A DNA stretch of 64,000 nt from assembly GCA_026874595.1 (NCBI GenBank), contig CM049320.1, positions 30,242,714-30,306,713 of the forward strand, in the 5' to 3' direction. The notes below the pieces were generated by a model that saw only the letters and a list, made by a program, of their open reading frames with translations, did not search any database and was not told where the DNA came from. Position numbers and translations under genes: made by a program. This document shows, one piece after another, positions 1 through 64,000 of the stretch (the stretch's first letter is position 1; the number at the start of each line of letters is the position of its first letter). This stretch comes from Sipunculus nudus. Taxonomy: Eukaryota > Annelida > Sipuncula > Golfingiida > Sipunculidae.

Positions 1-1270
1 TCCCCTCCGTGCGTGTGTTAGTGTGTTTGTTCACAAAATAATTGATGCAATCCAGAACGGAATCTGATAAAATTTCCAGGGCATTTCGGGAATGGGCAAC
101 TGAAGAAAAGAATAGATTTTGGTGTGGATCCGGCACATGCTCCTGATTCAGGAACGTCTTCAAGGACTATTCACAAATGTACTTATGTACTTATGTACTT
201 ATGTACTTATGTACTTATGTACTTATGCACGAATGATCCGGGGAACATGAGCCGAATAAGTGCATGTAAATATGACGGAGGCTTGCAGTCCGTGGAATGC
301 AGACTAGAACGCATAAAAGGAGCTCCTCCTAGCTGAAATCAAGTTTCCGTGCAGGAGTCCTATTTGGTGATTAAGGGGGACTTAACTACAAACAGCGTTA
401 GGTTCAATACCCCGACCTCAAGTCGACCCACACACAGCTCCCGTTTAAAATTGAAGCCCTCAAGCCAGCATTATCGATCTAAGCAGGACGATACAGGCAC
501 CAATCTATTGCTGCCGTCTTAATGCAGTTGTCTACGAACACAAGAAGTCAAATTGGCTTCAAACTTTGCGGCCCGTGTGGGAATTTCCGGCCCGATGGTC
601 TGACCTTCGCTTTGTAATCAAGAACAGGGAAGAACGTGGACAGTTCGGCGTGTGTAATAGAAAACGTTAAGTGGTTTTGTGGAGAGTGAGAGGCAATATG
701 AAGAATTTTAGTTAAGAAAAGCTATCGCTGTGTAATGATAGACGGCAGCCTGGTATCTTAAAGCTTTGAGATATGGGTTATGTTCAAAGGGGCTGTGACC
801 CCCTCAAACGATTCGGGCATGCGCTCTAATTTTATAAGCAGAAGAAAAAGTAACAATTTAAGGACGGCTCAAAAAGGTGATGATCCTTATTTTTGTTTGA
901 ATCAATTCTGCTACATCTTCAAGTTTGATCAACAACAAACCTTTACAGGTTGTTAGCAGATTTCTAAAAATGGGGATTTACCCTCCACCCACCCCTCTGG
1001 ATTATCAAGAAAGTGATGCTATATTTTTATGGTAGAAACAGGACGCTTTTTATCAGTTATCAACTCCTCCCCTCCACTAGGTTTCGTTTCTTCTCAAAAT
1101 TTGTTACATTCCATGGAAACACCTTCTGTTTATTTTTCATATGCGTATGCTTACAAAATTTTATTTTTAATCACATTACACCCATGGTTATGTTATTTGC
1201 CTTGAGACAATTCTTATCCAACATATTTACCTGTTACTACTACGCTCTTTGCTAATTTTTTTCCTACGCC
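1..1270. other. Non-coding stretch, left edge
   Basis: I see no convincing exon here. The short open frames lack splice signals and protein-like composition. The only clear structure is the octamer repeat listed separately. Confidence 0.5.
179..228. repeat. Octanucleotide tandem repeat
   Basis: About six consecutive copies of TGTACTTA are visible. The repeat opens one reading frame (residues alternating tyrosine, valine, leucine and methionine), which is an artefact of the repeat rather than a gene. Confidence 0.85.
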
Positions 1271-1289
1271 GCTGGTGTATTTAGAAGTC

Positions 1290-2075
1290 CCGGTACATTG
1301 TGGGTGGCAGATTTTGAAACCCATAATCCCTAAAGTCTACGTCACAAACAACCTACGATTTCGAATGTCGTACGATTTCAGCAGGGCTACGAAGGATGGA
1401 ACAGTCGTAAGATTGGATGAAGTTTTTTCGGATAATTTCGTGAAAGCGTTCACATATAAGATATATGTTTACGACGGTAGTGGGAAAATTGGTTAAGGCT
1501 GTCTAGGTCTAATCGTACGCTCTTCCTACGACAGTCGCATGAGGTCCCTACGATGGTCGTAATACCAAATAAAAATGTCCCCAATTTTCTGGTGTAGACC
1601 TGTCGCATGTGTTTTGTGCGATGTATGTGACTGAGGCTTAAGACAAACACACGGCGTCGTAGGTATGACCTACAACCTTAGAACATTCGTAGGACCGTCA
1701 TAGGTAGAATGTGCGGCAATCGTTGGGCTGTCAGAGGAAAGTCCTGCGATTCGTAGGGCCTCATATAACCAACAAACCTTACGAAAGTCGTAGGTTTATC
1801 GTAACACAGTTGTAGGCATCATAGAAAAGACCTATGAAAAAGAATAAAGAATAACCTTAGAAGCTGAAAACGTTTTGAACCTATTCAAAATTCTACGACA
1901 AGGGTCTAAGACAGTTTTTTCGTCGCAAAACACCTGAATTTCGTACGATACACCCACGGCTTTCCTAGGAATTTTCAATATTTTCTCCCGTAGACCTGTG
2001 TTATGCGATGTATTTGATTTGTGCTTAAGCAGCAGAGTAGCACTTGTTTGATTCTGCACAGTGCAAACACTCATA
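1290..2075. repeat. CGTAGG/CCTACGA-rich diverged repeat pair
   Basis: The words CGTAGG, CCTACG and TCGTACGA recur in both orientations. A block beginning GTAGACCTGT and ending CTTAAG occurs near 1594-1640 and again near 1989-2030, about 395 bp apart. This suggests two diverged copies of one unit, possibly a decayed foldback or DNA transposon. No transposase frame and no clean termini were found. Confidence 0.35.
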
Positions 2076-2079
2076 TCAT

Positions 2080-3550
2080 ATTATTGACAGTGTGGAGGGC
2101 AAAAAGTGAAAGGATGCAAGTTTTATACCGCTGCGGAGAACAAACGCAATCGTTATTGAACTAAATATTTGCCTGCCGTCCACGAAACGCCCCTTAACAG
2201 GTTGTATGCTGGCTTGAAACATATACAAGTCCCGCCGACCGGCGAGTGCCCGCACACTTAGTGATTTTCCGAGCAGATCAACATATTTTTCCGGTCATTT
2301 TGGTCCCTTTCATCTCCAGGCTTGTTATTGGCGTCAGGAATGATAAATAGTAGGAATGGAAGGTTGTAAATCAGCCGATTTTCTCGGTTCCATCATTACA
2401 TCTACCATCAAGGTATTACTGGTAAAAATTGGTCGGAAAATCGGTAGGTGGGAGGCCGCTTAACACCTCAGTGGTAGAGAAGGTTCTCCCTTGAGGGAAA
2501 GACTTAATCCATAAGTCTTAGCCCGGATGCGATCGGAACGTAAGCACAAATCCAGAATCCTGGCCATTTCACCACCACGCTCCAAAAAAGTAATCATAAT
2601 AATTCAAGCAAATGTTCAGGTATGTTCAATAAAGCTTAAAACTGTTAAATGTTCTTCGTTAAATGTTCAAACCTGCATTGTTGATTCGAAATGTATTCAT
2701 CAGTTATTATTGTAATTATAATTAATTATAAGTAATTATAAGGCACAACATTAGTTGAATGGAACCCGTAAGATTACTATTCGGGTTAGTTTTATTTTGT
2801 TGAGATCTGATACCCAAGAATTTGAAATACCGTTTATTATTAAAGCATGTTCGCCGCGCATCTTTTATTCCAAAGATGTTGTAACCCAATCCCAGCCTAT
2901 AATTAATAAAATCAATTATTTATAGTTCTATATCATGAAAATACCTTTTCATTTCATATGGAAAAAAAGGATTCTTCAGGTCATTAAAACTGTTAATTGT
3001 ATCATAAATTTAGACTGGATTCAGAGAAATGTTCAATAAATGGAAAGTTAACGATACAGGCAATATTTTCCACAAATTAGAGGGACCTATTCACACACCA
3101 TTTATATTGTATACATGGAATAGTGTATTCTCCTTTACATATATAAGTATCTGCCAATTTTGCTTTCTCCTGTACACAAGTGGAAAAATAACGCTTCCAC
3201 CGGATACAAACAGTGATGCGAAACATTATCATAGCGCGAACTCGACCTTGCGGCTCCATAAATCAAAATTTTCCAAGCCTCCAACCCGTGTTTCTACCGT
3301 TTTCTTTTTTTTTTCTTCTTGTTTCGGAATTGTCGCGCGTGCGCAAGATCGGACCTCTTTTCACGCAGTTTTGTTGCGGTAAACAGACGCACGTTGTACT
3401 GTGTTTTCTCAGTCACAGAACCATAACAACGGATTAACAGGTGAACTTGTGAATAAGCGCGCGGGCGTTTTTTTTTTATTCTTCATAAAGAGATAATAAT
3501 ATAAGATAATACACCTATTATGATTACATACCTTTAATTACTCTACCTTT
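2080..3550. other. Non-coding stretch
   Basis: AT-rich sequence with short shadow frames only. No splice-supported exon, RNA gene or repeat boundary was recognised. Confidence 0.4.
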
Positions 3551-3553
3551 AAT

Positions 3554-3700
3554 GGTGGAGCGTGGTGGCATATTGGTTAGTGACCGTTTGTGGCTGCAAG
3601 GTTGCGGGTTCGCGTCTCGACTTGACCGCCGTCTGCGCTAAGACTCCCAGCCAAAGTCTTCACCATTAGACTGCGCTCTCTCGTTCAGGAGTGAATGGGT
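3554..3700 (+). repeat. tRNA-derived SINE-like head
   Basis: The segment carries an A-box-like GTGGCATATTGGTTAGTG and, about 40 bp later, a B-box-like GGTTGCGGGTTCGCGTC. The spacing and words are those of a degenerate tRNA promoter, as in tRNA-derived SINEs. The following ~200 bp may be its body. No poly(A) tail or target duplication was identified, so the 3' limit is unknown. Confidence 0.5.
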
Positions 3701-3960
3701 ACTGGTCATGGCCGGCAGGCAAATGTAGAACGATAACCTCCTGGTGCCTAATATGGCTGCTTGGTTTGTTGTTCCCCAGGGGGTCGAGAAAAGCTACAAA
3801 TATGAACAGGCCCGAAAGACCAGGAAGGCTGAAAAGTGTGAAGCACGAGCCTGACACATCGTCGGTGATATCTGACGATAAACCCCTACATCTTTTAATC
3901 AATAGAATATAATTGTACCGTGCAACAGCCCTGTTAAATATTTTCATTTTCCATTGCACT

Positions 3961-5148
3961 GGTCGTCATGGAGAAACTCGCCTTATATACCTTGGATGGG
4001 AAAGAGTTTTTAAAACTTATTTTAAGAAATACGACTACTTTATCGGAAACATTTACGCTAGTGTTCCGATTTTTAAACGCTAGTGTTCCGATTTTTTTAA
4101 CGCTAGTGTTCCGAATTTTTAAAGAATCTTCTTCTTGAATTATACAAATTTAACAAATTACCAATTTGTTAAACACCTATTCATCCATAAATGATATCTT
4201 CTGCCTAAACTAATTAATTTATACTTGCATAACATTTTCTAGCGCAATTTTGTCGTTCTGACAATAGCTATTTTTTTTTATCAGCGTCAGCGTCTTGTAT
4301 GGATAGGGATGCAAATATTTTAATCATTTTCGTTAACGCATTCTAAACGCTGTCAATTTGGGGAAAAAAACCGTTAGACATATTTGTGTACTTTCTAAAA
4401 CTACCTGGTATTTGCGAGAAAATTGCCGTTTTCAACCAAAATATTGGTCAATCTCTTTGTATTTTTGTTGAATTTTTGACCTCATGAACACAAGCATGTT
4501 CCGCACGGGTTACTTTATGAAAGTCAACCTGTCCACCACACCAAACCTGACCTGTTGCTATAGAGATGGATTTAACATTGGTTTGTGAGCTCACATGTAT
4601 CCTTTTGTGTTAACTCATCACACGGAGCTTAACGTTATGATTACCGCCGTTTTACCACGTTCGGCTGTTGCATAGCTTTCTCCCCCGTGACTTGTGTCAC
4701 GGCTCAAGAACAGACGTACAGGCCTATTGAGGCGTGTATTCACGGCTAACCTATCTTTATGCGATAGAATTTCCATAGACCTGTGCTGATAATATATGAT
4801 GTGTGCATCTAGGAGGGAAATTGGTATGTAATATGAAATCCGGTTTGGCGGAGGTAGGTATAAGCTCAGTGAGTGGCGTCAAGTCAAATGCGAGAATATA
4901 AATTTTTGATAATACATATTTTTTTACGTTTGCTTCTCTGCTACATTGACACCGACGAAATTTATTCTGTCTGAATATTTCGCTCAATGTTTTATAAAAA
5001 ATGTTGAATATTTATAGGACAGAAAAAAATATTTCATATAATTTAAGTGTTGAATGAATCCCGAAAAAACAAATAAAAATAATATATGATAATCATTTGG
5101 ATCGCAATGACATACAATACATATTCCTACCCAAAAAGCAGATATATA
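3961..5148. other. Non-coding stretch
   Basis: No gene was recognised. It contains the 22-24-bp tandem triplet listed separately. Confidence 0.4.
4055..4121. repeat. Three tandem copies of a 22-24-bp unit
   Basis: ACGCTAGTGTTCCGATTTTT followed by a short T/A run is repeated at about 4055, 4077 and 4100, with small length differences in the T run. This looks like a local slippage duplication. Confidence 0.8.
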
Positions 5149-5149
5149 C

Positions 5150-5325
5150 AGTGAAGCCTCAGTATTACGACCACCAACGACGGGACTTTGATAAAGTGGT
5201 CAGATTTTCGAGGTGGTCGTCTAAGTCAGAACTGAGATAAAGAGCAAAAAAAGTTGTGACCGTGAAACGTGGTCGTAATTACGCAGTGCTCTCTAAACTA
5301 AGGTGGTAGTTATGCGAAGTTTTAA
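5150..5325 (+). repeat. Tc1/pogo-like end fragment (GACCACC family)
   Basis: It begins TACAGTGAAGCCTC and continues with repeated GACCACC, GTGGTC and GGTGGTCGT words. The same vocabulary appears in the complete 59532-60445 element, including a TA directly before CAGT. No matching right terminus was found before the adjacent (TA)n tract, so this is a truncated relative. Confidence 0.45.
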
Positions 5326-5328
5326 TTA

Positions 5329-5333
<5 letters not shown>

Positions 5334-5372
<39 letters not shown>
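5334..5372. repeat. (TA)n microsatellite
   Basis: Uninterrupted alternating TA, about 39 bp, immediately after the pogo-like fragment. Confidence 0.9.
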
Positions 5373-5373
<1 letters not shown>

Positions 5374-8300
5374 AAAACAGTTGGTACAAAAATGGACAAA
5401 AACAGGTGGCATAGCAATAGGATAAACTTATTATTGACGTTCTTGTTCTTTTATACAACTATTTCCCCCATCCCCATCTGGATTAATAACAAGACTGCAG
5501 ATGCGTCAGTGGTGTTTTGACGTCAAGTATGTACAGCTTGGAAGAATGGTATCATTATATAGGGAGAAAGATGATATATAAACCTCCCGGGGATTATATG
5601 TTCCAGATTCTAGATCAGGACCAATACCTCAGGGTGTGATCACATTTCCCTCCAGAGACACTGACGCTGAAGTATGGTGTTACTTGTCTATAATTTTTAG
5701 GGACATATGATACTAAATGTACATATTTTACAATGGCAACCGCAAGAAATTTATTCCCTTGTTATCAGCACTGAGCCAGAGATACTTTTCAAATGATTCC
5801 TGGGTGCGCAGGTGATTGTTATTTCAAGCCTCTTTTTATTCTTCGCAATATTCTCCTGCAATATAGCATATCTCTACTCAACAGGCACCATTCCTTGTTC
5901 GTAACCCAATATTAAGGCTAAGGTAGATAGGAAACGTTCACACAGAATAATTAACCACAATCCGACTCGTCTTAAAGCCCCTTTTTCACCTACGTTTTCT
6001 TTAGAATATATGTGATTTCTGGTTTACTTATGACGCCTCTGTGACGGATATATGAGCTTGTTTATCTACAAGTTGTTTGTAAACATGGTACATGCTCCGG
6101 TGTTGATAATCAGCAAAACCACGTAACCTGCGTTGGTTTGTTAATATGTGAAGAAATTCAAAGGTCACTAGTTGCAAAACCCCTTTTTTCATTGGAACCC
6201 TCTGGTTCGTATAAATGGCAGCCAGATGTTCTTGTTAAATGTGTATGGATTATTTTGGGCGGGCCAAAACAAAAAAAAAAAACAGCCGCTGTGCGGTTGG
6301 ATCGGCCTTTTCTGACCTATTTTTATAAAAGATTCAAGGTATTATCTTGAGTCAATAGAGGTCAGAAGAGGACCCTTTAATATGTAATTGTTTCCGTTCA
6401 CTTCCCGGTTTTTCTTATTATGTGTCTGTATTGTATGACTGTTGACAAGCCCACCCAGTAAGATTTTCAGTAAAATAAAAAAGACATGAAACAGCATTTC
6501 AACTATACGAGTATGACCGGGCAACAAATATATATAGTCACCTGACCATCCTAGCTATAATGGATTTTACCCCGTCAGCAGTCATATAGCTTTCCTGTTT
6601 GGTCATTAAATGTTGTAGGCAATGTGGTATAATTGTGAATTAAAGTAAACTATTCAGCTGCCTTATTTTGTACAATATGCGTGGTATCTGACTTACTCTG
6701 CTTAAAGTTTAACCAACTCAAGGTAATTTACAGCTACATTTAGACGTAGGTGCAGTTTGTTTTAGTTTGATTAAATCCAAATAAGACATTTTTAAAACAC
6801 CAGAACATTTTTTTTACCATAAAAAAGTGTCTCCTGGACCATCAAAGAAAGGATTTTCCAATTAAGTTTTTTTCATGCGCCTTTAATATTTCGTAGTCCT
6901 AAGCGTTATAATCACGGGCGGGGAATCTAATTTGCCATACTCAAAACCACCAATGGGCTCATATGGAAAAGATGCCGCTGTCCAAGTAGTGTAGTATTGT
7001 ATAGAATATTCCTGTAAACGCTACGCTGTAAACAAGGGTATACAGCGAAAGATTGAACGAGCGTGTATATACAGTATCTATCTTTCCTTTCGCGAAGGTT
7101 TCAAGTTTGCGATATCCGCGAGAGGGAATTATCGCGAAAATAAAATGAATTCATGAATAAGAGTTATCATCAAGGAAGTCAAGTTGAATGGTAAAAGACT
7201 GTTTTGAATAATAAAAGTTCTTTTATTTTCAAAGATTATACATATTTTATATATGATATTATGTCTATATTCTGTGTGTCATTTTATGATGAGATCGCGT
7301 AAAAGGAACCTTTGCGAAACGCTGAAATAAGTTAAAATAGTGCAATGTTATCCCCACGAATATTAAGCCAACATCATTTGATTATAACATATTTATATCT
7401 GATATATCTGATGTACGTCAGATTTCCATTTTTTTTATTTTATCACAAACACGACCACACTAAAACAAAGAACTTAGACTTAACTGTTTTAAGATTTATA
7501 CCCCTATAGTTTACAGCTAGTCCACGAGAATCTATATCACACAGGGTCCCTTCCGCTTCGGCAGGCTAACTGTGATTGGCTGGCCAGGCGGAAAATTGCA
7601 CGGAACCAACAAAGCCTGTGCAGATACGAAAAATAAAGAACATCGGCGTTGGTGTGAGTGGCTTATCCTGGTATAATGCAGCATGATGTCGAATAGATTA
7701 CTGACAGGACAATAACGTCTGATGGACCAGACACTTTAATCTCTGGCTTAGACGACTATGACGTTATCTGGTGTAAAGTTTGAAATTATTACATCTTACA
7801 CAGTAAGGTATAAATGTGTGTGCTTCCCTTAAATGTCCCTAAAACAGGACAAAACAAATTTACCCTTTTTTTAATCACAGTATCATGGTATCTGCTGTTT
7901 TAAAATTATATAGTATCATGAACGTTATTTTAAGGGATAAAGGGGGACATGTTCCCCTCATTTTTAGATTTTTGGGTGATACTATACCTTCTGTCTTACT
8001 TTACGTTTTACAGCATTAAACACATATATTAAAAAAATATCAGCTTATCCCATCCATAAAGTTATAGATTTTTTACGTATTTCGATCAATGATCTTTTAA
8101 TTATGCATCTCATTTTGAGAATATTTAGGATATTAACTGTGAAAATTACTTCACTGAATTGTCATAAATGTAAGCTCAATTTTTTAATGTTAAATCCCAT
8201 GTAGATTAATGAATAAAACGTACTGCAAAGTAAGCAGATATTGTTTTCATGTTATGAAAATAAATATTTCATAGTATGTAATGGGAGGTTGATAGGGATT

Positions 8301-8399
8301 TTGTCCTGTTTATCATAAAGGGAAGGGGCGATGTTGGGGAATTCGAGCAGGTTTCCTTTTTTCCGTGGGCGGGTAGGGGCTTCGGTCAGTATGCCTTTG
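5373..8399. other. Non-coding stretch
   Basis: About 3 kb of AT-rich sequence. The open frames are all below 75 codons, lack flanking splice sites and have compositions set by the AT bias. No gene or structural RNA recognised. Confidence 0.4.
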
Positions 8400-8575
8400 C
8401 GGGGGCGGATCAAGGATTTAGGTAAAGAAGGGACGCAACCCAGGAAGACTAATGACAAAACCTTTAAACAGGTCCCAAGGTCCAAGGGGGGGGGGGGGTC
8501 AAGGCCGCAATAATTGGTTTTAAACACTTAGAAAATGTTGCTGACCCTAGGACTAATCCCCTGGATACGCTTCTG
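8400..8575 (+). mobile_element. hAT-type MITE, decayed
   Basis: The left end reads CGGGGGCGGATCAAGG. The right end, reverse-complemented, reads CAGAAGCGTATCCAGG. Both resemble the CAG..GCGGATCCAGG inverted termini of the 54104 and 55530 elements. The interior (GATTTAGG then CAACCCAGGA) matches the 54104 element read in reverse, so these two are one family in opposite orientation. No transposase is present. The target duplication is not detectable and the termini are mutated, suggesting an old copy. Confidence 0.6.
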
Positions 8576-10364
8576 ATTTGGATTGTCCCCCTCACATTTC
8601 CCCAAAGCCCATGAAAAGTATAATGTGATATATTACGCATTCCTGTTCAAAATGGGAATATGTCAATGTAATTCCGATTGGTCTTGGACTTGCCGAAAGA
8701 ATTAAGGTGCAGTATTAGAAGAAAGTATAATGTCGACTACGGGAAGAATACAAAGGAGCTTAAAGGATTTGTAAAACTCTTTTAAATAAACTCTTGCAGC
8801 AACACAGCCGGGAATAAGCAAAAACAGGAAAAGAAGCGGTATGATTAATTAATATATATTAACCGCTCTTAATTTTCATTGATGTAATTATTATTACAGG
8901 CAATTCAGTCTTGGTTACAATCTTGGTTGCAATATTTTGTTTCTGATTTAGAGTAAACATGTCCAAGGCAATTGCTCGGTTTGCTGTATCCTTTTTTAGC
9001 TTTTATTACCTCCGCAAAGGGGCGAGGGGCTATGTTTTCTATTCGGCGTTGGTTCGTTTGTCTGTTAGCATCTTTACTCAAAAAATTATTAACGGATATT
9101 CATGAAATTTTCAGGATAGGAACAATTGATTAAATATTTGGGGTGATCCGGCTGCATTTCTGACACTGCATTATGGGAGTAATGAGCTGCCATGATAGAG
9201 GTCTGCGCTCTTAAAGTGCAAATTTCTAGTTTGTAATGGAAAATCTTATCTGAGACATGTATCAATTGTCTCCGTTCTTTTAGAGGCCCACTTGTGCCTG
9301 AGACATCGGGACCCTGTTGGACAGAGGTGACGCCGTTTATCGTATATTAAGTTCTTATATATAATATATTACATTATATAACGTTCTACAAAACGTTCGG
9401 ACCTGCAATCGGGCTCGGATAGTTGAGACTCGACAACATCACTGGGGTGTGTGTGTATGTGTGTGTCATGGTAAAAATCATGAATACCAGATATATATAA
9501 AATTATTCCGTACGGCCTGTTAGACCAGGGCATAATAAATTGTATGCGCCATAACAAATTGTCTGTCGGGCCCAATAAAGGCAGCTAATACCCAAACAGC
9601 ATGCATTACGAGGCCCGTCGTGCGGAATGTGCAACCAAAGCAGTATATATAGCGTCCTGGCGCACGCTGATGCATACCGCAGACGGCTAAAGGGATTATC
9701 CGGGGCACGGACTGGTATTTCTGTAGACAAACAGATAAGTTAAATCTGCTGGCTAGACCGGTCATTTATAGAATTAATCTGCCATAGCATTTGCTTATAC
9801 TGAGAGTGACGGAAGCGTCATATATTTTTCATCAAGCAATCGCATTTATTTGTCTCATTTATTGAAATAAACTGTGTATAGTTCGGGGGACCAACGGGTG
9901 GCCATAGAGTTACGGAGATAATGCTCCCCAACATTTATGCCACAATTAGACATTGTTTGCATATAAAGCAATGGTCTGGCCTTCTATAGAAAGCCAAGAG
10001 CCTGAACTACGACATTGCGTTCTTGTGGGAATGAGTGAAAGTCATTCACTGACCACCATTGGTTAAAACTGATACTTAAAAGTGTACAATCGGCTGCTAT
10101 CATGTGGTTTAAAATATGTGATCAAAGACATTAATATTCAAAAGCAACGTGCCATGATTAAAAATCTGAGATGTTAAACGTTCTGGTTTCCTTAGTTACC
10201 AAGGCATCATTGAAGTGAAGACCGACCAATTAAAACCAAAACCTGACCGACACCAAATGATCCGAGTATAAGATCGAAATACCATAATTACCCAAATGTC
10301 ATGTTCCTCATAATACCAGCGCAAATATTCTCACAAAATATAAGTAAAATCTGGTAGGGTCTGG
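8576..10364. other. Non-coding stretch
   Basis: No gene was recognised. It includes the interspersed-repeat fragment at about 9005-9240. Confidence 0.4.
9005..9240. repeat. Interspersed repeat fragment (ACCTCCGC...GGATATTCATGAAATTTT)
   Basis: The string ACCTCCGCAAAGG, a GTTGGTTCGTTTGTCTGTT stretch, then ACTCAAAAAATTATTAACGG and a CATGAAATTTT motif resemble a repeat common in marine invertebrate genomes, often of non-autonomous Helitron or foldback type. The assignment rests on memory of the general pattern, and no element boundaries were found. Confidence 0.35.
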
Positions 10365-10505
10365 ACAGTGTGAGTGGTAAAATGCTCACCTCTCTTCGGT
10401 CGCGATACGGGCTTGGTTTCCGGCTTGGCTGTGAGGTTGTTTTGTAGTGGCTGCCTCCAGGTCGGTCATTTTCTCCGGATCCTCCGGTTTCCTCGTCAAC
10501 GTCCG
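10365..10505 (+). repeat. tRNA-derived SINE-like fragment
   Basis: GAGTGGTAAAATGCTCACCTC resembles an A box. It is followed by a GGCTTGGTTTCC stretch in the B-box position and then a TTCTCCGGATCCTCCGGTTT block, typical of metazoan SINE bodies. Box B is poor and no tail is seen, so this is a decayed copy. Confidence 0.35.
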
Positions 10506-10698
10506 AGCCATTGAGAGTTCCTAGTATTAACTAATATGGCTGGTTGTACAACCCATATAAAATTAGTAAAGTTTTATGAAAAGTTAAAAAGGAAGCAAAT
10601 AACACATATAAACATTATATTATGCATACTTGCAAAAGCATTCTTGCTTCGCGACCAAGAGCAAAACCGAGACGTGCAAAAAAGTACAATCCTGCAGT

Positions 10699-10955
10699 CG
10701 TCGTTCCAGATCTTCTTTGGTATAACCGTTGCTTTCTTAAGCAGGTTTTCGGGGTCTCAACACGAGGGCTGGCACAGGGCAAAAAATCTGACCAACGAGA
10801 GCGGGGTGTCACGTATTTCAAACTTGCATTTTGATGCCCAGTGCGATACAGCGCTCCCATGCATCTGAGCTTCCTTTCTGCCAGCCCTGGTGGTGTAACC
10901 CACAAAATCATGCTTCACAAAGCAGCGGTCAGATGGAAGGAGATCTGGAGCGACA
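10699..10955. repeat. Imperfect foldback (inverted repeat) with ~75-bp arms
   Basis: The left arm (about 10700-10774, from TCGTTCCAGATCTTC to AGGGCTGGCA) pairs with the right arm (about 10879-10955, from TGCCAGCCCT to the reverse complement of CGCTCCAGATCTCC). By eye the arms match at roughly three quarters of positions. The loop is about 100 bp. Several open frames through it on both strands are products of the symmetry. It could be a MITE, a decayed foldback element or an inverted exon duplication. Confidence 0.6.
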
Positions 10956-10969
10956 GCTGTGTAAAACGG

Positions 10970-12650
10970 CTGCGTGCGGAGAGTGCCAAAATGGATGAAT
11001 ATATCTCTGAGCATTTATTGTTTATTTTTACAATCAGCTAACAGTTGAAAAAATAGCCATAATTTATCTTGCATTTTGTAAAATGGTGCTGAATTAAATA
11101 TATGACAAAATCCGATCAAGTATAAAGTTGCCTTGGATAACTCATTTGGATCTTTTTTTTATTAAATGTCAAACTGATGATTCAGCAAGAAATTGAAAAG
11201 GAAAAGATTTGAACAATATATTAATAATTGGCTTTACAATTACAGTTAAACAGTTAATTTAAATACAGAAAAGTAACAATACAAAACTTATGATGCATGG
11301 CTTGTCAATAAAAAATAGAAATAATAAGTTTAGAAAGGAAGTTGCTCTGACTTGCAGCACAAGTAAAGCACATGGTTAAATATTAAATATAAGTGATACA
11401 ATCTTCTAGTGTCATGTTATAACACTGCAGGACGTCGCCGTCTCTACAAAACGTTTCACATTCCTTCTCGAGTCACTGAAAGTAAAAGTGGAGTTCTCGG
11501 GCATTTTCCTGTCTTACCATATTAATCCGCGTGGTGTATGACCTCAACAAGCCGACAGAAAATAAATCAATCTGAACATTGACATATCAGTGCTTCGTCA
11601 AATTAGCCGTGAAGGAACTGGACTCGGGGGTGGGGTTCTCGAATGACCTGGGCACCGGGAGCTGCTACGCAATAACTGAGACCACGTGATAAGGCTGACC
11701 TCTGACCCGATGACCATAAATCTCAGGAAATTAAAGCGAACCCCCGAACGCGATCTGAAGCGAGACCCACAAAGGTGTCCAACCCCAAAAGTTTAACAAA
11801 AGGGAATTATTTTATTTGCTTGAATTTTATTATAAAACCTTAACTCAAATTTAAGTTTTCAAGTAAAGTTCAGACGTGCTTCAACATTTGACTTGTTATT
11901 TGCCCTGAAAGAATGTACGAGATTTGGTGTCACCGACTTTAAGGTAACTCGTTAGACTCTCTCAACCAACTTTCTTGCATTATTTTGCAGCATGGCTTTA
12001 TATGGCAGATCATATTTTCAGTCATATTTTAGTTGTATATATGGTATTTGATGTATTTTACATTTAAAAATTTGGTTAATTCCAAAGGACGACAATTTTA
12101 CAAGTTTTGATTTTATTAAAGTTTTTAAATTTCTAATGCAAAAAGATTTTTTTCCCTCGGTGATATATTTTCCCTCAGTGATGTTATTCTATCCGACATC
12201 AACATGGACAGGATAATACCCCGAAGCCCTTCCTTCCCCATAAAATTTGAAAATAAAAATTAAATGTGTCACTTTGTTAGATGAAAATTTATTATCATTA
12301 TTATTTTTAAATCTTATCTTTATTTCACGCCATGTCAACTGAGGGTACATAAACAAAATTTGTTTAATTCTTGAATATTAAAACCCCTTAATGTGATCCG
12401 TAAAATATGTAAAGTGTCTTACATTGTCTAGGAGGAATATACGTACATTACTTTAAAAATAAATGTATTTTTTATATTTTCAATTAAAATCCGGGGATTG
12501 AATTTTGCACCATCGTAATTTAGAATATCATAATTAACCATTTTATTATAAAATGATCCGAATTTTAACATTTTTTTTTATGTAATTGCGTAATGATAAT
12601 TTTCATTGTCCGATAAATGTTGTCTAATGCTGGTTTTTATCTAATAAAGA
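10970..12650. other. Non-coding stretch
   Basis: AT-rich, with no open frame of note and no recognised repeat family. It ends at the SINE tail. Confidence 0.4.
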
Positions 12651-12651
12651 A

Positions 12652-13175
12652 ACTTTTAAGTTGTTTCTTGGTGAAGGTAATCGCCTCCATTTCTTATGCT
12701 CTCTTATCTAATTCTAAGTATGTACATCTGCAGAGTTCCATTTCGGGTTGGGACCACGAGACATATTATTTTTGTATCCTGGTGTCACCCAGGCCCGGTG
12801 TCTACCTCACCTGCAGGTCATGGGCGTGTAGTCAACCCCATTGCTGGGTCATAACACCGAGGAACCTCCCAAAGACGCACTGGTTTGTGAGCGATACACA
12901 TACTTTTAAGTTGTTTCTTGGTGAAGGTAATCGCCTCCATTTCTTATGCTCTCTTATCTAATTCTAAGTATGTACATCTGCAGAGTTCCATTTCGGGTTG
13001 GGACCACGAGACATATTATTTTTGTATCCTGGTGTCACCCAGGCCCGGTGTCTACCTCACCTGCAGGTCATGGGCGTGTAGTCAACCCCATTGCTGGGTC
13101 ATAACACCGAGGAACCTCCCAAAGACGCACTGGTTTGTGAGCGATACACGGCTGTGGGGTACAGCCTTCCCACTA
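12652..13175 (-). repeat. SINE 3' half, with an exact-looking 250-bp tandem duplication
   Basis: Read on the minus strand, this matches the body and 3' part of the SINE at 56306-56726, including the words GGCGCACT, CCAGGCCCGG, CACCTGC and CTGCAGA in the same order. Positions 12652-12901 are repeated at 12902-13151 with no difference that I could see, so the duplication is recent or an assembly artefact. The 5' half of the same SINE resumes at 14670 beyond an inserted element. Confidence 0.75.
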
Positions 13176-13869
13176 GCCCCTTTCACACATTCACAGAAAG
13201 CAACACGGATAACCCCGGGGTGATTTCAGACATTCACTGATAGCAAGACGAATAATCTCGGAGCATCGTTCCGGGATCGTCCGTGTTATCTACGGCATCG
13301 CCGTGTAAACAGCGAGCATCAGCGTGTTACCACCGTGTTGCATCCGTACTGATCCTTGGTGCACCGGCATGATCGGAGAAAAAACATAAACCTGCCCCCA
13401 AAAAATGCCGGTCTCAATACTGAACTCCTGGTGGCTACACGGAGACTCCCGGACGTATATGGTGGCTACACGGAGGTGCACGGTGCCTACAAAGAGTGAT
13501 ACGGATAATATTTCATCCGTGTACTCCGGACAACACCTTGAATCGTCCGTGAATATCCGTTGTATTTCCGGTGACTTTTTGAGGCTTTCAATGGCCTCAC
13601 GGTTTTCCACGGTCCTTTTACGGTGCTGTCACGGAGTCTTCACGGCGTCCAAGGTACAGCTACGACTAACCACGGTCTAACCACGGTTTTTCACGGTATT
13701 TGAAAGTTTTCTCACCGTGAAGGGACGGTTCTTCACGGAAATTGACGGTGGTGTCACGTTCGAGCCACGTTTTGGCTACGGATATCAAGGTGCCGCTACG
13801 CAAGACTACAGCGCCACAAGGGTGAGAAAGTACTAGCCCTTTGGTATCACGGTTTTCCACGGTCTTGCA

Positions 13870-13877
13870 TATAAATA
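13870..13877 (+). promoter_or_regulatory. TATA box of the element-borne ORF
   Basis: TATAAATA followed by GGGG lies 42 bp upstream of the first ATG of the small ORF, a normal TATA-to-start distance for a short 5' leader. CACGGT repeats press directly against its left side and could bind the element's own proteins. Confidence 0.6.
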
Positions 13878-13918
13878 GGGGTGATTTTTCAATGCCTTAA
13901 TTCTTGCTTTCTGCAGAG

Positions 13919-14125
13919 ATGTCGCAACAACTTGACCAGAAGAAAAGATTGCAAATGATGCAATGGCAACTGCAACTGAACGAATACCAATTGAACCAGA
14001 TGATATTGCAAGCACGTTTGCTTACGGCTGTGGTGAACAGTAAAAGGGCAAGAAGACATGTACAAAAACAAGGAGGAAAGGCTCATAGATGGAAGAGGAG
14101 ATCTGTAACCGTCTTGGTTGGCTAA
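13919..14125 (+). CDS. Small Q-rich/basic protein, likely residual N-terminus of a Harbinger-type transposase
   Basis: The 68-codon ORF starts at the first ATG after a TATA box at 13870; an in-frame TTG 15 bases upstream is not needed. Residues 3-40 are rich in Gln, Leu and Met (MMQWQLQLNEYQLNQMILQA) and look like an amphipathic helix or coiled coil. Residues 41-63 are a basic tail with KRARRH and HRWKRR clusters. PIF/Harbinger transposases of animals often begin with such a Gln/Leu helix and an Arg-rich block ahead of the catalytic domain, which is absent here. I infer an internal-deletion derivative that still encodes the leader peptide, though it could be an independent DNA-binding peptide. 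AATAAA follows 27 bp after the stop. Confidence 0.5.
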   Translation: MSQQLDQKKRLQMMQWQLQLNEYQLNQMILQARLLTAVVNSKRARRHVQKQGGKAHRWKRRSVTVLVG

Positions 14126-14152
14126 GCTTTTCTCTTTCACATTTCTTGGCAC

Positions 14153-14206
14153 AATAAAAGCCTCCTAATGGCTGTCAAAAATGAATAAATAATAACTGTC
14201 AATAAA
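14153..14206 (+). terminator. Poly(A) signals of the element-borne ORF
   Basis: AATAAA occurs at 14153, again within ATGAATAAATAA near 14184, and at 14201 (CAATAAACAC). With the TATA box they make a complete small transcription unit inside the element. Confidence 0.55.
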
Positions 14207-14669
14207 CACTAAGTGGACACGGATGAGCGGCTTATTTTTCTTGTGTTTTTTAAACTGTGCTGGAATGCTTGTGCTACCGCTCTTTAAAAGCCCACAGTGT
14301 GTCTACCGTAATAAACCGTAGTAACACCGTCGGAAGACCTTAGTGGTACAGTGACCACCGCATGTCCTCCGTAACTCCCCGGTGGCAGCACCGTAAGTAC
14401 CGTAGCAACACCGTATAGAACCGTGGGTCAAACAGCTAAACCGTGGGTCATACCGTGGATGAATCGTAATGACACCGCGGGCACCGTAGTGTCACCTTAT
14501 TGACACCCTAGGGCAACCGGGACAAACCGTGAGTATACCGTGCAATACCGTACCGGGGAAGATGATGACCGTTGACGATCGTCGAGACCTCTACGGTGGA
14601 TTTTACGAATTTTCTTCCCGGGGTACATAAAACACCGTAGTGACACCTATGGTCGGCGGGACTTGGCCC

Positions 14670-14790
14670 TTAAGCCTGCAGAGCGCTCACCCCGGGTTGG
14701 GGCCGACCTTGAAAATCTCACCGCCTCGGCCGAGAGTTGAACTCATGACCTTCCGGCTTTGAGTCCTGTGCTCTACCCCTGAGCCACAGA
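14670..14790 (-). repeat. SINE 5' half (tRNA-like head)
   Basis: On the minus strand this reads GTGGCTCAGGGGTAGAGC (A box) and GAGTTCAACTC (B-box position), then GGTCGGCCCCAACCC and CTGCAGGCTTAAG. The same head and order occur at 56306. It abuts the right end of the 13176-14669 element, which interrupts this SINE at its CCCATTAAGCC segment. Confidence 0.75.
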
Positions 14791-16239
14791 AGAAAATTTA
14801 TCTTAAGGTTATCTTAAGAATTTTTTTTCTGATAAAGGCTACCGTGAAAGATTTTGTAATAAATGAATAATAGCGCAAACGCTTCCCGGTAACACGACTC
14901 AATTTCACGAATTCATATTTTCAAGCTTTAGGCCGGTTGTTCTTCTATCTTACTTCTTTCATGCTTTTTTCCTCCTTTTTGGGGGGAACTGAGCAAGGTG
15001 GGACCCCGGCCACTCTGATATAAAACAGCTTCGAGTAAGCAAGTCCGTGTACGGTGATGGTTTTCCAGGAAAATTCAGCTAAAGGCATCTCGAGATGACA
15101 CACATATTATTGCAAATATGTATCTACCTTTAAAAATAAAAAAATATCCCGTACAGAAGCTGGATTCTCGCTCACAAGATCAAGAATAAATTGCAAAGTT
15201 AAGGGTAAATGTTTGGATGAAATGGAGAACTATAATCTTGGAGATTTAAAGTATCGACACAGCGGAATCTGCATGTCGGCGTGTAGAATTAATTCACAGA
15301 AGTTTCAGTAATGGCATCCCCGAAACGACTTAAAATAATATGACGAACACCAATGATTGTGGGATGTCAGGGATCGCAATACTTTGAATATTTCACCTGT
15401 TCATGGGAAAGACATTTCTACAGGTTGGCCTTTCCGCAGAAAGAAAATTGCCTTTCCCCTAAGATGCATCTTATCAACTTTTCAGTCACACTTCCCTAGG
15501 TGTAAACCTGATTGTGCCATCTTAAATGCCATCCTACTTGCATCCTCGCAAATAAAAATATTTTTTTTTGAATAGTAACACTGTTACTCCAGTAACACGA
15601 CTTTGCAGTGAAAAAAACCCAGGAAACATACGAAATGAGGTCTAAAAAAGTGGAAGAAGTTAATAAGAAAATATAGGAAATATAAGGAGTCACTTGAAGA
15701 CCACCTGTAAAATATTTCGTTTTTGTGTCATGTTTGTTACTACTTATCAGCTTCTAATGTCGAACACATCTGGATGTTAACCTTTCCAAAAGGTAACAAA
15801 TAAAAATGCTTTTCCGTACACGTGTTTGCCTGTATCAGACAGGCGGAAAGGCGTTTTTACGACCCCTAGAGGTATTATCTTCGCTTACATAAAATTATGA
15901 ACTTGAAATGTTTGAATTTGTTTCCAGAATTCAGTTGTCTCTTGTAAATCTTTGTAATGGTTTGTGACTAAAGTCCAGAAAGAAAGCTGAAATACAAAAT
16001 TTAAAAAAAGCGCATTTTAACTGTTTATAGTCCATTTTCATCCACCACGCACGTTTACAGCTTATGGATTTTAATAAAATATATTTTCTTGTGGAAAATG
16101 CATAACTGTAAAAGTCAGTTATTTAGTTATTTGGTCAAAGACGTTGACAACACGTGTAATATTGCTAATTAGTTTAATATTCACAAAATCCAACGAATGC
16201 ATCCGGTCTATATACACAAAATACTTCGATTCGGCTCTA
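14791..16239. other. Non-coding stretch
   Basis: No gene or repeat boundary recognised. AT-rich with short frames only. Confidence 0.4.
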
Positions 16240-18640
16240 CCTTACTCAACATACCGATTGTCTCTTGCTGCAGCCCGCTCGTCAAAAGACATCGGGAAAT
16301 TCTTTTCCTTGACGCGAGATGTCGCTACAGGACAGTGGTTGTAGAATTCCCAGTTCAATGTCCATTCATAACTGCCGTTTTGCTTTTCTGTAAAATTTTG
16401 AAGGTTAAGGTTTCTGGATAAAAATGAAAATTGATTGATAAGAATGTTCTGTCTTATATCTGACAGATCTGACTAAGAAGACCTGAAATGGCTTCAACAT
16501 CGATCCGAAAATAGGCAGATACACGCTGTACCACCAGAATTTGTTTCCTGTATTCTTAGTAGTGAAGAAGAACTATAAGTTAACTAAGGCAGACTTATTT
16601 TTTTTAATATTTTTTCAATATATCTAAGGGTTGTGAATCAAAGTTAAAAAAATAGGACACCTTTATATTACTTAGATTTCGCAGATAATAATTTTAAATA
16701 ATCAAAAACGTAGATTAGACGAACAGTTACTACACGCGACGTATTTTCATCAATTTTAGACAATTTACATCAATTTTATAGAATTATCGAAGCAAAAATT
16801 ATTCTTATACTCATGGGCTCCTTGATTTAATACTGAACCAAAATCTCCAAAAACAAGTGTCTAATGCAACATCCTTCATTCAGCCTCGGGTTCCATCAAA
16901 TATATGTATCATTTTCACATCATAAAACATTTCATTTAATTTCTTCCGAATTTGTGCCATTCGTTTTTATTAGAACGTGTTTATAGACTCTCCCCGAAAG
17001 ATTACGTACTTGAAATAAGAAGGAACAGTAGAGACTAACTAACGCGGTTAGATTTTGGGATTGCATGAGCGGTAGAGGGTTAACGTGCTCTGATATAGCC
17101 GGTAGTTCTGATGCATTTCTGCTCTCATTATGATATATGTTATCTATTCAGAACACGGATTTTTGTTTACATTAAATTCAATTACTTGTCTCGTCTCTAA
17201 AGGACACAGTTATCCCAGTCCTTGTTACTGTAAACACAATTTGACCAACATATGTAATGTTCACATCGATACCGTGTCACTCTGTTATACTTATTTTTAT
17301 CATTTGAGGAGGGTGATTGTAGCGGCAGGAAAGAAAAAACGACTCACTTATTAAGTAACGCAAACTTAGAGTACAGTAGGATTTAAAACTGGAAGAAACT
17401 GAATAATACTACTGATAACATATCAACAACGCTCACAATTTTTTTTAAAAGTACATTTTTCATTTTTATAATATTATTAATTATCACCTGAAGAAAGTAA
17501 AAGTACAATAGTTAAATTAATATTGTCTGCTAAATTTGGTTATAACAAAAATATCTTAAATTAAGCAGACAAGGCTATGGGAACGGAGTATAATTTATCA
17601 AGGATGATGGTTAATTAATTGTTGATAAAAATAATTCCCTCCGGTATCCATATTTCTGTTATTACTTTTGTTTTACTTTTTCAATGTGGTTTTCTAATTA
17701 ATAATCCCATGGATGTTTCAAATATAAAAAAGAGAGCGCGTTAAAGTTGGACCGGGATACCTTTCGGTACGTGAACATTGTTTTGAATTACATTGGTTGA
17801 GATTTATGGACCCCGAAGGGAACCGGTTTTGGCAAGATACAGCTATATAATGGCTCGTAAGATAAAACTGTTCCATGGTTGGTCGAGTTGTATTGCATCT
17901 TAAGAATTTTATTTTCCTCAACAGCCATTTTACAGGTAAGGAGAACATATAATGTACACCAAGATGACTATAACAATGATCAAAGTCGTGTGACCCCATC
18001 AAATTCTACGTAGCCAATAATATATATATACTCTATTGACAGCTCAGCTGGTTTTTTAAACGTTGGCATATAATACGAGTGTTTATTTCAACAACATCAC
18101 TCTAAAAATAATAGGATACAACTATAGACAGTACAACTAGTCTGTATTATAAAGACGAGTCACCACGTTTTCAGTGGGCTGTATATTTTTTAAGGATAAA
18201 ATGAAGTGGTTAACAAAAGTAATGCTAACGTGGTGAATTACACGTGACTATTTATATTGACCTGATATTATAAATTTATTAAGAGAATAAATATTAATTC
18301 TAACAATAACGCGTAATGTTTCATTCGTTTATTTCGAATTATCCAGGGACATAATAATTACGATTCCATGCAGAATAATTAACAATTTTAGCTTTTGAGC
18401 ACACTCTATAATATAATCTTGATTATAATTACCGTTCTTTTCAAATTATACTAAAATGTGTGTTCTAGAGGAAAAAATGTGTTAATACACTTGAAAATAA
18501 AACAAACGTAAGGTATAATTGTTAACCATGGTCAGATATCAGCACGCGTGACAATGTTACTCAAATTATTACAGTATAGTACAAAAAGTAAATAGAAGGT
18601 TGATGTTTACAATAGGTAATCATATATGTGATAGAACACC
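16240..18640. repeat. Segmental duplication, copy 1
   Basis: This segment matches 18790-26130 in order and orientation. Examples are CTGACAGATCTGACTAAGAA (about 16459 and 19010), GAACAGTAGAG (about 17020 and 24564), CGACTCACTTATTAAGTAACG (about 17339 and 24954) and ACGAGTGTTTATTTCAACAA (about 18076 and 25562). Divergence is substantial, with many substitutions and small gaps. Copy 1 lacks the 4.9-kb insertion present in copy 2. No coding content was recognised. Confidence 0.7.
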
Positions 18641-19642
18641 TACTGAAATGTGACGCATGTAATTTTATCTTTTTTTCTGAAAATTGTATCAGGAATGACT
18701 ATAGTAGCTGATAGAAGTAGCTTAGAATAGTATAAAAATAGAAATTTGCATTTTATTTATAAAGGATACATCCTAAATGAAATACAGAACTTACTCGACA
18801 TACCGAGTTTTTCTCGCGCTGCAGCAGGCTGGTCAAATTACTTATCGGAAATACTTTAACTTGGCGCTAGAAGTCGCTACAGGACAGTAGTTGTAGAACT
18901 CCAGCTTATAATCCATTTATAACTGCCGCTGCGCTTCTGTGAAACTGTAAATGTCATTGTTTCCGGATGAAAAGGAAAGTTTATTGACAAGAATGTTCCG
19001 TCTAAGATATGACAGATCTGACTAAGAACACCTGATATAGTTTCAAAATCGATTCGAAAACAGGCAGATATAGGTAGTACAATCAATTTTTTTCTTGTTT
19101 GCTATAAACATACATCGTAAAGATAAGCTTGGTCTAGGTAAATGCATTCAAATGACATATTCCCACGTTCCTACTTTCATAGTAGTGACGAAGCACTATA
19201 ATTGAACTTAGGCAGACTAATTTAATTTTTTTTAGTTTCAATAAGGGTCGTGAATCAAAGTTACAAAGAAAAAGACACCCTTCTGGTACTGAGACTTCGC
19301 ATATAATAATTTTTAAGATAATTTAAAACGTAGATCAGATGAATAGTTACTACACGTGACGTATGTTTCATCCGTTTAAGACAATTTACATCGATTTCAG
19401 AGAATTGTCTAATCATAAATTATTCTCATAATTATGGTCTCCGTAATATAATAATGAAACCAATATCTCCATTCTGAAGTGTCTAAAGTAACACCATTCT
19501 TTCAACCTCCGTTTTCATCAAATATATGTATAATTTTTACACCATAAAACATTTCTTTTAATTTCTTCCTTAACTGTGCTATTCTTTTTTATTAGAACGT
19601 GTTTATAGTTCTTTCCCCGAATGAGTACCTACGTGAAATATC

Positions 19643-19649
19643 GTCATAG
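19643..19649. repeat. Target-site duplication, left (GTCATAG)
   Basis: GTCATAG lies directly before the left inverted terminus and is repeated exactly at 24554-24560 after the right terminus. The paralogous empty site near 17005-17020 lacks a second copy. Confidence 0.7.
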
Positions 19650-20576
19650 TAAGGGTTGGTGTTATTTAGTCTACCCCCCTGAATTTATGGTCCTCCATGT
19701 AAAACCATAGAAAATATTTTTTTCAATTTTTTCTTTCAAGTGTAACCCCCTGTACACCTCTGAACTTTGCGTAAAGCATCGAAAATGCCATTTTTTTTCA
19801 GTTTTTTCATCGTTTCATCAGCTCTATTTTACCAGAGATTTAAATATATTTTAGTTGCTATAAAACATATTGACATAATCATACTAACTAGAATTGATAT
19901 GCAATGGGCATGTTTCGCTGATGTAATAAGTGTATGACCCTAGATAAAACGTTAAAATGTGGAAATTAAAGGGACATAATCAGGAGCAATATTATATTTT
20001 TTCTTTCACACTTATAGCTCTGTTTTGCTTCATACATAAGTTTCTCACCAGAACAATCCTAGCACACAGTCCCATTTTCTGTCATACAGCTGTTTAACAC
20101 ATTGTTATGGCACTGCGTGTTGGTAAACCCAATCCAAATATGTTTGTTTACCATAACAGGACCGCGTGACCGGAGGTCCGATTAAGAGGGGCAATACGCG
20201 CTGTTTTAGCCAGCGGGAACATGTATTATATTTTTTGGCGAAGTCAGTCAAGACATCTCCTGATTGCCCGTGTTGCCCACAGCCCCAAACACTGTGTTTA
20301 TGTTGACACCTTGCGATCGCGCCCGGTCCACTGTTTTTAACACTCGTTTACAGGGGTAAGCAAACGGTTTCAAGGCAATAATTTGGCAGGTACAGATTTA
20401 TTTTAAAGGCAAGATTCAATTTCGTGTTAACTCAACATGCTTTATAGGTGAATTGGCCCCTTTAAGCATGTAATCATAATGCCATATTAATCTTATCAAA
20501 GCATGTACCTTTATACTGCCATGCATTATTATACTGATCTTTTAGTCTTGGATAATATATCCAACACAGTGCTATT

Positions 20577-20700
20577 AAATATTTGTTATGCTCCCACATC
20601 CCCCGGGGGGGGCATTAAGTGTTTGCTTTTCCGTCAGTCCGTGCATACGTCATGTCCGTATGTCCGTCCATCACGAAATGTTAAAGTTAATGTTAGTTTT
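20577..20700 (-). repeat. Helentron/HINE-like 3'-end fragment nested in the TIR element
   Basis: CCCCCGGGGGGGGCATT is followed by a run of GTCCGT-type words (TCAGTCCGTGCATACG, GTCCGTATGTCCGTCC). On the minus strand this is an ACGG-rich microsatellite leading to a GC-rich hairpin, the same order seen at the 3' end of the 49603-51487 element. It is only a fragment. Confidence 0.4.
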
Positions 20701-21292
20701 TGCTCAGGCCTTATGCGTTGAGAATGCTTACAGGTATGCGGAAGCATATGTTTTATAAACATTCTCATCTAGTTTTTACTTTGTGTTACGATGGATGTAC
20801 TGTCAGAAAGTAGCATGTGCTTTGCAAACCTTATATTTCTCTAACAAACGATTATTACTGCTTGCCTATTGTTTATGCATATATGGTTTGGTGAGTTCAT
20901 GGTTTTGTTCTATAGACTACCATCTAAAATATTATTGTATAAATGTATTCAAAACAGTGCAGGAACAAAAATCAGACCCCAAATAATTTTATACACAGAA
21001 TGTAGTTTACTTATAATATTTGCTGCAGGTGCTACAAAGGAAAAAACACCAGATTCAGAGCACTCTACTGGAAAAAACGGATCTTCCTGTTTTGAGCTGT
21101 CACTCCCTCAACTCCTTTTTTTCAGATGGGATTACCTTTTCAGGATGCAATTGTACACTTTACTGATTACTGTTTCTCCCTCCCCAAATCCTGTACTGTA
21201 TATATCTTCTTCATATCTGCTGGTATATATCGATTTTATCAATATCTGCATGAAAACTTAGTACTCTTTTCTTTCAGCTGACCGGATAAAAA

Positions 21293-23910
21293 ATGGCAAC
21301 TCGTGAAACTAGGTCAAAGTGTAAGAAGTTTCTTGAGGGAGAAAGTTATACTGAAGTTGCAGAATTTCCTTCGGGAAAGCTCCCCACCAAAAAAGATGTC
21401 ATACAAAGCATGTTGTATTTATTGAGACCAAAAGAGCAAGTCAGCCACAACGGTCGCAAGAAGATGCAGTTTCACTTCTAGCTGAACTGATCCAGGAGCA
21501 TTGGCTCTTCTAAAATTTGTAGTGTCCACAAAAAATATCAAGAAGCATATCTTGAATCTGTATTCCGAGTTCATATAACTAGTGCAGACCAGAAAATGCG
21601 AAAAAATGATGCATACTTTCAAAAAGTTGCGAGCTTCAAAATGCTTAAATATTTGATGTATTTTGCATGAACATCAAACAAAGAACAAAACTTGAATCTT
21701 GTCATGGACTTAAAATGACTGATATGGAATGGAAATATCTGAAGGACCAGCAAGCCAAAAGGTAAATGATTTTTGAAGATTTTGTAGACAAGGCGGAGTA
21801 AAACTATGGATAGAAGAAGAAAAGATATGCAGTATTTGGAAAAAAATGCGTGAAGAAAGTGAGGAGTATATGTCCACAGTACCAGCATATCATGCAGCAG
21901 TGAAGAGTCAACTGATGAGCAAATGAATGTAGATGACACTTACAAGTTTCCCAGTGAAGATGTTAGCTCTATGATACTAGCAAAAAGAGGAAGCTGTTTG
22001 TATCAACAACAGTTGATACAACAACATGACATTATGCCCAGTGAATACCAACACATTCGCACAGGTGTACGTAAAGTAAGACCTGAATACCATAAGACTG
22101 TTGAAAAGCTGAGAAGCTGTTACCACATGAGCCAGACCCAAGCTGAAGCTGCTGTTGTAGAAGTGGGAAACAAAGTGTTTGGTAGAAACTGGAAGTTTCA
22201 TCTTGGTTCTCAGGTTATTGATGCAGACACTCTTCCCAAATCAAGAAATGCAAGATTTGCTGGTAAAAGTATAGAAGCCCTTGCAATCACAGAAATTGTA
22301 AAAGAAATAATGAATGCTGATGAAAAAGCAACAGTTACGTATACAGACGATGGCTCTAAAAACCAAGGGACAGGTGCCTTTATCGTCCAAGGGATCACCA
22401 TAAATGGGAGATACAGGGCACTTACTATTCTAAGTGTGGCATCTAAGAGAAAAGCTAACTTGGCAGATCTGAAGAAGACAACACTTCAAGTCCTTGAGGC
22501 AGTAAGCGGAGTGGACAGTTAAGACCTTGATTTTGTGATGACAGTTCAAACTGCCCATTATTTTGGAATAGAGGAAATGATTGCACAAGACCTTGGAGCA
22601 GAAAAGATCCCACAGCATTTGTTCTCCAATGTTCATCCATCTTTGATGTTCAACCGTATAATCATCAAACATTGGTCAACTAAAGAAAACATGATTGGCC
22701 ATGACAAGATTTACTCTAACTTTTAAGTCAATGCCACAACCAGTGCTTCTAGTGTGACAGAACAAGCCTTGGATTGTCTGACAAGGTTAATCAACCATGA
22801 TTTCGACCACAAACCCTGGAACAAATCCCACGAGTTTGACATCCATATATTTCCAAAGCATAACAAGTCTGTTAGTTTAAAGGATGAACGATTCAACAGG
22901 CTCACTCTAACATGTGCTGTGGCCTTATACCATTATGATGATTTTGCTTCATTTTTGCAGAAATATGAATATGTTACCAACCAACTTGCCTGCATCGTCA
23001 GAAGCTTTCAGGATTTGGATTTCCTGAAAGTTATGTTTTGTATAGGAGCCCACATTGGTTTACATTTGGTTGAACCATTCCTTTCTTTGACAACCTCAAG
23101 TGAAACAACATACTCAAGGTTAATCCCTGCCTTCAAAAAGCTGCACGAAAACTTGGTTGACACTGAACCAGCTGACCTGCTACAAGTCAACAGGCCAGCC
23201 TTTGACTTTGTCTCTGCAGAAAGGTTTATAAGCTGCAAATATGAAAAAGGTGTCTGCAATGAAATCATGCAGGAACTGAACCATCGTTAGGAACTGAAGG
23301 AAAGGTTCAAAATTCTTCTTCCAGCACTTGCTGAAGGTTTCAAGCACCAGAAGGGGCAGATATTTGGTTTTGGAGAATCTGACAGTAAAGCATTCTCTTT
23401 AAGAAATAGACCAAGAAAAACTTGAGTTTGCACCAGTTCACAACTTAGATGCAGAAAGAAGTGTCGGGGCTGTTAATTACGGACTTTCAAGGAGAGGTGC
23501 AAAGGAGCTTGAAAGTGAGTCTGCTGCTCAGTTGAAAGCAAGAGCACAGGACCTGATTGAACAATGCCCCTCTGGATCTTTTCGCCATTACGGAAAATTA
23601 GTTCAGAAAGGTGGAAAAATCCCAGATATTCTGTTGCAGTTGAATGCAAACAACATGAACTAAAAGAAAATGGCCTTCAGGAAAAGGAGATTGCCCACCT
23701 CGGTGTAGACAAGAGGAAGAACAAAGATTGGTTCACATTTAAATCCTAGGGAGGACCCTTTACTTCCTCGAAGGAACTTGACGACTACCTGCATGGCAGT
23801 ATCCCGGAAGCAGACAAGGTATCTCGACTCTACCTCGAGGTTCGATACGCAAGGGATACCTCTTTATCACTACCAAAGAACAGTGATCTGTTCCATCACA
23901 TTATGGACCA
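21293..23910 (+). pseudogene. Decayed transposase-like protein gene of the 4.9-kb element
   Basis: One protein is readable across broken frames. An acceptor (TTCTTTCAG) precedes ATGGCAACTCG at 21293. The frame shifts near 21440 (SLLAELIQEHW continues in another frame). After a degraded stretch, a 199-codon block (21923-22522) contains the recognisable YTDDGSKNQGTGAF and VQGITING motifs. The same frame then runs through stops at 22520, 22724 and 23288, and shifts again near 23402, where RSVGAVNYGLSRRGAKELE is encoded, and near 23640. I recall similar YTDDGS..G.G.F proteins as a multicopy family in aquatic invertebrates and fish, consistent with a transposon, but I cannot name the superfamily or the catalytic residues. 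At least five disabling changes make this copy non-functional. Confidence 0.7.
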
Positions 23911-24236
23911 TTAGAAAATTTATATATTAAATGTAATGCGCATTGCAAACCATGACATTTTTAGCCTATAAAGGCTATATCTTTATAACACCATGAACAT
24001 GGGTCATCACATATATCTTTAGTGCATAATATCAAGGAACAGAGCTTTTATAAATGTGTGATTCATGTATGGACCATTAGAAAATTTATATATTAAATGT
24101 AATGCGCATTGCAAACCATGACATTTTTAGCCTTTAAAGGCTATATCTTTATAACACCATGAACATGTGTCATCACATATATCTATAGTGCTTAATATCA
24201 AGGAACAGAGCTTTTATTAATGTGTGATTCATGTAA
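23905..24236. repeat. 166-bp tandem duplication inside the TIR element
   Basis: The unit beginning GGACCATTAGAAAATTTATA at 23905 recurs at 24071 with only a few differences (for example CCTATAAAGG against CCTTTAAAGG, and ATGGGTCATC against ATGTGTCATC). It lies just after the end of the decayed reading frame. Confidence 0.85.
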
Positions 24237-24553
24237 TAATACCAGCTTGTAGGTGGTTTGTAGAGTCGTTATGCTTTTCGTTTTAATTTTTAATACTTTT
24301 ATGACTAACATATAGGTTTATATGTTTTTACTGCTGCTAGAGGATTATGAATATATCTTCCTTTTATTCATTTTGTTCATAAGGTTATTTTGGCCAATTT
24401 CCATATATGACAATTTTTAAGGGGTAGGCCTATGTACGGAGGCCTTAGACTTGATTAAAAATTGTGAAAAAAAAAATATTTTGAGTCATTTTTCATGCAG
24501 CCTCACAAATTTGAGGAGGTAGCACAAAAAGTTTGGATTAACACCAACCCCTA

Positions 24554-24560
24554 GTCATAG
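24554..24560. repeat. Target-site duplication, right (GTCATAG)
   Basis: Exact second copy of the 7-bp sequence at 19643-19649. The flanking sequence then continues GCAGGAACAGTAGAGA, matching the duplicated locus near 17015. Confidence 0.7.
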
Positions 24561-26130
24561 GCAGGAACAGTAGAGAAATTAACGCATTTGAGTTTTGGCG
24601 TTTCTTTGAGAATAGATGGCTAGTATGCTTTCATATAGCCAATAGCAGGGAGAGATGGTAGAAATAGTAGCCTGACTCGGTTTCCTGTGTAAGTATGCCT
24701 AACCACAACTACCAATGCATTACTACTCTCGCGGATTTGCTATTATGATATATGTGAAATTAGAACATGAATATTTATTTGCATTTAATTGAATTACTTG
24801 TCTCGCCTCTAAGGAATACGGTTCTCCCAGTCCTTCTTACTGCAAAAGAATTTGATGCATATATGTAACACCGATAGCCGTGTCACCATAAATTCTCTAT
24901 TAAACTTATTTGTATCATTTGAGGGAGGTGATTAAAGCGGTAGAAAAAAACCCCGACTCACTTATTAAGTAACGCAAACTTAAAGAACAGTAGGATTTAA
25001 TACTGAATGAAATTGAATGGTACTATTAATAATATATCTACAACGCTCCTGGCATTTTGACATGAAAAGAACATGATTACAGTTGCAACAAAATGGAATG
25101 AAGAGCATCTCACCTGCAAAACACCACTTCCATTGTATGCAAACTAAATAATTTCCTTGGATTTAACTTACACTAGGTTGCTGTGAAAAAAATATGTCAA
25201 TATTAGTTCTAATACTTGTCAACCCATGCCAAAATATATAGTAATGGTTCAATGAAATGTAAAATGAATGCGGAGTTCTTGCATGATTTCTAAAAATAGA
25301 ATCGAAGATAACAATTCCTTATAAGGACTAAATGAAATATTAATTAGGTTTTACATTCTCGGTACAGCATGTTGTAAGGAACATTGTCTTCACATATCGG
25401 GTCACAGATCATTTTACATGCATACTGTAAGGAAAATATTTTATTATTTTTTATTATATTATTTATCACCTGAAGCAAAGAAAGTACAAAATTTTAATGT
25501 TGTGCTTGCTGAATTTGTTTGTAAACGAAATATCCCAAACTAAACGGACGGACCATACAATACGAGTGTTTATTTCAACAACATCATTAAAAAAATAATA
25601 GGATTCAACTATACTATAGAAAGTACAACTAGTCTGTATTATAAAGAGTCACCACGTTTTCCGTGTGCTGTACTTTTATTTAGGATAAAATGAAGTGCTT
25701 AACAAGAGTAATGTGCTTAACGTGGATAATCACAAATGAGTATTTTTGCTGACATTTTATTATAAATGCATTAAGATAATAAATTATTAATTCGAACAAT
25801 ATCGAGTAATACTTCATTCGTTTATTTATGAGTATACCAAAACATAAAAATTGCGATTCCATACAGAATACTTTGCCAATTTTAGCTTTAGAGCACACTC
25901 TTTGATATAACTTTAATTATATTTATCTTTCTGTTCATATAAGCCTAAAATGAGTGTCCTGGGGAAAAATATTAAGTAAAACTTGAAACTGAATCAAACG
26001 TACGTTATAATTGTTTACAACGGTCAAGAATTTTCACGCGTGACAATGTTCCTCAATTTATAGCAGTTTAGCACACAAAGTAAATCGGAGGTTAATGTTT
26101 ATTAATGTTAACCATTTATGCTGGAAGAAA

Positions 26131-29100
26131 ACCGACTGACTTCGATAAATTACAAACTGTGATTTTAAAACATTCATTGTTGTAGTCTGAAGGCAACAGC
26201 ACTGAGTAACAGCTGCAAATGATCATGTGCGAACAAGTATAGAGTGAATATCACTGATTAAAACAAAAGCAAGATTTCCGTAAATCTGCACATTCAGTAA
26301 ATATATACATTTTCTGTATAACTCTCTATATATAATAAAGCATGGATAAATATAATACCAAATGCAAAGGTCATATATGGGGTTCATGCATGTCGGAATA
26401 AGCGTTATATCAGTAAAAAGAAATATCCTTAATAAAACCTGGGTCATATGACTACCAATGGCCAAATTGGTCTTAATTCATTCGTGGTCTTGTCAGACAG
26501 GACAGTTATAACTACTATGAGCGCTTTCGGTTCACTCAAGGTGGTATTAAAATGCAGCTTTCAGACAGGCCCAAAAGCATGTGAAAAATAATTTGAAAAA
26601 AAAAAAAAACAATAACAGTTGATACTAACTGCTTAGACTCTCCAAAGGTACTGACCTGTCAAGTACAGAAATAACGAATGAATATCATATTACAAAGCTA
26701 ATACCCTGAAAACGATATTTTTAGTCAAGTAAAACAAATAACATCAAAATGTTATCTCAAATATTTAAATATTATTGTTAATGACACAGTCATAGCTCTG
26801 AGGTTTATACTGACAAATCAATGGAAGAACATATTGTTATATTATCTTGATCAGAGGGCCCTGTGCGAAGCACCCTGTCCTGTTAGGTTTGGGATATTCG
26901 TACTTAACATTACAAGACATAATTATTTACATCGACTACCACAGGGATAATGCAAGACAAATATTTACATGTGACGGCTAATCACTATATAGATAAACTT
27001 ACAAATTTAACCACAGCCTATGATAAATGTAATACTAGCCTCCGGCAAACAGCCTAATTTGTCAATAAATGTTATGATACATAAATGTAACAAAGCATGA
27101 ATAAATAATGGACAAAATATAATAGGAACATTCTGTACACATACACATTAGGAGCATCTTGATGCCATTATGTACAACAAACCCATAATGTGAGAAAAAA
27201 ACTAATAGTTTAAGTATAGAGAAGGGTGGATGCTCCGAACCGATTGAACAGACCAGTAAGTTAAAATTAAATATATTAACTGCATAAATACCATAGCTAA
27301 TACACAATCGCCTCTTCGGTAATCTGATAGAGCAAAGAAAACATCGATCACCATTTTAGATTACCAGATAGACATACCTCCCAAGCATAATGCCTTTTTA
27401 TGTTTGAAATTATTATATATATATTGCTAAATAAAACTAACGGATAACACTAACATGACACCTGTCAGTATCTTCAATGTCCATGAGAAATGTTCCCCTC
27501 GAACTTGTTCAAATATAGCCAACATGAATTAGTAAAATACTTCACAATTTACATTTTGAAAGTAACAAGATATGACATCTATACTTGCAGGCCTCACACA
27601 AATCTGCATTTAATTTATATAGACAGATGAATAGATAAATACTTTACCAATTACAATATTTACGTATTTGGTACAGGTTTGTCAGGATGATCTTGATATA
27701 AGTACAAGAAACAAGATGTGGACAGACACTAATACATGTAGTTTTATATTTTCTTTGACAACTAAAAGAGAAATGACTAGAAGCTTATTGACTTAGCTAA
27801 GAGTAATATATAACAGAAAGGTTTGCCTATTTTTTTATAACGCATACGTCCTAATTGAACTGCAGACTTGCACATTTCATCATTTTAAGATAAAACTTTT
27901 TTTTATTTCATACTGTATACAAGTTTATCTTCGGTAAACACATTATAAGTGGTTTGTGCTTATGATCAATGAAAAACAGATAATGTAGTTATGTTGTTTG
28001 GCCATGGTACTTTGACGGCCTGTCCGGGGCTATGACCATATCGATTCCGTGTCAGTCTAGCACCTGTCAGTCTAACACATAAACTGAAAACAATAACAGT
28101 GTTAATGTTTACAATAGGTACTCATTTCGGAATGGGAGGGAGGCAAAGTACCAGTACAAAATATCGTTGAAACGCTTTGATCAAAATGTAAATAAATTGC
28201 TTAGATTTTCAAACGGAGGGATCTGTGAGGTAAAGCAAATCACATGAACCCAGTATCTAAAGTATTTTAAATATCATTTATAATTATTTAGTAACAGTTA
28301 TGAGGTTTATATTGACAAAACAAAGGAGGCATCGTTTATGATATGACCTTGATCAGAAGAACATTTCTTTATGCGATGAACTCTGTTCTGTTTGATTTGG
28401 AACATTCATATTAAATATGCATAATAATTATTTACATCAACCAACACAGTACTCAATCAAGATAAATCTTTTCCTCAAGCATATAAATATATAAGATTTG
28501 ATATATAGCAATTTCATAAACTTACATATCATACTATAATCTATTGATATCTAAAATACTAGCATAATAAGTCAAACTATGTTATAATATAAAATTTGTT
28601 ACCAAGCTTGGATGAATTGTATACACACTATAAAAGCTACATTGTGGGTAACTGCACACCAGTATCATCATGCTGCAACAATGTTCAACAAACCAATACT
28701 GTAAAACAAAAACTAATCGTGTCTTGTTAGAGAAAGTAGGGTATTAGTACAACAAACACGATGTAAAATAAGTGATACAGAGGTGGTCAGCACATAATTA
28801 AGCAAGCTGGTTATGAACATATGTATTGTTTCTAAACAGATATATATTTAGATTTGCATCTGACGCAAGGCTTCACCTAATTTTATCTATATATTTTTTT
28901 TTATTTCCATATACACAGTTCTCATAATATTAAAAAGATTATAGCAGTATGCATGAGGCATTGCTTTACCTTATTTTTTTTTTTTTTTTAATTTTCACAA
29001 TAGCAGGATTTTTTTCTCTTGGTCCCGTTCTTTTGACTTCCGAGTTCAGGTCCATATTGCAAATATAGTGCAGATGTTTTAGGTCCATCTATGGTAGGTA

Positions 29101-29559
29101 TGTCACGTAATGTTTTAAGGTCAGTGTGCACATTACAAAAGACAGTTATTGTCCATTTAGTGATGTAAGGGTACCACAATTAAATTGACCTAACATATTG
29201 CCCTTGCTAATTATACCATTCACAACTGCTATGAGAAAATAATCATATATGATAATACCAGGTAATAATTTTGTAGGATCAGGTGAGTTAGCAGATCCAT
29301 TTCAGAAAACACCCCAATACAACATGTAAAAAATCTGCATATCCAGAAACACAATTGTAAAGAAATCCCTATTAAAGCAAATATTAGGTGAAAACATTCA
29401 ATACAAGATTTGCCTAAACAACAATTCCAAACTTTTTTATGGTGTCCATCGAACGAAGGTCTGACATCCGAAAATGGAGTACCTTAAGAAACAAAGATTT
29501 TTTATCAGTCGTTAAGTAGTATACAAAACAACCTGCTTTCAAGGGTTATCCTACTTGAG
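26131..29559. other. Non-coding stretch downstream of gene A, with a second duplicated pair
   Basis: About 26750-27240 and 28260-28740 are diverged copies of each other: both carry CTTGATCAGA followed by a GTTCTGTT/CCTGTTAGG block, TAATTATTTACATC, and an ACAACAAACC-type block with AAAAACTAAT. TTAATGTTTACAATAGGTA near 28100 also recalls 18600. No exon was recognised. It directly precedes the last exon of gene A on the minus strand and may be decayed 3' flanks of lost tandem gene copies. Confidence 0.45.
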
Positions 29560-30138
29560 TCATCTATTTTTGGATCGTATGTCTGTAAGGTTATCAAATG
29601 TACGCCCGAGGACGATTCTTCCAGCACGGTAGTAAAGCTTGTCATCTTCTCGAGTACTGTTCAACATAGTGACTGCCTCTTCAAGAGTCCTCATATCGAA
29701 ATCTCGGTGAAGTGTACACGCGGACATGATACAAGCGGCCGTGTCGTCGCGACAGTTGTAATCTCTCAGACTGTAGTCCCCCTTCCAATCCATCCAAGTA
29801 CTAACAATGGACCGAGCGATATCTTTACCTGCTTGTGTGCGGATATCAATCGTTTGTACCGGCTTGCTAAGGTAATCACAGTTCTTATTGTCAAACTTCT
29901 CTAATGACCTGGCAGCTGCCGCGCAGGTCAGGCACTCGGCAAGACCGGGAAGGCTGGAATCTAAAGGCCGAATGTTAAGGCTAAAACACTTGTTATCAGG
30001 AAACATCAAGACGATCCCTACGTGGCGAGCTGGTTTCTTTTTCAACTTGAATATCATCCAGGAAAACCTATTGTTCTTCCTTATCTGTGCAAATACGTCA
30101 TTTATGGTATATGTGAAGTACTTGCTACTTGATTTCTT
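29560..30138 (-). CDS. Gene A coding exon 3: permuted papain-like (LRAT/H-rev107-like) domain
   Basis: The exon starts after GATCCAG at 30138 and encodes 192 residues plus TGA. At about exon residue 39 is RHVGIVLMF, the position of the first catalytic His (HxxI) of H-rev107/LRAT proteins. About 90 residues later comes YSLRDYNCRDD, matching the Y.L...NC.. nucleophile motif in spacing and context; the preceding helix (ARSIVSTWMDW) fits too. The second His of the family is replaced by Asn in FSLNIRP, and the usual Glu-His after Cys is Arg-Asp. A conserved CLTCAAAARSLE segment lies between. Catalytic activity is therefore plausible but unproven. The fold could also be another His-first papain-like group such as PPPDE. 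Confidence 0.7.
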   Translation of the reverse strand, partial: KKSSSKYFTYTINDVFAQIRKNNRFSWMIFKLKKKPARHVGIVLMFPDNKCFSLNIRPLDSSLPGLAECLTCAAAARSLEKFDNKNCDYLSKPVQTIDIRTQAGKDIARSIVSTWMDWKGDYSLRDYNCRDDTAACIMSACTLHRDFDMRTLEEAVTMLNSTREDDKLYYRAGRIVLGRTFDNLTDIRSKNR

Positions 30139-30187
30139 CTGGATCTGGAAAATGTAAAATACAATATTACACTTGATAAAAATATAC

Positions 30188-30239
<52 letters not shown>

Positions 30240-32044
30240 CAACAGTAAGCTCTATAGAAAGGGGGAGGGCTTGTATTTATTTGATCGGTTCATGGTGGAA
30301 GTTTCCTTCTGGAATAATTTTTGTTGTACAAGATTATACAGAAAATCGGAGCAAACAATACCGATGATTTAATAAGATTGATTATCATGTTACATTATTA
30401 CTTTCATTCACCATAATGCTTTATAAATTGCAATCCAGTGTTGAGGTTCAGAAAGTATAGAGCTCTTTATAAATTCAGAGTAGATTTATCTTATCGGCCT
30501 TCGTCCATTGTGAAACTTTGTAGCTTAACACCTGGACAAGAGTTCCATGGATCAAGATTAAGATAACAGAATTAGACTTACATGTTCTTGTGCCTTGGCA
30601 AGTTACATTTGACTTGATATGCGTTCTTATATATTAACTAAATTTCTAACTAACGCAATATGTATTAAAGTCAATTAAAACATAAGGAAACATTTCAGAT
30701 TTTGCATTATATCCCCGAAATAAGTCTAGTATATTATCGATTATATCATATATATATTATATATATATATATTATATATCTCACTACATAATGATACTTG
30801 TTAGACATTTTAATGCGAATTACTTTTAGCTCTCTCGCGATCGATGTGATATCTAATAAGTTCATTCTTGAACGATATACCTGCTTTCGGTCTTCTGTCT
30901 TGGGTTTTCTAATATTTGATGAGGTTTGTTTGACGCCTCTTTTTGTTGCATTTATATCTCTCCGCATTTGCTCACGGGTAACCTATAAAGTTGAAAAAAA
31001 CTGTTTATCATGCATGTCTTATTCTTAATTGAAAAACGGTAAAACTCCACTTAAAAAGCTAGCACAATAAGTATCAATTCCTTCATAACATGTTCATCAT
31101 CCTTCCATTTTATAGCTGATTTTATTATTTATGTCTATGAATATCATAGCATTTAATTTTTTGTGGGGTGCAATATTTCCAAAGAAGGCATATTTAATTA
31201 CTGGACATGATCGAGAACAGGTATAATATAATTAACAAACATGCAAGTTCTAGAAGGGTAATGCTAATGCGATCAACATGTTTCTTACCCTGAGATCTTG
31301 GATTATATCGTAACTTCCGCCGTTCAAGGTGACACACAATAGCAGTTCATATATCTCTTCAAACCCACGCCATAAACTTAGGGCAATATCATGTATTTTG
31401 TCACCCGTTGACGATGTACTGTTATCAGCGAGTCTTTTTACGCTAGCTCCCAGGTCATACAGTGTAAATGGCAATGTTATAGCAGATATAATGCGTCCAC
31501 CAATTTTTCCGGCTGCTCTTCCTCCGATGCTTAATACATTTTTGCCGACTCTTCCAACTGTTGTGTTTATCAAATTACCAAAATCATCCAAGATCCTGTC
31601 GGCTTTCGAATTTAAATTCAAATTTAAGTACGTGTACAGCAGTTTTTCTGCGACACAAGCAGGAACTGAATGTCTGTGGAAATCTAAAATATCTACTATC
31701 ATGATATTTATCTTTGTTAGGTCTTGAAAATCCTCCTCCAATATGGTTTTCACTTGTGTAGCCTTCTTCGCCTCGATACCTGCTTTTGTTATGTCTGACC
31801 CTCCTGTAACAACGCCACCAACCGCATTAACAATAAAACCTACTATCATTGCTGGAAGGAAAGGGATGCGAGAAACGACTGAACCTACTGTGGACACGGC
31901 AGCTCCGGTGGTTTTGGCAATATTCACGTTTTTTCTATGTTTGTCTGTGTCCTCTGCTATCTCAATTAATTGTCTGATTCGTTTTTCTCTCTTGATGAGG
32001 AAACTCCTTATATGTGTCTGTAATGTATCCAGGCGGGCCATCAT
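29560..32044 (-). CDS. Gene A: ApoL-like / LRAT-H-rev107-like fusion protein (3 coding exons)
   Basis: Predicted coding exons are 32044-31289, 30982-30881 and 30138-29560, all joined in phase 0 with GT-AG introns, giving 252 + 34 + 192 = 478 aa. The first exon encodes an apolipoprotein-L-like helical, membrane-associating domain. The second is a basic linker. The third is a permuted papain-like domain resembling the LRAT/H-rev107 phospholipase-acyltransferase group. Gene B (43721-46650) repeats this structure exactly, including the 102-nt middle exon, so the joints are not chance. A 5' UTR exon may end at 33387 (CCAGTG before GTAAGA). ApoL proteins insert into membranes and H-rev107 enzymes act on glycerophospholipids, so an intracellular membrane-targeting lipid enzyme, perhaps in defence, is my inference. 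No signal peptide is seen. Confidence 0.75.
30191..30236. repeat. (TA)n microsatellite in gene A intron 2
   Basis: Uninterrupted alternating TA just upstream (minus sense) of the last exon's acceptor. A second impure TA tract lies at about 30745-30778 in the same intron. Confidence 0.9.
30881..30982 (-). CDS. Gene A coding exon 2: 34-codon basic linker
   Basis: An acceptor (CTTTATAG) and donor (CAG before GTATATCG) bound exactly 102 nt, phase 0 at both ends. The peptide is Lys/Arg-rich (ATKRGVKQTSSNIRKPK). Gene B has an exon of identical length and phase at the equivalent place, with matching A.KRG.K..S positions. It probably acts as a flexible, positively charged linker between the membrane domain and the enzyme-like domain. 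Confidence 0.7.
31289..32044 (-). CDS. Gene A coding exon 1: ApoL-like domain
   Basis: The exon opens after an acceptor (GCTTCAG, first exon base 32080). An in-frame stop lies just upstream of the tandem ATG-ATG at 32044, so this is the likely start. Residues 1-35 are basic and helical. Residues about 35-90 follow the ApoL pattern: DTDKHRKNVNIAKTTGAAVS, then two Gly/Val/Ile-rich hydrophobic stretches (about 48-60 and 64-81) that could form a hairpin across a membrane. A second hydrophobic helix sits near GGRIISAITLPFTLYDLG, followed by SVKRLADNSTSS and a closing amphipathic helix, the classic ApoL C-terminal layout. The exon ends at ..QDLR before GTAAGAAAC. Confidence 0.8.
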
Positions 32045-32532
32045 GTAAACTGAGGTTTAATCCCTGGGTGACCAATAATTCTGAAGCAAAAACAAAACAG
32101 ATTTTCATTCTCACAACATGATTAGCAAATGCATAATCGTGCACATTTGGCATACACTTAAGGGGCTTATTAGGATATCAGACGTGTATCGTCTACAAAT
32201 ATTCCCTAGAACGCCTGCATACTATATATCCACGTAATTCTGTCCCACATGCGGCGTATTTTCCTTTGTTCTAACTGTACGTTCAAATGTGCTTGCATCA
32301 CTGGGACATGACAAGTGACCATGCAAGTGAAGTTGCATGGAGACTTTCCAAATATGGCATAGAACTGGTGCGTAGCCAAAAAAATGACACGCCTTAACGG
32401 CTCGCCCGCCATGTGACACAAGCCTCGCAAACCTCACGGCTTGCATTGCATTTCATTGGGCTATAACCAATACATAACACTAGAGGCCGCCAAAAATATC
32501 AAAACATTTAAAAAGGACATCTGCTGGAAAGT

Positions 32533-32533
<1 letters not shown>

Positions 32534-32593
<60 letters not shown>
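32534..32593. repeat. (TA)n microsatellite
   Basis: About 60 bp of alternating TA. Confidence 0.9.
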
Positions 32594-32595
<2 letters not shown>

Positions 32596-33075
32596 ACACA
32601 TGGACACATAGGAGATAAGTACTAAAAGGTCCTTGCATTACAACGTTGTGATTACAAATCCGTTTAGCAACGTTGATTTCTTAGGCTAATATACGATTAC
32701 ATGAAGTGTGCCAATCCTTTAATCACTCAGAAAACTGAACGATAAAACTATGATTTATCTATAGGCATATCAGTATGTCCTTATCTCTGTTAACATATAC
32801 CATTGTGAGACCGAGTACTCGGAGAGCAACCGTATATAAATATAGGCTCACAAACATGATCAAAATGGGAGTAATAGGAGGGACGAAAAAAAACGACACC
32901 GATGTGCCGTATGGACATATACGATTTTCAGAAATGTGAGAGAAAATTGGAAAGATTTATATAAATCTAAGACAAACTGTGCACCATGATAAATATTCCC
33001 CTCATGCAAAGATTTCCGTTCAATGTCTAAGTAAAAGGGCATGTTCGATTATATTTGTATCAATTACAGAACTGA

Positions 33076-33110
<35 letters not shown>
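33076..33110. repeat. (AAT)n microsatellite
   Basis: About eleven perfect trinucleotide units. Confidence 0.9.
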
Positions 33111-33111
<1 letters not shown>

Positions 33112-36100
33112 GGTCATAATAGCAGCACATGTAGTAGTATAAATGGAAATAATTATACGATTATTAAAAAAACAATGTCTTTAATAAACGATGCAGTAAT
33201 ATAAATGATAAAATAACATTTTATCTGTAGCTGTAGGAAATCTAAGTTCTAATCAGGAACGGTGGTATCCATTAATTCCTTATCACAACCTAAATTATTA
33301 GGAGTTTCAAACAGTACTTACCTTTATCCTTTAAGGAAACTGCAAAGAAACACAATGTTGTCAAACATATGCCACGCAAATCTTACCACTGGCCATTGGT
33401 TAGCTCTTTTGTGAGTAGTATGTAGAAGGCCTGAATTTTCTCTCTGACAAGGTGCTAATAAAGATCTCGTGACATTGGTCGACAACATACGCCATTAAGC
33501 TCAACGTATCAAGTAGAAGGGTACATGCGCAGCAGAATAACTTCCGGTCTGATGAACTTTGCTCGGATCGTGATTACAGATCGATTATGATATGATATAC
33601 AAACCTTCATGCGCCAGGAAGTAAAAGTCATTGTTTTATTGTGTATACGGCTATGGAATCGTAGGATATGTATCCTATGTTAACAAATAAGATTTACCGA
33701 CGAGGCCCAAACTAGTGAACGGCTGGTTTATTTTAAAGTTAGTGTGCTTTGGCCGGCCGAGCCTGAAGGTGTACAGCCTGCAGATTCCCTAAATCTGAGC
33801 CATGGAGAGTGACACCATTAGTTATAGTTACTATTTGTACAATCCATATAAAATAAATAAGTTTTTGTGTATTTCTTACTTTTAAATATACGACGGCCCC
33901 AAATAGAAACCTGTTTTGTTCAGACGCCGGGATAAAGGAAGGTCTGAAAAAATAAATGCCAGAGCGTATTATCAAGGAAATACGGTATATACAAAAAACG
34001 GTATAACACGATGGTATCACGGTAATATCAATATGTTTAACTCGTTTTGGCTGAACAGATTATATATAACAGAACATGGCATGAACTAACTCCGTGCAGT
34101 CTTTTAAAAAAGCCCTGAGAATCGGTTATTCAGTATGTGGACATATCTGTGTCGTGAAAGTGGTTGTAAACATAACATTTCTTGAATCTACATAACGCCT
34201 GTCACCTGGAGATTTGTTACCCCGTGCTGCGCCTGACTGTTGCTGTAAAAAGTCATTTGCCTATCGTATTGTAAACAAACTTCCTTTTGCTATGTGAGAA
34301 ACAGCTAACTGTGAGTGGAATGTATTTTTAGCTCATAGCATACATATAAGCAGGAAGACACTTATGGTATGTGTAATCATAGTGTTGTTGGAAGGCCGAG
34401 CGATCGCCAGGCATGATACATGATTAACAAAGAAACCATATTCGCCTTTAGCTTTCAAAAGAAATGCAATTATCCAAACAATCCACGCACATAACATTAT
34501 TGTGTATCTTTCTAAGGTCACCCCTACCTTATTTTGTAAAAGTTACATGAATGAGCCCAGTGTCCCATTGGTGGACACAATGCATAGTAAAGTAGCGTAT
34601 GGTATTGTTTACTTTATATGGTTCCTTATTCATTCATTGAACAACAAGGCTATCTCATAAATGTAGGTCTATATTCTGCCAGGTCTATATTCTGCGATTG
34701 TAATACCAAATCCATTTTAGTTCTGGAATCTTACTTTTTCCATTATCCAGAAAGAGTAACCGCCATTTTGATTGTTACGTTTGTATTTTGATTGTAAATA
34801 CCTCGATATAAGAAAGGCACTACCCTTCCCGTGACAGCCAGTCTGTAGTTTGAGGGCTAAGACCGCTGGTTTTGCAGAAACTATCTGGTATTATTCAAAC
34901 GCCTGGCACAATAAAGTTATAACCACTATCTGAGTGAGCACATATCATCAAGGGTGATACTGATCAGTTACTGATAAAAAACAAGGGACCCATGGGTCAC
35001 GGCGCTCAGCTGTTATATATGATAAAAAATATGATTTGGGAAAGAGGTACATGCTTGTTTTGTGTGGTAATGAATATAAGCTTTATTATGAGTTGTTGGT
35101 GTTTAGCTTATGTATGATTTTGATAGTATCTTTGGAGATAGGGAAGACGATTGATTTCATTTATTTTTTTAACAAATGGAGTGTTACTGTCACACGGATT
35201 TTGACTTGGCCATATAACTTATAAGCAGCACATATAATAAAAGAGTAACTATTTATTAAAATTTAATAACAAATATTGTGCCAATATAATTTTTATTTAA
35301 AAAAAAGAAGAAAAACATATGATTTTTTAAAAATAAAATATAACTGAAATGATTATTGAAATAATATTATAGAATATATTCATGAATGCATTCATGAATA
35401 CATTTTGAAAGTATCTGCACTGGTATTCAAATACTTTCATTTTTACCTGAATTCTCATTCTTATGCAATAATTTTTATTAATGCAGTACTTATTAATATT
35501 CGTATTCAAATACATTTGCAAAGCATTCGCACCACGTCTAGTATTTTTTTCAGTTTTAGCCAAACAATGATGTTGAGAACCCAGAATATAAAAAAATCAC
35601 AAATTTAAATATTGATCATAAGTACCTGGTTTTATGGCTTTTATTTATGTTAAAAAAAAATAAATGTTATATGTTCACTTTTGACTACTTTCACATCAAT
35701 CTACACACTAGTCACAGTAGGAATCTAGATTAATATTATCAGCTGCATCTTTGTCTATCATTAATTTCCTTCATATGATCCCTAATGATTAGTAATGAAT
35801 AATATGATTTATTTTTTTATCATTAAAATTTTACTGAAAAACACCATAGGTGACTACATGGTGTTATTTGGAATAACATTGACATTGACAATCTATCCAT
35901 CCATACAAGATTCTTACATCATCAGTAACTGCAAGTTAATTTCCTGTTACTCATCAACTAACAAATTCCTTTTCTATAAATTTTTCTTTAATTTGTTATA
36001 AAAAAAAAATACAAAATTATTAATTTATTGTTTGTTGTTATGTTGTTTTTCAAAACAACTTCTAGATAAGTTGGGTTGGACACCTGGATCAACTGTGGCT

Positions 36101-37436
36101 GGGCATTAGCTGCCTGGCTGCCCCAGTGTATGCTTCGCTCAAGCATGCATAATCTGATGAGAGGTCAACAAGGTCAACATACAGGTGACTGAAGAGGGGC
36201 TGGATTAAGCCTGGGTCTGACAAGGTCTCATATAACATTAATAAAGCTACAATATTTGGCCAATTTCTTTCAGCTTTCTAAACTACAAAGATGAAATCTT
36301 TATGTGTGCATAATATGAAAATTAAATCAACAGTGCTCTCAGGAAACAAACGTGCCATGGTCAAAGTTGGGCAAAATTTAAGGTACTAATTTTATATTTA
36401 TACTAATAACTTATAAAATTAAAAAAATTCAGAACTAATTTTTGGTATTCAATTCAATCTTGATTAAATAATGTTACATCCCAGACAAAGAATCTCTAGC
36501 TTCAGCAATCCTCTTGTTAAGGGAGTAAATATATTTCTTGATTTTTTAAAAAGTGCATTATGTTTGGGCCCATAACTTAAAACAATTACGCAATACTGAC
36601 ATCATTTCTGGCATGTGCATAGCAAATGTATAGAAAAATATGTATATTATATATGATCAAAGTCAGATCAGTAGTTTTGATATTAGGCAGTCTTACAGTG
36701 AAACAATGGGTTTCATTAATATTTCGAAGGAATTAAGTCCTAGTGATCAAATTCTTGGCATGGTAGGGGATTTTAGAGACATCTAACTGTATGCTAAATT
36801 CAAGGAACTTAGAGCTGAAGCTGGGGAGCTGAGCTCTAGCAAACTGCATAACACTAGCTTGATGTAAACTTGATGTGACATTGTGCTTGAAAACTTGAAT
36901 AAAATCTACAGTTTTTGATCAAATGGTTTCAAATTTTTGGCTTTAACAGACAAAATGCTAACAAACACATGCTGTGAAATTAAATCCACATTACTTACAG
37001 GAAAAAACGTGCCATGGTCAAACTTTAGCAAAATTTAAGGTACCAATTTTATATTTTTGCCAATATTTAAAAGTATTTAACAGATTTTGATCTAATTTTT
37101 GGTATACAATTAAATTTTGATCAATTAAAGTTGTATTACTGAAAAAAAGTCTCTACCTTTAACACTTTTGGTCTTAAGTGACCAAATATCTTTCCTGATG
37201 TTTTTACAAAGTCCATTATGTTTGGGCCCATAACTTTTTTAAATTAAATAATACTGACTTAATTTCTGGCATGTACATAGGAACTATATAGAGGAATATT
37301 TTTGGCAAATATGAAGAAAACCATATGAATATGAGTTTATTTATTATAGTGTCATGTACAATAATACATGAAAAATATAATAAATGTCTGCTTATAGTAC
37401 CCAACCCTCGCAGGGGTTTATATGACACTCAATTCT

Positions 37437-40400
37437 CTAGTCGATAATGGTGGTACAGGCGTACAAACAGTTCTTTCTTATCTCCCATGCTTTGGCTACA
37501 AAGTCACTGATTTCTTTAACACAGTTTTGAAGCAGGTATATAAATTGACTTTTAGGAGATAATCCTAACAACTCAGTTTCACTGTTATGAATAGATTTGT
37601 AAAGTTTCTCTCTTATTTCCTCATATTTTGGACATGAGCATATGAAATGGATTTCATCTTCAATTGAATTGTCCTCACACATGGTGCATATTCTTTCCTC
37701 GGGTTTTAATTTTCTAAATTTACCTGTGATTGCGTCTCGAATATTTTTAAACCTCCCAACTTCAATTTCTAACGGTAAGATTCCACATCTAAGCTGTGCC
37801 ATTAAGGATCTCTTTTCTCGCGTTAAATAACGAGTGACATAAGGTTCAGTAGAGAATGAAGGTTTTAGTAATGCGTATGTTCTTAGTTTTGGCTTTAATT
37901 TTATTTCTTCTAGCCACTTAGATTCGTAGAATTCTCGTAATTTTTTGCCAACATTTTCAATAGGACATACTAACCCCTGAGCAACAATATGCGATACATT
38001 CGCAATATCTAGAATTTCTTCTACTTTAGCTGACCAGTTGTTATATCTTAACTCCCGGTCCCAGTTGAAAATTTGTTTTACAAGCCTTCCTTCGTCCATT
38101 AATATGAGCTTATTCCAAAATTTAAGTATTTTCATCTGGCGCCTTTCTAAACTGGGGATCCACCCCATATCCCCAGTTAAACCTAGGATGGGACATAATT
38201 TATGAACTCCTAGAAAATACCTTATAGCCTTGTTCTGAACTTTATCAACGGTCGGGGATTTACAGTGACCCCATACCTCACAAGCATAATCAAGCACTGG
38301 TACTACGGCACTGTGATAAAGTTTAGTATAAGAATGATAAGAAACATTTTTGAAGTATTTAAATTTTGAAATTATATTCCCAAGTGCTCTTGAACCAGCG
38401 TCTGATAAAACATCACTTCCGGTTTTATACTCCATATGCTCCGAAAGATAAAATCCTAAATATTTATACTCCTTGACAATTTTTAAATTAAACTCGTTTA
38501 AATTAAATTTGGACGGAGTAAGCGATTTTTTACGATCACGGAAATGGATAACATTACTTTTAATCGGATTCGGATGTAGCTGCCATAACTTACACCACGA
38601 GTCTAAGTACGAGAGCATACATTGTAGGGCACTAGCAGTCGGTGCCACTAGAGCGATGTCATCAGCGTACAGTAATATACTAATTTTAGTAAAGCCACAA
38701 GTAATCCCCATGTTGAGCGAATTGATAACTCGTACCAACTCATTCAGATAAATATTAAATATTGTAGGTGATAGGGGATCACCCTGGCGTACACCAGAAC
38801 AGACCGTAAATTCATCAGTGAGCAGATCCGGATTAATTCTTACCTGTGCTTTGTTATTCTCATACATAGACTTCAATGCATAATATAGTTTACCATCAAT
38901 ATTTAACTCTAGCAACCGGTAAAGGAGAAGGTCTCTATTTATTTTGTCAAAGGCCTTTTCCATGTCGATTAGGGCTACAAATACCTCTTTGCCCATATTA
39001 ATGTAATTGGTCACAATACTTGTAAGATTAAAAATATGTTCAACACATGACCGACCCCTTCGAAACCCATTTTGCTCTTCAGCTATTAATCCCAAAGAAT
39101 CACAATACGAGGATATTCGCCTTTCAATTAATGCGCTGTAAACTTTCCCTACACAAGATAACAATGAAATACCTCTGTAACTCAGAGGCTCATGAGGATC
39201 CTTCCCTTTTTTCAAGATAGGGGCAATAAGTGATTTATTCCAGCAGGTAGGCACCGTACCTTTGTTAAAGCAAAGAGTAAATAGTCTATACATCATTAAC
39301 ATGACAGTGTGACTTCTTAGAACCTCGTTTGGTATAAAATCAATTCCAACACTTTTCCTATTTTTTAGGTGCTTAACGATGGATTCTATTTCATGAAAAG
39401 AAATCTCACAGTTTAGCATAATATTACTTTCATAGTGAGGGAGCTTCATTTTATTTTCTTCGCTTAAAATAATATATTTTATGTTTTCATGAAACCGTTT
39501 ATCCAAATCCGATACCTCTGTCTGTTGGTATAATTTTAAGAATTCTTTTCCCCAATAGTTCCTTACAGTCGTCAAATCATACAATAAAACACCATTATTT
39601 CTGACCGACAGTGGTATCCTTGACCTTTTTTGGGAACCCAAACGATTGACCAATCGCCAAAATTGTTTTTGATTTGTTTTTGCCACATTCTCAATATCAG
39701 CCAACTTTTTTCTGCGGTAAATTCTTTCTTTACACCTTAACATTTTATCGAAACAACGCCTGGCCCGAGTAAATTCTTGTCTTAGTACAATATTATGTAA
39801 CCCTTTCCTTACATGATTCTTCAAATTATGTTCTTTGTTCCGCATATTAATCCAGGCCTCTTCCAGTTTATCGTCCCAATACGACTTTATACTTATTTTT
39901 CGTTTACTGGGCCTGCACATGTTCCGTGCCCTATTCTGTTTGGAGGGCAATCGGTCGTGTATTTCTTCATATATGATGCTACAAAATTGTCTGTAACACA
40001 GGTCTATTTCAACATTTTCATAAGGGCCACGATTATTTTCAAAGAAAGCCTGAGCTTTGTTGACAAAAAGTTCATTATATAAAATACTTTTTGGGATGTC
40101 GTTGAAATTGATACATTTTTTTAAAGTAGGAAGAGGGCAGTTCGGTGCCTCAGGCTGCATTAAACGATACATTTTCGTGCTAGTGTCAGAAGAAACAATA
40201 AAATCAGTGTTGTGTGTTAATCTGACTGAAACAATGAGAATCGCATGATCTGGTACTTTACAATGTCCCTCGATCATACTTTGCAGTTTAAACTCATCAA
40301 TGACGTCAATACCATGACGTATCCTGAAACCAGTACATTTTTCGAGGGTATCATGACCAGTTATTATAAAATCAACGACTGATTTTCCCCTACCGGTGAC

Positions 40401-41036
40401 TGAGGTGAAATCATTCATGTGTCTGTCTATTCTACCATTAAGTACACAAAGCATATTTTCTTTAAGGAATTCAATCAGGCTTTCACCATGAAGATTACGA
40501 GTTTCATCTAAAATTTCTCTGGGTTCTAAATTTTCTATCTCAGGAATAGTGTCTTGTAGTTTACCTAAACGAGCATTAAAATCACCAAGTATAAAGACAT
40601 GGTCAACATCAGAACAAGAGTAAACTGCCTGTGTCAAATGAGCGAAAAAAGAATCACTATCCCTGCCCCACGGTGACTGTTCAGGTGGAAGATAACAAAC
40701 ATAAACAACAATATGACAGTCTGTGAATCTATGTACTAACTGTATCCCTAATATACCGTCTTTGGTCCTGTCAACAATCTGAATATTAAATGTTACATGT
40801 AGATCTCGTCGAACAAATATACCAACCCCACCTGACCCTTTTTTCGCGTTTACATGGAGCATATTTCGATTGTGGCCATACCAAACATAATTATCAAGCT
40901 CAATAGTATCGTTATTTTTTAAATGAGTTTCACAAATACATATAATGTCAATGCTTAATTTCAGCAGAATTTTGCTCCTTAATTTTGCATTGTTCGTAGT
41001 CCATCCGTTCACATTCCAAACACACAAAGCGAGCAA
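37437..41036 (-). CDS. LINE ORF2: endonuclease-reverse transcriptase
   Basis: 1199 residues with no interruption. N-terminal apurinic-like endonuclease: WNVNGW near the start, ICETHL, then LGDFNARLG and VVDFIITGHD, PDHAI. The reverse transcriptase lies in the middle: SYRGISLLSCVGKV, QNGFRRGRSC, LIDMEKAFDKINRD, SGVRQGDPLSP and the catalytic YADD at about residue 790. Near the C-terminus a CTMC..EIHF.CSC motif resembles the zinc-binding knuckle of many LINE ORF2s. No RNase H domain was recognised. The first codon of this frame segment is TTG; the first ATG comes only at about residue 59, after catalytic endonuclease residues. The frame is open upstream to the ORF1 stop, so translation probably begins in ORF1 and reads through. 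Confidence 0.9.
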   Translation of the reverse strand: MLALCVWNVNGWTTNNAKLRSKILLKLSIDIICICETHLKNNDTIELDNYVWYGHNRNMLHVNAKKGSGGVGIFVRRDLHVTFNIQIVDRTKDGILGIQLVHRFTDCHIVVYVCYLPPEQSPWGRDSDSFFAHLTQAVYSCSDVDHVFILGDFNARLGKLQDTIPEIENLEPREILDETRNLHGESLIEFLKENMLCVLNGRIDRHMNDFTSVTGRGKSVVDFIITGHDTLEKCTGFRIRHGIDVIDEFKLQSMIEGHCKVPDHAILIVSVRLTHNTDFIVSSDTSTKMYRLMQPEAPNCPLPTLKKCINFNDIPKSILYNELFVNKAQAFFENNRGPYENVEIDLCYRQFCSIIYEEIHDRLPSKQNRARNMCRPSKRKISIKSYWDDKLEEAWINMRNKEHNLKNHVRKGLHNIVLRQEFTRARRCFDKMLRCKERIYRRKKLADIENVAKTNQKQFWRLVNRLGSQKRSRIPLSVRNNGVLLYDLTTVRNYWGKEFLKLYQQTEVSDLDKRFHENIKYIILSEENKMKLPHYESNIMLNCEISFHEIESIVKHLKNRKSVGIDFIPNEVLRSHTVMLMMYRLFTLCFNKGTVPTCWNKSLIAPILKKGKDPHEPLSYRGISLLSCVGKVYSALIERRISSYCDSLGLIAEEQNGFRRGRSCVEHIFNLTSIVTNYINMGKEVFVALIDMEKAFDKINRDLLLYRLLELNIDGKLYYALKSMYENNKAQVRINPDLLTDEFTVCSGVRQGDPLSPTIFNIYLNELVRVINSLNMGITCGFTKISILLYADDIALVAPTASALQCMLSYLDSWCKLWQLHPNPIKSNVIHFRDRKKSLTPSKFNLNEFNLKIVKEYKYLGFYLSEHMEYKTGSDVLSDAGSRALGNIISKFKYFKNVSYHSYTKLYHSAVVPVLDYACEVWGHCKSPTVDKVQNKAIRYFLGVHKLCPILGLTGDMGWIPSLERRQMKILKFWNKLILMDEGRLVKQIFNWDRELRYNNWSAKVEEILDIANVSHIVAQGLVCPIENVGKKLREFYESKWLEEIKLKPKLRTYALLKPSFSTEPYVTRYLTREKRSLMAQLRCGILPLEIEVGRFKNIRDAITGKFRKLKPEERICTMCEDNSIEDEIHFICSCPKYEEIREKLYKSIHNSETELLGLSPKSQFIYLLQNCVKEISDFVAKAWEIRKNCLYACTTIID

Positions 41037-41069
41037 ATCGGCCTGGTCACACGAGAGTTGGGTATTCCC

Positions 41070-41072
41070 CTA
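41070..41072 (-). promoter_or_regulatory. Candidate readthrough UAG between LINE ORF1 and ORF2
   Basis: Following this TAG the same frame reads eleven sense codons (GNTQLSCDQAD) straight into the endonuclease domain. No AUG is available for ORF2 before its catalytic motifs. The UAG-G context and the absence of any overlap or frameshift favour stop-codon readthrough; termination followed by non-AUG reinitiation is the alternative. Confidence 0.55.
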
Positions 41073-42176
41073 ATGGGTGTGTACAGGGATCGTGGCACAG
41101 CTGGGCACAAACACCTGAGGGGTAGTTGCCGCTTGGAGGTTTGTCGGTGCGGGGGTGGTCAGGTGGGATCCACTGACCAGCGGAGGGCCCTGGGCTATTG
41201 TAAGTCCGGTAGTTACTAAGGTATGCGGTGGCGGTAACGAAGGGATATTGACTCCGGCAGGGTGAGTGTGCATCACGGCACTCTGATCCGAGGGCGCGAA
41301 TGCTTTCATACTGGGCATCCCTTGAGAGCCAGCTGTAGACATCTGGCCTTGCGACCGTACTGGGGCTCTTTGTAATATTTGCTTGTCTATTGTTGTGTGA
41401 TAATCATCTGTTCCCCGATAGTGTGAACTACTAGTGTGAACCAGCTTACCGTTGCCGGTTATTCTGTACTGGCCACCATTTGGAAGTTCGCTCAGAATAG
41501 TTCTAAAGTTGAGCTGGATTAGCCGTTCGGCATGCGTCTGGGAGGACTTCAGGAACACACGTTTATAAAGACCAGAGTTTTCGAGATTCTGTTTATTGCG
41601 CAGTACTTTTATTTTGTCACCTTCACTTGCTAGCTCAATTTTGAGTAAACCCGGTCTTCCATTTCTAGCGCCGAGTCTAAGTGCCCTAACCACAGGTATA
41701 TCATCTAGACCAACACCTTCCTGAATAATTCTTTCTGCAAGCTTTTTAGGGTCTTCATTATCATTTTGCACCACTCTAATAGCTACCACAGTGACATCAG
41801 GATCAAACGGCTTGTTTCCCATCTTGTGCGCGGATTTTTCTATCACGGACATTCTGTTATCTAAGTCATCGATTCTCCTTGTCAGGATACCGATTTCGAT
41901 GTCTATACGATTGTTCAACTCGGCGAATTTTGAATCAATTATTTGCGTAATATCTAGGCGTATTCTTTCAACTGACTCACTAAGACAAACTTTGAAATCT
42001 TCCTTCAGTGATTTTATCTCACCTTTTAGATTTCTTATCTCAGAAAGCAAAGTGTTACCAGTCACTTCACTGATTTCCTCCATGTTTATCTTGCCCTGTT
42101 TAGGATTCGGGTGGATAGTACCGTCAGAGTCTGAAGAACTTGTTCTAGTCCTTTTAGTGCTTGATTCCAGGTTCAT
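41070..42176 (-). CDS. LINE ORF1: coiled-coil RNA-binding protein
   Basis: 368 residues starting at ATG 42176. Residues about 1-30 are Ser/Thr/Lys-rich, and about 35-115 are a heptad-like Leu/Ile coiled coil (ISEVTGNTLLSEIRNLKGEI onward). About 125-240 resemble the RRM plus C-terminal nucleic-acid-binding domains of L1-type ORF1 proteins (VTVVAIRVVQNDNED, VVRALRLGARNGRPGLLKIE, YKRVFLKSSQTHAERL). The last ~120 residues are a Pro/Thr/Ser-rich tail. It would coat the LINE RNA as a trimer-like particle. The ORF ends in TAG-GGG, in the same frame as ORF2. Confidence 0.85.
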   Translation of the reverse strand: MNLESSTKRTRTSSSDSDGTIHPNPKQGKINMEEISEVTGNTLLSEIRNLKGEIKSLKEDFKVCLSESVERIRLDITQIIDSKFAELNNRIDIEIGILTRRIDDLDNRMSVIEKSAHKMGNKPFDPDVTVVAIRVVQNDNEDPKKLAERIIQEGVGLDDIPVVRALRLGARNGRPGLLKIELASEGDKIKVLRNKQNLENSGLYKRVFLKSSQTHAERLIQLNFRTILSELPNGGQYRITGNGKLVHTSSSHYRGTDDYHTTIDKQILQRAPVRSQGQMSTAGSQGMPSMKAFAPSDQSAVMHTHPAGVNIPSLPPPHTLVTTGLTIAQGPPLVSGSHLTTPAPTNLQAATTPQVFVPSCATIPVHTH

Positions 42177-42631
42177 TTCATAACATCATGTAGGAACCAG
42201 CGAATATAAAAAGGAACCTAAATTTGTTCAATTGTGAAACAAGCTGGTGTAAAAGTTAATAACAACAACCGGCCGGCATAGTGTGCCACTCTTGAGAAAC
42301 ACGTCTGCACGCCTCGACGACCCATTAACAGTATGAGTGGTTTTGATATTAGGCAGTCCTGAAGTGTGAAAATAGATTTCTAATAAAAAATTCAGGTTTT
42401 TCCTTAATATCTCAATGGAACGAAGTCCTATTGACCCAAGTTTCGGCATGGTAGGAGATTTTGGGGACATCTAACTGTATGGCGAATTTCAGATTCGTAG
42501 GTCCAATGGTGTCGAAACGTGCCAGTCTTAAGGACGGACATCCGCACAGACGGACGGACGGACGGACGGACGACGGACAATGGGCCACGACTATAGCTCA
42601 GATGACTTATAGTCAGCTAAGCTAAAAACAC

Positions 42632-43720
42632 TGAACATTTAATCTTTCTTAATTTGCCTGTAATCTTTTTTTATTAAAATAAAAAGGTCAATTAGTCAGG
42701 TTACAACACAAGATACCACATGCAGTAAAGGTCAGAATATTCCACATAAAATTGCAAAGTAGATACTCCAACTGCGTATATAATTTTAACTTTATGCGGA
42801 GTTCATCTGACCTTGCAAATCTGCACTACCGATATTGTATGAAGAATACATTGCTGGTGCAAACCATTATTACATATGGTTTAATAAGGTTATACCTGTG
42901 AGGCGTTTTATCGTCCATTCGGCTAAAAGAAACAACTGGTCTGATAGTATCGTACACAAATGAAGAAAATTGAAGAAAAAATGTTAAGGTTGTTAAAGTA
43001 AACCCATTTTACATTTCTTCTTCCTTTGAAACGCTTAATTTTCAACATTATTGAAAATTATTTCAATTTATTTATAAATTTATGTCGGAAAATGTATGGG
43101 CCAAAACGATGGTCAGGCCCAAGAAGACCTATCTATAGTATTTGAATTCCACTTGGTTCATTTTGCTTGTAGCTGCTTATAAAACTATTAGGTTTACATT
43201 TGGTTTGTCTAGCTATGTGTTTTAACCTGCTTTACTAGCACCATACCCGTCGGCATCGTCATGATTTTCAAAAATAAGGAAGACCTAAACTTTTAATGTA
43301 TCCACTAATAAGGAAAAGGTAAAAAACATGGCAACTTACTCTCACAATTATGCATTGATTTGATTATAAAAACAGTCCCAATTAATCAATAATGTTTCCA
43401 TTAAATTAATACGTTAAATGATCACAAACTTAAAAAATAAAACTAAAATAAATGTCATTTCTGTAGTTTTATACATAGGAGAATATAAATATTGATTAAA
43501 AGTCACATTGTCACTGTTCTTTCATCATTTATATAGTCCAATGATTCAATGGTGTAACACAAAGCAGTATTTCTTGTGTATGTACGCCACACGTAAAATG
43601 CATTTTTTCTTTAATTTTGACATTCTTGTAAGCTCCACTTTAAGAGTTCAAGTCCAAAAGAACACGAAAAAATCTGAGGCATAACTGAGTCGGACATGCC
43701 CTGTGCACCATATATTTTCC
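42632..43720. other. Region between the Helentron-like element and gene B, no gene seen
   Basis: AT-rich sequence forming the 3' flank of gene B. No open frame or repeat of note. Confidence 0.4.
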
Positions 43721-44290
43721 TTAACCTATATCAGTGATGTTATCAATTAGACGGCCGAGGAAAATTCTACCCATACGGTAGTAATGTCTGTCATCTTCAC
43801 GCGTATTATTTACAATGTTAATGGCCGTTTGTAGGGCTGCCATGTTGAAGTGTCTGTGAATTCTACACGCCGACATGATGCAATCTGCTGTGTCATCACG
43901 GCAGTTGTAATCTCTCAGACTATAGTTTCCCGCCCAATCCATCCAGATATTTATAATGGACCGGGCTACATATTCGCCATCTGGTGTGCTAATATCTATC
44001 GTCTGAATCGGCTCGCTTTGGAGTCCCTGATTCTCCACCAATTTTACGTCCTCTAATGACCTGGCCGCTGCTGCACAGGTCAGACACTTTGCTAGTCCGA
44101 CATTGCTGTAATCAATTGGCCGAATATTAAGACTGAAACTCTCTTGTCCATCGAACATCAAAACAATACCCACGTGCCGGAAGGGGGCCTTGTCCAACTT
44201 GAATATCGCCCAGGAAAAAGTAGAACTGCTCCCAATCTTGGCATACACGTCCGCCTTCTTATATTTGAAGTATTCATGAGTGGGTTGTTT
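43721..44290 (-). CDS. Gene B exon 3: permuted papain-like (LRAT/H-rev107-like) domain
   Basis: Starts after TTTCAG at 44290 with 189 residues plus TAA. All key positions of gene A are conserved: FRHVGIVLMF, FSLNIRP (Asn again in place of the family's second His), CLTCAAAARSLE, and YSLRDYNCRDDTADCIMSAC about 90 residues after the His. The retention of the His, Cys and surrounding segments while linker residues vary indicates selection on this domain. The ~60 residues after the motif (NMAALQTAINIVNNTREDD to the end) are also alike in A and B and may be a lid or targeting segment. Confidence 0.75.
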   Translation of the reverse strand, partial: KQPTHEYFKYKKADVYAKIGSSSTFSWAIFKLDKAPFRHVGIVLMFDGQESFSLNIRPIDYSNVGLAKCLTCAAAARSLEDVKLVENQGLQSEPIQTIDISTPDGEYVARSIINIWMDWAGNYSLRDYNCRDDTADCIMSACRIHRHFNMAALQTAINIVNNTREDDRHYYRMGRIFLGRLIDNITDIG

Positions 44291-46650
44291 CTGAAATTCG
44301 GAAAACATGTGTCAGGCTTCATCCGAATAAGTGGATTTTTTTATATCAAATTTCAGATCAATTTGACAGAAGCGATCCTGATATAACGGGACTGTTATTG
44401 AAGACCCTGACAGACCACATATTGTCTACTTATGCTTGGAGCTAAGGAAACTAATAAGAGCATTCGGAGTACAATTGTTTTTAATTATATTTGAGTTCAC
44501 TTACGAAATTGCTTCCTGCAGGATTTCCCAATTTCAAGTATGCTTAAGTAAAGCTTCACATACCGGTAACGTTATGTCCGTTACCAAACCTGAATATTTA
44601 TCTTTGTGACCGATGTGTAGATTTATCCATTATGCGTTACTCCGCCATATTGCGTCACTGGGAACCGGGTGGACCTAATTGACAGGACCGGGCTAAAGGG
44701 CAGGACCGGGTCACTGGGTGCATCTCGCGTGAAATAAAAATGGCTAGTAAGGGAACTGTAGTTGAGGGAGTAGCATAAATAGTAAGCTTTTTTTATAGAA
44801 AAGGTCTGGTTGTTATTGAAAACTTAAGTAGAGAGCCAGAGGTCGGCCGACAGTGAGACAGATTTTCGTGGCCACAGCACCGGCCGGTGGCACCATGCAC
44901 CTGGTGGTGTCAACGTGGACTGCATAATAACTCGAAATCGAGGTACAGATGGTAGCATTTTCTTGCTAATAATAAATAGAGCGGGAGACTAGCGATCAGG
45001 AACTGAAACAGGAATGACAGGAATATTGGTCTGTATATGAGCAGTATGTGGATATATTAAATATAACAAAAAGGGAAAATTAATGTGTCGGTGTAACCTA
45101 TATAGATCAACCTATGTAAAGATTCACTGACATGCTATCTAAGGTCAAAATGATGATTTAATCGTTACTCCTATCTATGAAAGACCCTTGTGTCTGATAT
45201 TGAGAATGGTTTACCGTAGACGCGAATTTGATCGAAAGAAGTCACAAAACATAATTACTAAACCCAGATAATTAAAATAGTTTTAAAAAAAATCTCTACC
45301 GAAATCTAAAATTAGGTCGCTGACCTTTATTTTATGAGCCAAATCAGCTGAGCAGAGCTACTTGTTCATTGCTGGTTACAAGCTTCAAACTGTTGCTTTA
45401 CAGAAGTAAACTTTTTTCCAGTTTATTACGCTTATTAAATAATTGACTTTTGAACTTAAAATAATCTTCCTTCGACTTTTGACTGTCGTCGGTTTAAACA
45501 ATTAACAGTTCCAGTTCCGTTTCTCATATTTTCAAAGCGACACGCAATATACGGGTTATAAACGGAAACAAAGAACTCAAACTTGCATTACCTTAATTTG
45601 CCTTTTCATCTTACATTGTTTTATATATGAAGGGCTTTTCCAACCCCTTTTCGCTCTTGCAGCTTCCATCAGCATCTTAAGATGGCCACGCAACTAAAAG
45701 GAGAAATATATGTAGTGTAAGCTGGTTAATAGTCAATTTTACATCACAAATACTAGTTTAAATGGTAAAAATTTTGAAATAGTATTCCATTAGAACAAAA
45801 TGATACTTTAAAGCTAATTATAGTCTGTGTACTTACCGTAGCATCATCATTAGCTCTGCCGTTAATGTTGATGATACTGAGCAGTTCATGTATTTCTTCG
45901 AACCCATCCCAGTAATTTACTGCTATACTATAAATTCTGTCTCCAGCTGAGGAGGTGCTGTTATCTCCAAGTCTTTTCGCGCTGGCTCCTAAATCATATA
46001 ATGTCAACGGTAAAGTTATCCCAGAGATCACGCGTCCTGCCACTTTTCCTGCAGCCTTACCACCGAGTATCAATCCGCTGTCTGCCAGTGATCCTACGTT
46101 TTTGAAAGTGTTTCTACCGATTTTTCCTATCGAAGTGTTGATTAAATTCCCAAAATCATCCAAACTTCTGTCTGCTTTAGAATTCAAATTCAGGACCAAA
46201 TATGTATAAATCAGCTTCTTTGCAAAATCATCTAAAATTGGTGAAGACGTATTGTTGGCCAAAATGAAAAGTTCTGATAACTTTGTATTCAGTTTATGGC
46301 TCTGTAAAATGTCCTTCTCCAACATGTGTTTCACACGTTTACTCTTCGTCGTTTCAATGCCTACTTTTGTCAAGTCTGCCCCGCTTATGACGATGCCACC
46401 AACAACATCAAGAACAATACCTGCGATCGTAACCGGAGGAAAGGGAATGCATGTCAAGACGAATCCAACTGTGGAAACGGTCGCTCCGGTGGTCTTTGCA
46501 ATATTAACGTTTTTTCTATGCATATCTGTGTCTTCTGCCATCTCCAACAGTTGTCTTATTAAATTATCTCTCTCCGGGAGCCATTAGACTCTCAAGGTTT
46601 CTAAGGTTCCTTTGGCAAACGCGTGACCTATCGATGCTCAATCGCAAGTC
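43721..46650 (-). CDS. Gene B: paralogous ApoL-like / LRAT-H-rev107-like fusion gene, possible frame break
   Basis: Exons are 46650 (or start codon 46547)-45837, 45693-45592 and 44290-43721, joined in phase 0 like gene A. Without the first 34 codons the product is 237 + 34 + 189 = 460 aa. It has the same orientation as gene A, so this is a tandem duplicate now separated by transposons. Upstream of the first in-frame ATG (46547) the homology continues (RDNLIRQLL matches gene A), so the real start lies further 5'. A good acceptor (ACTTCAG) at 46650 opens a frame of 28 codons that meets TAA two bases out of register within a GAGAGAGA run. The copy may be a young pseudogene, have a sequencing error, or use another start. 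Confidence 0.7.
45592..45693 (-). CDS. Gene B exon 2: 34-codon basic linker
   Basis: Bounded by an acceptor (CCTTTTAG) and a donor (AAG before GTAATGC), exactly 102 nt in phase 0. The peptide (AARAKRGWKSPSYIKQCKMK and flanks) keeps the KRG.K..S spacing of gene A's linker despite low identity elsewhere. Same length and phase in both paralogues is the main evidence that the exon is real. Confidence 0.7.
45837..46650 (-). CDS. Gene B exon 1: ApoL-like domain
   Basis: From MAEDTDMHRKNVNIAKTTGA onward this exon matches gene A's ApoL exon closely, including the Gly/Val-rich hydrophobic hairpin, DKVGIE-like basic turn, NLNSKADRSLDDFGNLINTS, GGKAAGKVAGRVISG and TLPLTLYDLGASAKRLGDN segments. The last residues are ..NDDAT before GTAAGTAC. 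Gene B has an extra ~8 residues (FKNVGSLADSGL region) relative to gene A. The 5' part (46650-46567) reads DLRLSIDRSRVCQRNLRNLE and is out of frame with the rest by a 2-base deficit. Confidence 0.75.
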
Positions 46651-46659
46651 CTGAAGTAT

Positions 46660-47150
46660 AAAAAATAAAGTCCCATTTAGAAAACAAAAGTAGAAAATCC
46701 TCATTATCTATTAGTCAAATTCTTTTTTTTCGATATTATTATTTCTCTCTAGTGTCTACTTTATTCACAATTCTTTTTACATTATCTTAATATTTTGCTG
46801 CACCCAAAACTCGGAATATTTGAAATGGAAACGGAATAATAAACATTTTGAATATAAACTGTTCATGTAATAGAATATACACAATTAATTGAAGAAAATG
46901 AAAATATATTTTTCTATCGCAGATTGATTTAAAAAAAAAATTGTTACGGCCGGTAAGTCTCCAGAATATACCTACTGATGCGACAAAGAAACATTTATAA
47001 ACATTATTTTCAGCAGAAACAGAACCTTATTAATGCTTCTTCCGTAATCATCTGCGATACAAAGCAGGAGGTCAACGTCATTGACCAATCCCCAGATTCC
47101 ACGAAGGAGACACCAGCATGGAAAAACAAAGAAGGAGACACGGAGAGCAG
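46660..47150. other. Gap between gene B and gene C exon 3
   Basis: AT-rich. A plus-strand open frame at 46978-47193 overlaps gene C's last exon antisense; see rejected items. Confidence 0.4.
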
Positions 47151-47375
47151 TCAAGGGGGCGCTCCCCATCTGCCCCACACATATGACTGCTAGGTACAGG
47201 TGAAATAATTCTATCAGGACCTCCAGATTATTGTATCGGATCCGCTCATCCTGAAGAATTTCAGTTGATAAAAAAAAACATTTAATTACAATTGACTAAA
47301 ACATTAGGATATTATACTACTTAAAATAATATAGGAATAATAAAATGATCATTCAGACATTATATTATCATTTCC

Positions 47376-47415
<40 letters not shown>

Positions 47416-48409
47416 AAAATATATTTATTAATGAGCGACGTTCTTGTATCAAATAGAAGGGGGGGGGGTATTTTAGAAAAATGTTTTAACAGATAAAATT
47501 GAGCATCCAGGCGTTTTATGATCCGATCGGCGGATCAAAGATCCAATATATTTTACGAGCAAATAATGCACGATGAACATAAAGCAATATATTTAGAAAC
47601 GTTGATGTTTATCTGGTGTATGGTTGAAGGAATACCTGTCTGATATTCCATCTCTGCCGAGCACGAAAATGCACGAACCACATACAATAGGTCAACAGAA
47701 GAAGTCTAGTAAGTTCTCCTACAAATCCTTTGTCACCTCTTGTAAAGAAAAGCGTCAGATAAGCCAAAAACCCTGTCCTCACTGCACTGGTTTTGGCAAT
47801 AATCTTTAAGTCTCCGTGTAACGCATAAATAACCAGGTCCACAACCGACGTCATAAAGCTGAAAATGTCGTAGAGCAGAGCGCATGCGCAGCGGTTGAGC
47901 ATCAGACCTGGAAAAATTAATGTAAGTTGATTCGCCAAGAGGAGTAGAATATGATTTCACATGATATGTTTCCTTAGATTGTGCTTTGCACCGTTGGCAA
48001 AGATTAATTTTGTGATTTCTCCATAGGTAAATCAGGTTAGATAATTGCTCATACATTAAATGCACATCACGAGCACTCATATGATAATTCAGCTTAAAAT
48101 TAACATGATAGGGTGAACTATTCTGTCCAATTATCTGTCTAATTGCTTCTCGTTTTTCCTATTTAATGTAAGATGACATGGTTACACCAGTGCAAGTTGT
48201 TCAGACAATCAATAGTTGTGTGTTCTCTCACACTCATGATGCAAAATTAATTATTCAATGTTTGTCCATTCAAAGACGTTCAGTTGTATGTTTATCGACA
48301 AGAACGTGGGACTAAAGATGGAATTGTGTAATAAATGCATACACCTACCTGTGACGGTAACGCTGGCTCCTACAATGGCAAGGATTGAGATTCCAGCAGT
48401 TACATCCAT
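47151..48409 (-). CDS. Gene C: small predicted four-helix membrane protein (3 exons)
   Basis: Exons are 48409-48349 (ATG, 20 codons + 1 base), 47907-47636 and 47189-47151 (ends TGA), giving 123 aa. An in-frame stop lies upstream of the ATG. Donors GTAGGT and GTATTC and acceptors TTTTTCCAG and TACCTAG are good, and phases match (1 then 0). Predicted membrane helices are at about 5-24, 30-50, 64-76 and 84-101, with a short basic C-terminal tail (RARQRWNIRQ). The last acceptor is CTAGCAG (NAGNAG), allowing a one-Gln difference. I recognise no family. Alternatively exon 2, which ends in phase 0, could splice to the phase-0 acceptor of gene B at 46650, making a membrane-anchored gene B product. 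AATAAAG near 46758 could be its poly(A) signal. Confidence 0.45.
47377..47413. repeat. (AAT)n microsatellite in gene C intron 2
   Basis: About twelve perfect trinucleotide units. Confidence 0.9.
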
Positions 48410-49602
48410 TTCTCTTTTAAAGCAGTTGAGGCCGATATCTGTTATACCAAGACGAACATTCTTAAATAAACACTAAGTCTATAACATATGTATTACGAAT
48501 ACATTCCTGTCTGGAAGAACAATAAGTCATTGAGCTTAACTGAAGAGTTGGAGGGGCTTGTAAACCTGGATCATATATATTTTTATGTATTCAAAGGCTA
48601 CCATTCCATTGTTATACATGACTATTTCTGTTCTGTCTGTCGATGCTAAGAGTAATTGTTATAGAGTTATCCATTGTTGTGTTGTTATGTAGTTTGATTA
48701 TGGAACTAAGAGAGGCTTGTGATTCTGACTATATAGTTTGATTATGAAACTAAGAGAGGCGTGTGCTTCTGACTACTTTATTAGATATATTTACAGCAGC
48801 AGCCTTAAAGGAATCTCCTAGCCCTGTTGTTACTGATGAAACTTTTCATTTCATTGCATTGGTTACATAAAACGCCTAACAGTTACATTATAGATTGCAT
48901 GTGTAGATGTAATCTCGAAGGTTGTCAACTACAATTTTACAACATAAGCACTATACGATTTCCCTCTTTCTATATGATAAACTATGCTGTGTTTCCATAC
49001 ATGTGCGCGTATATGTGTATATAATGTGTGAACTAGTAGGAGTAGGCCTTGCATAGTGGAATAGTTGTCCATGCAGGCCTTCCAAAAAAGATGCAAAAAT
49101 GACATCATTTTATCCGTGAACCCTCAAGTTTACACAGCTGAGTTTACACAGACTCCATACTTGATAAGCGCTTTTGTGGTTATTGTCTCGCATATACACG
49201 TATACGTATGACCGCTCATTGACACATGGAAACACCACAGTTACAAAATCATATGAGCCATATTACACACATATACGCATATACGTGCACAGCTTTTTGC
49301 GCTCAAACAGTCACAAAGTTCGTGTATACTTACATTATCACACAACCACATCAGAGTAGCGTGTCTGGAACAAAATACGAATATTTCTAACAGCTGAGAG
49401 ATCTCAAACAACCGTGTCACGTGATACTAGCAGTCGAAGGTACAATTAAGTGGTTGTTATGTAAAACCACTAACGTTGCTATAACCACGGACAGACTTTC
49501 AAATTTCAAGAGTCAAGATGGCTTACCTCTAAAAACCCATATGTAAACAACAGTTTAAATCAGATACCATATTTACAAACTAGATATGTCGGAACGACAC
49601 GA
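48410..49602. other. Upstream flank of gene C, non-coding
   Basis: No exon recognised. It contains a ~44-bp tandem pair listed separately. Confidence 0.4.
48690..48775. repeat. ~44-bp tandem duplication
   Basis: TAGTTTGATTATGGAACTAA.. through TTCTGACTA occurs twice in a row (48690 and 48734), with a few substitutions. Confidence 0.8.
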
Positions 49603-51487
49603 ATGCCCCCGCCTTGGGCAAATTAGAAACATTTGTAAAATTTGGAAAATTTTTAAGTTCAGGAGGTGTCGTATGGTCAAAAGTAGGTCAACAAGGGCAA
49701 AATGCAAACTCGATTTGTAACGGGTCATTATCAAGCAACACACCAAAAATCATGCCAGTATATGCAGGCATTGTGAAAAAAAGTCCATACATGTGCATTT
49801 TCCATAAAAATTTCTGTCTTTCATGAAATTTTCTATGTTTAGGATCCGTAAAACAATCAAAAGTAGGTCAACCAGGATGAAACGCAAACTCGATCTGTAA
49901 CTGTCATTATCTGCCCACACAAAAAAAATCAGGGTGGTATCTGCAGGCATTGAGGAAAAAAAGTCAGTACATATGCATTTGATATGAAAATTTATATTTT
50001 TCATGAAACTTTCTATGTTCAGGAGCAGTCAAATGGTCAAAAGTAGGTCAACTGAGACAAAACAAGAACTCGATCTGTAACTGGTCATTATCTGCCTACA
50101 CACCAAAAATCAGGCCCATATCTGCAGACACTGCGAAAAAAAGTCCATACATGTGCACCTTTTTTATGAAATTTTCTATGTTAGAGCACCGTCAAACGGT
50201 CAAAAATAAGTCAACTGGGACAAAACGTGAACTCCATCTGTAACTGGTCAATATCTGCCGACACACCAAAATTCAGGCCAATATCTGCAGGCATTGCGAA
50301 AAAACGTCTGTACATGTGTATTTGTCATGAAATTTCATATTTTTCTTGAAATTTTCTATGTTCAGGAGCCGTAAAACGGTCAAAAGTAGGTCAACCGGGA
50401 CGAAACGCGAACTCGATCTGTAACTGGTCTATATCTGCCTACACACCAAAAATTAGGCCAATATCTGCAGGCACTGAGAAAAAAAAAACGTACATGTGTA
50501 TTTGTCATGAAATTTCATACTCATGAAATTTTCTATGTTCAGGAGCCGTAAAACGGTCAAAAGTAGGTCAACCAGGACGAAATGCGAACTCGATCTGTAA
50601 CTGGTCTATATCTGCTCACACACCAAAAATCAGGCCAATATCTGCAGGCATTGCGAAAAAAAAGTCCGTACATGTGTATCTGTCATGAATATTTCTATTT
50701 TTCATGAAATTTTCTAAGTTTAGGAGCCGTAAAACGGTCAAAAGTAGGTCAACCAGGACGAAACGCGAACTCGATCTGTAACTGGTCTATATCTGCTCAC
50801 ACACCAAAAATCAGGCCAATATCTGCAGGCATTGCGAAAAAAAAGTCCGTACATGTGTATCTGTCATGAATATTTCTATTTTTCATGAAATTTTCTAAGT
50901 TTAGGAGCCGTAAAACGGTCAAAAGTAGGTCAACCAGGACGAAACGCGAACTCGATCTGTAACTGGTCTATATCTGCTCACACACCAAAAATCAGGCCAA
51001 TATCTGCAGGCATTGTGAAAAAAAAGTCCGTACATGTGTATCTGTCATGAATATTTCTATTTTTCATGAAATTTTCTAAGTTTAGGAGCCGTAAAACGGT
51101 CAAAAGTAGGTCAACCAGGACGAAACGCGAACTCGATCTGTAACTGGTCTATATCTGCTCACACACCAAAAATCAGGCCAATATCTGCAGGCATTGCGAA
51201 AAAAAAGTCCGTACATGTGTATCTGTCATGAATATTTCTATTTTTCATGAAATTTTCTAAGTTTAGGAGCCGTAAAACGGTCAAAAGTAGGTCAACCGGG
51301 ACGAAACGCGAACTCGATCTGTAACTGGTCTATATCTGCCCACACACCAAAAATCAGGCCAATATCTGCAGGCATTGCGAAAAAAAGTCCGTACCACTGT
51401 TTCATTTCGGAATGACGGAAGGACGGAATGACGGAATGACGGACATGGGTAAAACTATATGCCCCGGCCACTTTGTGGCGGGGGCAT
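49603..51487 (+). mobile_element. Helentron-like (pearl/HINE-type) element with ~181-bp tandem core
   Basis: ATGCCCCCGCC at 49603-49613 is the exact reverse complement of GGCGGGGGCAT at 51477-51487. Between them lie about ten tandem units, an ACGG-type microsatellite (51411-51444, ACGGAATG/ACGGAAGG words) and a terminal hairpin (GCCCCGGCCAC-TTT-GTGGCGGGGGC, 51461-51485, one mismatch), followed by TAAAAAG. Order of parts: inverted arm, tandem core, tetranucleotide microsatellite, hairpin. That is the described bivalve 'pearl' architecture, now seen as non-autonomous Helentrons. No protein is encoded. Confidence 0.75.
49660..51400. repeat. Tandem array, about ten ~181-bp units
   Basis: Each unit begins AGGAGCCGTAAAACGGTCAA, continues AGTAGGTCAACC, AACTCGATCTGTAACTGGTC, ATATCTGCAGGCATTG, and ends GAAATTTTCTA. 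Starts lie near 49660, 49843, 50021, 50190, 50371, 50542, 50723, 50904, 51085 and 51266. The units from about 50542 onward are nearly identical to one another, while those on the left are diverged. Confidence 0.9.
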
Positions 51488-52020
51488 AAAAAGAATCCCT
51501 GGGAGATCAGGTTTTTTATTACATCGCCAAGTGTAAGCATCAAGTCCTATCAGTCAGTGTAAAATTGATTAGATATACGCAAAGTTAATTAACTTCAAGC
51601 ATCTCGCAGATTGATATTTTGGCCTGACCGTGTCATTATTGCAACATTATATGCTCTTTCTCTTGTTTCTTTCTCTGAAGTATCATTATAAGGCTGAAAG
51701 ACTGCAGTAAGTGACATTCGTTGAGCAAAATCACTTTAATACAAATAAAAAAAGTTAAACATTATTTTACTGGGAGAGCAGATGATACCTTTTCAGTCGA
51801 GGATTAAATAAATTCCCTTGATATCCTAATTATTCAGCCAGCATACCATTATTTTCCTGAACTCTATATTGCATGTACAAAGTCCGTGGGGAACCAAGTA
51901 TGTCCTTACATCTTGTAAAGTAATTAAGCTGACCTTGCTCCTAGGGGTTTGTTTGTGAGAAAGTCTCCACGTTATAGCAAATTACAGTTAAGATAAGGTT
52001 GGATGGACTCGCAACTAATT
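51488..52020. other. Spacer between two Helentron-like elements
   Basis: No coding or repeat feature recognised. Confidence 0.4.
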
Positions 52021-53161
52021 GTATCCGCCAAAACAAAGTTTTGCGGATACTATGTTTTTGACCGGGTTCCGCCGCCGCCGCCGCCGCGTTCGTTTCCGGA
52101 ATAGAACTCTGAGACCACTGGACAGATTTTTCCGAAACTTTACACAATAATCGGGTCAGATATGAACTGGTCCCAAAATATTTTGCGTTGACCTCTGACC
52201 TTTCCTCTCTCCAGTGCGTCCATCTGTGCGTCTGTTTTGACACATTAACCCACATATCTCGGGAACCGTTTGACCGATCAGGAAAAAAAAATTGCACAAA
52301 TGTAGCCCTTTGATAGCTTTTTAACATACATAAAAAAAGTGGCGCCACCTGCTACCATTTTTGCACAGCGTCCATCTGTTCATCTGCTTCGGGGTAATAT
52401 CACTCATATCTCTGCATTGGTTTGACTTATCCGCCTGAAATTTTACATGTGTATACATCCTGGACAGCTTTCTTGATTTTATGACAGGTGGCGCCACCTA
52501 CATTCACGTTTACGCTGCAGACATTCAAGCTCATAACTCGGGAACCGTTTGACCGAGTGGGCCAAAATGTTGCATGTGTATAGATCTCACATAACTCTAT
52601 ATCATAGGCAAAACTGGTGGTTCCACCTGCAACCATTTTTTTTCAAAGCGTCCGTCTGTTTGTCTGCCGTGGGATAAAATCTCTCATATTTTTGCAGTGG
52701 TTTGACTTACATGCCTAACATTTTGCAGGTTTATACATCTTGGATAGCTGTCTGGATTTTGTGGCAGGTGGCGCCATCTACATTTATGTTTACGCTGCAG
52801 ACATCCAGGCTTATATCTCGAGAACCGTTTGACCGATTGGGCCAACATTTTGCATGTGTATAGATCTCACATAGCTCTTTATCATAAGCAAAACTGGTGG
52901 CGCCACATTCAACCATTTTTGGACAGCGTCCGTCTGTTTGTTTGCCCTGGGATAAAATGACTCATATCTCGGCAGTGGTTTGACTTTTTGCATATGTATA
53001 CAACTTTGACAGCTTTCTGGATTTTGTGGTAGGTGGCGCAACCTACATACACATTTCGGCTGCAGACATCCATGCTAATATGCAACACACCTCACTCTGT
53101 TTCCCCTTGCCACACAATCCATGCCTCACTTCACCCGTCCCACTCTGATTTCGGCGGATAC
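52021..53161 (-). mobile_element. Helentron-like (HINE-type) element, reverse orientation, ~279-bp tandem core
   Basis: GTATCCGCC at 52021-52029 is the exact reverse complement of GGCGGATAC at 53153-53161. At the left is a hairpin (GTATCCGCCAAAAC / GTTTTGCGGATAC, 52021-52050, one bulge) next to a (CCG)n tract (about 52068-52087). So, read on the minus strand, the order is again inverted arm, tandem core, microsatellite, hairpin. Core units recur at about 52262, 52541 and 52821 (GGGAACCGTTTGACCGA, GTGGCGCCACCT, CTGCAGACAT). No protein-coding content. Confidence 0.7.
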
Positions 53162-54103
53162 ACGTAGTCGCTTGTCGATTACCCGTATTCTAGTTTTAAC
53201 AATATGTACAGCAAATTATAATTCAGTTTTAAGTTTGCCCTGAAACCAAGCAACCTGCAGTGTTGTAAGCACAATTATCTGTGACTCGCATGGTTTTATA
53301 TGGTACTTTTCAGATAGTGCAAAGCAAATACCCAATATATCGTGGAATTATTACACGGTAGAACAACGAAAATTTCCCAGACTGAAGAGAAGATAACCAA
53401 ATAAAGGCTCAATCGTTTCATGCAAAAAGTGAACTAAGTAAAAAATGCAGATACGGCGGACTCGCCATGTACGACAGTTAAATCAGTAAGACAACTTGTT
53501 TTAAATTCATATTAAACTCCATATAGTAAACATTGTTTTAAACACGGAAGAGTGTTCTTAATGATGATATACATATTTTTTAACTTCTTATTTTTTTCAT
53601 ATTGACATGAAACATTTTCATATTTGAAAATTTTAAATTCTTCAAATGTACGTTTTTTTTAAGCACGCAGTAACAGCAAGCCACATTTGGCGGACTTATA
53701 TAAAAACACATGACAATATCTGAAAACTGTTTTTGGTTTTTCGTCCATCATGTTTCTATATATCTTAAAACTAAAATTTAAAATTTGTGATGTAATAAAA
53801 AAATAAATTTCATTTTTTTTTAAGAAAGACAGTATAGAGGAAACAATTGATTTGATATCTAGTAAGTTTAATATTCCCTCGGAACAGGTTAAAATAGTGT
53901 GTGTGTATATATATATATACATTGTATAAATATTCACGCTAAATCTTTGTTGATTCATCTGGTAAGGCATATTATCCCATACTTTAACCACATTTGGCGA
54001 CACTACATCCACTAGATACTGATTTAAATAAGGGCCTGTCCGTATCAATAATTGGCTTTACCATTCTTTTGTTCATGATCTATTCATTATAATTTAGCAC
54101 GCA
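53162..54103. other. Non-coding stretch
   Basis: AT-rich. A 129-codon minus-strand frame here (53659-54048) is rich in Ile/Tyr/Phe because of (TA) and poly(T) tracts and has no splice support. Confidence 0.4.
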
Positions 54104-54315
54104 CAGAAGCGGATCCAGTGGGGGGGGGGTCCAGGGGGTCCAGACCCCCCCCCCCCCCTTTTTTTCACCCGAGGCAACCTTTTTTAAGGGGTTTTTGACG
54201 TAATTTTGCGGCCTGGACCACCTTTTTCCAGACCTGATGACCTTTTTTTAGGATTTTCATTTGTCCTCCTGGGTTGGACCCCCCCCCCTTTTCCTAAATC
54301 CTGGATCCGCCCCTG
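54104..54315. mobile_element. hAT-type MITE, 212 bp
   Basis: Left end CAGAAGCGGATCCAG; right end reverse-complements to CAGGGGCGGATCCAGG. ACGCA directly flanks both ends (a 5-bp match; hAT normally makes 8). Long G and C homopolymer runs lie just inside each end. The interior matches the 8400-8575 element in inverse orientation. Confidence 0.7.
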
Positions 54316-54424
54316 ACGCAGGTCACTGCATGACCATACTATATGAATGAACTGGAATTTATCTTCACAGCTAAGCGTTTTCTTTATTGTGTATATGTTA
54401 TAACACACACATTTAAATATATAA

Positions 54425-54426
<2 letters not shown>

Positions 54427-54489
<63 letters not shown>
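54427..54489. repeat. (TA)n microsatellite
   Basis: About 63 bp of alternating TA. It creates Ile-Tyr repeats in open frames on both strands. Confidence 0.9.
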
Positions 54490-54490
<1 letters not shown>

Positions 54491-54829
54491 GCACAGATGC
54501 CAGAACCTTTGTATTGTATAATATATCCACATGATGTAAACGTATTGGAATTGGCGTACAGTACATATGCAGGTATGTTGAAGCACTATAAAAAAAAATA
54601 AAGCTACGGTTGCACGAAACAATATAAGGCATGAAAACTTAAGTATGTTGTGTTTATATGTACCGTATGTATTAAAACGGGTCTATTTGATTTAATAAAT
54701 GTAAGCTTTTTCCGGGTCATTCTTTTACAAGCAACTAAGTGATCAACTTGAACCTAGTTCAGCTGCTGTAACACATGCACACACACCCTCGCACACAAGT
54801 ACATATATACATATATGAGGATGAAATCA

Positions 54830-54833
<4 letters not shown>

Positions 54834-54879
<46 letters not shown>

Positions 54880-54901
54880 CTCTGTCTCTGTCGCTCTGTC
54901 T

Positions 54902-54958
<57 letters not shown>
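54834..54958. repeat. Compound microsatellite (TA)n-(CT)n-(CA)n
   Basis: (TA)n at 54834-54873, (CT)n at about 54904-54940, then (CA)n to 54958. Confidence 0.9.
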
Positions 54959-55529
54959 TTGCACACACATACGCAGACACACACAATTAAACATATAGAC
55001 ATACACATTCTTATACTACTTATTATCATAATGATAATAATGTACTTACCGACTGGAGCTGTATGGACAAGCGAACTCAGTGATGTTTGTTATAGATACT
55101 AGTATAGGCCTGATGTGAAAGTCGGGCAAGAGATGCAGCAGAATGTCATTCAAATTAAGTGGGCCAGTTTTCTTTATTTTATTATGTTCCCTTGAGCACT
55201 TTATTCTGTTTCATGTGTGCGTGAATGTGCAATAGTGTAAACAGAAAGAGGCCGTTGGTCGAGTACACGAACTTAAGTAATGATCAAGTGGTACAGGGTG
55301 TGTCACATATTTTTATATCAACTAATTCTCTCTCGCCAAGCGCAGACTTGTACCGAGCTTTTGTGAATGCAACCTGGCGGGCCGCAGTGGTCTGGAAATC
55401 CCATATCGGGTCCTCCTTTGTTCTATTTTAAGAACTGGGATTCCCCGACCAGGCAGCTTTTACGCCCGTGTTGTAAATTCCCTATCAGTGGGTTTCATCA
55501 TGCAAATTATGTTGATTCTCCATCAACAT
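54959..55529. other. Non-coding stretch
   Basis: No gene recognised up to the hAT-type element. Confidence 0.4.
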
Positions 55530-56146
55530 CAGTGGCGGATCCAAGGGGGGGGGGGGGGATTTTTTTTTTCGGGCTCATGACAATTGCAAATTTTATCAAT
55601 GTTACTGCTTAATGTGTGTGAACGGCTGAACATATAAGAATATCTTTTGTGCGGTAAACAAATACTATTGCAAAGAACATTTTTTTAATGTGATCTTGTT
55701 TTACTTCATTTACTTGCAAAGGCTGCATTAGCTATATTCACGCAACCCTTTATTTCAAAAGGGTATATTACTCGATGGAACATCATAAAATATTTAATAT
55801 AAAAAAAGTTAAAAGGCAATATGGGTTTAACTTATCGCTGTTTTTTTATACAATATTCGTTATTATTTATGCCCGGATTGCTTCATTTAGATGATCATAT
55901 TTTAACATTTACTCCAGAAGGCAAGAGTTATATTCTAAAACATCCAACTTATCAGACACAAAAATGTCTGGTTAAATTGCCAAAAAAATGCTCAAATTTG
56001 ATTTATTAATCATCATATCTTCAAAAAATATTCCACACTGTGTGAGGGGGCACCCCATCCCTCGGACGCTAGGCGCCCTCGACCATCATGCAAGCTAGAC
56101 CCTGAGCCGCCCCCCCCCCTTACATTTTGTTCTGGATCCGCCACTG
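55530..56146. mobile_element. hAT-type non-autonomous element, 617 bp
   Basis: Left end CAGTGGCGGATCCA and the reverse complement of the right end agree at all 14 positions. Flanks are ATCAACAT (55522-55529) and ATCATCAT (56147-56154), an 8-bp target duplication with one difference, as expected for hAT. G and C homopolymers sit just inside the ends, as in the 54104 element. No transposase frame. Confidence 0.8.
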
Positions 56147-56305
56147 ATCATCATCATCATCATGGATTATTATAATATGACTGTGTTATCTTCCACCAGC
56201 CTGTGTGCACCTGTTTTAAGAGACAATTATCTAAAAATTTAATTTAAAAAAAAATCCAATAAAACTGCATGTGAAAATGATAGTAAACCTATAATAATTA
56301 ACTTA

Positions 56306-56726
56306 GGACCGGCTTCTAAGGCTCAGGGGTAGAGCGCAGGACTCAAAGCCGGGAGATCGTGAGTTCGAATCTCAACCGATGCGGTGAGGTTTTTCACGGT
56401 CGGCCCCAACCCAGGGTTTGCGCTCTGCAGGCTTAATGGGAAGGTCGTGCCCAAAGGCCGTGTTTCACTCACAAACGAGTGCGCCTTTCGGGGGTCCTCG
56501 GTGGTATGATTACAGACCCAGGGCCCGCAGGTGCAGTAGTCACCGGGCCTGGTTAACGCCAGGATATAAAATGAGAGGAAGCGTGTGATACTGCCCTGTC
56601 AAGTAGTCCGAAACCGGAATGGAAATCTGCAGATGTACATATACTTAGTTAAGCAGGCATTAAAAAAATGGAGGCGGTTACCTCCAACAAAAAAGTAAAA
56701 AAAAAAAAGTAAAAAAAAAAAAAAAA
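56306..56726 (+). mobile_element. Complete tRNA-derived SINE with poly(A) tail
   Basis: Head with A box GGCTCAGGGGTAGAGC and B box GAGTTCGAATC, then a ~300-bp body (GGTCGGCCCCAACCC, CTGCAGGCTTAA, GAGTGCGCCTTTCGGGGG, CGGGCCTGG, GAGGCGGTTACCTCC) and a tail of A-runs with GT interruptions. AACTTA flanks both ends (a possible short target duplication). The same family forms the split copy at 12652-13175/14670-14790. Confidence 0.8.
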
Positions 56727-56732
56727 AACTTA

Positions 56733-59108
56733 TACGGCAAGGATTTTGAAATTAATCTCCTATTAGTGTTTAACAACTATCTGGATGCTTTCATTTATCT
56801 GACGGATCAGATACATGTGACCCTGCATGAATAGTTAGCCATGCTGGGCATATTGTTTTAGATTGTTTATATGACGTGATCCAATCATTTTCTCCCTTAA
56901 CATGTAACTAATGCACTTTTTCCTACTAACAAAAATACGTGGATATGAGGGGATGGAATGGAATATACAAGATTGACCGAGTCGGATTACGGTTTCATGG
57001 GACCACCTACTATAGGCACGAAATCAAATAATTCAAGTGAACATTTGAACGCTGCAATACGAAACAAGACTGCATCACTGGACATTGTGTTCTAACACAC
57101 AAGCGGATTTGCTGATAGTCGGCATACTTCAAGGCACCTATGTATGTATTGTGTGCCTATGTATGAGCATAATGAAAAGTAGTAAACGCACAGGAGTGTT
57201 TCGGTTATTCACGATTATTCTTTATTAAAGGGGCTTTCCACTTACAAGTTAAGTTAAATATATACATGAAAAAAATAACGTTTCCTCCACTTATGATATA
57301 TTATATGGTATTTATAAAAAGAACATAACGTAAACGTATAAAACATGTAAACGTGAGAGTGTTAGCCCATGTCCCGGGATGATTTTGCTTAGAAACCTTT
57401 GTACTCCGCCAAAATAAACTAATAGCGTGAAATAATACAAATAATAATGCAAACGATATATGAGACTTTATAATTCCTTTCTGTATATAAAATAATTATT
57501 AACATTAAAAAATGCCTTTTTTATCTTCTGCAATAAACAGCATATGTCAAATGTCAAACAATTCAGAATAAAAATAATTATAATGAAACAAATAAGTGTT
57601 GGCGACTATAAAAACATGGTCTGTTCCACCAGTGCAGGTGCCCATTGAAATTTGGCGACTATTCTTTTATAATTAAATATGATCACTCAGCGTTTGACTA
57701 AACCTGATGAAGGACTAAAGGTTTAATATTAGATCAAAAACTTCATGACAAAAACCGACATTTATATTTTGCAACCTTCAGTTTCTTAATTTTTTTTTCT
57801 AAGTAACTTGGCGTCTGTCGATCATGGGGTACAAGCCAAAATTTGGCAAGTGCATTTTTTTAGAATATTTATGACGCTTAAAAATCAATGAAAGCTTTCA
57901 ATACAGTTTGTTTAAGCATTTGACCATTGGCCTTCATCAAGGGGCTTCAGATGTTGTAAAAAATATTAATTTAATTGCATCACTAAAATGTGTTTTATTT
58001 TAATCTAGTTAATTAAGCCATAAATGTTTCATTACATAAAAGTAGCTTACTTTTAGGAATTGATATGCAAATTTGTGAAAATATCTAAAAATTTCTGTAG
58101 GCACCCCTTTGTTGAACAGGCTTTAATATATTTCCTAGACTTTGACACCGGTTAAAAAAATGCGGCCGTGTAATTCAGTTGTACGTCTTTAATATTACAA
58201 TGGAGTTATAATGCATTTATAACTCTTTGACCCCACAAGGAAACCGAACCTTAAATTTTAGTAAAACAAGATATTTTCTTATACCCCAGCTTCTTATAAG
58301 AAGATAAAAAAATACAATTTTGATCAGGTTTCCTTTTTTATGTGGTGATTTTACCTGTTTAGGAAAATACTCTGTTATATTCATGCTTTTCCCTGATCAT
58401 ATGACATTATTATCGAAACATACCAAAAAAGGTAAAAAAAAAAAAATAAAATATCGCCCGCCTGCACTGGTTTCTTAAAAACTGCCTGAGAACCAGAAAT
58501 TTATTTTTAATTTTTACCTGGAATTCACAGGTAACATGTAGAAATTATGGATATCCCGTTAGTTTCGGTTATTTTTACACAAGTATAACGTAACTTAAAT
58601 AAACACCCGTAACACATATGCACATTGCACATCACTCCTGCTTTTTAGGTACGAGTTTTGGGTTTGTATCTATCTTGTTCTTGTCCCCTGACGTCACGAG
58701 CAAAAAAATATGACAAATGTAAATCTCCTTAAATCGGACTATAATGACCCTGGTATATATGTGTTTTGTTACATCGGGTCTGATTACACCGAACCCTGGG
58801 CGGCCAATCAAAATCCAAAGGAAAGTAAACAAGCAAAATAAACAATGGCTGATACCCGAGGCATAAGTTTACCCCAGATGTGGAATAGCTTGTTACATCT
58901 ATCATAGACAATGGTGTATACAAAGTAACGGAAGCCCACCGATTAAGGGGTTTTGCTAAAAAATAAAATAATTTATCCTGATAAGTGTATGTACATATAT
59001 GTGGACACGTTTACATCATTTCAATGCACTTTAAAGTGACCAACCCGGTAAATCGGCAACTGTAAATCACCATAAAAACGTGTAAATCAGCATAAAAACG
59101 TCTTGCTG
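56733..59108. other. Non-coding stretch
   Basis: About 2.4 kb, AT-rich. Nothing with splice support or recognisable coding character was found. Confidence 0.4.
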
Positions 59109-59145
59109 ACACGACCACTTCGGCTTGTCCCACAAGTGGTCGTGT
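59109..59145. repeat. Perfect 12-bp inverted repeat (hairpin)
   Basis: ACACGACCACTT (59109-59120) and AAGTGGTCGTGT (59134-59145) with a 13-nt loop. The GACCAC/GTGGTCG words recall the ends of the pogo-like element 390 bp downstream, so it may be a solo or collapsed relative. Confidence 0.7.
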
Positions 59146-59531
59146 AAGCGATATATATATATATATACAGTTACATGTATATCGTATTTGAGAATATTGC
59201 TCTTGAGAAGCATCTGAAGGTATATTTAAATACAATGGCGCTACATCCTTACAATAATTTAATATTTTTATAAACTTGGATCATGCCTTTATTGCCGGAA
59301 AGCCAATGTTTGCATAAAGAGGATATAAAAATGAAACTTATCTGGACCCTTGAACTGCAAATTTTATGGTCTGTAACATTTAGGATACAAGTGACCAATG
59401 GGTCTTGACGCTCAGCTGCATGCAAGGCTTGACCTGCGACATAATTATGGGCTGAGATTCACAACTTCCAGTCAAATTTGTGAAGAACCTATTTGCCAGT
59501 TTTGCTGAAACTTTCTACGATGACAGAAATA

Positions 59532-60445
59532 CAGTCTAACCTCTCTAATGCGACCACCCAAGGGAATGGGTAAGTGGTCGTTATTGACAGGTGGTCGTAA
59601 TTGACAGGTTCTGCACATTAAGGAACTGCGCAAATCTAGATGACATGTATGACGAAAATTTGCGTATTAGAACATCTTTATGACTATAAATAAAACATAT
59701 GAGCAGGAGGGGACGATCTTGGTGTTACATGTATTTTGTAATTGCACACAAATGTACAAGTACTTATATGTGTAATTTGATGTGTTCATAAATAAAAGGA
59801 ATTTGCACCCAGGTGATTTGAAGGTACTCTACGTACTCATATTGATGGAGGTTCTTCTGACACGATGAATGTGCTCAAATGAACGACTAAAAATTGTTTG
59901 CTGACGTCACTGGTTACTAACGTCACTTGCTTGTTAGGAACATCATAGATTATTTACTCTTTGTAATAAAGCCTTTCATATAATGCACTGAATAGACAGT
60001 TTACAGGGGCACAGATCAAAGATTAACTTTTAGGGGATCATTCTTGTGCATTCATAGGTCGTGTGAGCCAGTCACGTTGCCGCCTGGGGCTCTAGGCTCA
60101 GGGTAGGCCCAGGGTCCCAATAATAACCAGTCTGTGCTCCGTACACACACACACAGGTAAATCAAACAGAGAGCAGTGCAAGTGACCGCAACTTCACGCA
60201 TGGTCAGTCAACGCTGGTCAGTGAGTAGCACATGCATAGAGTGCCCGCAGTAGGCGGGTCAATTAATAAGTAACATGTCACTTTGGTCACGAAAAACTGC
60301 CCGTAATTCGTAAAAGCCAGGTGGTCGTATTTCACAGGTTTTATCTGTAGATAATATAACGGAATTTCGAGAGGGACTGATATCTACTGGTCGTAATAGC
60401 CAGGTGCCCGTATTTCACAGGTGGTCGTTCAGACAGGTTGGACTG
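59532..60445. mobile_element. Tc1-mariner/pogo-like non-autonomous element, 914 bp
   Basis: The left end reads CAGTCTAACCTCTCTAATG and the right end reverse-complements to CAGTCCAACCTGTCTGAAC. TA lies directly outside both ends (59530-59531, 60446-60447), the target duplication of the Tc1/mariner superfamily. Subterminal GGTGGTCGT, CGTATTTCACAGGT and CGTAATTGACAGGT words recur inside both ends. No transposase is encoded. Confidence 0.7.
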
Positions 60446-60784
60446 TATAAATCACATATGTCTGGTGAAACAGAGTGACTTGATGTTCTGAGGCAAAATG
60501 TATGGTTGTTGAGCTATCAGGAACTAATCCCATAGCTTGCTTGATACCTGTCAGTCTCGAAATGAACACCACACAAGCAAAACATAAGATAAACATATAT
60601 AGCAAAAAATCAAGGAATCCCATGCAAGAATTATTGAGAAACGGGTGTTTCTGTATGAATTTATATTCAATACAAACCGACTGTACTGAACTTTCATATA
60701 TAATGGTCATAGTTAAAAAAAAACTTTGACCCAATCCTTTGCAAGTTAACATTAATATACGTCCCTCTACATTCACTTTAACAG

Positions 60785-61020
60785 TTCAAAAGGAATTTAA
60801 AGATGGCTACCTGGTGGCCATATTGGATTTACGGCAGGTCTGAACTCCGAAAACAAACATCCTCTAAAAGGGACCAAACTTGCGGAGATCTTGAGATAAT
60901 ATGTTCAAAAGGATTTCGAAGGTGGCTACATGGCAGACATAATGGATTTCTGACAAGTCTGACATTTGATATAACACATCCTCCAATAAGAGACCAAACT
61001 TGAGGCGTTTTGCTCAAATG
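60785..61020. repeat. ~118-bp diverged tandem pair
   Basis: TTCAAAAGGAATTTAAAGATGGCTAC... at about 60785 is echoed by TTCAAAAGGATTTCGAAGGTGG... at about 60903. Both copies go on to ATAATGGATTT or ATTGGATTT and CATCCTC.AA..GACCAAACTTG. Confidence 0.6.
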
Positions 61021-63129
61021 AATGTTACAGTAATGAATGTCCAAAACAATTTAGAAGGCATGCTCAGGTTGGAGAGCTCTCATATCAGATTTATGAATAT
61101 GCAAATGTAAAAAGTGTAAGTGCAATATCTTTTAATTATCACCTTGCTTTTTAGCAGGATCAGCAGGGTAGGTAAACTGCAAAAGCTGAAAGAAAAGAAA
61201 TGCAGAAAGCATCACCAAGAGTCTTGTAAAACAAATAAAGCCATCCTAAATCAAGGTATACAGACCCACATATTATCAGAACAAATACTTGCTGGTATAT
61301 CTGATGATTTGTATAAAAAAAAATTGACATCTAGGAAACTACGCCCATAGCTATAATTCCATAAAAATAAACTTCAAGATGTTCCCATCATTTTATTAAT
61401 CAGTAGCTAAAACTTAATACAATACTCTCCTAGTCTTAATGCCCTTAAGTAATACTTGTAATAATTTAGACTACCTTCATAACTTAAAAGAATGAACACC
61501 AAATTTTTGTCACCGGTATAATTATATATGTATACTTAAGACTCTAGCCGGCTTTATCATAAGGGGGATTGGAAATAAGTATCCCTTATTAGAATATATA
61601 TATATATATATATATATATAGATATATTTGTATATATATTTATATATAATATATGTGAGTCATTATACAGAAAACGGCCCAATTCATGAAACTTCATGTC
61701 CCTAGCATTTACAGTAACCTAGTACACTCATGTGTGTCATCTGTCATCTTGCTTTCGGGGTTGAATTTTAAATTAAATTCTTATATTTTTTGCTTAATTT
61801 GTGCTTATTGTTTAGGCGAAGTTATATCTTAAATTCTTTTAATCTATCCATAATGGTACAAAAATTATTAAAAAGTACCTGTCCCCATGCCATAATAAAT
61901 AACTGATTATTCTCTTATTTTTACTGAAAATGGTATAGTCCTAGGATTTTATTCACTCTTTATATAAAATATCATCGTTCCTTAAAAAAACTTTTACAGC
62001 TTTATTGACATCCCTCTATTTTTTCACTTTAAAAAACGTTTATTGACATCCTTCTATTTTTTTTCATTTTTATCGCGAAAACATGCATGCTCCCAGATTT
62101 TTTCAAAAACGTTAAACAGACGATTTGATCGCCATTTCACCATGTTTATTGATTTCTCCTGGTTAAAATCCCGCCTTAGTTGAAGTAACGTCACGTGTGC
62201 AGGACGACTCCAAAAAACATCATTATCGGCATGTAACACCGTTACCTATAGCCTATTTCTCCAAAATGATGGAAGTAGGAATGCTTTTCGTAGTTTTTGA
62301 ATATAATTCACACTATCAACACTCAAATATATTGAGTATACTAGAAAGGTAGAAAGAATAATTAATTTTCTTCGAATAAATATCATATCTTTATTTTAAC
62401 ACCATTATATATCAGCAACGTTACTTTTCACTTTTGACGGTGGTAAATGTCGATATATACGGTGTTGAAACAAAAAAGTGACAGGATGGATGTAACATCT
62501 TAATTCCATACATTCTGGCATTTATTGTTATTCAGAATTTTATCATTTTTATGGGGATCACTGTGTTATGCATTTTTAAATATTAAACTAATGATTACAT
62601 ATATTACAATTCGACACTATTTTCCTTCATCACTGTCATATTTTGAAAAAAAAAGAATACTTCGGTAGATAAGGTAGATATCGCTATATTTTCCTTCAAT
62701 GAATTGCATTATAGGCCTACTTTCAGGGAATTGCTTCTGTATTTTGTTTCAGTATTTAAACGTAACTCATAAAACTAACAAATGTATTTTGCAGGATTAA
62801 AATATATTAATAGGTACATCGTAAAGGTCAGCCTTTTTTAAATTAATTATGTGGAACCGTGAAATGGGCAAGAAAATATCAAAGTCAATCTTTCAAAATA
62901 ATTTCCAAACACTGCTTAAAGTCTGTAACGGTGTTGAAACTGATGATTGACACATTTAGGGCATTAAATCACAACTATCATTTTTTATGGACTAAAGTGC
63001 TCTGCTGAAATTAATTTAATTAAATTTACATTTTCTTATTACCTTGTGTAGCTCTATAGGATATATAATAATGTAAGTTATTTTTAAGAAGTTTAACCTG
63101 CTGAAATGGGCCGCTTTACATAGAATAAC

Positions 63130-63130
<1 letters not shown>

Positions 63131-63180
<50 letters not shown>
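63131..63180. repeat. (TA)n microsatellite
   Basis: About 50 bp of alternating TA. Confidence 0.9.
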
Positions 63181-63184
<4 letters not shown>

Positions 63185-63436
63185 TATCATATAAATCACA
63201 TGTAACATCATGATATGAAAAGGACGAAACATACAAATGTCCGAACCACAGTGAATGATATTATGGCCGCTGAAACATTCACTCCTGTTTGGACCAAGCT
63301 TAAACGTAAAAATCAGATAATTTGACCGAACTAAAGTGAACAGTTCGTGATAAGCTACCGACTGGATCCCAGTGTTGCGCGCGTGGTAAAAACACACTAA
63401 AAGAGTCCACTTTGAAACCATTCTGTGAGTGTGAGA

Positions 63437-63505
63437 ATGCCTGACAGGAGACGACAGAAGAAAAAGGGTCCGAGTAAGGGTCCGCCACGGCCTGTTACTG
63501 AAAAC
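63437..63505 (+). CDS. Possible first coding exon of a gene leaving the window
   Basis: ATG at 63437 opens 23 codons of a strongly basic peptide (MPDRRRQKKKGPSKGPPRPV..) that end in phase 0 at a good donor (GAAAAC before GTAAGG). Local composition is richer in G and C than the surroundings, as expected near a promoter. Nothing downstream within the remaining ~500 bp is a clear next exon. The family is unknown, and the exon is only a signal-based guess. Confidence 0.3.
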
Positions 63506-64000
63506 GTAAGGCTTGTCCGATACTTTTTAAATATTTGACTTATTATCGCCCAAGGCACATGAAAATTTTGCCCGGCAGAGGGAGCCCCTCGGGTGGATGC
63601 ACACTGAATGATTGTCGTGGTCACGAGTTGTCTCGTCCCAAGACGCTGATTTCCGATTCGCTGTCACTCCTCTCCATCAACATCACAGTTGTGGGTTCCG
63701 TAACAAGGTCACGTTCCATTGACATTCCATACACAAATTACATACATACAACCGCGTGGACGAGTGAACCTGTATCTGCAGGCGCCTGCTCAAACTAGGA
63801 GCGGAATGACCGGAAACAAGTCTTATCTGGTGCACATAATACACAAAAAGGGTCATTTATGGCTTTAATAAATATCATAAAACACACTACTTGAGTGTGT
63901 ACTTCGAAACTCCCATTATTCCTCCATCATTGTACACATAAACGGAGGATCTGTGTATGGGGAGTTTGCACAATAAGTGACACAATAATATGCTAGACAT
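63506..64000. other. Right edge, no clear feature
   Basis: An 87-codon plus-strand frame spans 63535-63798 but has no acceptor in register and no recognisable content. Confidence 0.35.

Follow-up and report, generated by a model that had tools for sequence, protein, structure and literature searches.

Apolipoprotein L (ApoL) proteins are membrane-inserting factors in immunity and organelle dynamics, and we know of no enzyme domain in APOL proteins. The accessible text of a review gives a hydrophobic hairpin flanked by long helices as the major APOL characteristic (PMC11726835). A four-helix domain ahead of the hairpin is described for ApoL1 and ApoL2 (PMC8316464); as far as the available sections go, this N-terminal domain belongs to human ApoL1 and 2 and probably 3 and 4, not to the whole family (PMC8316464, PMC11726835). 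Among permuted papain-like enzymes, the permuted NlpC/P60 group is defined by a permuted arrangement of His, a polar residue, Tyr and Cys (PMC3142127, in part) and by a GD motif on the first strand (PMC10318531, in part).

We analysed a 64-kb window (the whole stretch of DNA under study) from Sipunculus nudus, in which two paralogues, A and B, each consist of three phase-0 exons, the first ApoL-like and the second 102 nt long. The chances appear about even that gene A encodes a membrane enzyme in two parts, an ApoL-like part and a permuted papain-like lipid enzyme, and that gene B did the same at least until recently. The features of the two genes are as follows.

29560-32044, minus strand: gene A, three exons, 480 amino acids
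31289-32044, minus strand: gene A exon 1, 756 nt from the ATG; ApoL-like helical domain of 252 amino acids, ending at the phase-0 donor GTAAGA
30881-30982, minus strand: gene A exon 2, 102 nt; basic linker, 11 Lys/Arg of 34 residues
29560-30144, minus strand: gene A exon 3, 585 nt with the stop; candidate permuted papain-like domain of 194 amino acids
43721-46583, minus strand: gene B, three exons
45837-46583, minus strand: gene B exon 1, 747 nt without a start codon; ApoL-like domain, 5′ end damaged
45592-45693, minus strand: gene B exon 2, 102 nt; basic linker, 11 Lys/Arg of 34 residues
43721-44290, minus strand: gene B exon 3, 570 nt with the stop; candidate permuted papain-like domain of 189 amino acids
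46584-46586, minus strand: in-frame TAA bordering gene B exon 1 on its 5′ side; the ungapped alignment places it against A residue 14

All six exon lengths were divisible by 3, GT-AG boundaries were present at 4/4 introns and 260 of 479 aligned protein columns (54%) were identical between A and B, bearing out the shared exon plan of the original prediction. The dN/dS values of A versus B were about 0.25 in exon 1, 0.55 in exon 2 and 0.20 in exon 3, and the coding sequence of both genes is under constraint. Both predicted paralogues were thus found, but B is not plainly intact, with the TAA at its damaged 5′ end and no ATG opposite the start of A; it otherwise holds 472 open codons. The protein encoded by the 102-nt exon was barely conserved (24% identity), its local alignment score being reached by 590 of 5000 shuffles and its global score by 183, and the idea of a sequence-conserved linker was therefore dropped. 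At a stricter threshold, the 102-nt exon was the sole internal candidate in the intron of B, and that of A held two candidates (102 nt and 159 nt) with the same acceptor and a tied score.

Five further copies of exon 3 (L021 to L025) were found in the same genome, giving seven with A and B, at 29–91% pairwise identity (L021 and L022 are 91% alike). An ApoL-like exon lies upstream on the same strand in only 3/7 copies. L021, 23 Mb away, has an ApoL-like exon and then exon 3, with phase-0 donor and acceptor; compared with the window genes its exon 1 is 25% identical (E 4.5e-9) and its exon 3 43–46%. Its single recurrence beyond the window makes the pairing a family trait. No ApoL-like exon was present in the approximately 8 kb read for each of L022, L024 and L025. 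In L025 the exon-3 domain bears a C-terminal Gly-rich hydrophobic tail. By eye, a similar Gly-rich hydrophobic C-terminal tail is seen in three bacterial LRAT proteins (L001–L003).

The original prediction had called exon 1 ApoL-like. The first exons of A, B and L021 gave no match to PF05461 up to E 10, but an exon-1 homologue at L023:7705-8406 (contig C7) passed this profile (E 6.1e-9, 36.2 bits, cut-off 25.9), matching positions 68–296 of 298. Gene A aligned with the C7 homologue over residues 19–239 (E 3e-23). Homology at one remove, through this paralogue, supports the assignment of exon 1 of A and B as a probable divergent ApoL relative. The ApoL trait of a hydrophobic hairpin between long helices is also present in A, where it would be a putative membrane-crossing element.

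31787-31903, minus strand: hydrophobic stretch of gene A (residues 48–86), candidate membrane hairpin by hydropathy

This was the only stretch of the 480-residue protein above the hydropathy cut-off of 1.2. Structure prediction, which the original prediction had named as a check, was run on exons 1 and 3, and both models proved unusable; the low-confidence exon-1 model placed helices 2–46 and 82–122 on either side of the hydrophobic stretch, the part between being unmodelled. Like the ApoL family (APOL1-6, ApoLD1), the gene family has an exon-1 paralogue within the Pfam model and a candidate hairpin with long flanking helices; unlike it, A and B themselves miss that model, the N-terminal part of A is short and an enzyme-like domain follows. 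The four-helix N-terminal domain of the human ApoL1-4 group is absent from A, whose 47 residues before the hydrophobic stretch are too few for it. Matches to an AI-2E transporter, DUF3226, DUF3037 and a chemoreceptor were below cut-off or at chance level and were set aside.

The conserved residues of exon 3 were then located, with numbers counted within exon 3 of A.

30022-30024, minus strand: H41 codon, predicted general base (seven-copy alignment)
29974-29976, minus strand: N57 codon, candidate third catalytic residue, invariant in 7/7
29773-29775, minus strand: Y124 codon, candidate fourth catalytic residue, seven before the Cys (seven-copy alignment)
29752-29754, minus strand: C131 codon, predicted nucleophile of the NC motif (seven-copy alignment)
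44174-44176, minus strand: predicted catalytic His codon of gene B exon 3
43901-43903, minus strand: predicted catalytic Cys codon of gene B exon 3

The motifs RHVGIV and YSLRDYNC were both present and, as predicted, about 90 residues apart (His to Cys, 90 in A and 91 in B). In the seven-copy alignment 23 of 156 ungapped columns were invariant. Thirteen positions had been picked in A and B when the other copies were not yet known; seven of them proved invariant (D16, H41, G43, N57, Y124, N130 and C131) and six varied (V17, R40, I44, V45, L126 and C138). The ungapped columns include 7 Cys, 2 His and 3 Tyr of A, and among these only C131, H41 and Y124 were invariant. H41, N57, Y124 and C131 occurred in 7/7 copies in permuted order, which is the residue order of the permuted NlpC/P60 definition; they make up the predicted active site. 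The residue before the invariant D16 was N, A, E, K or D, never G.

Exon 3 resembles LRAT/PLAAT (H-rev107) enzymes in having His first, Cys near the C-terminus, a Y-x6-C spacing, Asn before the Cys and a link between the (here candidate) catalytic domain and a hydrophobic membrane part. The His-to-Cys distance of PLAAT3 is likewise 90 residues (H23, C113), and LRAT has a Cys at +7 (PMC3142127, in part), as do 6/7 exon-3 copies. The differences are that all seven copies read NCRxD where the enzymes read NCEHF (4/4 rows of the comparison alignment), that Asn stands at +16 here and His at +12 there, that about 14 extra residues separate D16 from H41, and that the membrane part is N-terminal and ApoL-like where theirs is a C-terminal tail. 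That second His at +12 was absent here (Cys in A, Ser in B), although in LRAT itself that residue is possibly dispensable, according to the part of PMC3142127 available. PF04970 gave no match at E ≤ 10 in the six exon-3 copies scanned (A, B, L021, L023, L024 and L025), whereas the control, PLAAT3, matched at 9.6e-46. For want of this match and the second His, and because of NCRxD, filing exon 3 as LRAT/H-rev107 in the narrow sense, as originally predicted, was dropped; from its residues, the best reading of exon 3 is a probable divergent permuted papain-like (NlpC/P60-type) domain. YaeF/YiiX (Peptidase_C92) shares the permuted order, with a D-to-H spacing of 24 in YiiX versus 25 here and a third residue at +15 (E64) versus +16 (N57); unlike exon 3, YiiX has its Tyr 13 before the Cys rather than 7 and lacks an NC motif, and PF05708 did not match exon 3.

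It is somewhat unlikely that exon 3 is instead a lineage-specific, non-papain domain, perhaps a binding module, with structural H, N, Y and C. Such a domain would fit the lack of any significant match to exon 3 in Pfam, NCBIfam, PHROG and PDB sequences (best E 0.1–0.7, chance level), and the results of hhalign against LRAT, with a probability of 0.07% from two copies and a weak 2–3% (E 0.014–0.019) from seven; in a second seven-copy run, the score was equalled by 1 of 60 column shuffles. It would also fit the unusable exon-3 structure model (pLDDT 35.5), whose structural matches were noise, and the decoys in a two-block test. The strand and helix order of that model agrees with a papain-like fold, at a confidence too low to be usable. 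In the two-block test the LRAT score of A was reached by 31 of 2000 shuffles and that of B by 5 of 2000. Of 100 E. coli decoys, 4 outscored A and 1 outscored B, and YiiX, although a genuine permuted enzyme, reached only 0.6; the test therefore lacks both specificity and sensitivity. Against a structural role stand the finding that the only invariant residues among all Cys, His and Tyr are those predicted to be catalytic, and the best profile alignment, which in 3/3 comparisons brought the Y-NC-C motif into register. The original claim of a papain-like, His-first, NC-motif domain is supported by motif order and invariance over seven copies, but hhalign is weak. Separately, Lnb_N, which is papain-like, gave weak matches over the Cys region of L024 (E 0.21) and L025 (E 0.10).

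We consider it unlikely that exon 3 has the same fold but works as a cysteine protease or isopeptidase (PPPDE/DeSI-like) tethered to a membrane, the ApoL part only positioning it there. N57 would complete a papain-like Cys-His-Asn triad. To our knowledge, however, a Cys at +7 is absent from PPPDE. That Cys, present in 6/7 copies, is an LRAT trait, but the His-first order and the Tyr at C-7 are equally traits of PPPDE1, as far as the accessible part of PMC3142127 goes, and permuted relatives span deSUMOylases and lipid enzymes (PMC10318531, in part). The His-to-Cys distance of 70 in PPPDE1 differs from the 90 found here, PF05903 (PPPDE/DeSI) did not match exon 3, and the hydrophobic tail of L025 parallels bacterial LRAT proteins. 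That the ApoL-like exon and exon 3 are two separate side-by-side genes is very unlikely: both parts can exist apart, as shown by L023 on contig C7, where an ApoL-like gene adjoins the exon-3 gene on the opposite strand, but phase-0 donors and acceptors are present in A, B and L021, A–B homology ends near the splice sites, both window genes have the 102-nt exon, and exon 3 of A can hardly start a protein alone because its first Met is residue 30, beyond the conserved D16.

Under the two-part membrane enzyme reading, exon 1, as a divergent ApoL relative, would form a long helix, a hydrophobic hairpin, a long helix and a second Gly-rich segment; it may insert into or rest on the membrane and keep the thiol enzyme at its surface. 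In exon 3, C131 would be the nucleophile, H41 the base, N57 would orient the His and Y124 would lie on the oxyanion side, and the enzyme may act on a membrane lipid in the manner of PLAAT enzymes, cleaving or transferring an acyl group. Defence had been raised as a possible role; by analogy the ApoL membrane part could act as in APOL3-type lysis of intracellular bacteria (PMC13177371, in part), but nothing found here points to defence. More tentatively, these genes may represent an effector family not yet described, whose ApoL-family membrane-inserting domain brings a new type of Cys-His-Asn permuted papain-like thiol enzyme to membranes and which rewrites their lipids; with the same enzyme domain also carrying Gly-rich hydrophobic tails, and once beside a divergently transcribed ApoL gene, it could be a modular toolkit for membrane attack or remodelling. 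If true, the natural fusion would suggest an activity with which ApoL membranes can be partnered, would offer a single chain whose membrane insertion and lipid editing could be separated by point mutation, and would represent a new permuted papain-like branch missed by the profile libraries used here.

No homologue outside this genome was found at E ≤ 1 among candidates scored from 5.8 billion proteins, and none was confirmed in viral contigs or in bacterial and archaeal genomes. A search of phages with exon 3 found no homologue, PDB sequences gave chance-level matches or none, and in PHROGs and NCBIfam exon 1 had only weak, unrelated matches and exon 3 had none. The searched collections are judged poor in animal proteins, so missing homologues do not imply rarity of the family among animals. 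We found no description of an ApoL-like part paired with a cysteine enzyme; searches of the literature on apolipoprotein L and LRAT, also with mollusc, did not find the pairing described, subscription journals lying mostly outside their reach. In the searched literature PF05461 occurs in one paper, on an algal virus.

The surroundings of the two genes in the window contained the following elements.

37437-42185, minus strand: LINE-type retroelement between A and B, outside both genes (RVT_1 8.9e-35, Exo_endo_phos 3.5e-12), with ORF1 at 41070-42185 and ORF2 at 37437-41069, both on the minus strand
17741-17795, plus strand: possible second exon-3 relic around the His motif, weak (nhmmer E 0.012)
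15148-15331, plus strand, opposite to A and B: decayed exon-3 relic with a broken frame (nhmmer E 3e-15)

The three-exon plan originally predicted for the two paralogous genes in the window, A and B, with a 102-nt middle exon, was borne out by the coordinates and by exon lengths that are all divisible by three:

31289-32044, 30881-30982 and 29560-30144, minus strand: gene A, exons 1 to 3, encoding 480 aa
45837-46583, 45592-45693 and 43721-44290, minus strand: gene B, exons 1 to 3, 472 open codons

All four introns are GT-AG, and A and B share 54% identity (E 5e-180). The dN/dS between them was about 0.25 for exon 1 and about 0.20 for exon 3 with dS above 1, indicating that the duplication is old and that both exons have been under constraint. 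At a stricter threshold the 102-nt exon was the sole candidate internal exon in the B intron and one of two tied candidates, with a common acceptor, in the A intron. The protein sequence of this exon has diverged freely (24% identity). B lacks a start codon matching the position of A's, and an in-frame TAA directly borders its open frame. Translation of B may begin further in or from a different first exon, or the gene may be dying.

In a Pfam search, exon 1 of A, B and a further locus, L021, did not reach the ApoL profile, PF05461. However, a homologue of exon 1 on contig C7 passed it with E 6.1e-9 and a score over the curated cut-off, matching positions 68-296 of the 298 in the profile, and exon 1 of A aligned with this homologue over residues 19-239 of 252 (E 3e-23). 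Exon 1 is thus ApoL-related by homology through C7, as had been proposed, although A and B themselves remain below the profile. The only strongly hydrophobic stretch in A, residues 48-86, is flanked by long helices in a low-confidence structure model. This arrangement is like that of the ApoL family, whose major characteristic, according to a review (PMC11726835), is a hairpin with SNARE-like helices at its sides.

An exon-3 search of the genome that holds the window (1.43 Gb, 153 contigs) gave seven matches among 12 scored candidates: A, B and five others, L021-L025. The seven copies (29-91% pairwise identity) had 23 invariant columns out of 156 ungapped. Thirteen positions of interest had been picked in A and B ahead of the discovery of the other copies; seven were invariant (D16, H41, G43, N57, Y124, N130 and C131, exon-3 numbering of A) and six varied (V17, R40, I44, V45, L126 and C138). 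The ungapped columns hold seven Cys, two His and three Tyr of A, of which C131, H41 and Y124 alone were invariant. According to PMC3142127, permuted enzymes use four catalytic residues (Cys, His, a polar residue and Tyr), the catalytic Tyr of PPPDE1 lies seven residues N-terminal of the Cys, and LRAT has a second Cys at +7. Exon 3 matches PPPDE1 with a Tyr at -7, and six of the seven copies match LRAT with a Cys at +7. Its front half is spaced like that of YiiX (D-to-H spacing 24 versus 25 in exon 3), and its rear half has LRAT-like spacing.

The statistics for the exon-3 fold were modest and in part negative. The two-block LRAT score was reached by shuffles in 31/2000 cases for A and 5/2000 for B. 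One of 101 E. coli decoy ORFs was, judging from an identical score, YaeF, a true relative that the decoy filter had let through, and was set apart; four of the remaining 100 scored above A and one above B. YiiX, a true permuted enzyme, scored just 0.6, showing that this test misses relatives too. Profile-profile comparison with a four-row LRAT alignment gave a probability of 0.07% for the two window copies, and E 0.014 (probability 3%) for the alignment of seven copies, of which the program's own filter kept six rows. Against 12 LRAT sequences, the seven-copy alignment reached E 0.019; 1 of 60 column shuffles did as well, and reversing the alignment gave a lower score. The best profile alignment lay on the Y-NC-C motif, in register, in all three comparisons. 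The seven-copy alignment found no match among PDB sequences, and structure models were of too low quality for use. We judge it quite likely that exon 3, a candidate permuted papain-like domain, has the fold originally predicted. Its assignment to the LRAT/H-rev107 family was not established; A and B join an ApoL-related domain to one that may work like LRAT/PLAAT. A literature search for an ApoL and LRAT pairing found no paper, subscription journals being mostly beyond its reach.

Stretches of 9.9 kb were read around each of the five additional loci. L021, at 53.6 Mb on the window's contig, has an exon-1 homologue (25% identity, E 4.5e-9) that precedes exon 3 in the same orientation, with a phase-0 donor on the former and a phase-0 acceptor ahead of the latter; a 102-nt exon was looked for there and not found. 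Exon 3 of L022 is nearly a duplicate of that of L021 (91% identity), and no exon 1 was detectable in its stretch. At L023 (C7, 1458-8406) an exon-3-type gene and an ApoL-like gene, the latter passing PF05461, lie on opposite strands with their 5′ sides towards each other and about 5.7 kb between them. Neither L024 nor L025, both on contig C13, had an ApoL-like exon within the stretch read. An ApoL-like exon upstream on the same strand was therefore found for three of the seven copies. In L025 (8495-9160) a Gly-rich hydrophobic tail follows the exon-3 domain C-terminally (Gly-zipper match E 0.0022, below cut-off); the tail of L024 is shorter.

The simplest model is probably that exon 1 would insert into membranes, exon 2 would form a basic linker, and the candidate residues C131, H41 and N57 would cleave or transfer acyl lipids. 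PLAAT enzymes cleave phospholipids at membranes, and a PLAAT relocated to mitochondria deforms the organelle in an activity-dependent manner (PMC9338259). Three plasmid-borne bacterial LRAT proteins have, by eye, a long hydrophobic tail C-terminal to the enzyme, a pairing of the same kind as in L025, whereas in A and B the ApoL-like membrane part precedes the candidate enzyme. PPPDE-type permuted relatives act on proteins, according to PMC10318531, so the motif alone is insufficient to fix the exon-3 substrate. For a possible defence role of A and B, the ApoL links described in PMC13177371 come from mammals and serve by analogy as a lead only. On an Acinetobacter towneri plasmid (L002, 489-1396), one of the tailed bacterial LRAT-family proteins is annotated adjoining a viperin-family antiviral protein.

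The window also contains exon-3 relics and a LINE:

15148-15331, plus strand: decayed exon-3 copy (nhmmer E 3e-15)
17741-17795, plus strand: possible further exon-3 relic (nhmmer E 0.012)
37437-42185, minus strand: LINE between A and B with RT and endonuclease domains, in adjoining ORFs of 1210 and 371 aa between stops

Self-comparison of the window revealed a tandem array at 49645-51394 (period about 180 bases, copies roughly 81-89% identical) and several duplicated 300-600-base blocks at 16200-28700 (66-80% identity), such as 16545-17017 with 19168-19640 and 18067-18646 with 25554-26139; this region includes the possible exon-3 relic. Two adjacent frames at 21863-23290 (plus strand), open for 219 and 187 aa, had no Pfam match at cut-off and are possibly a mobile element.
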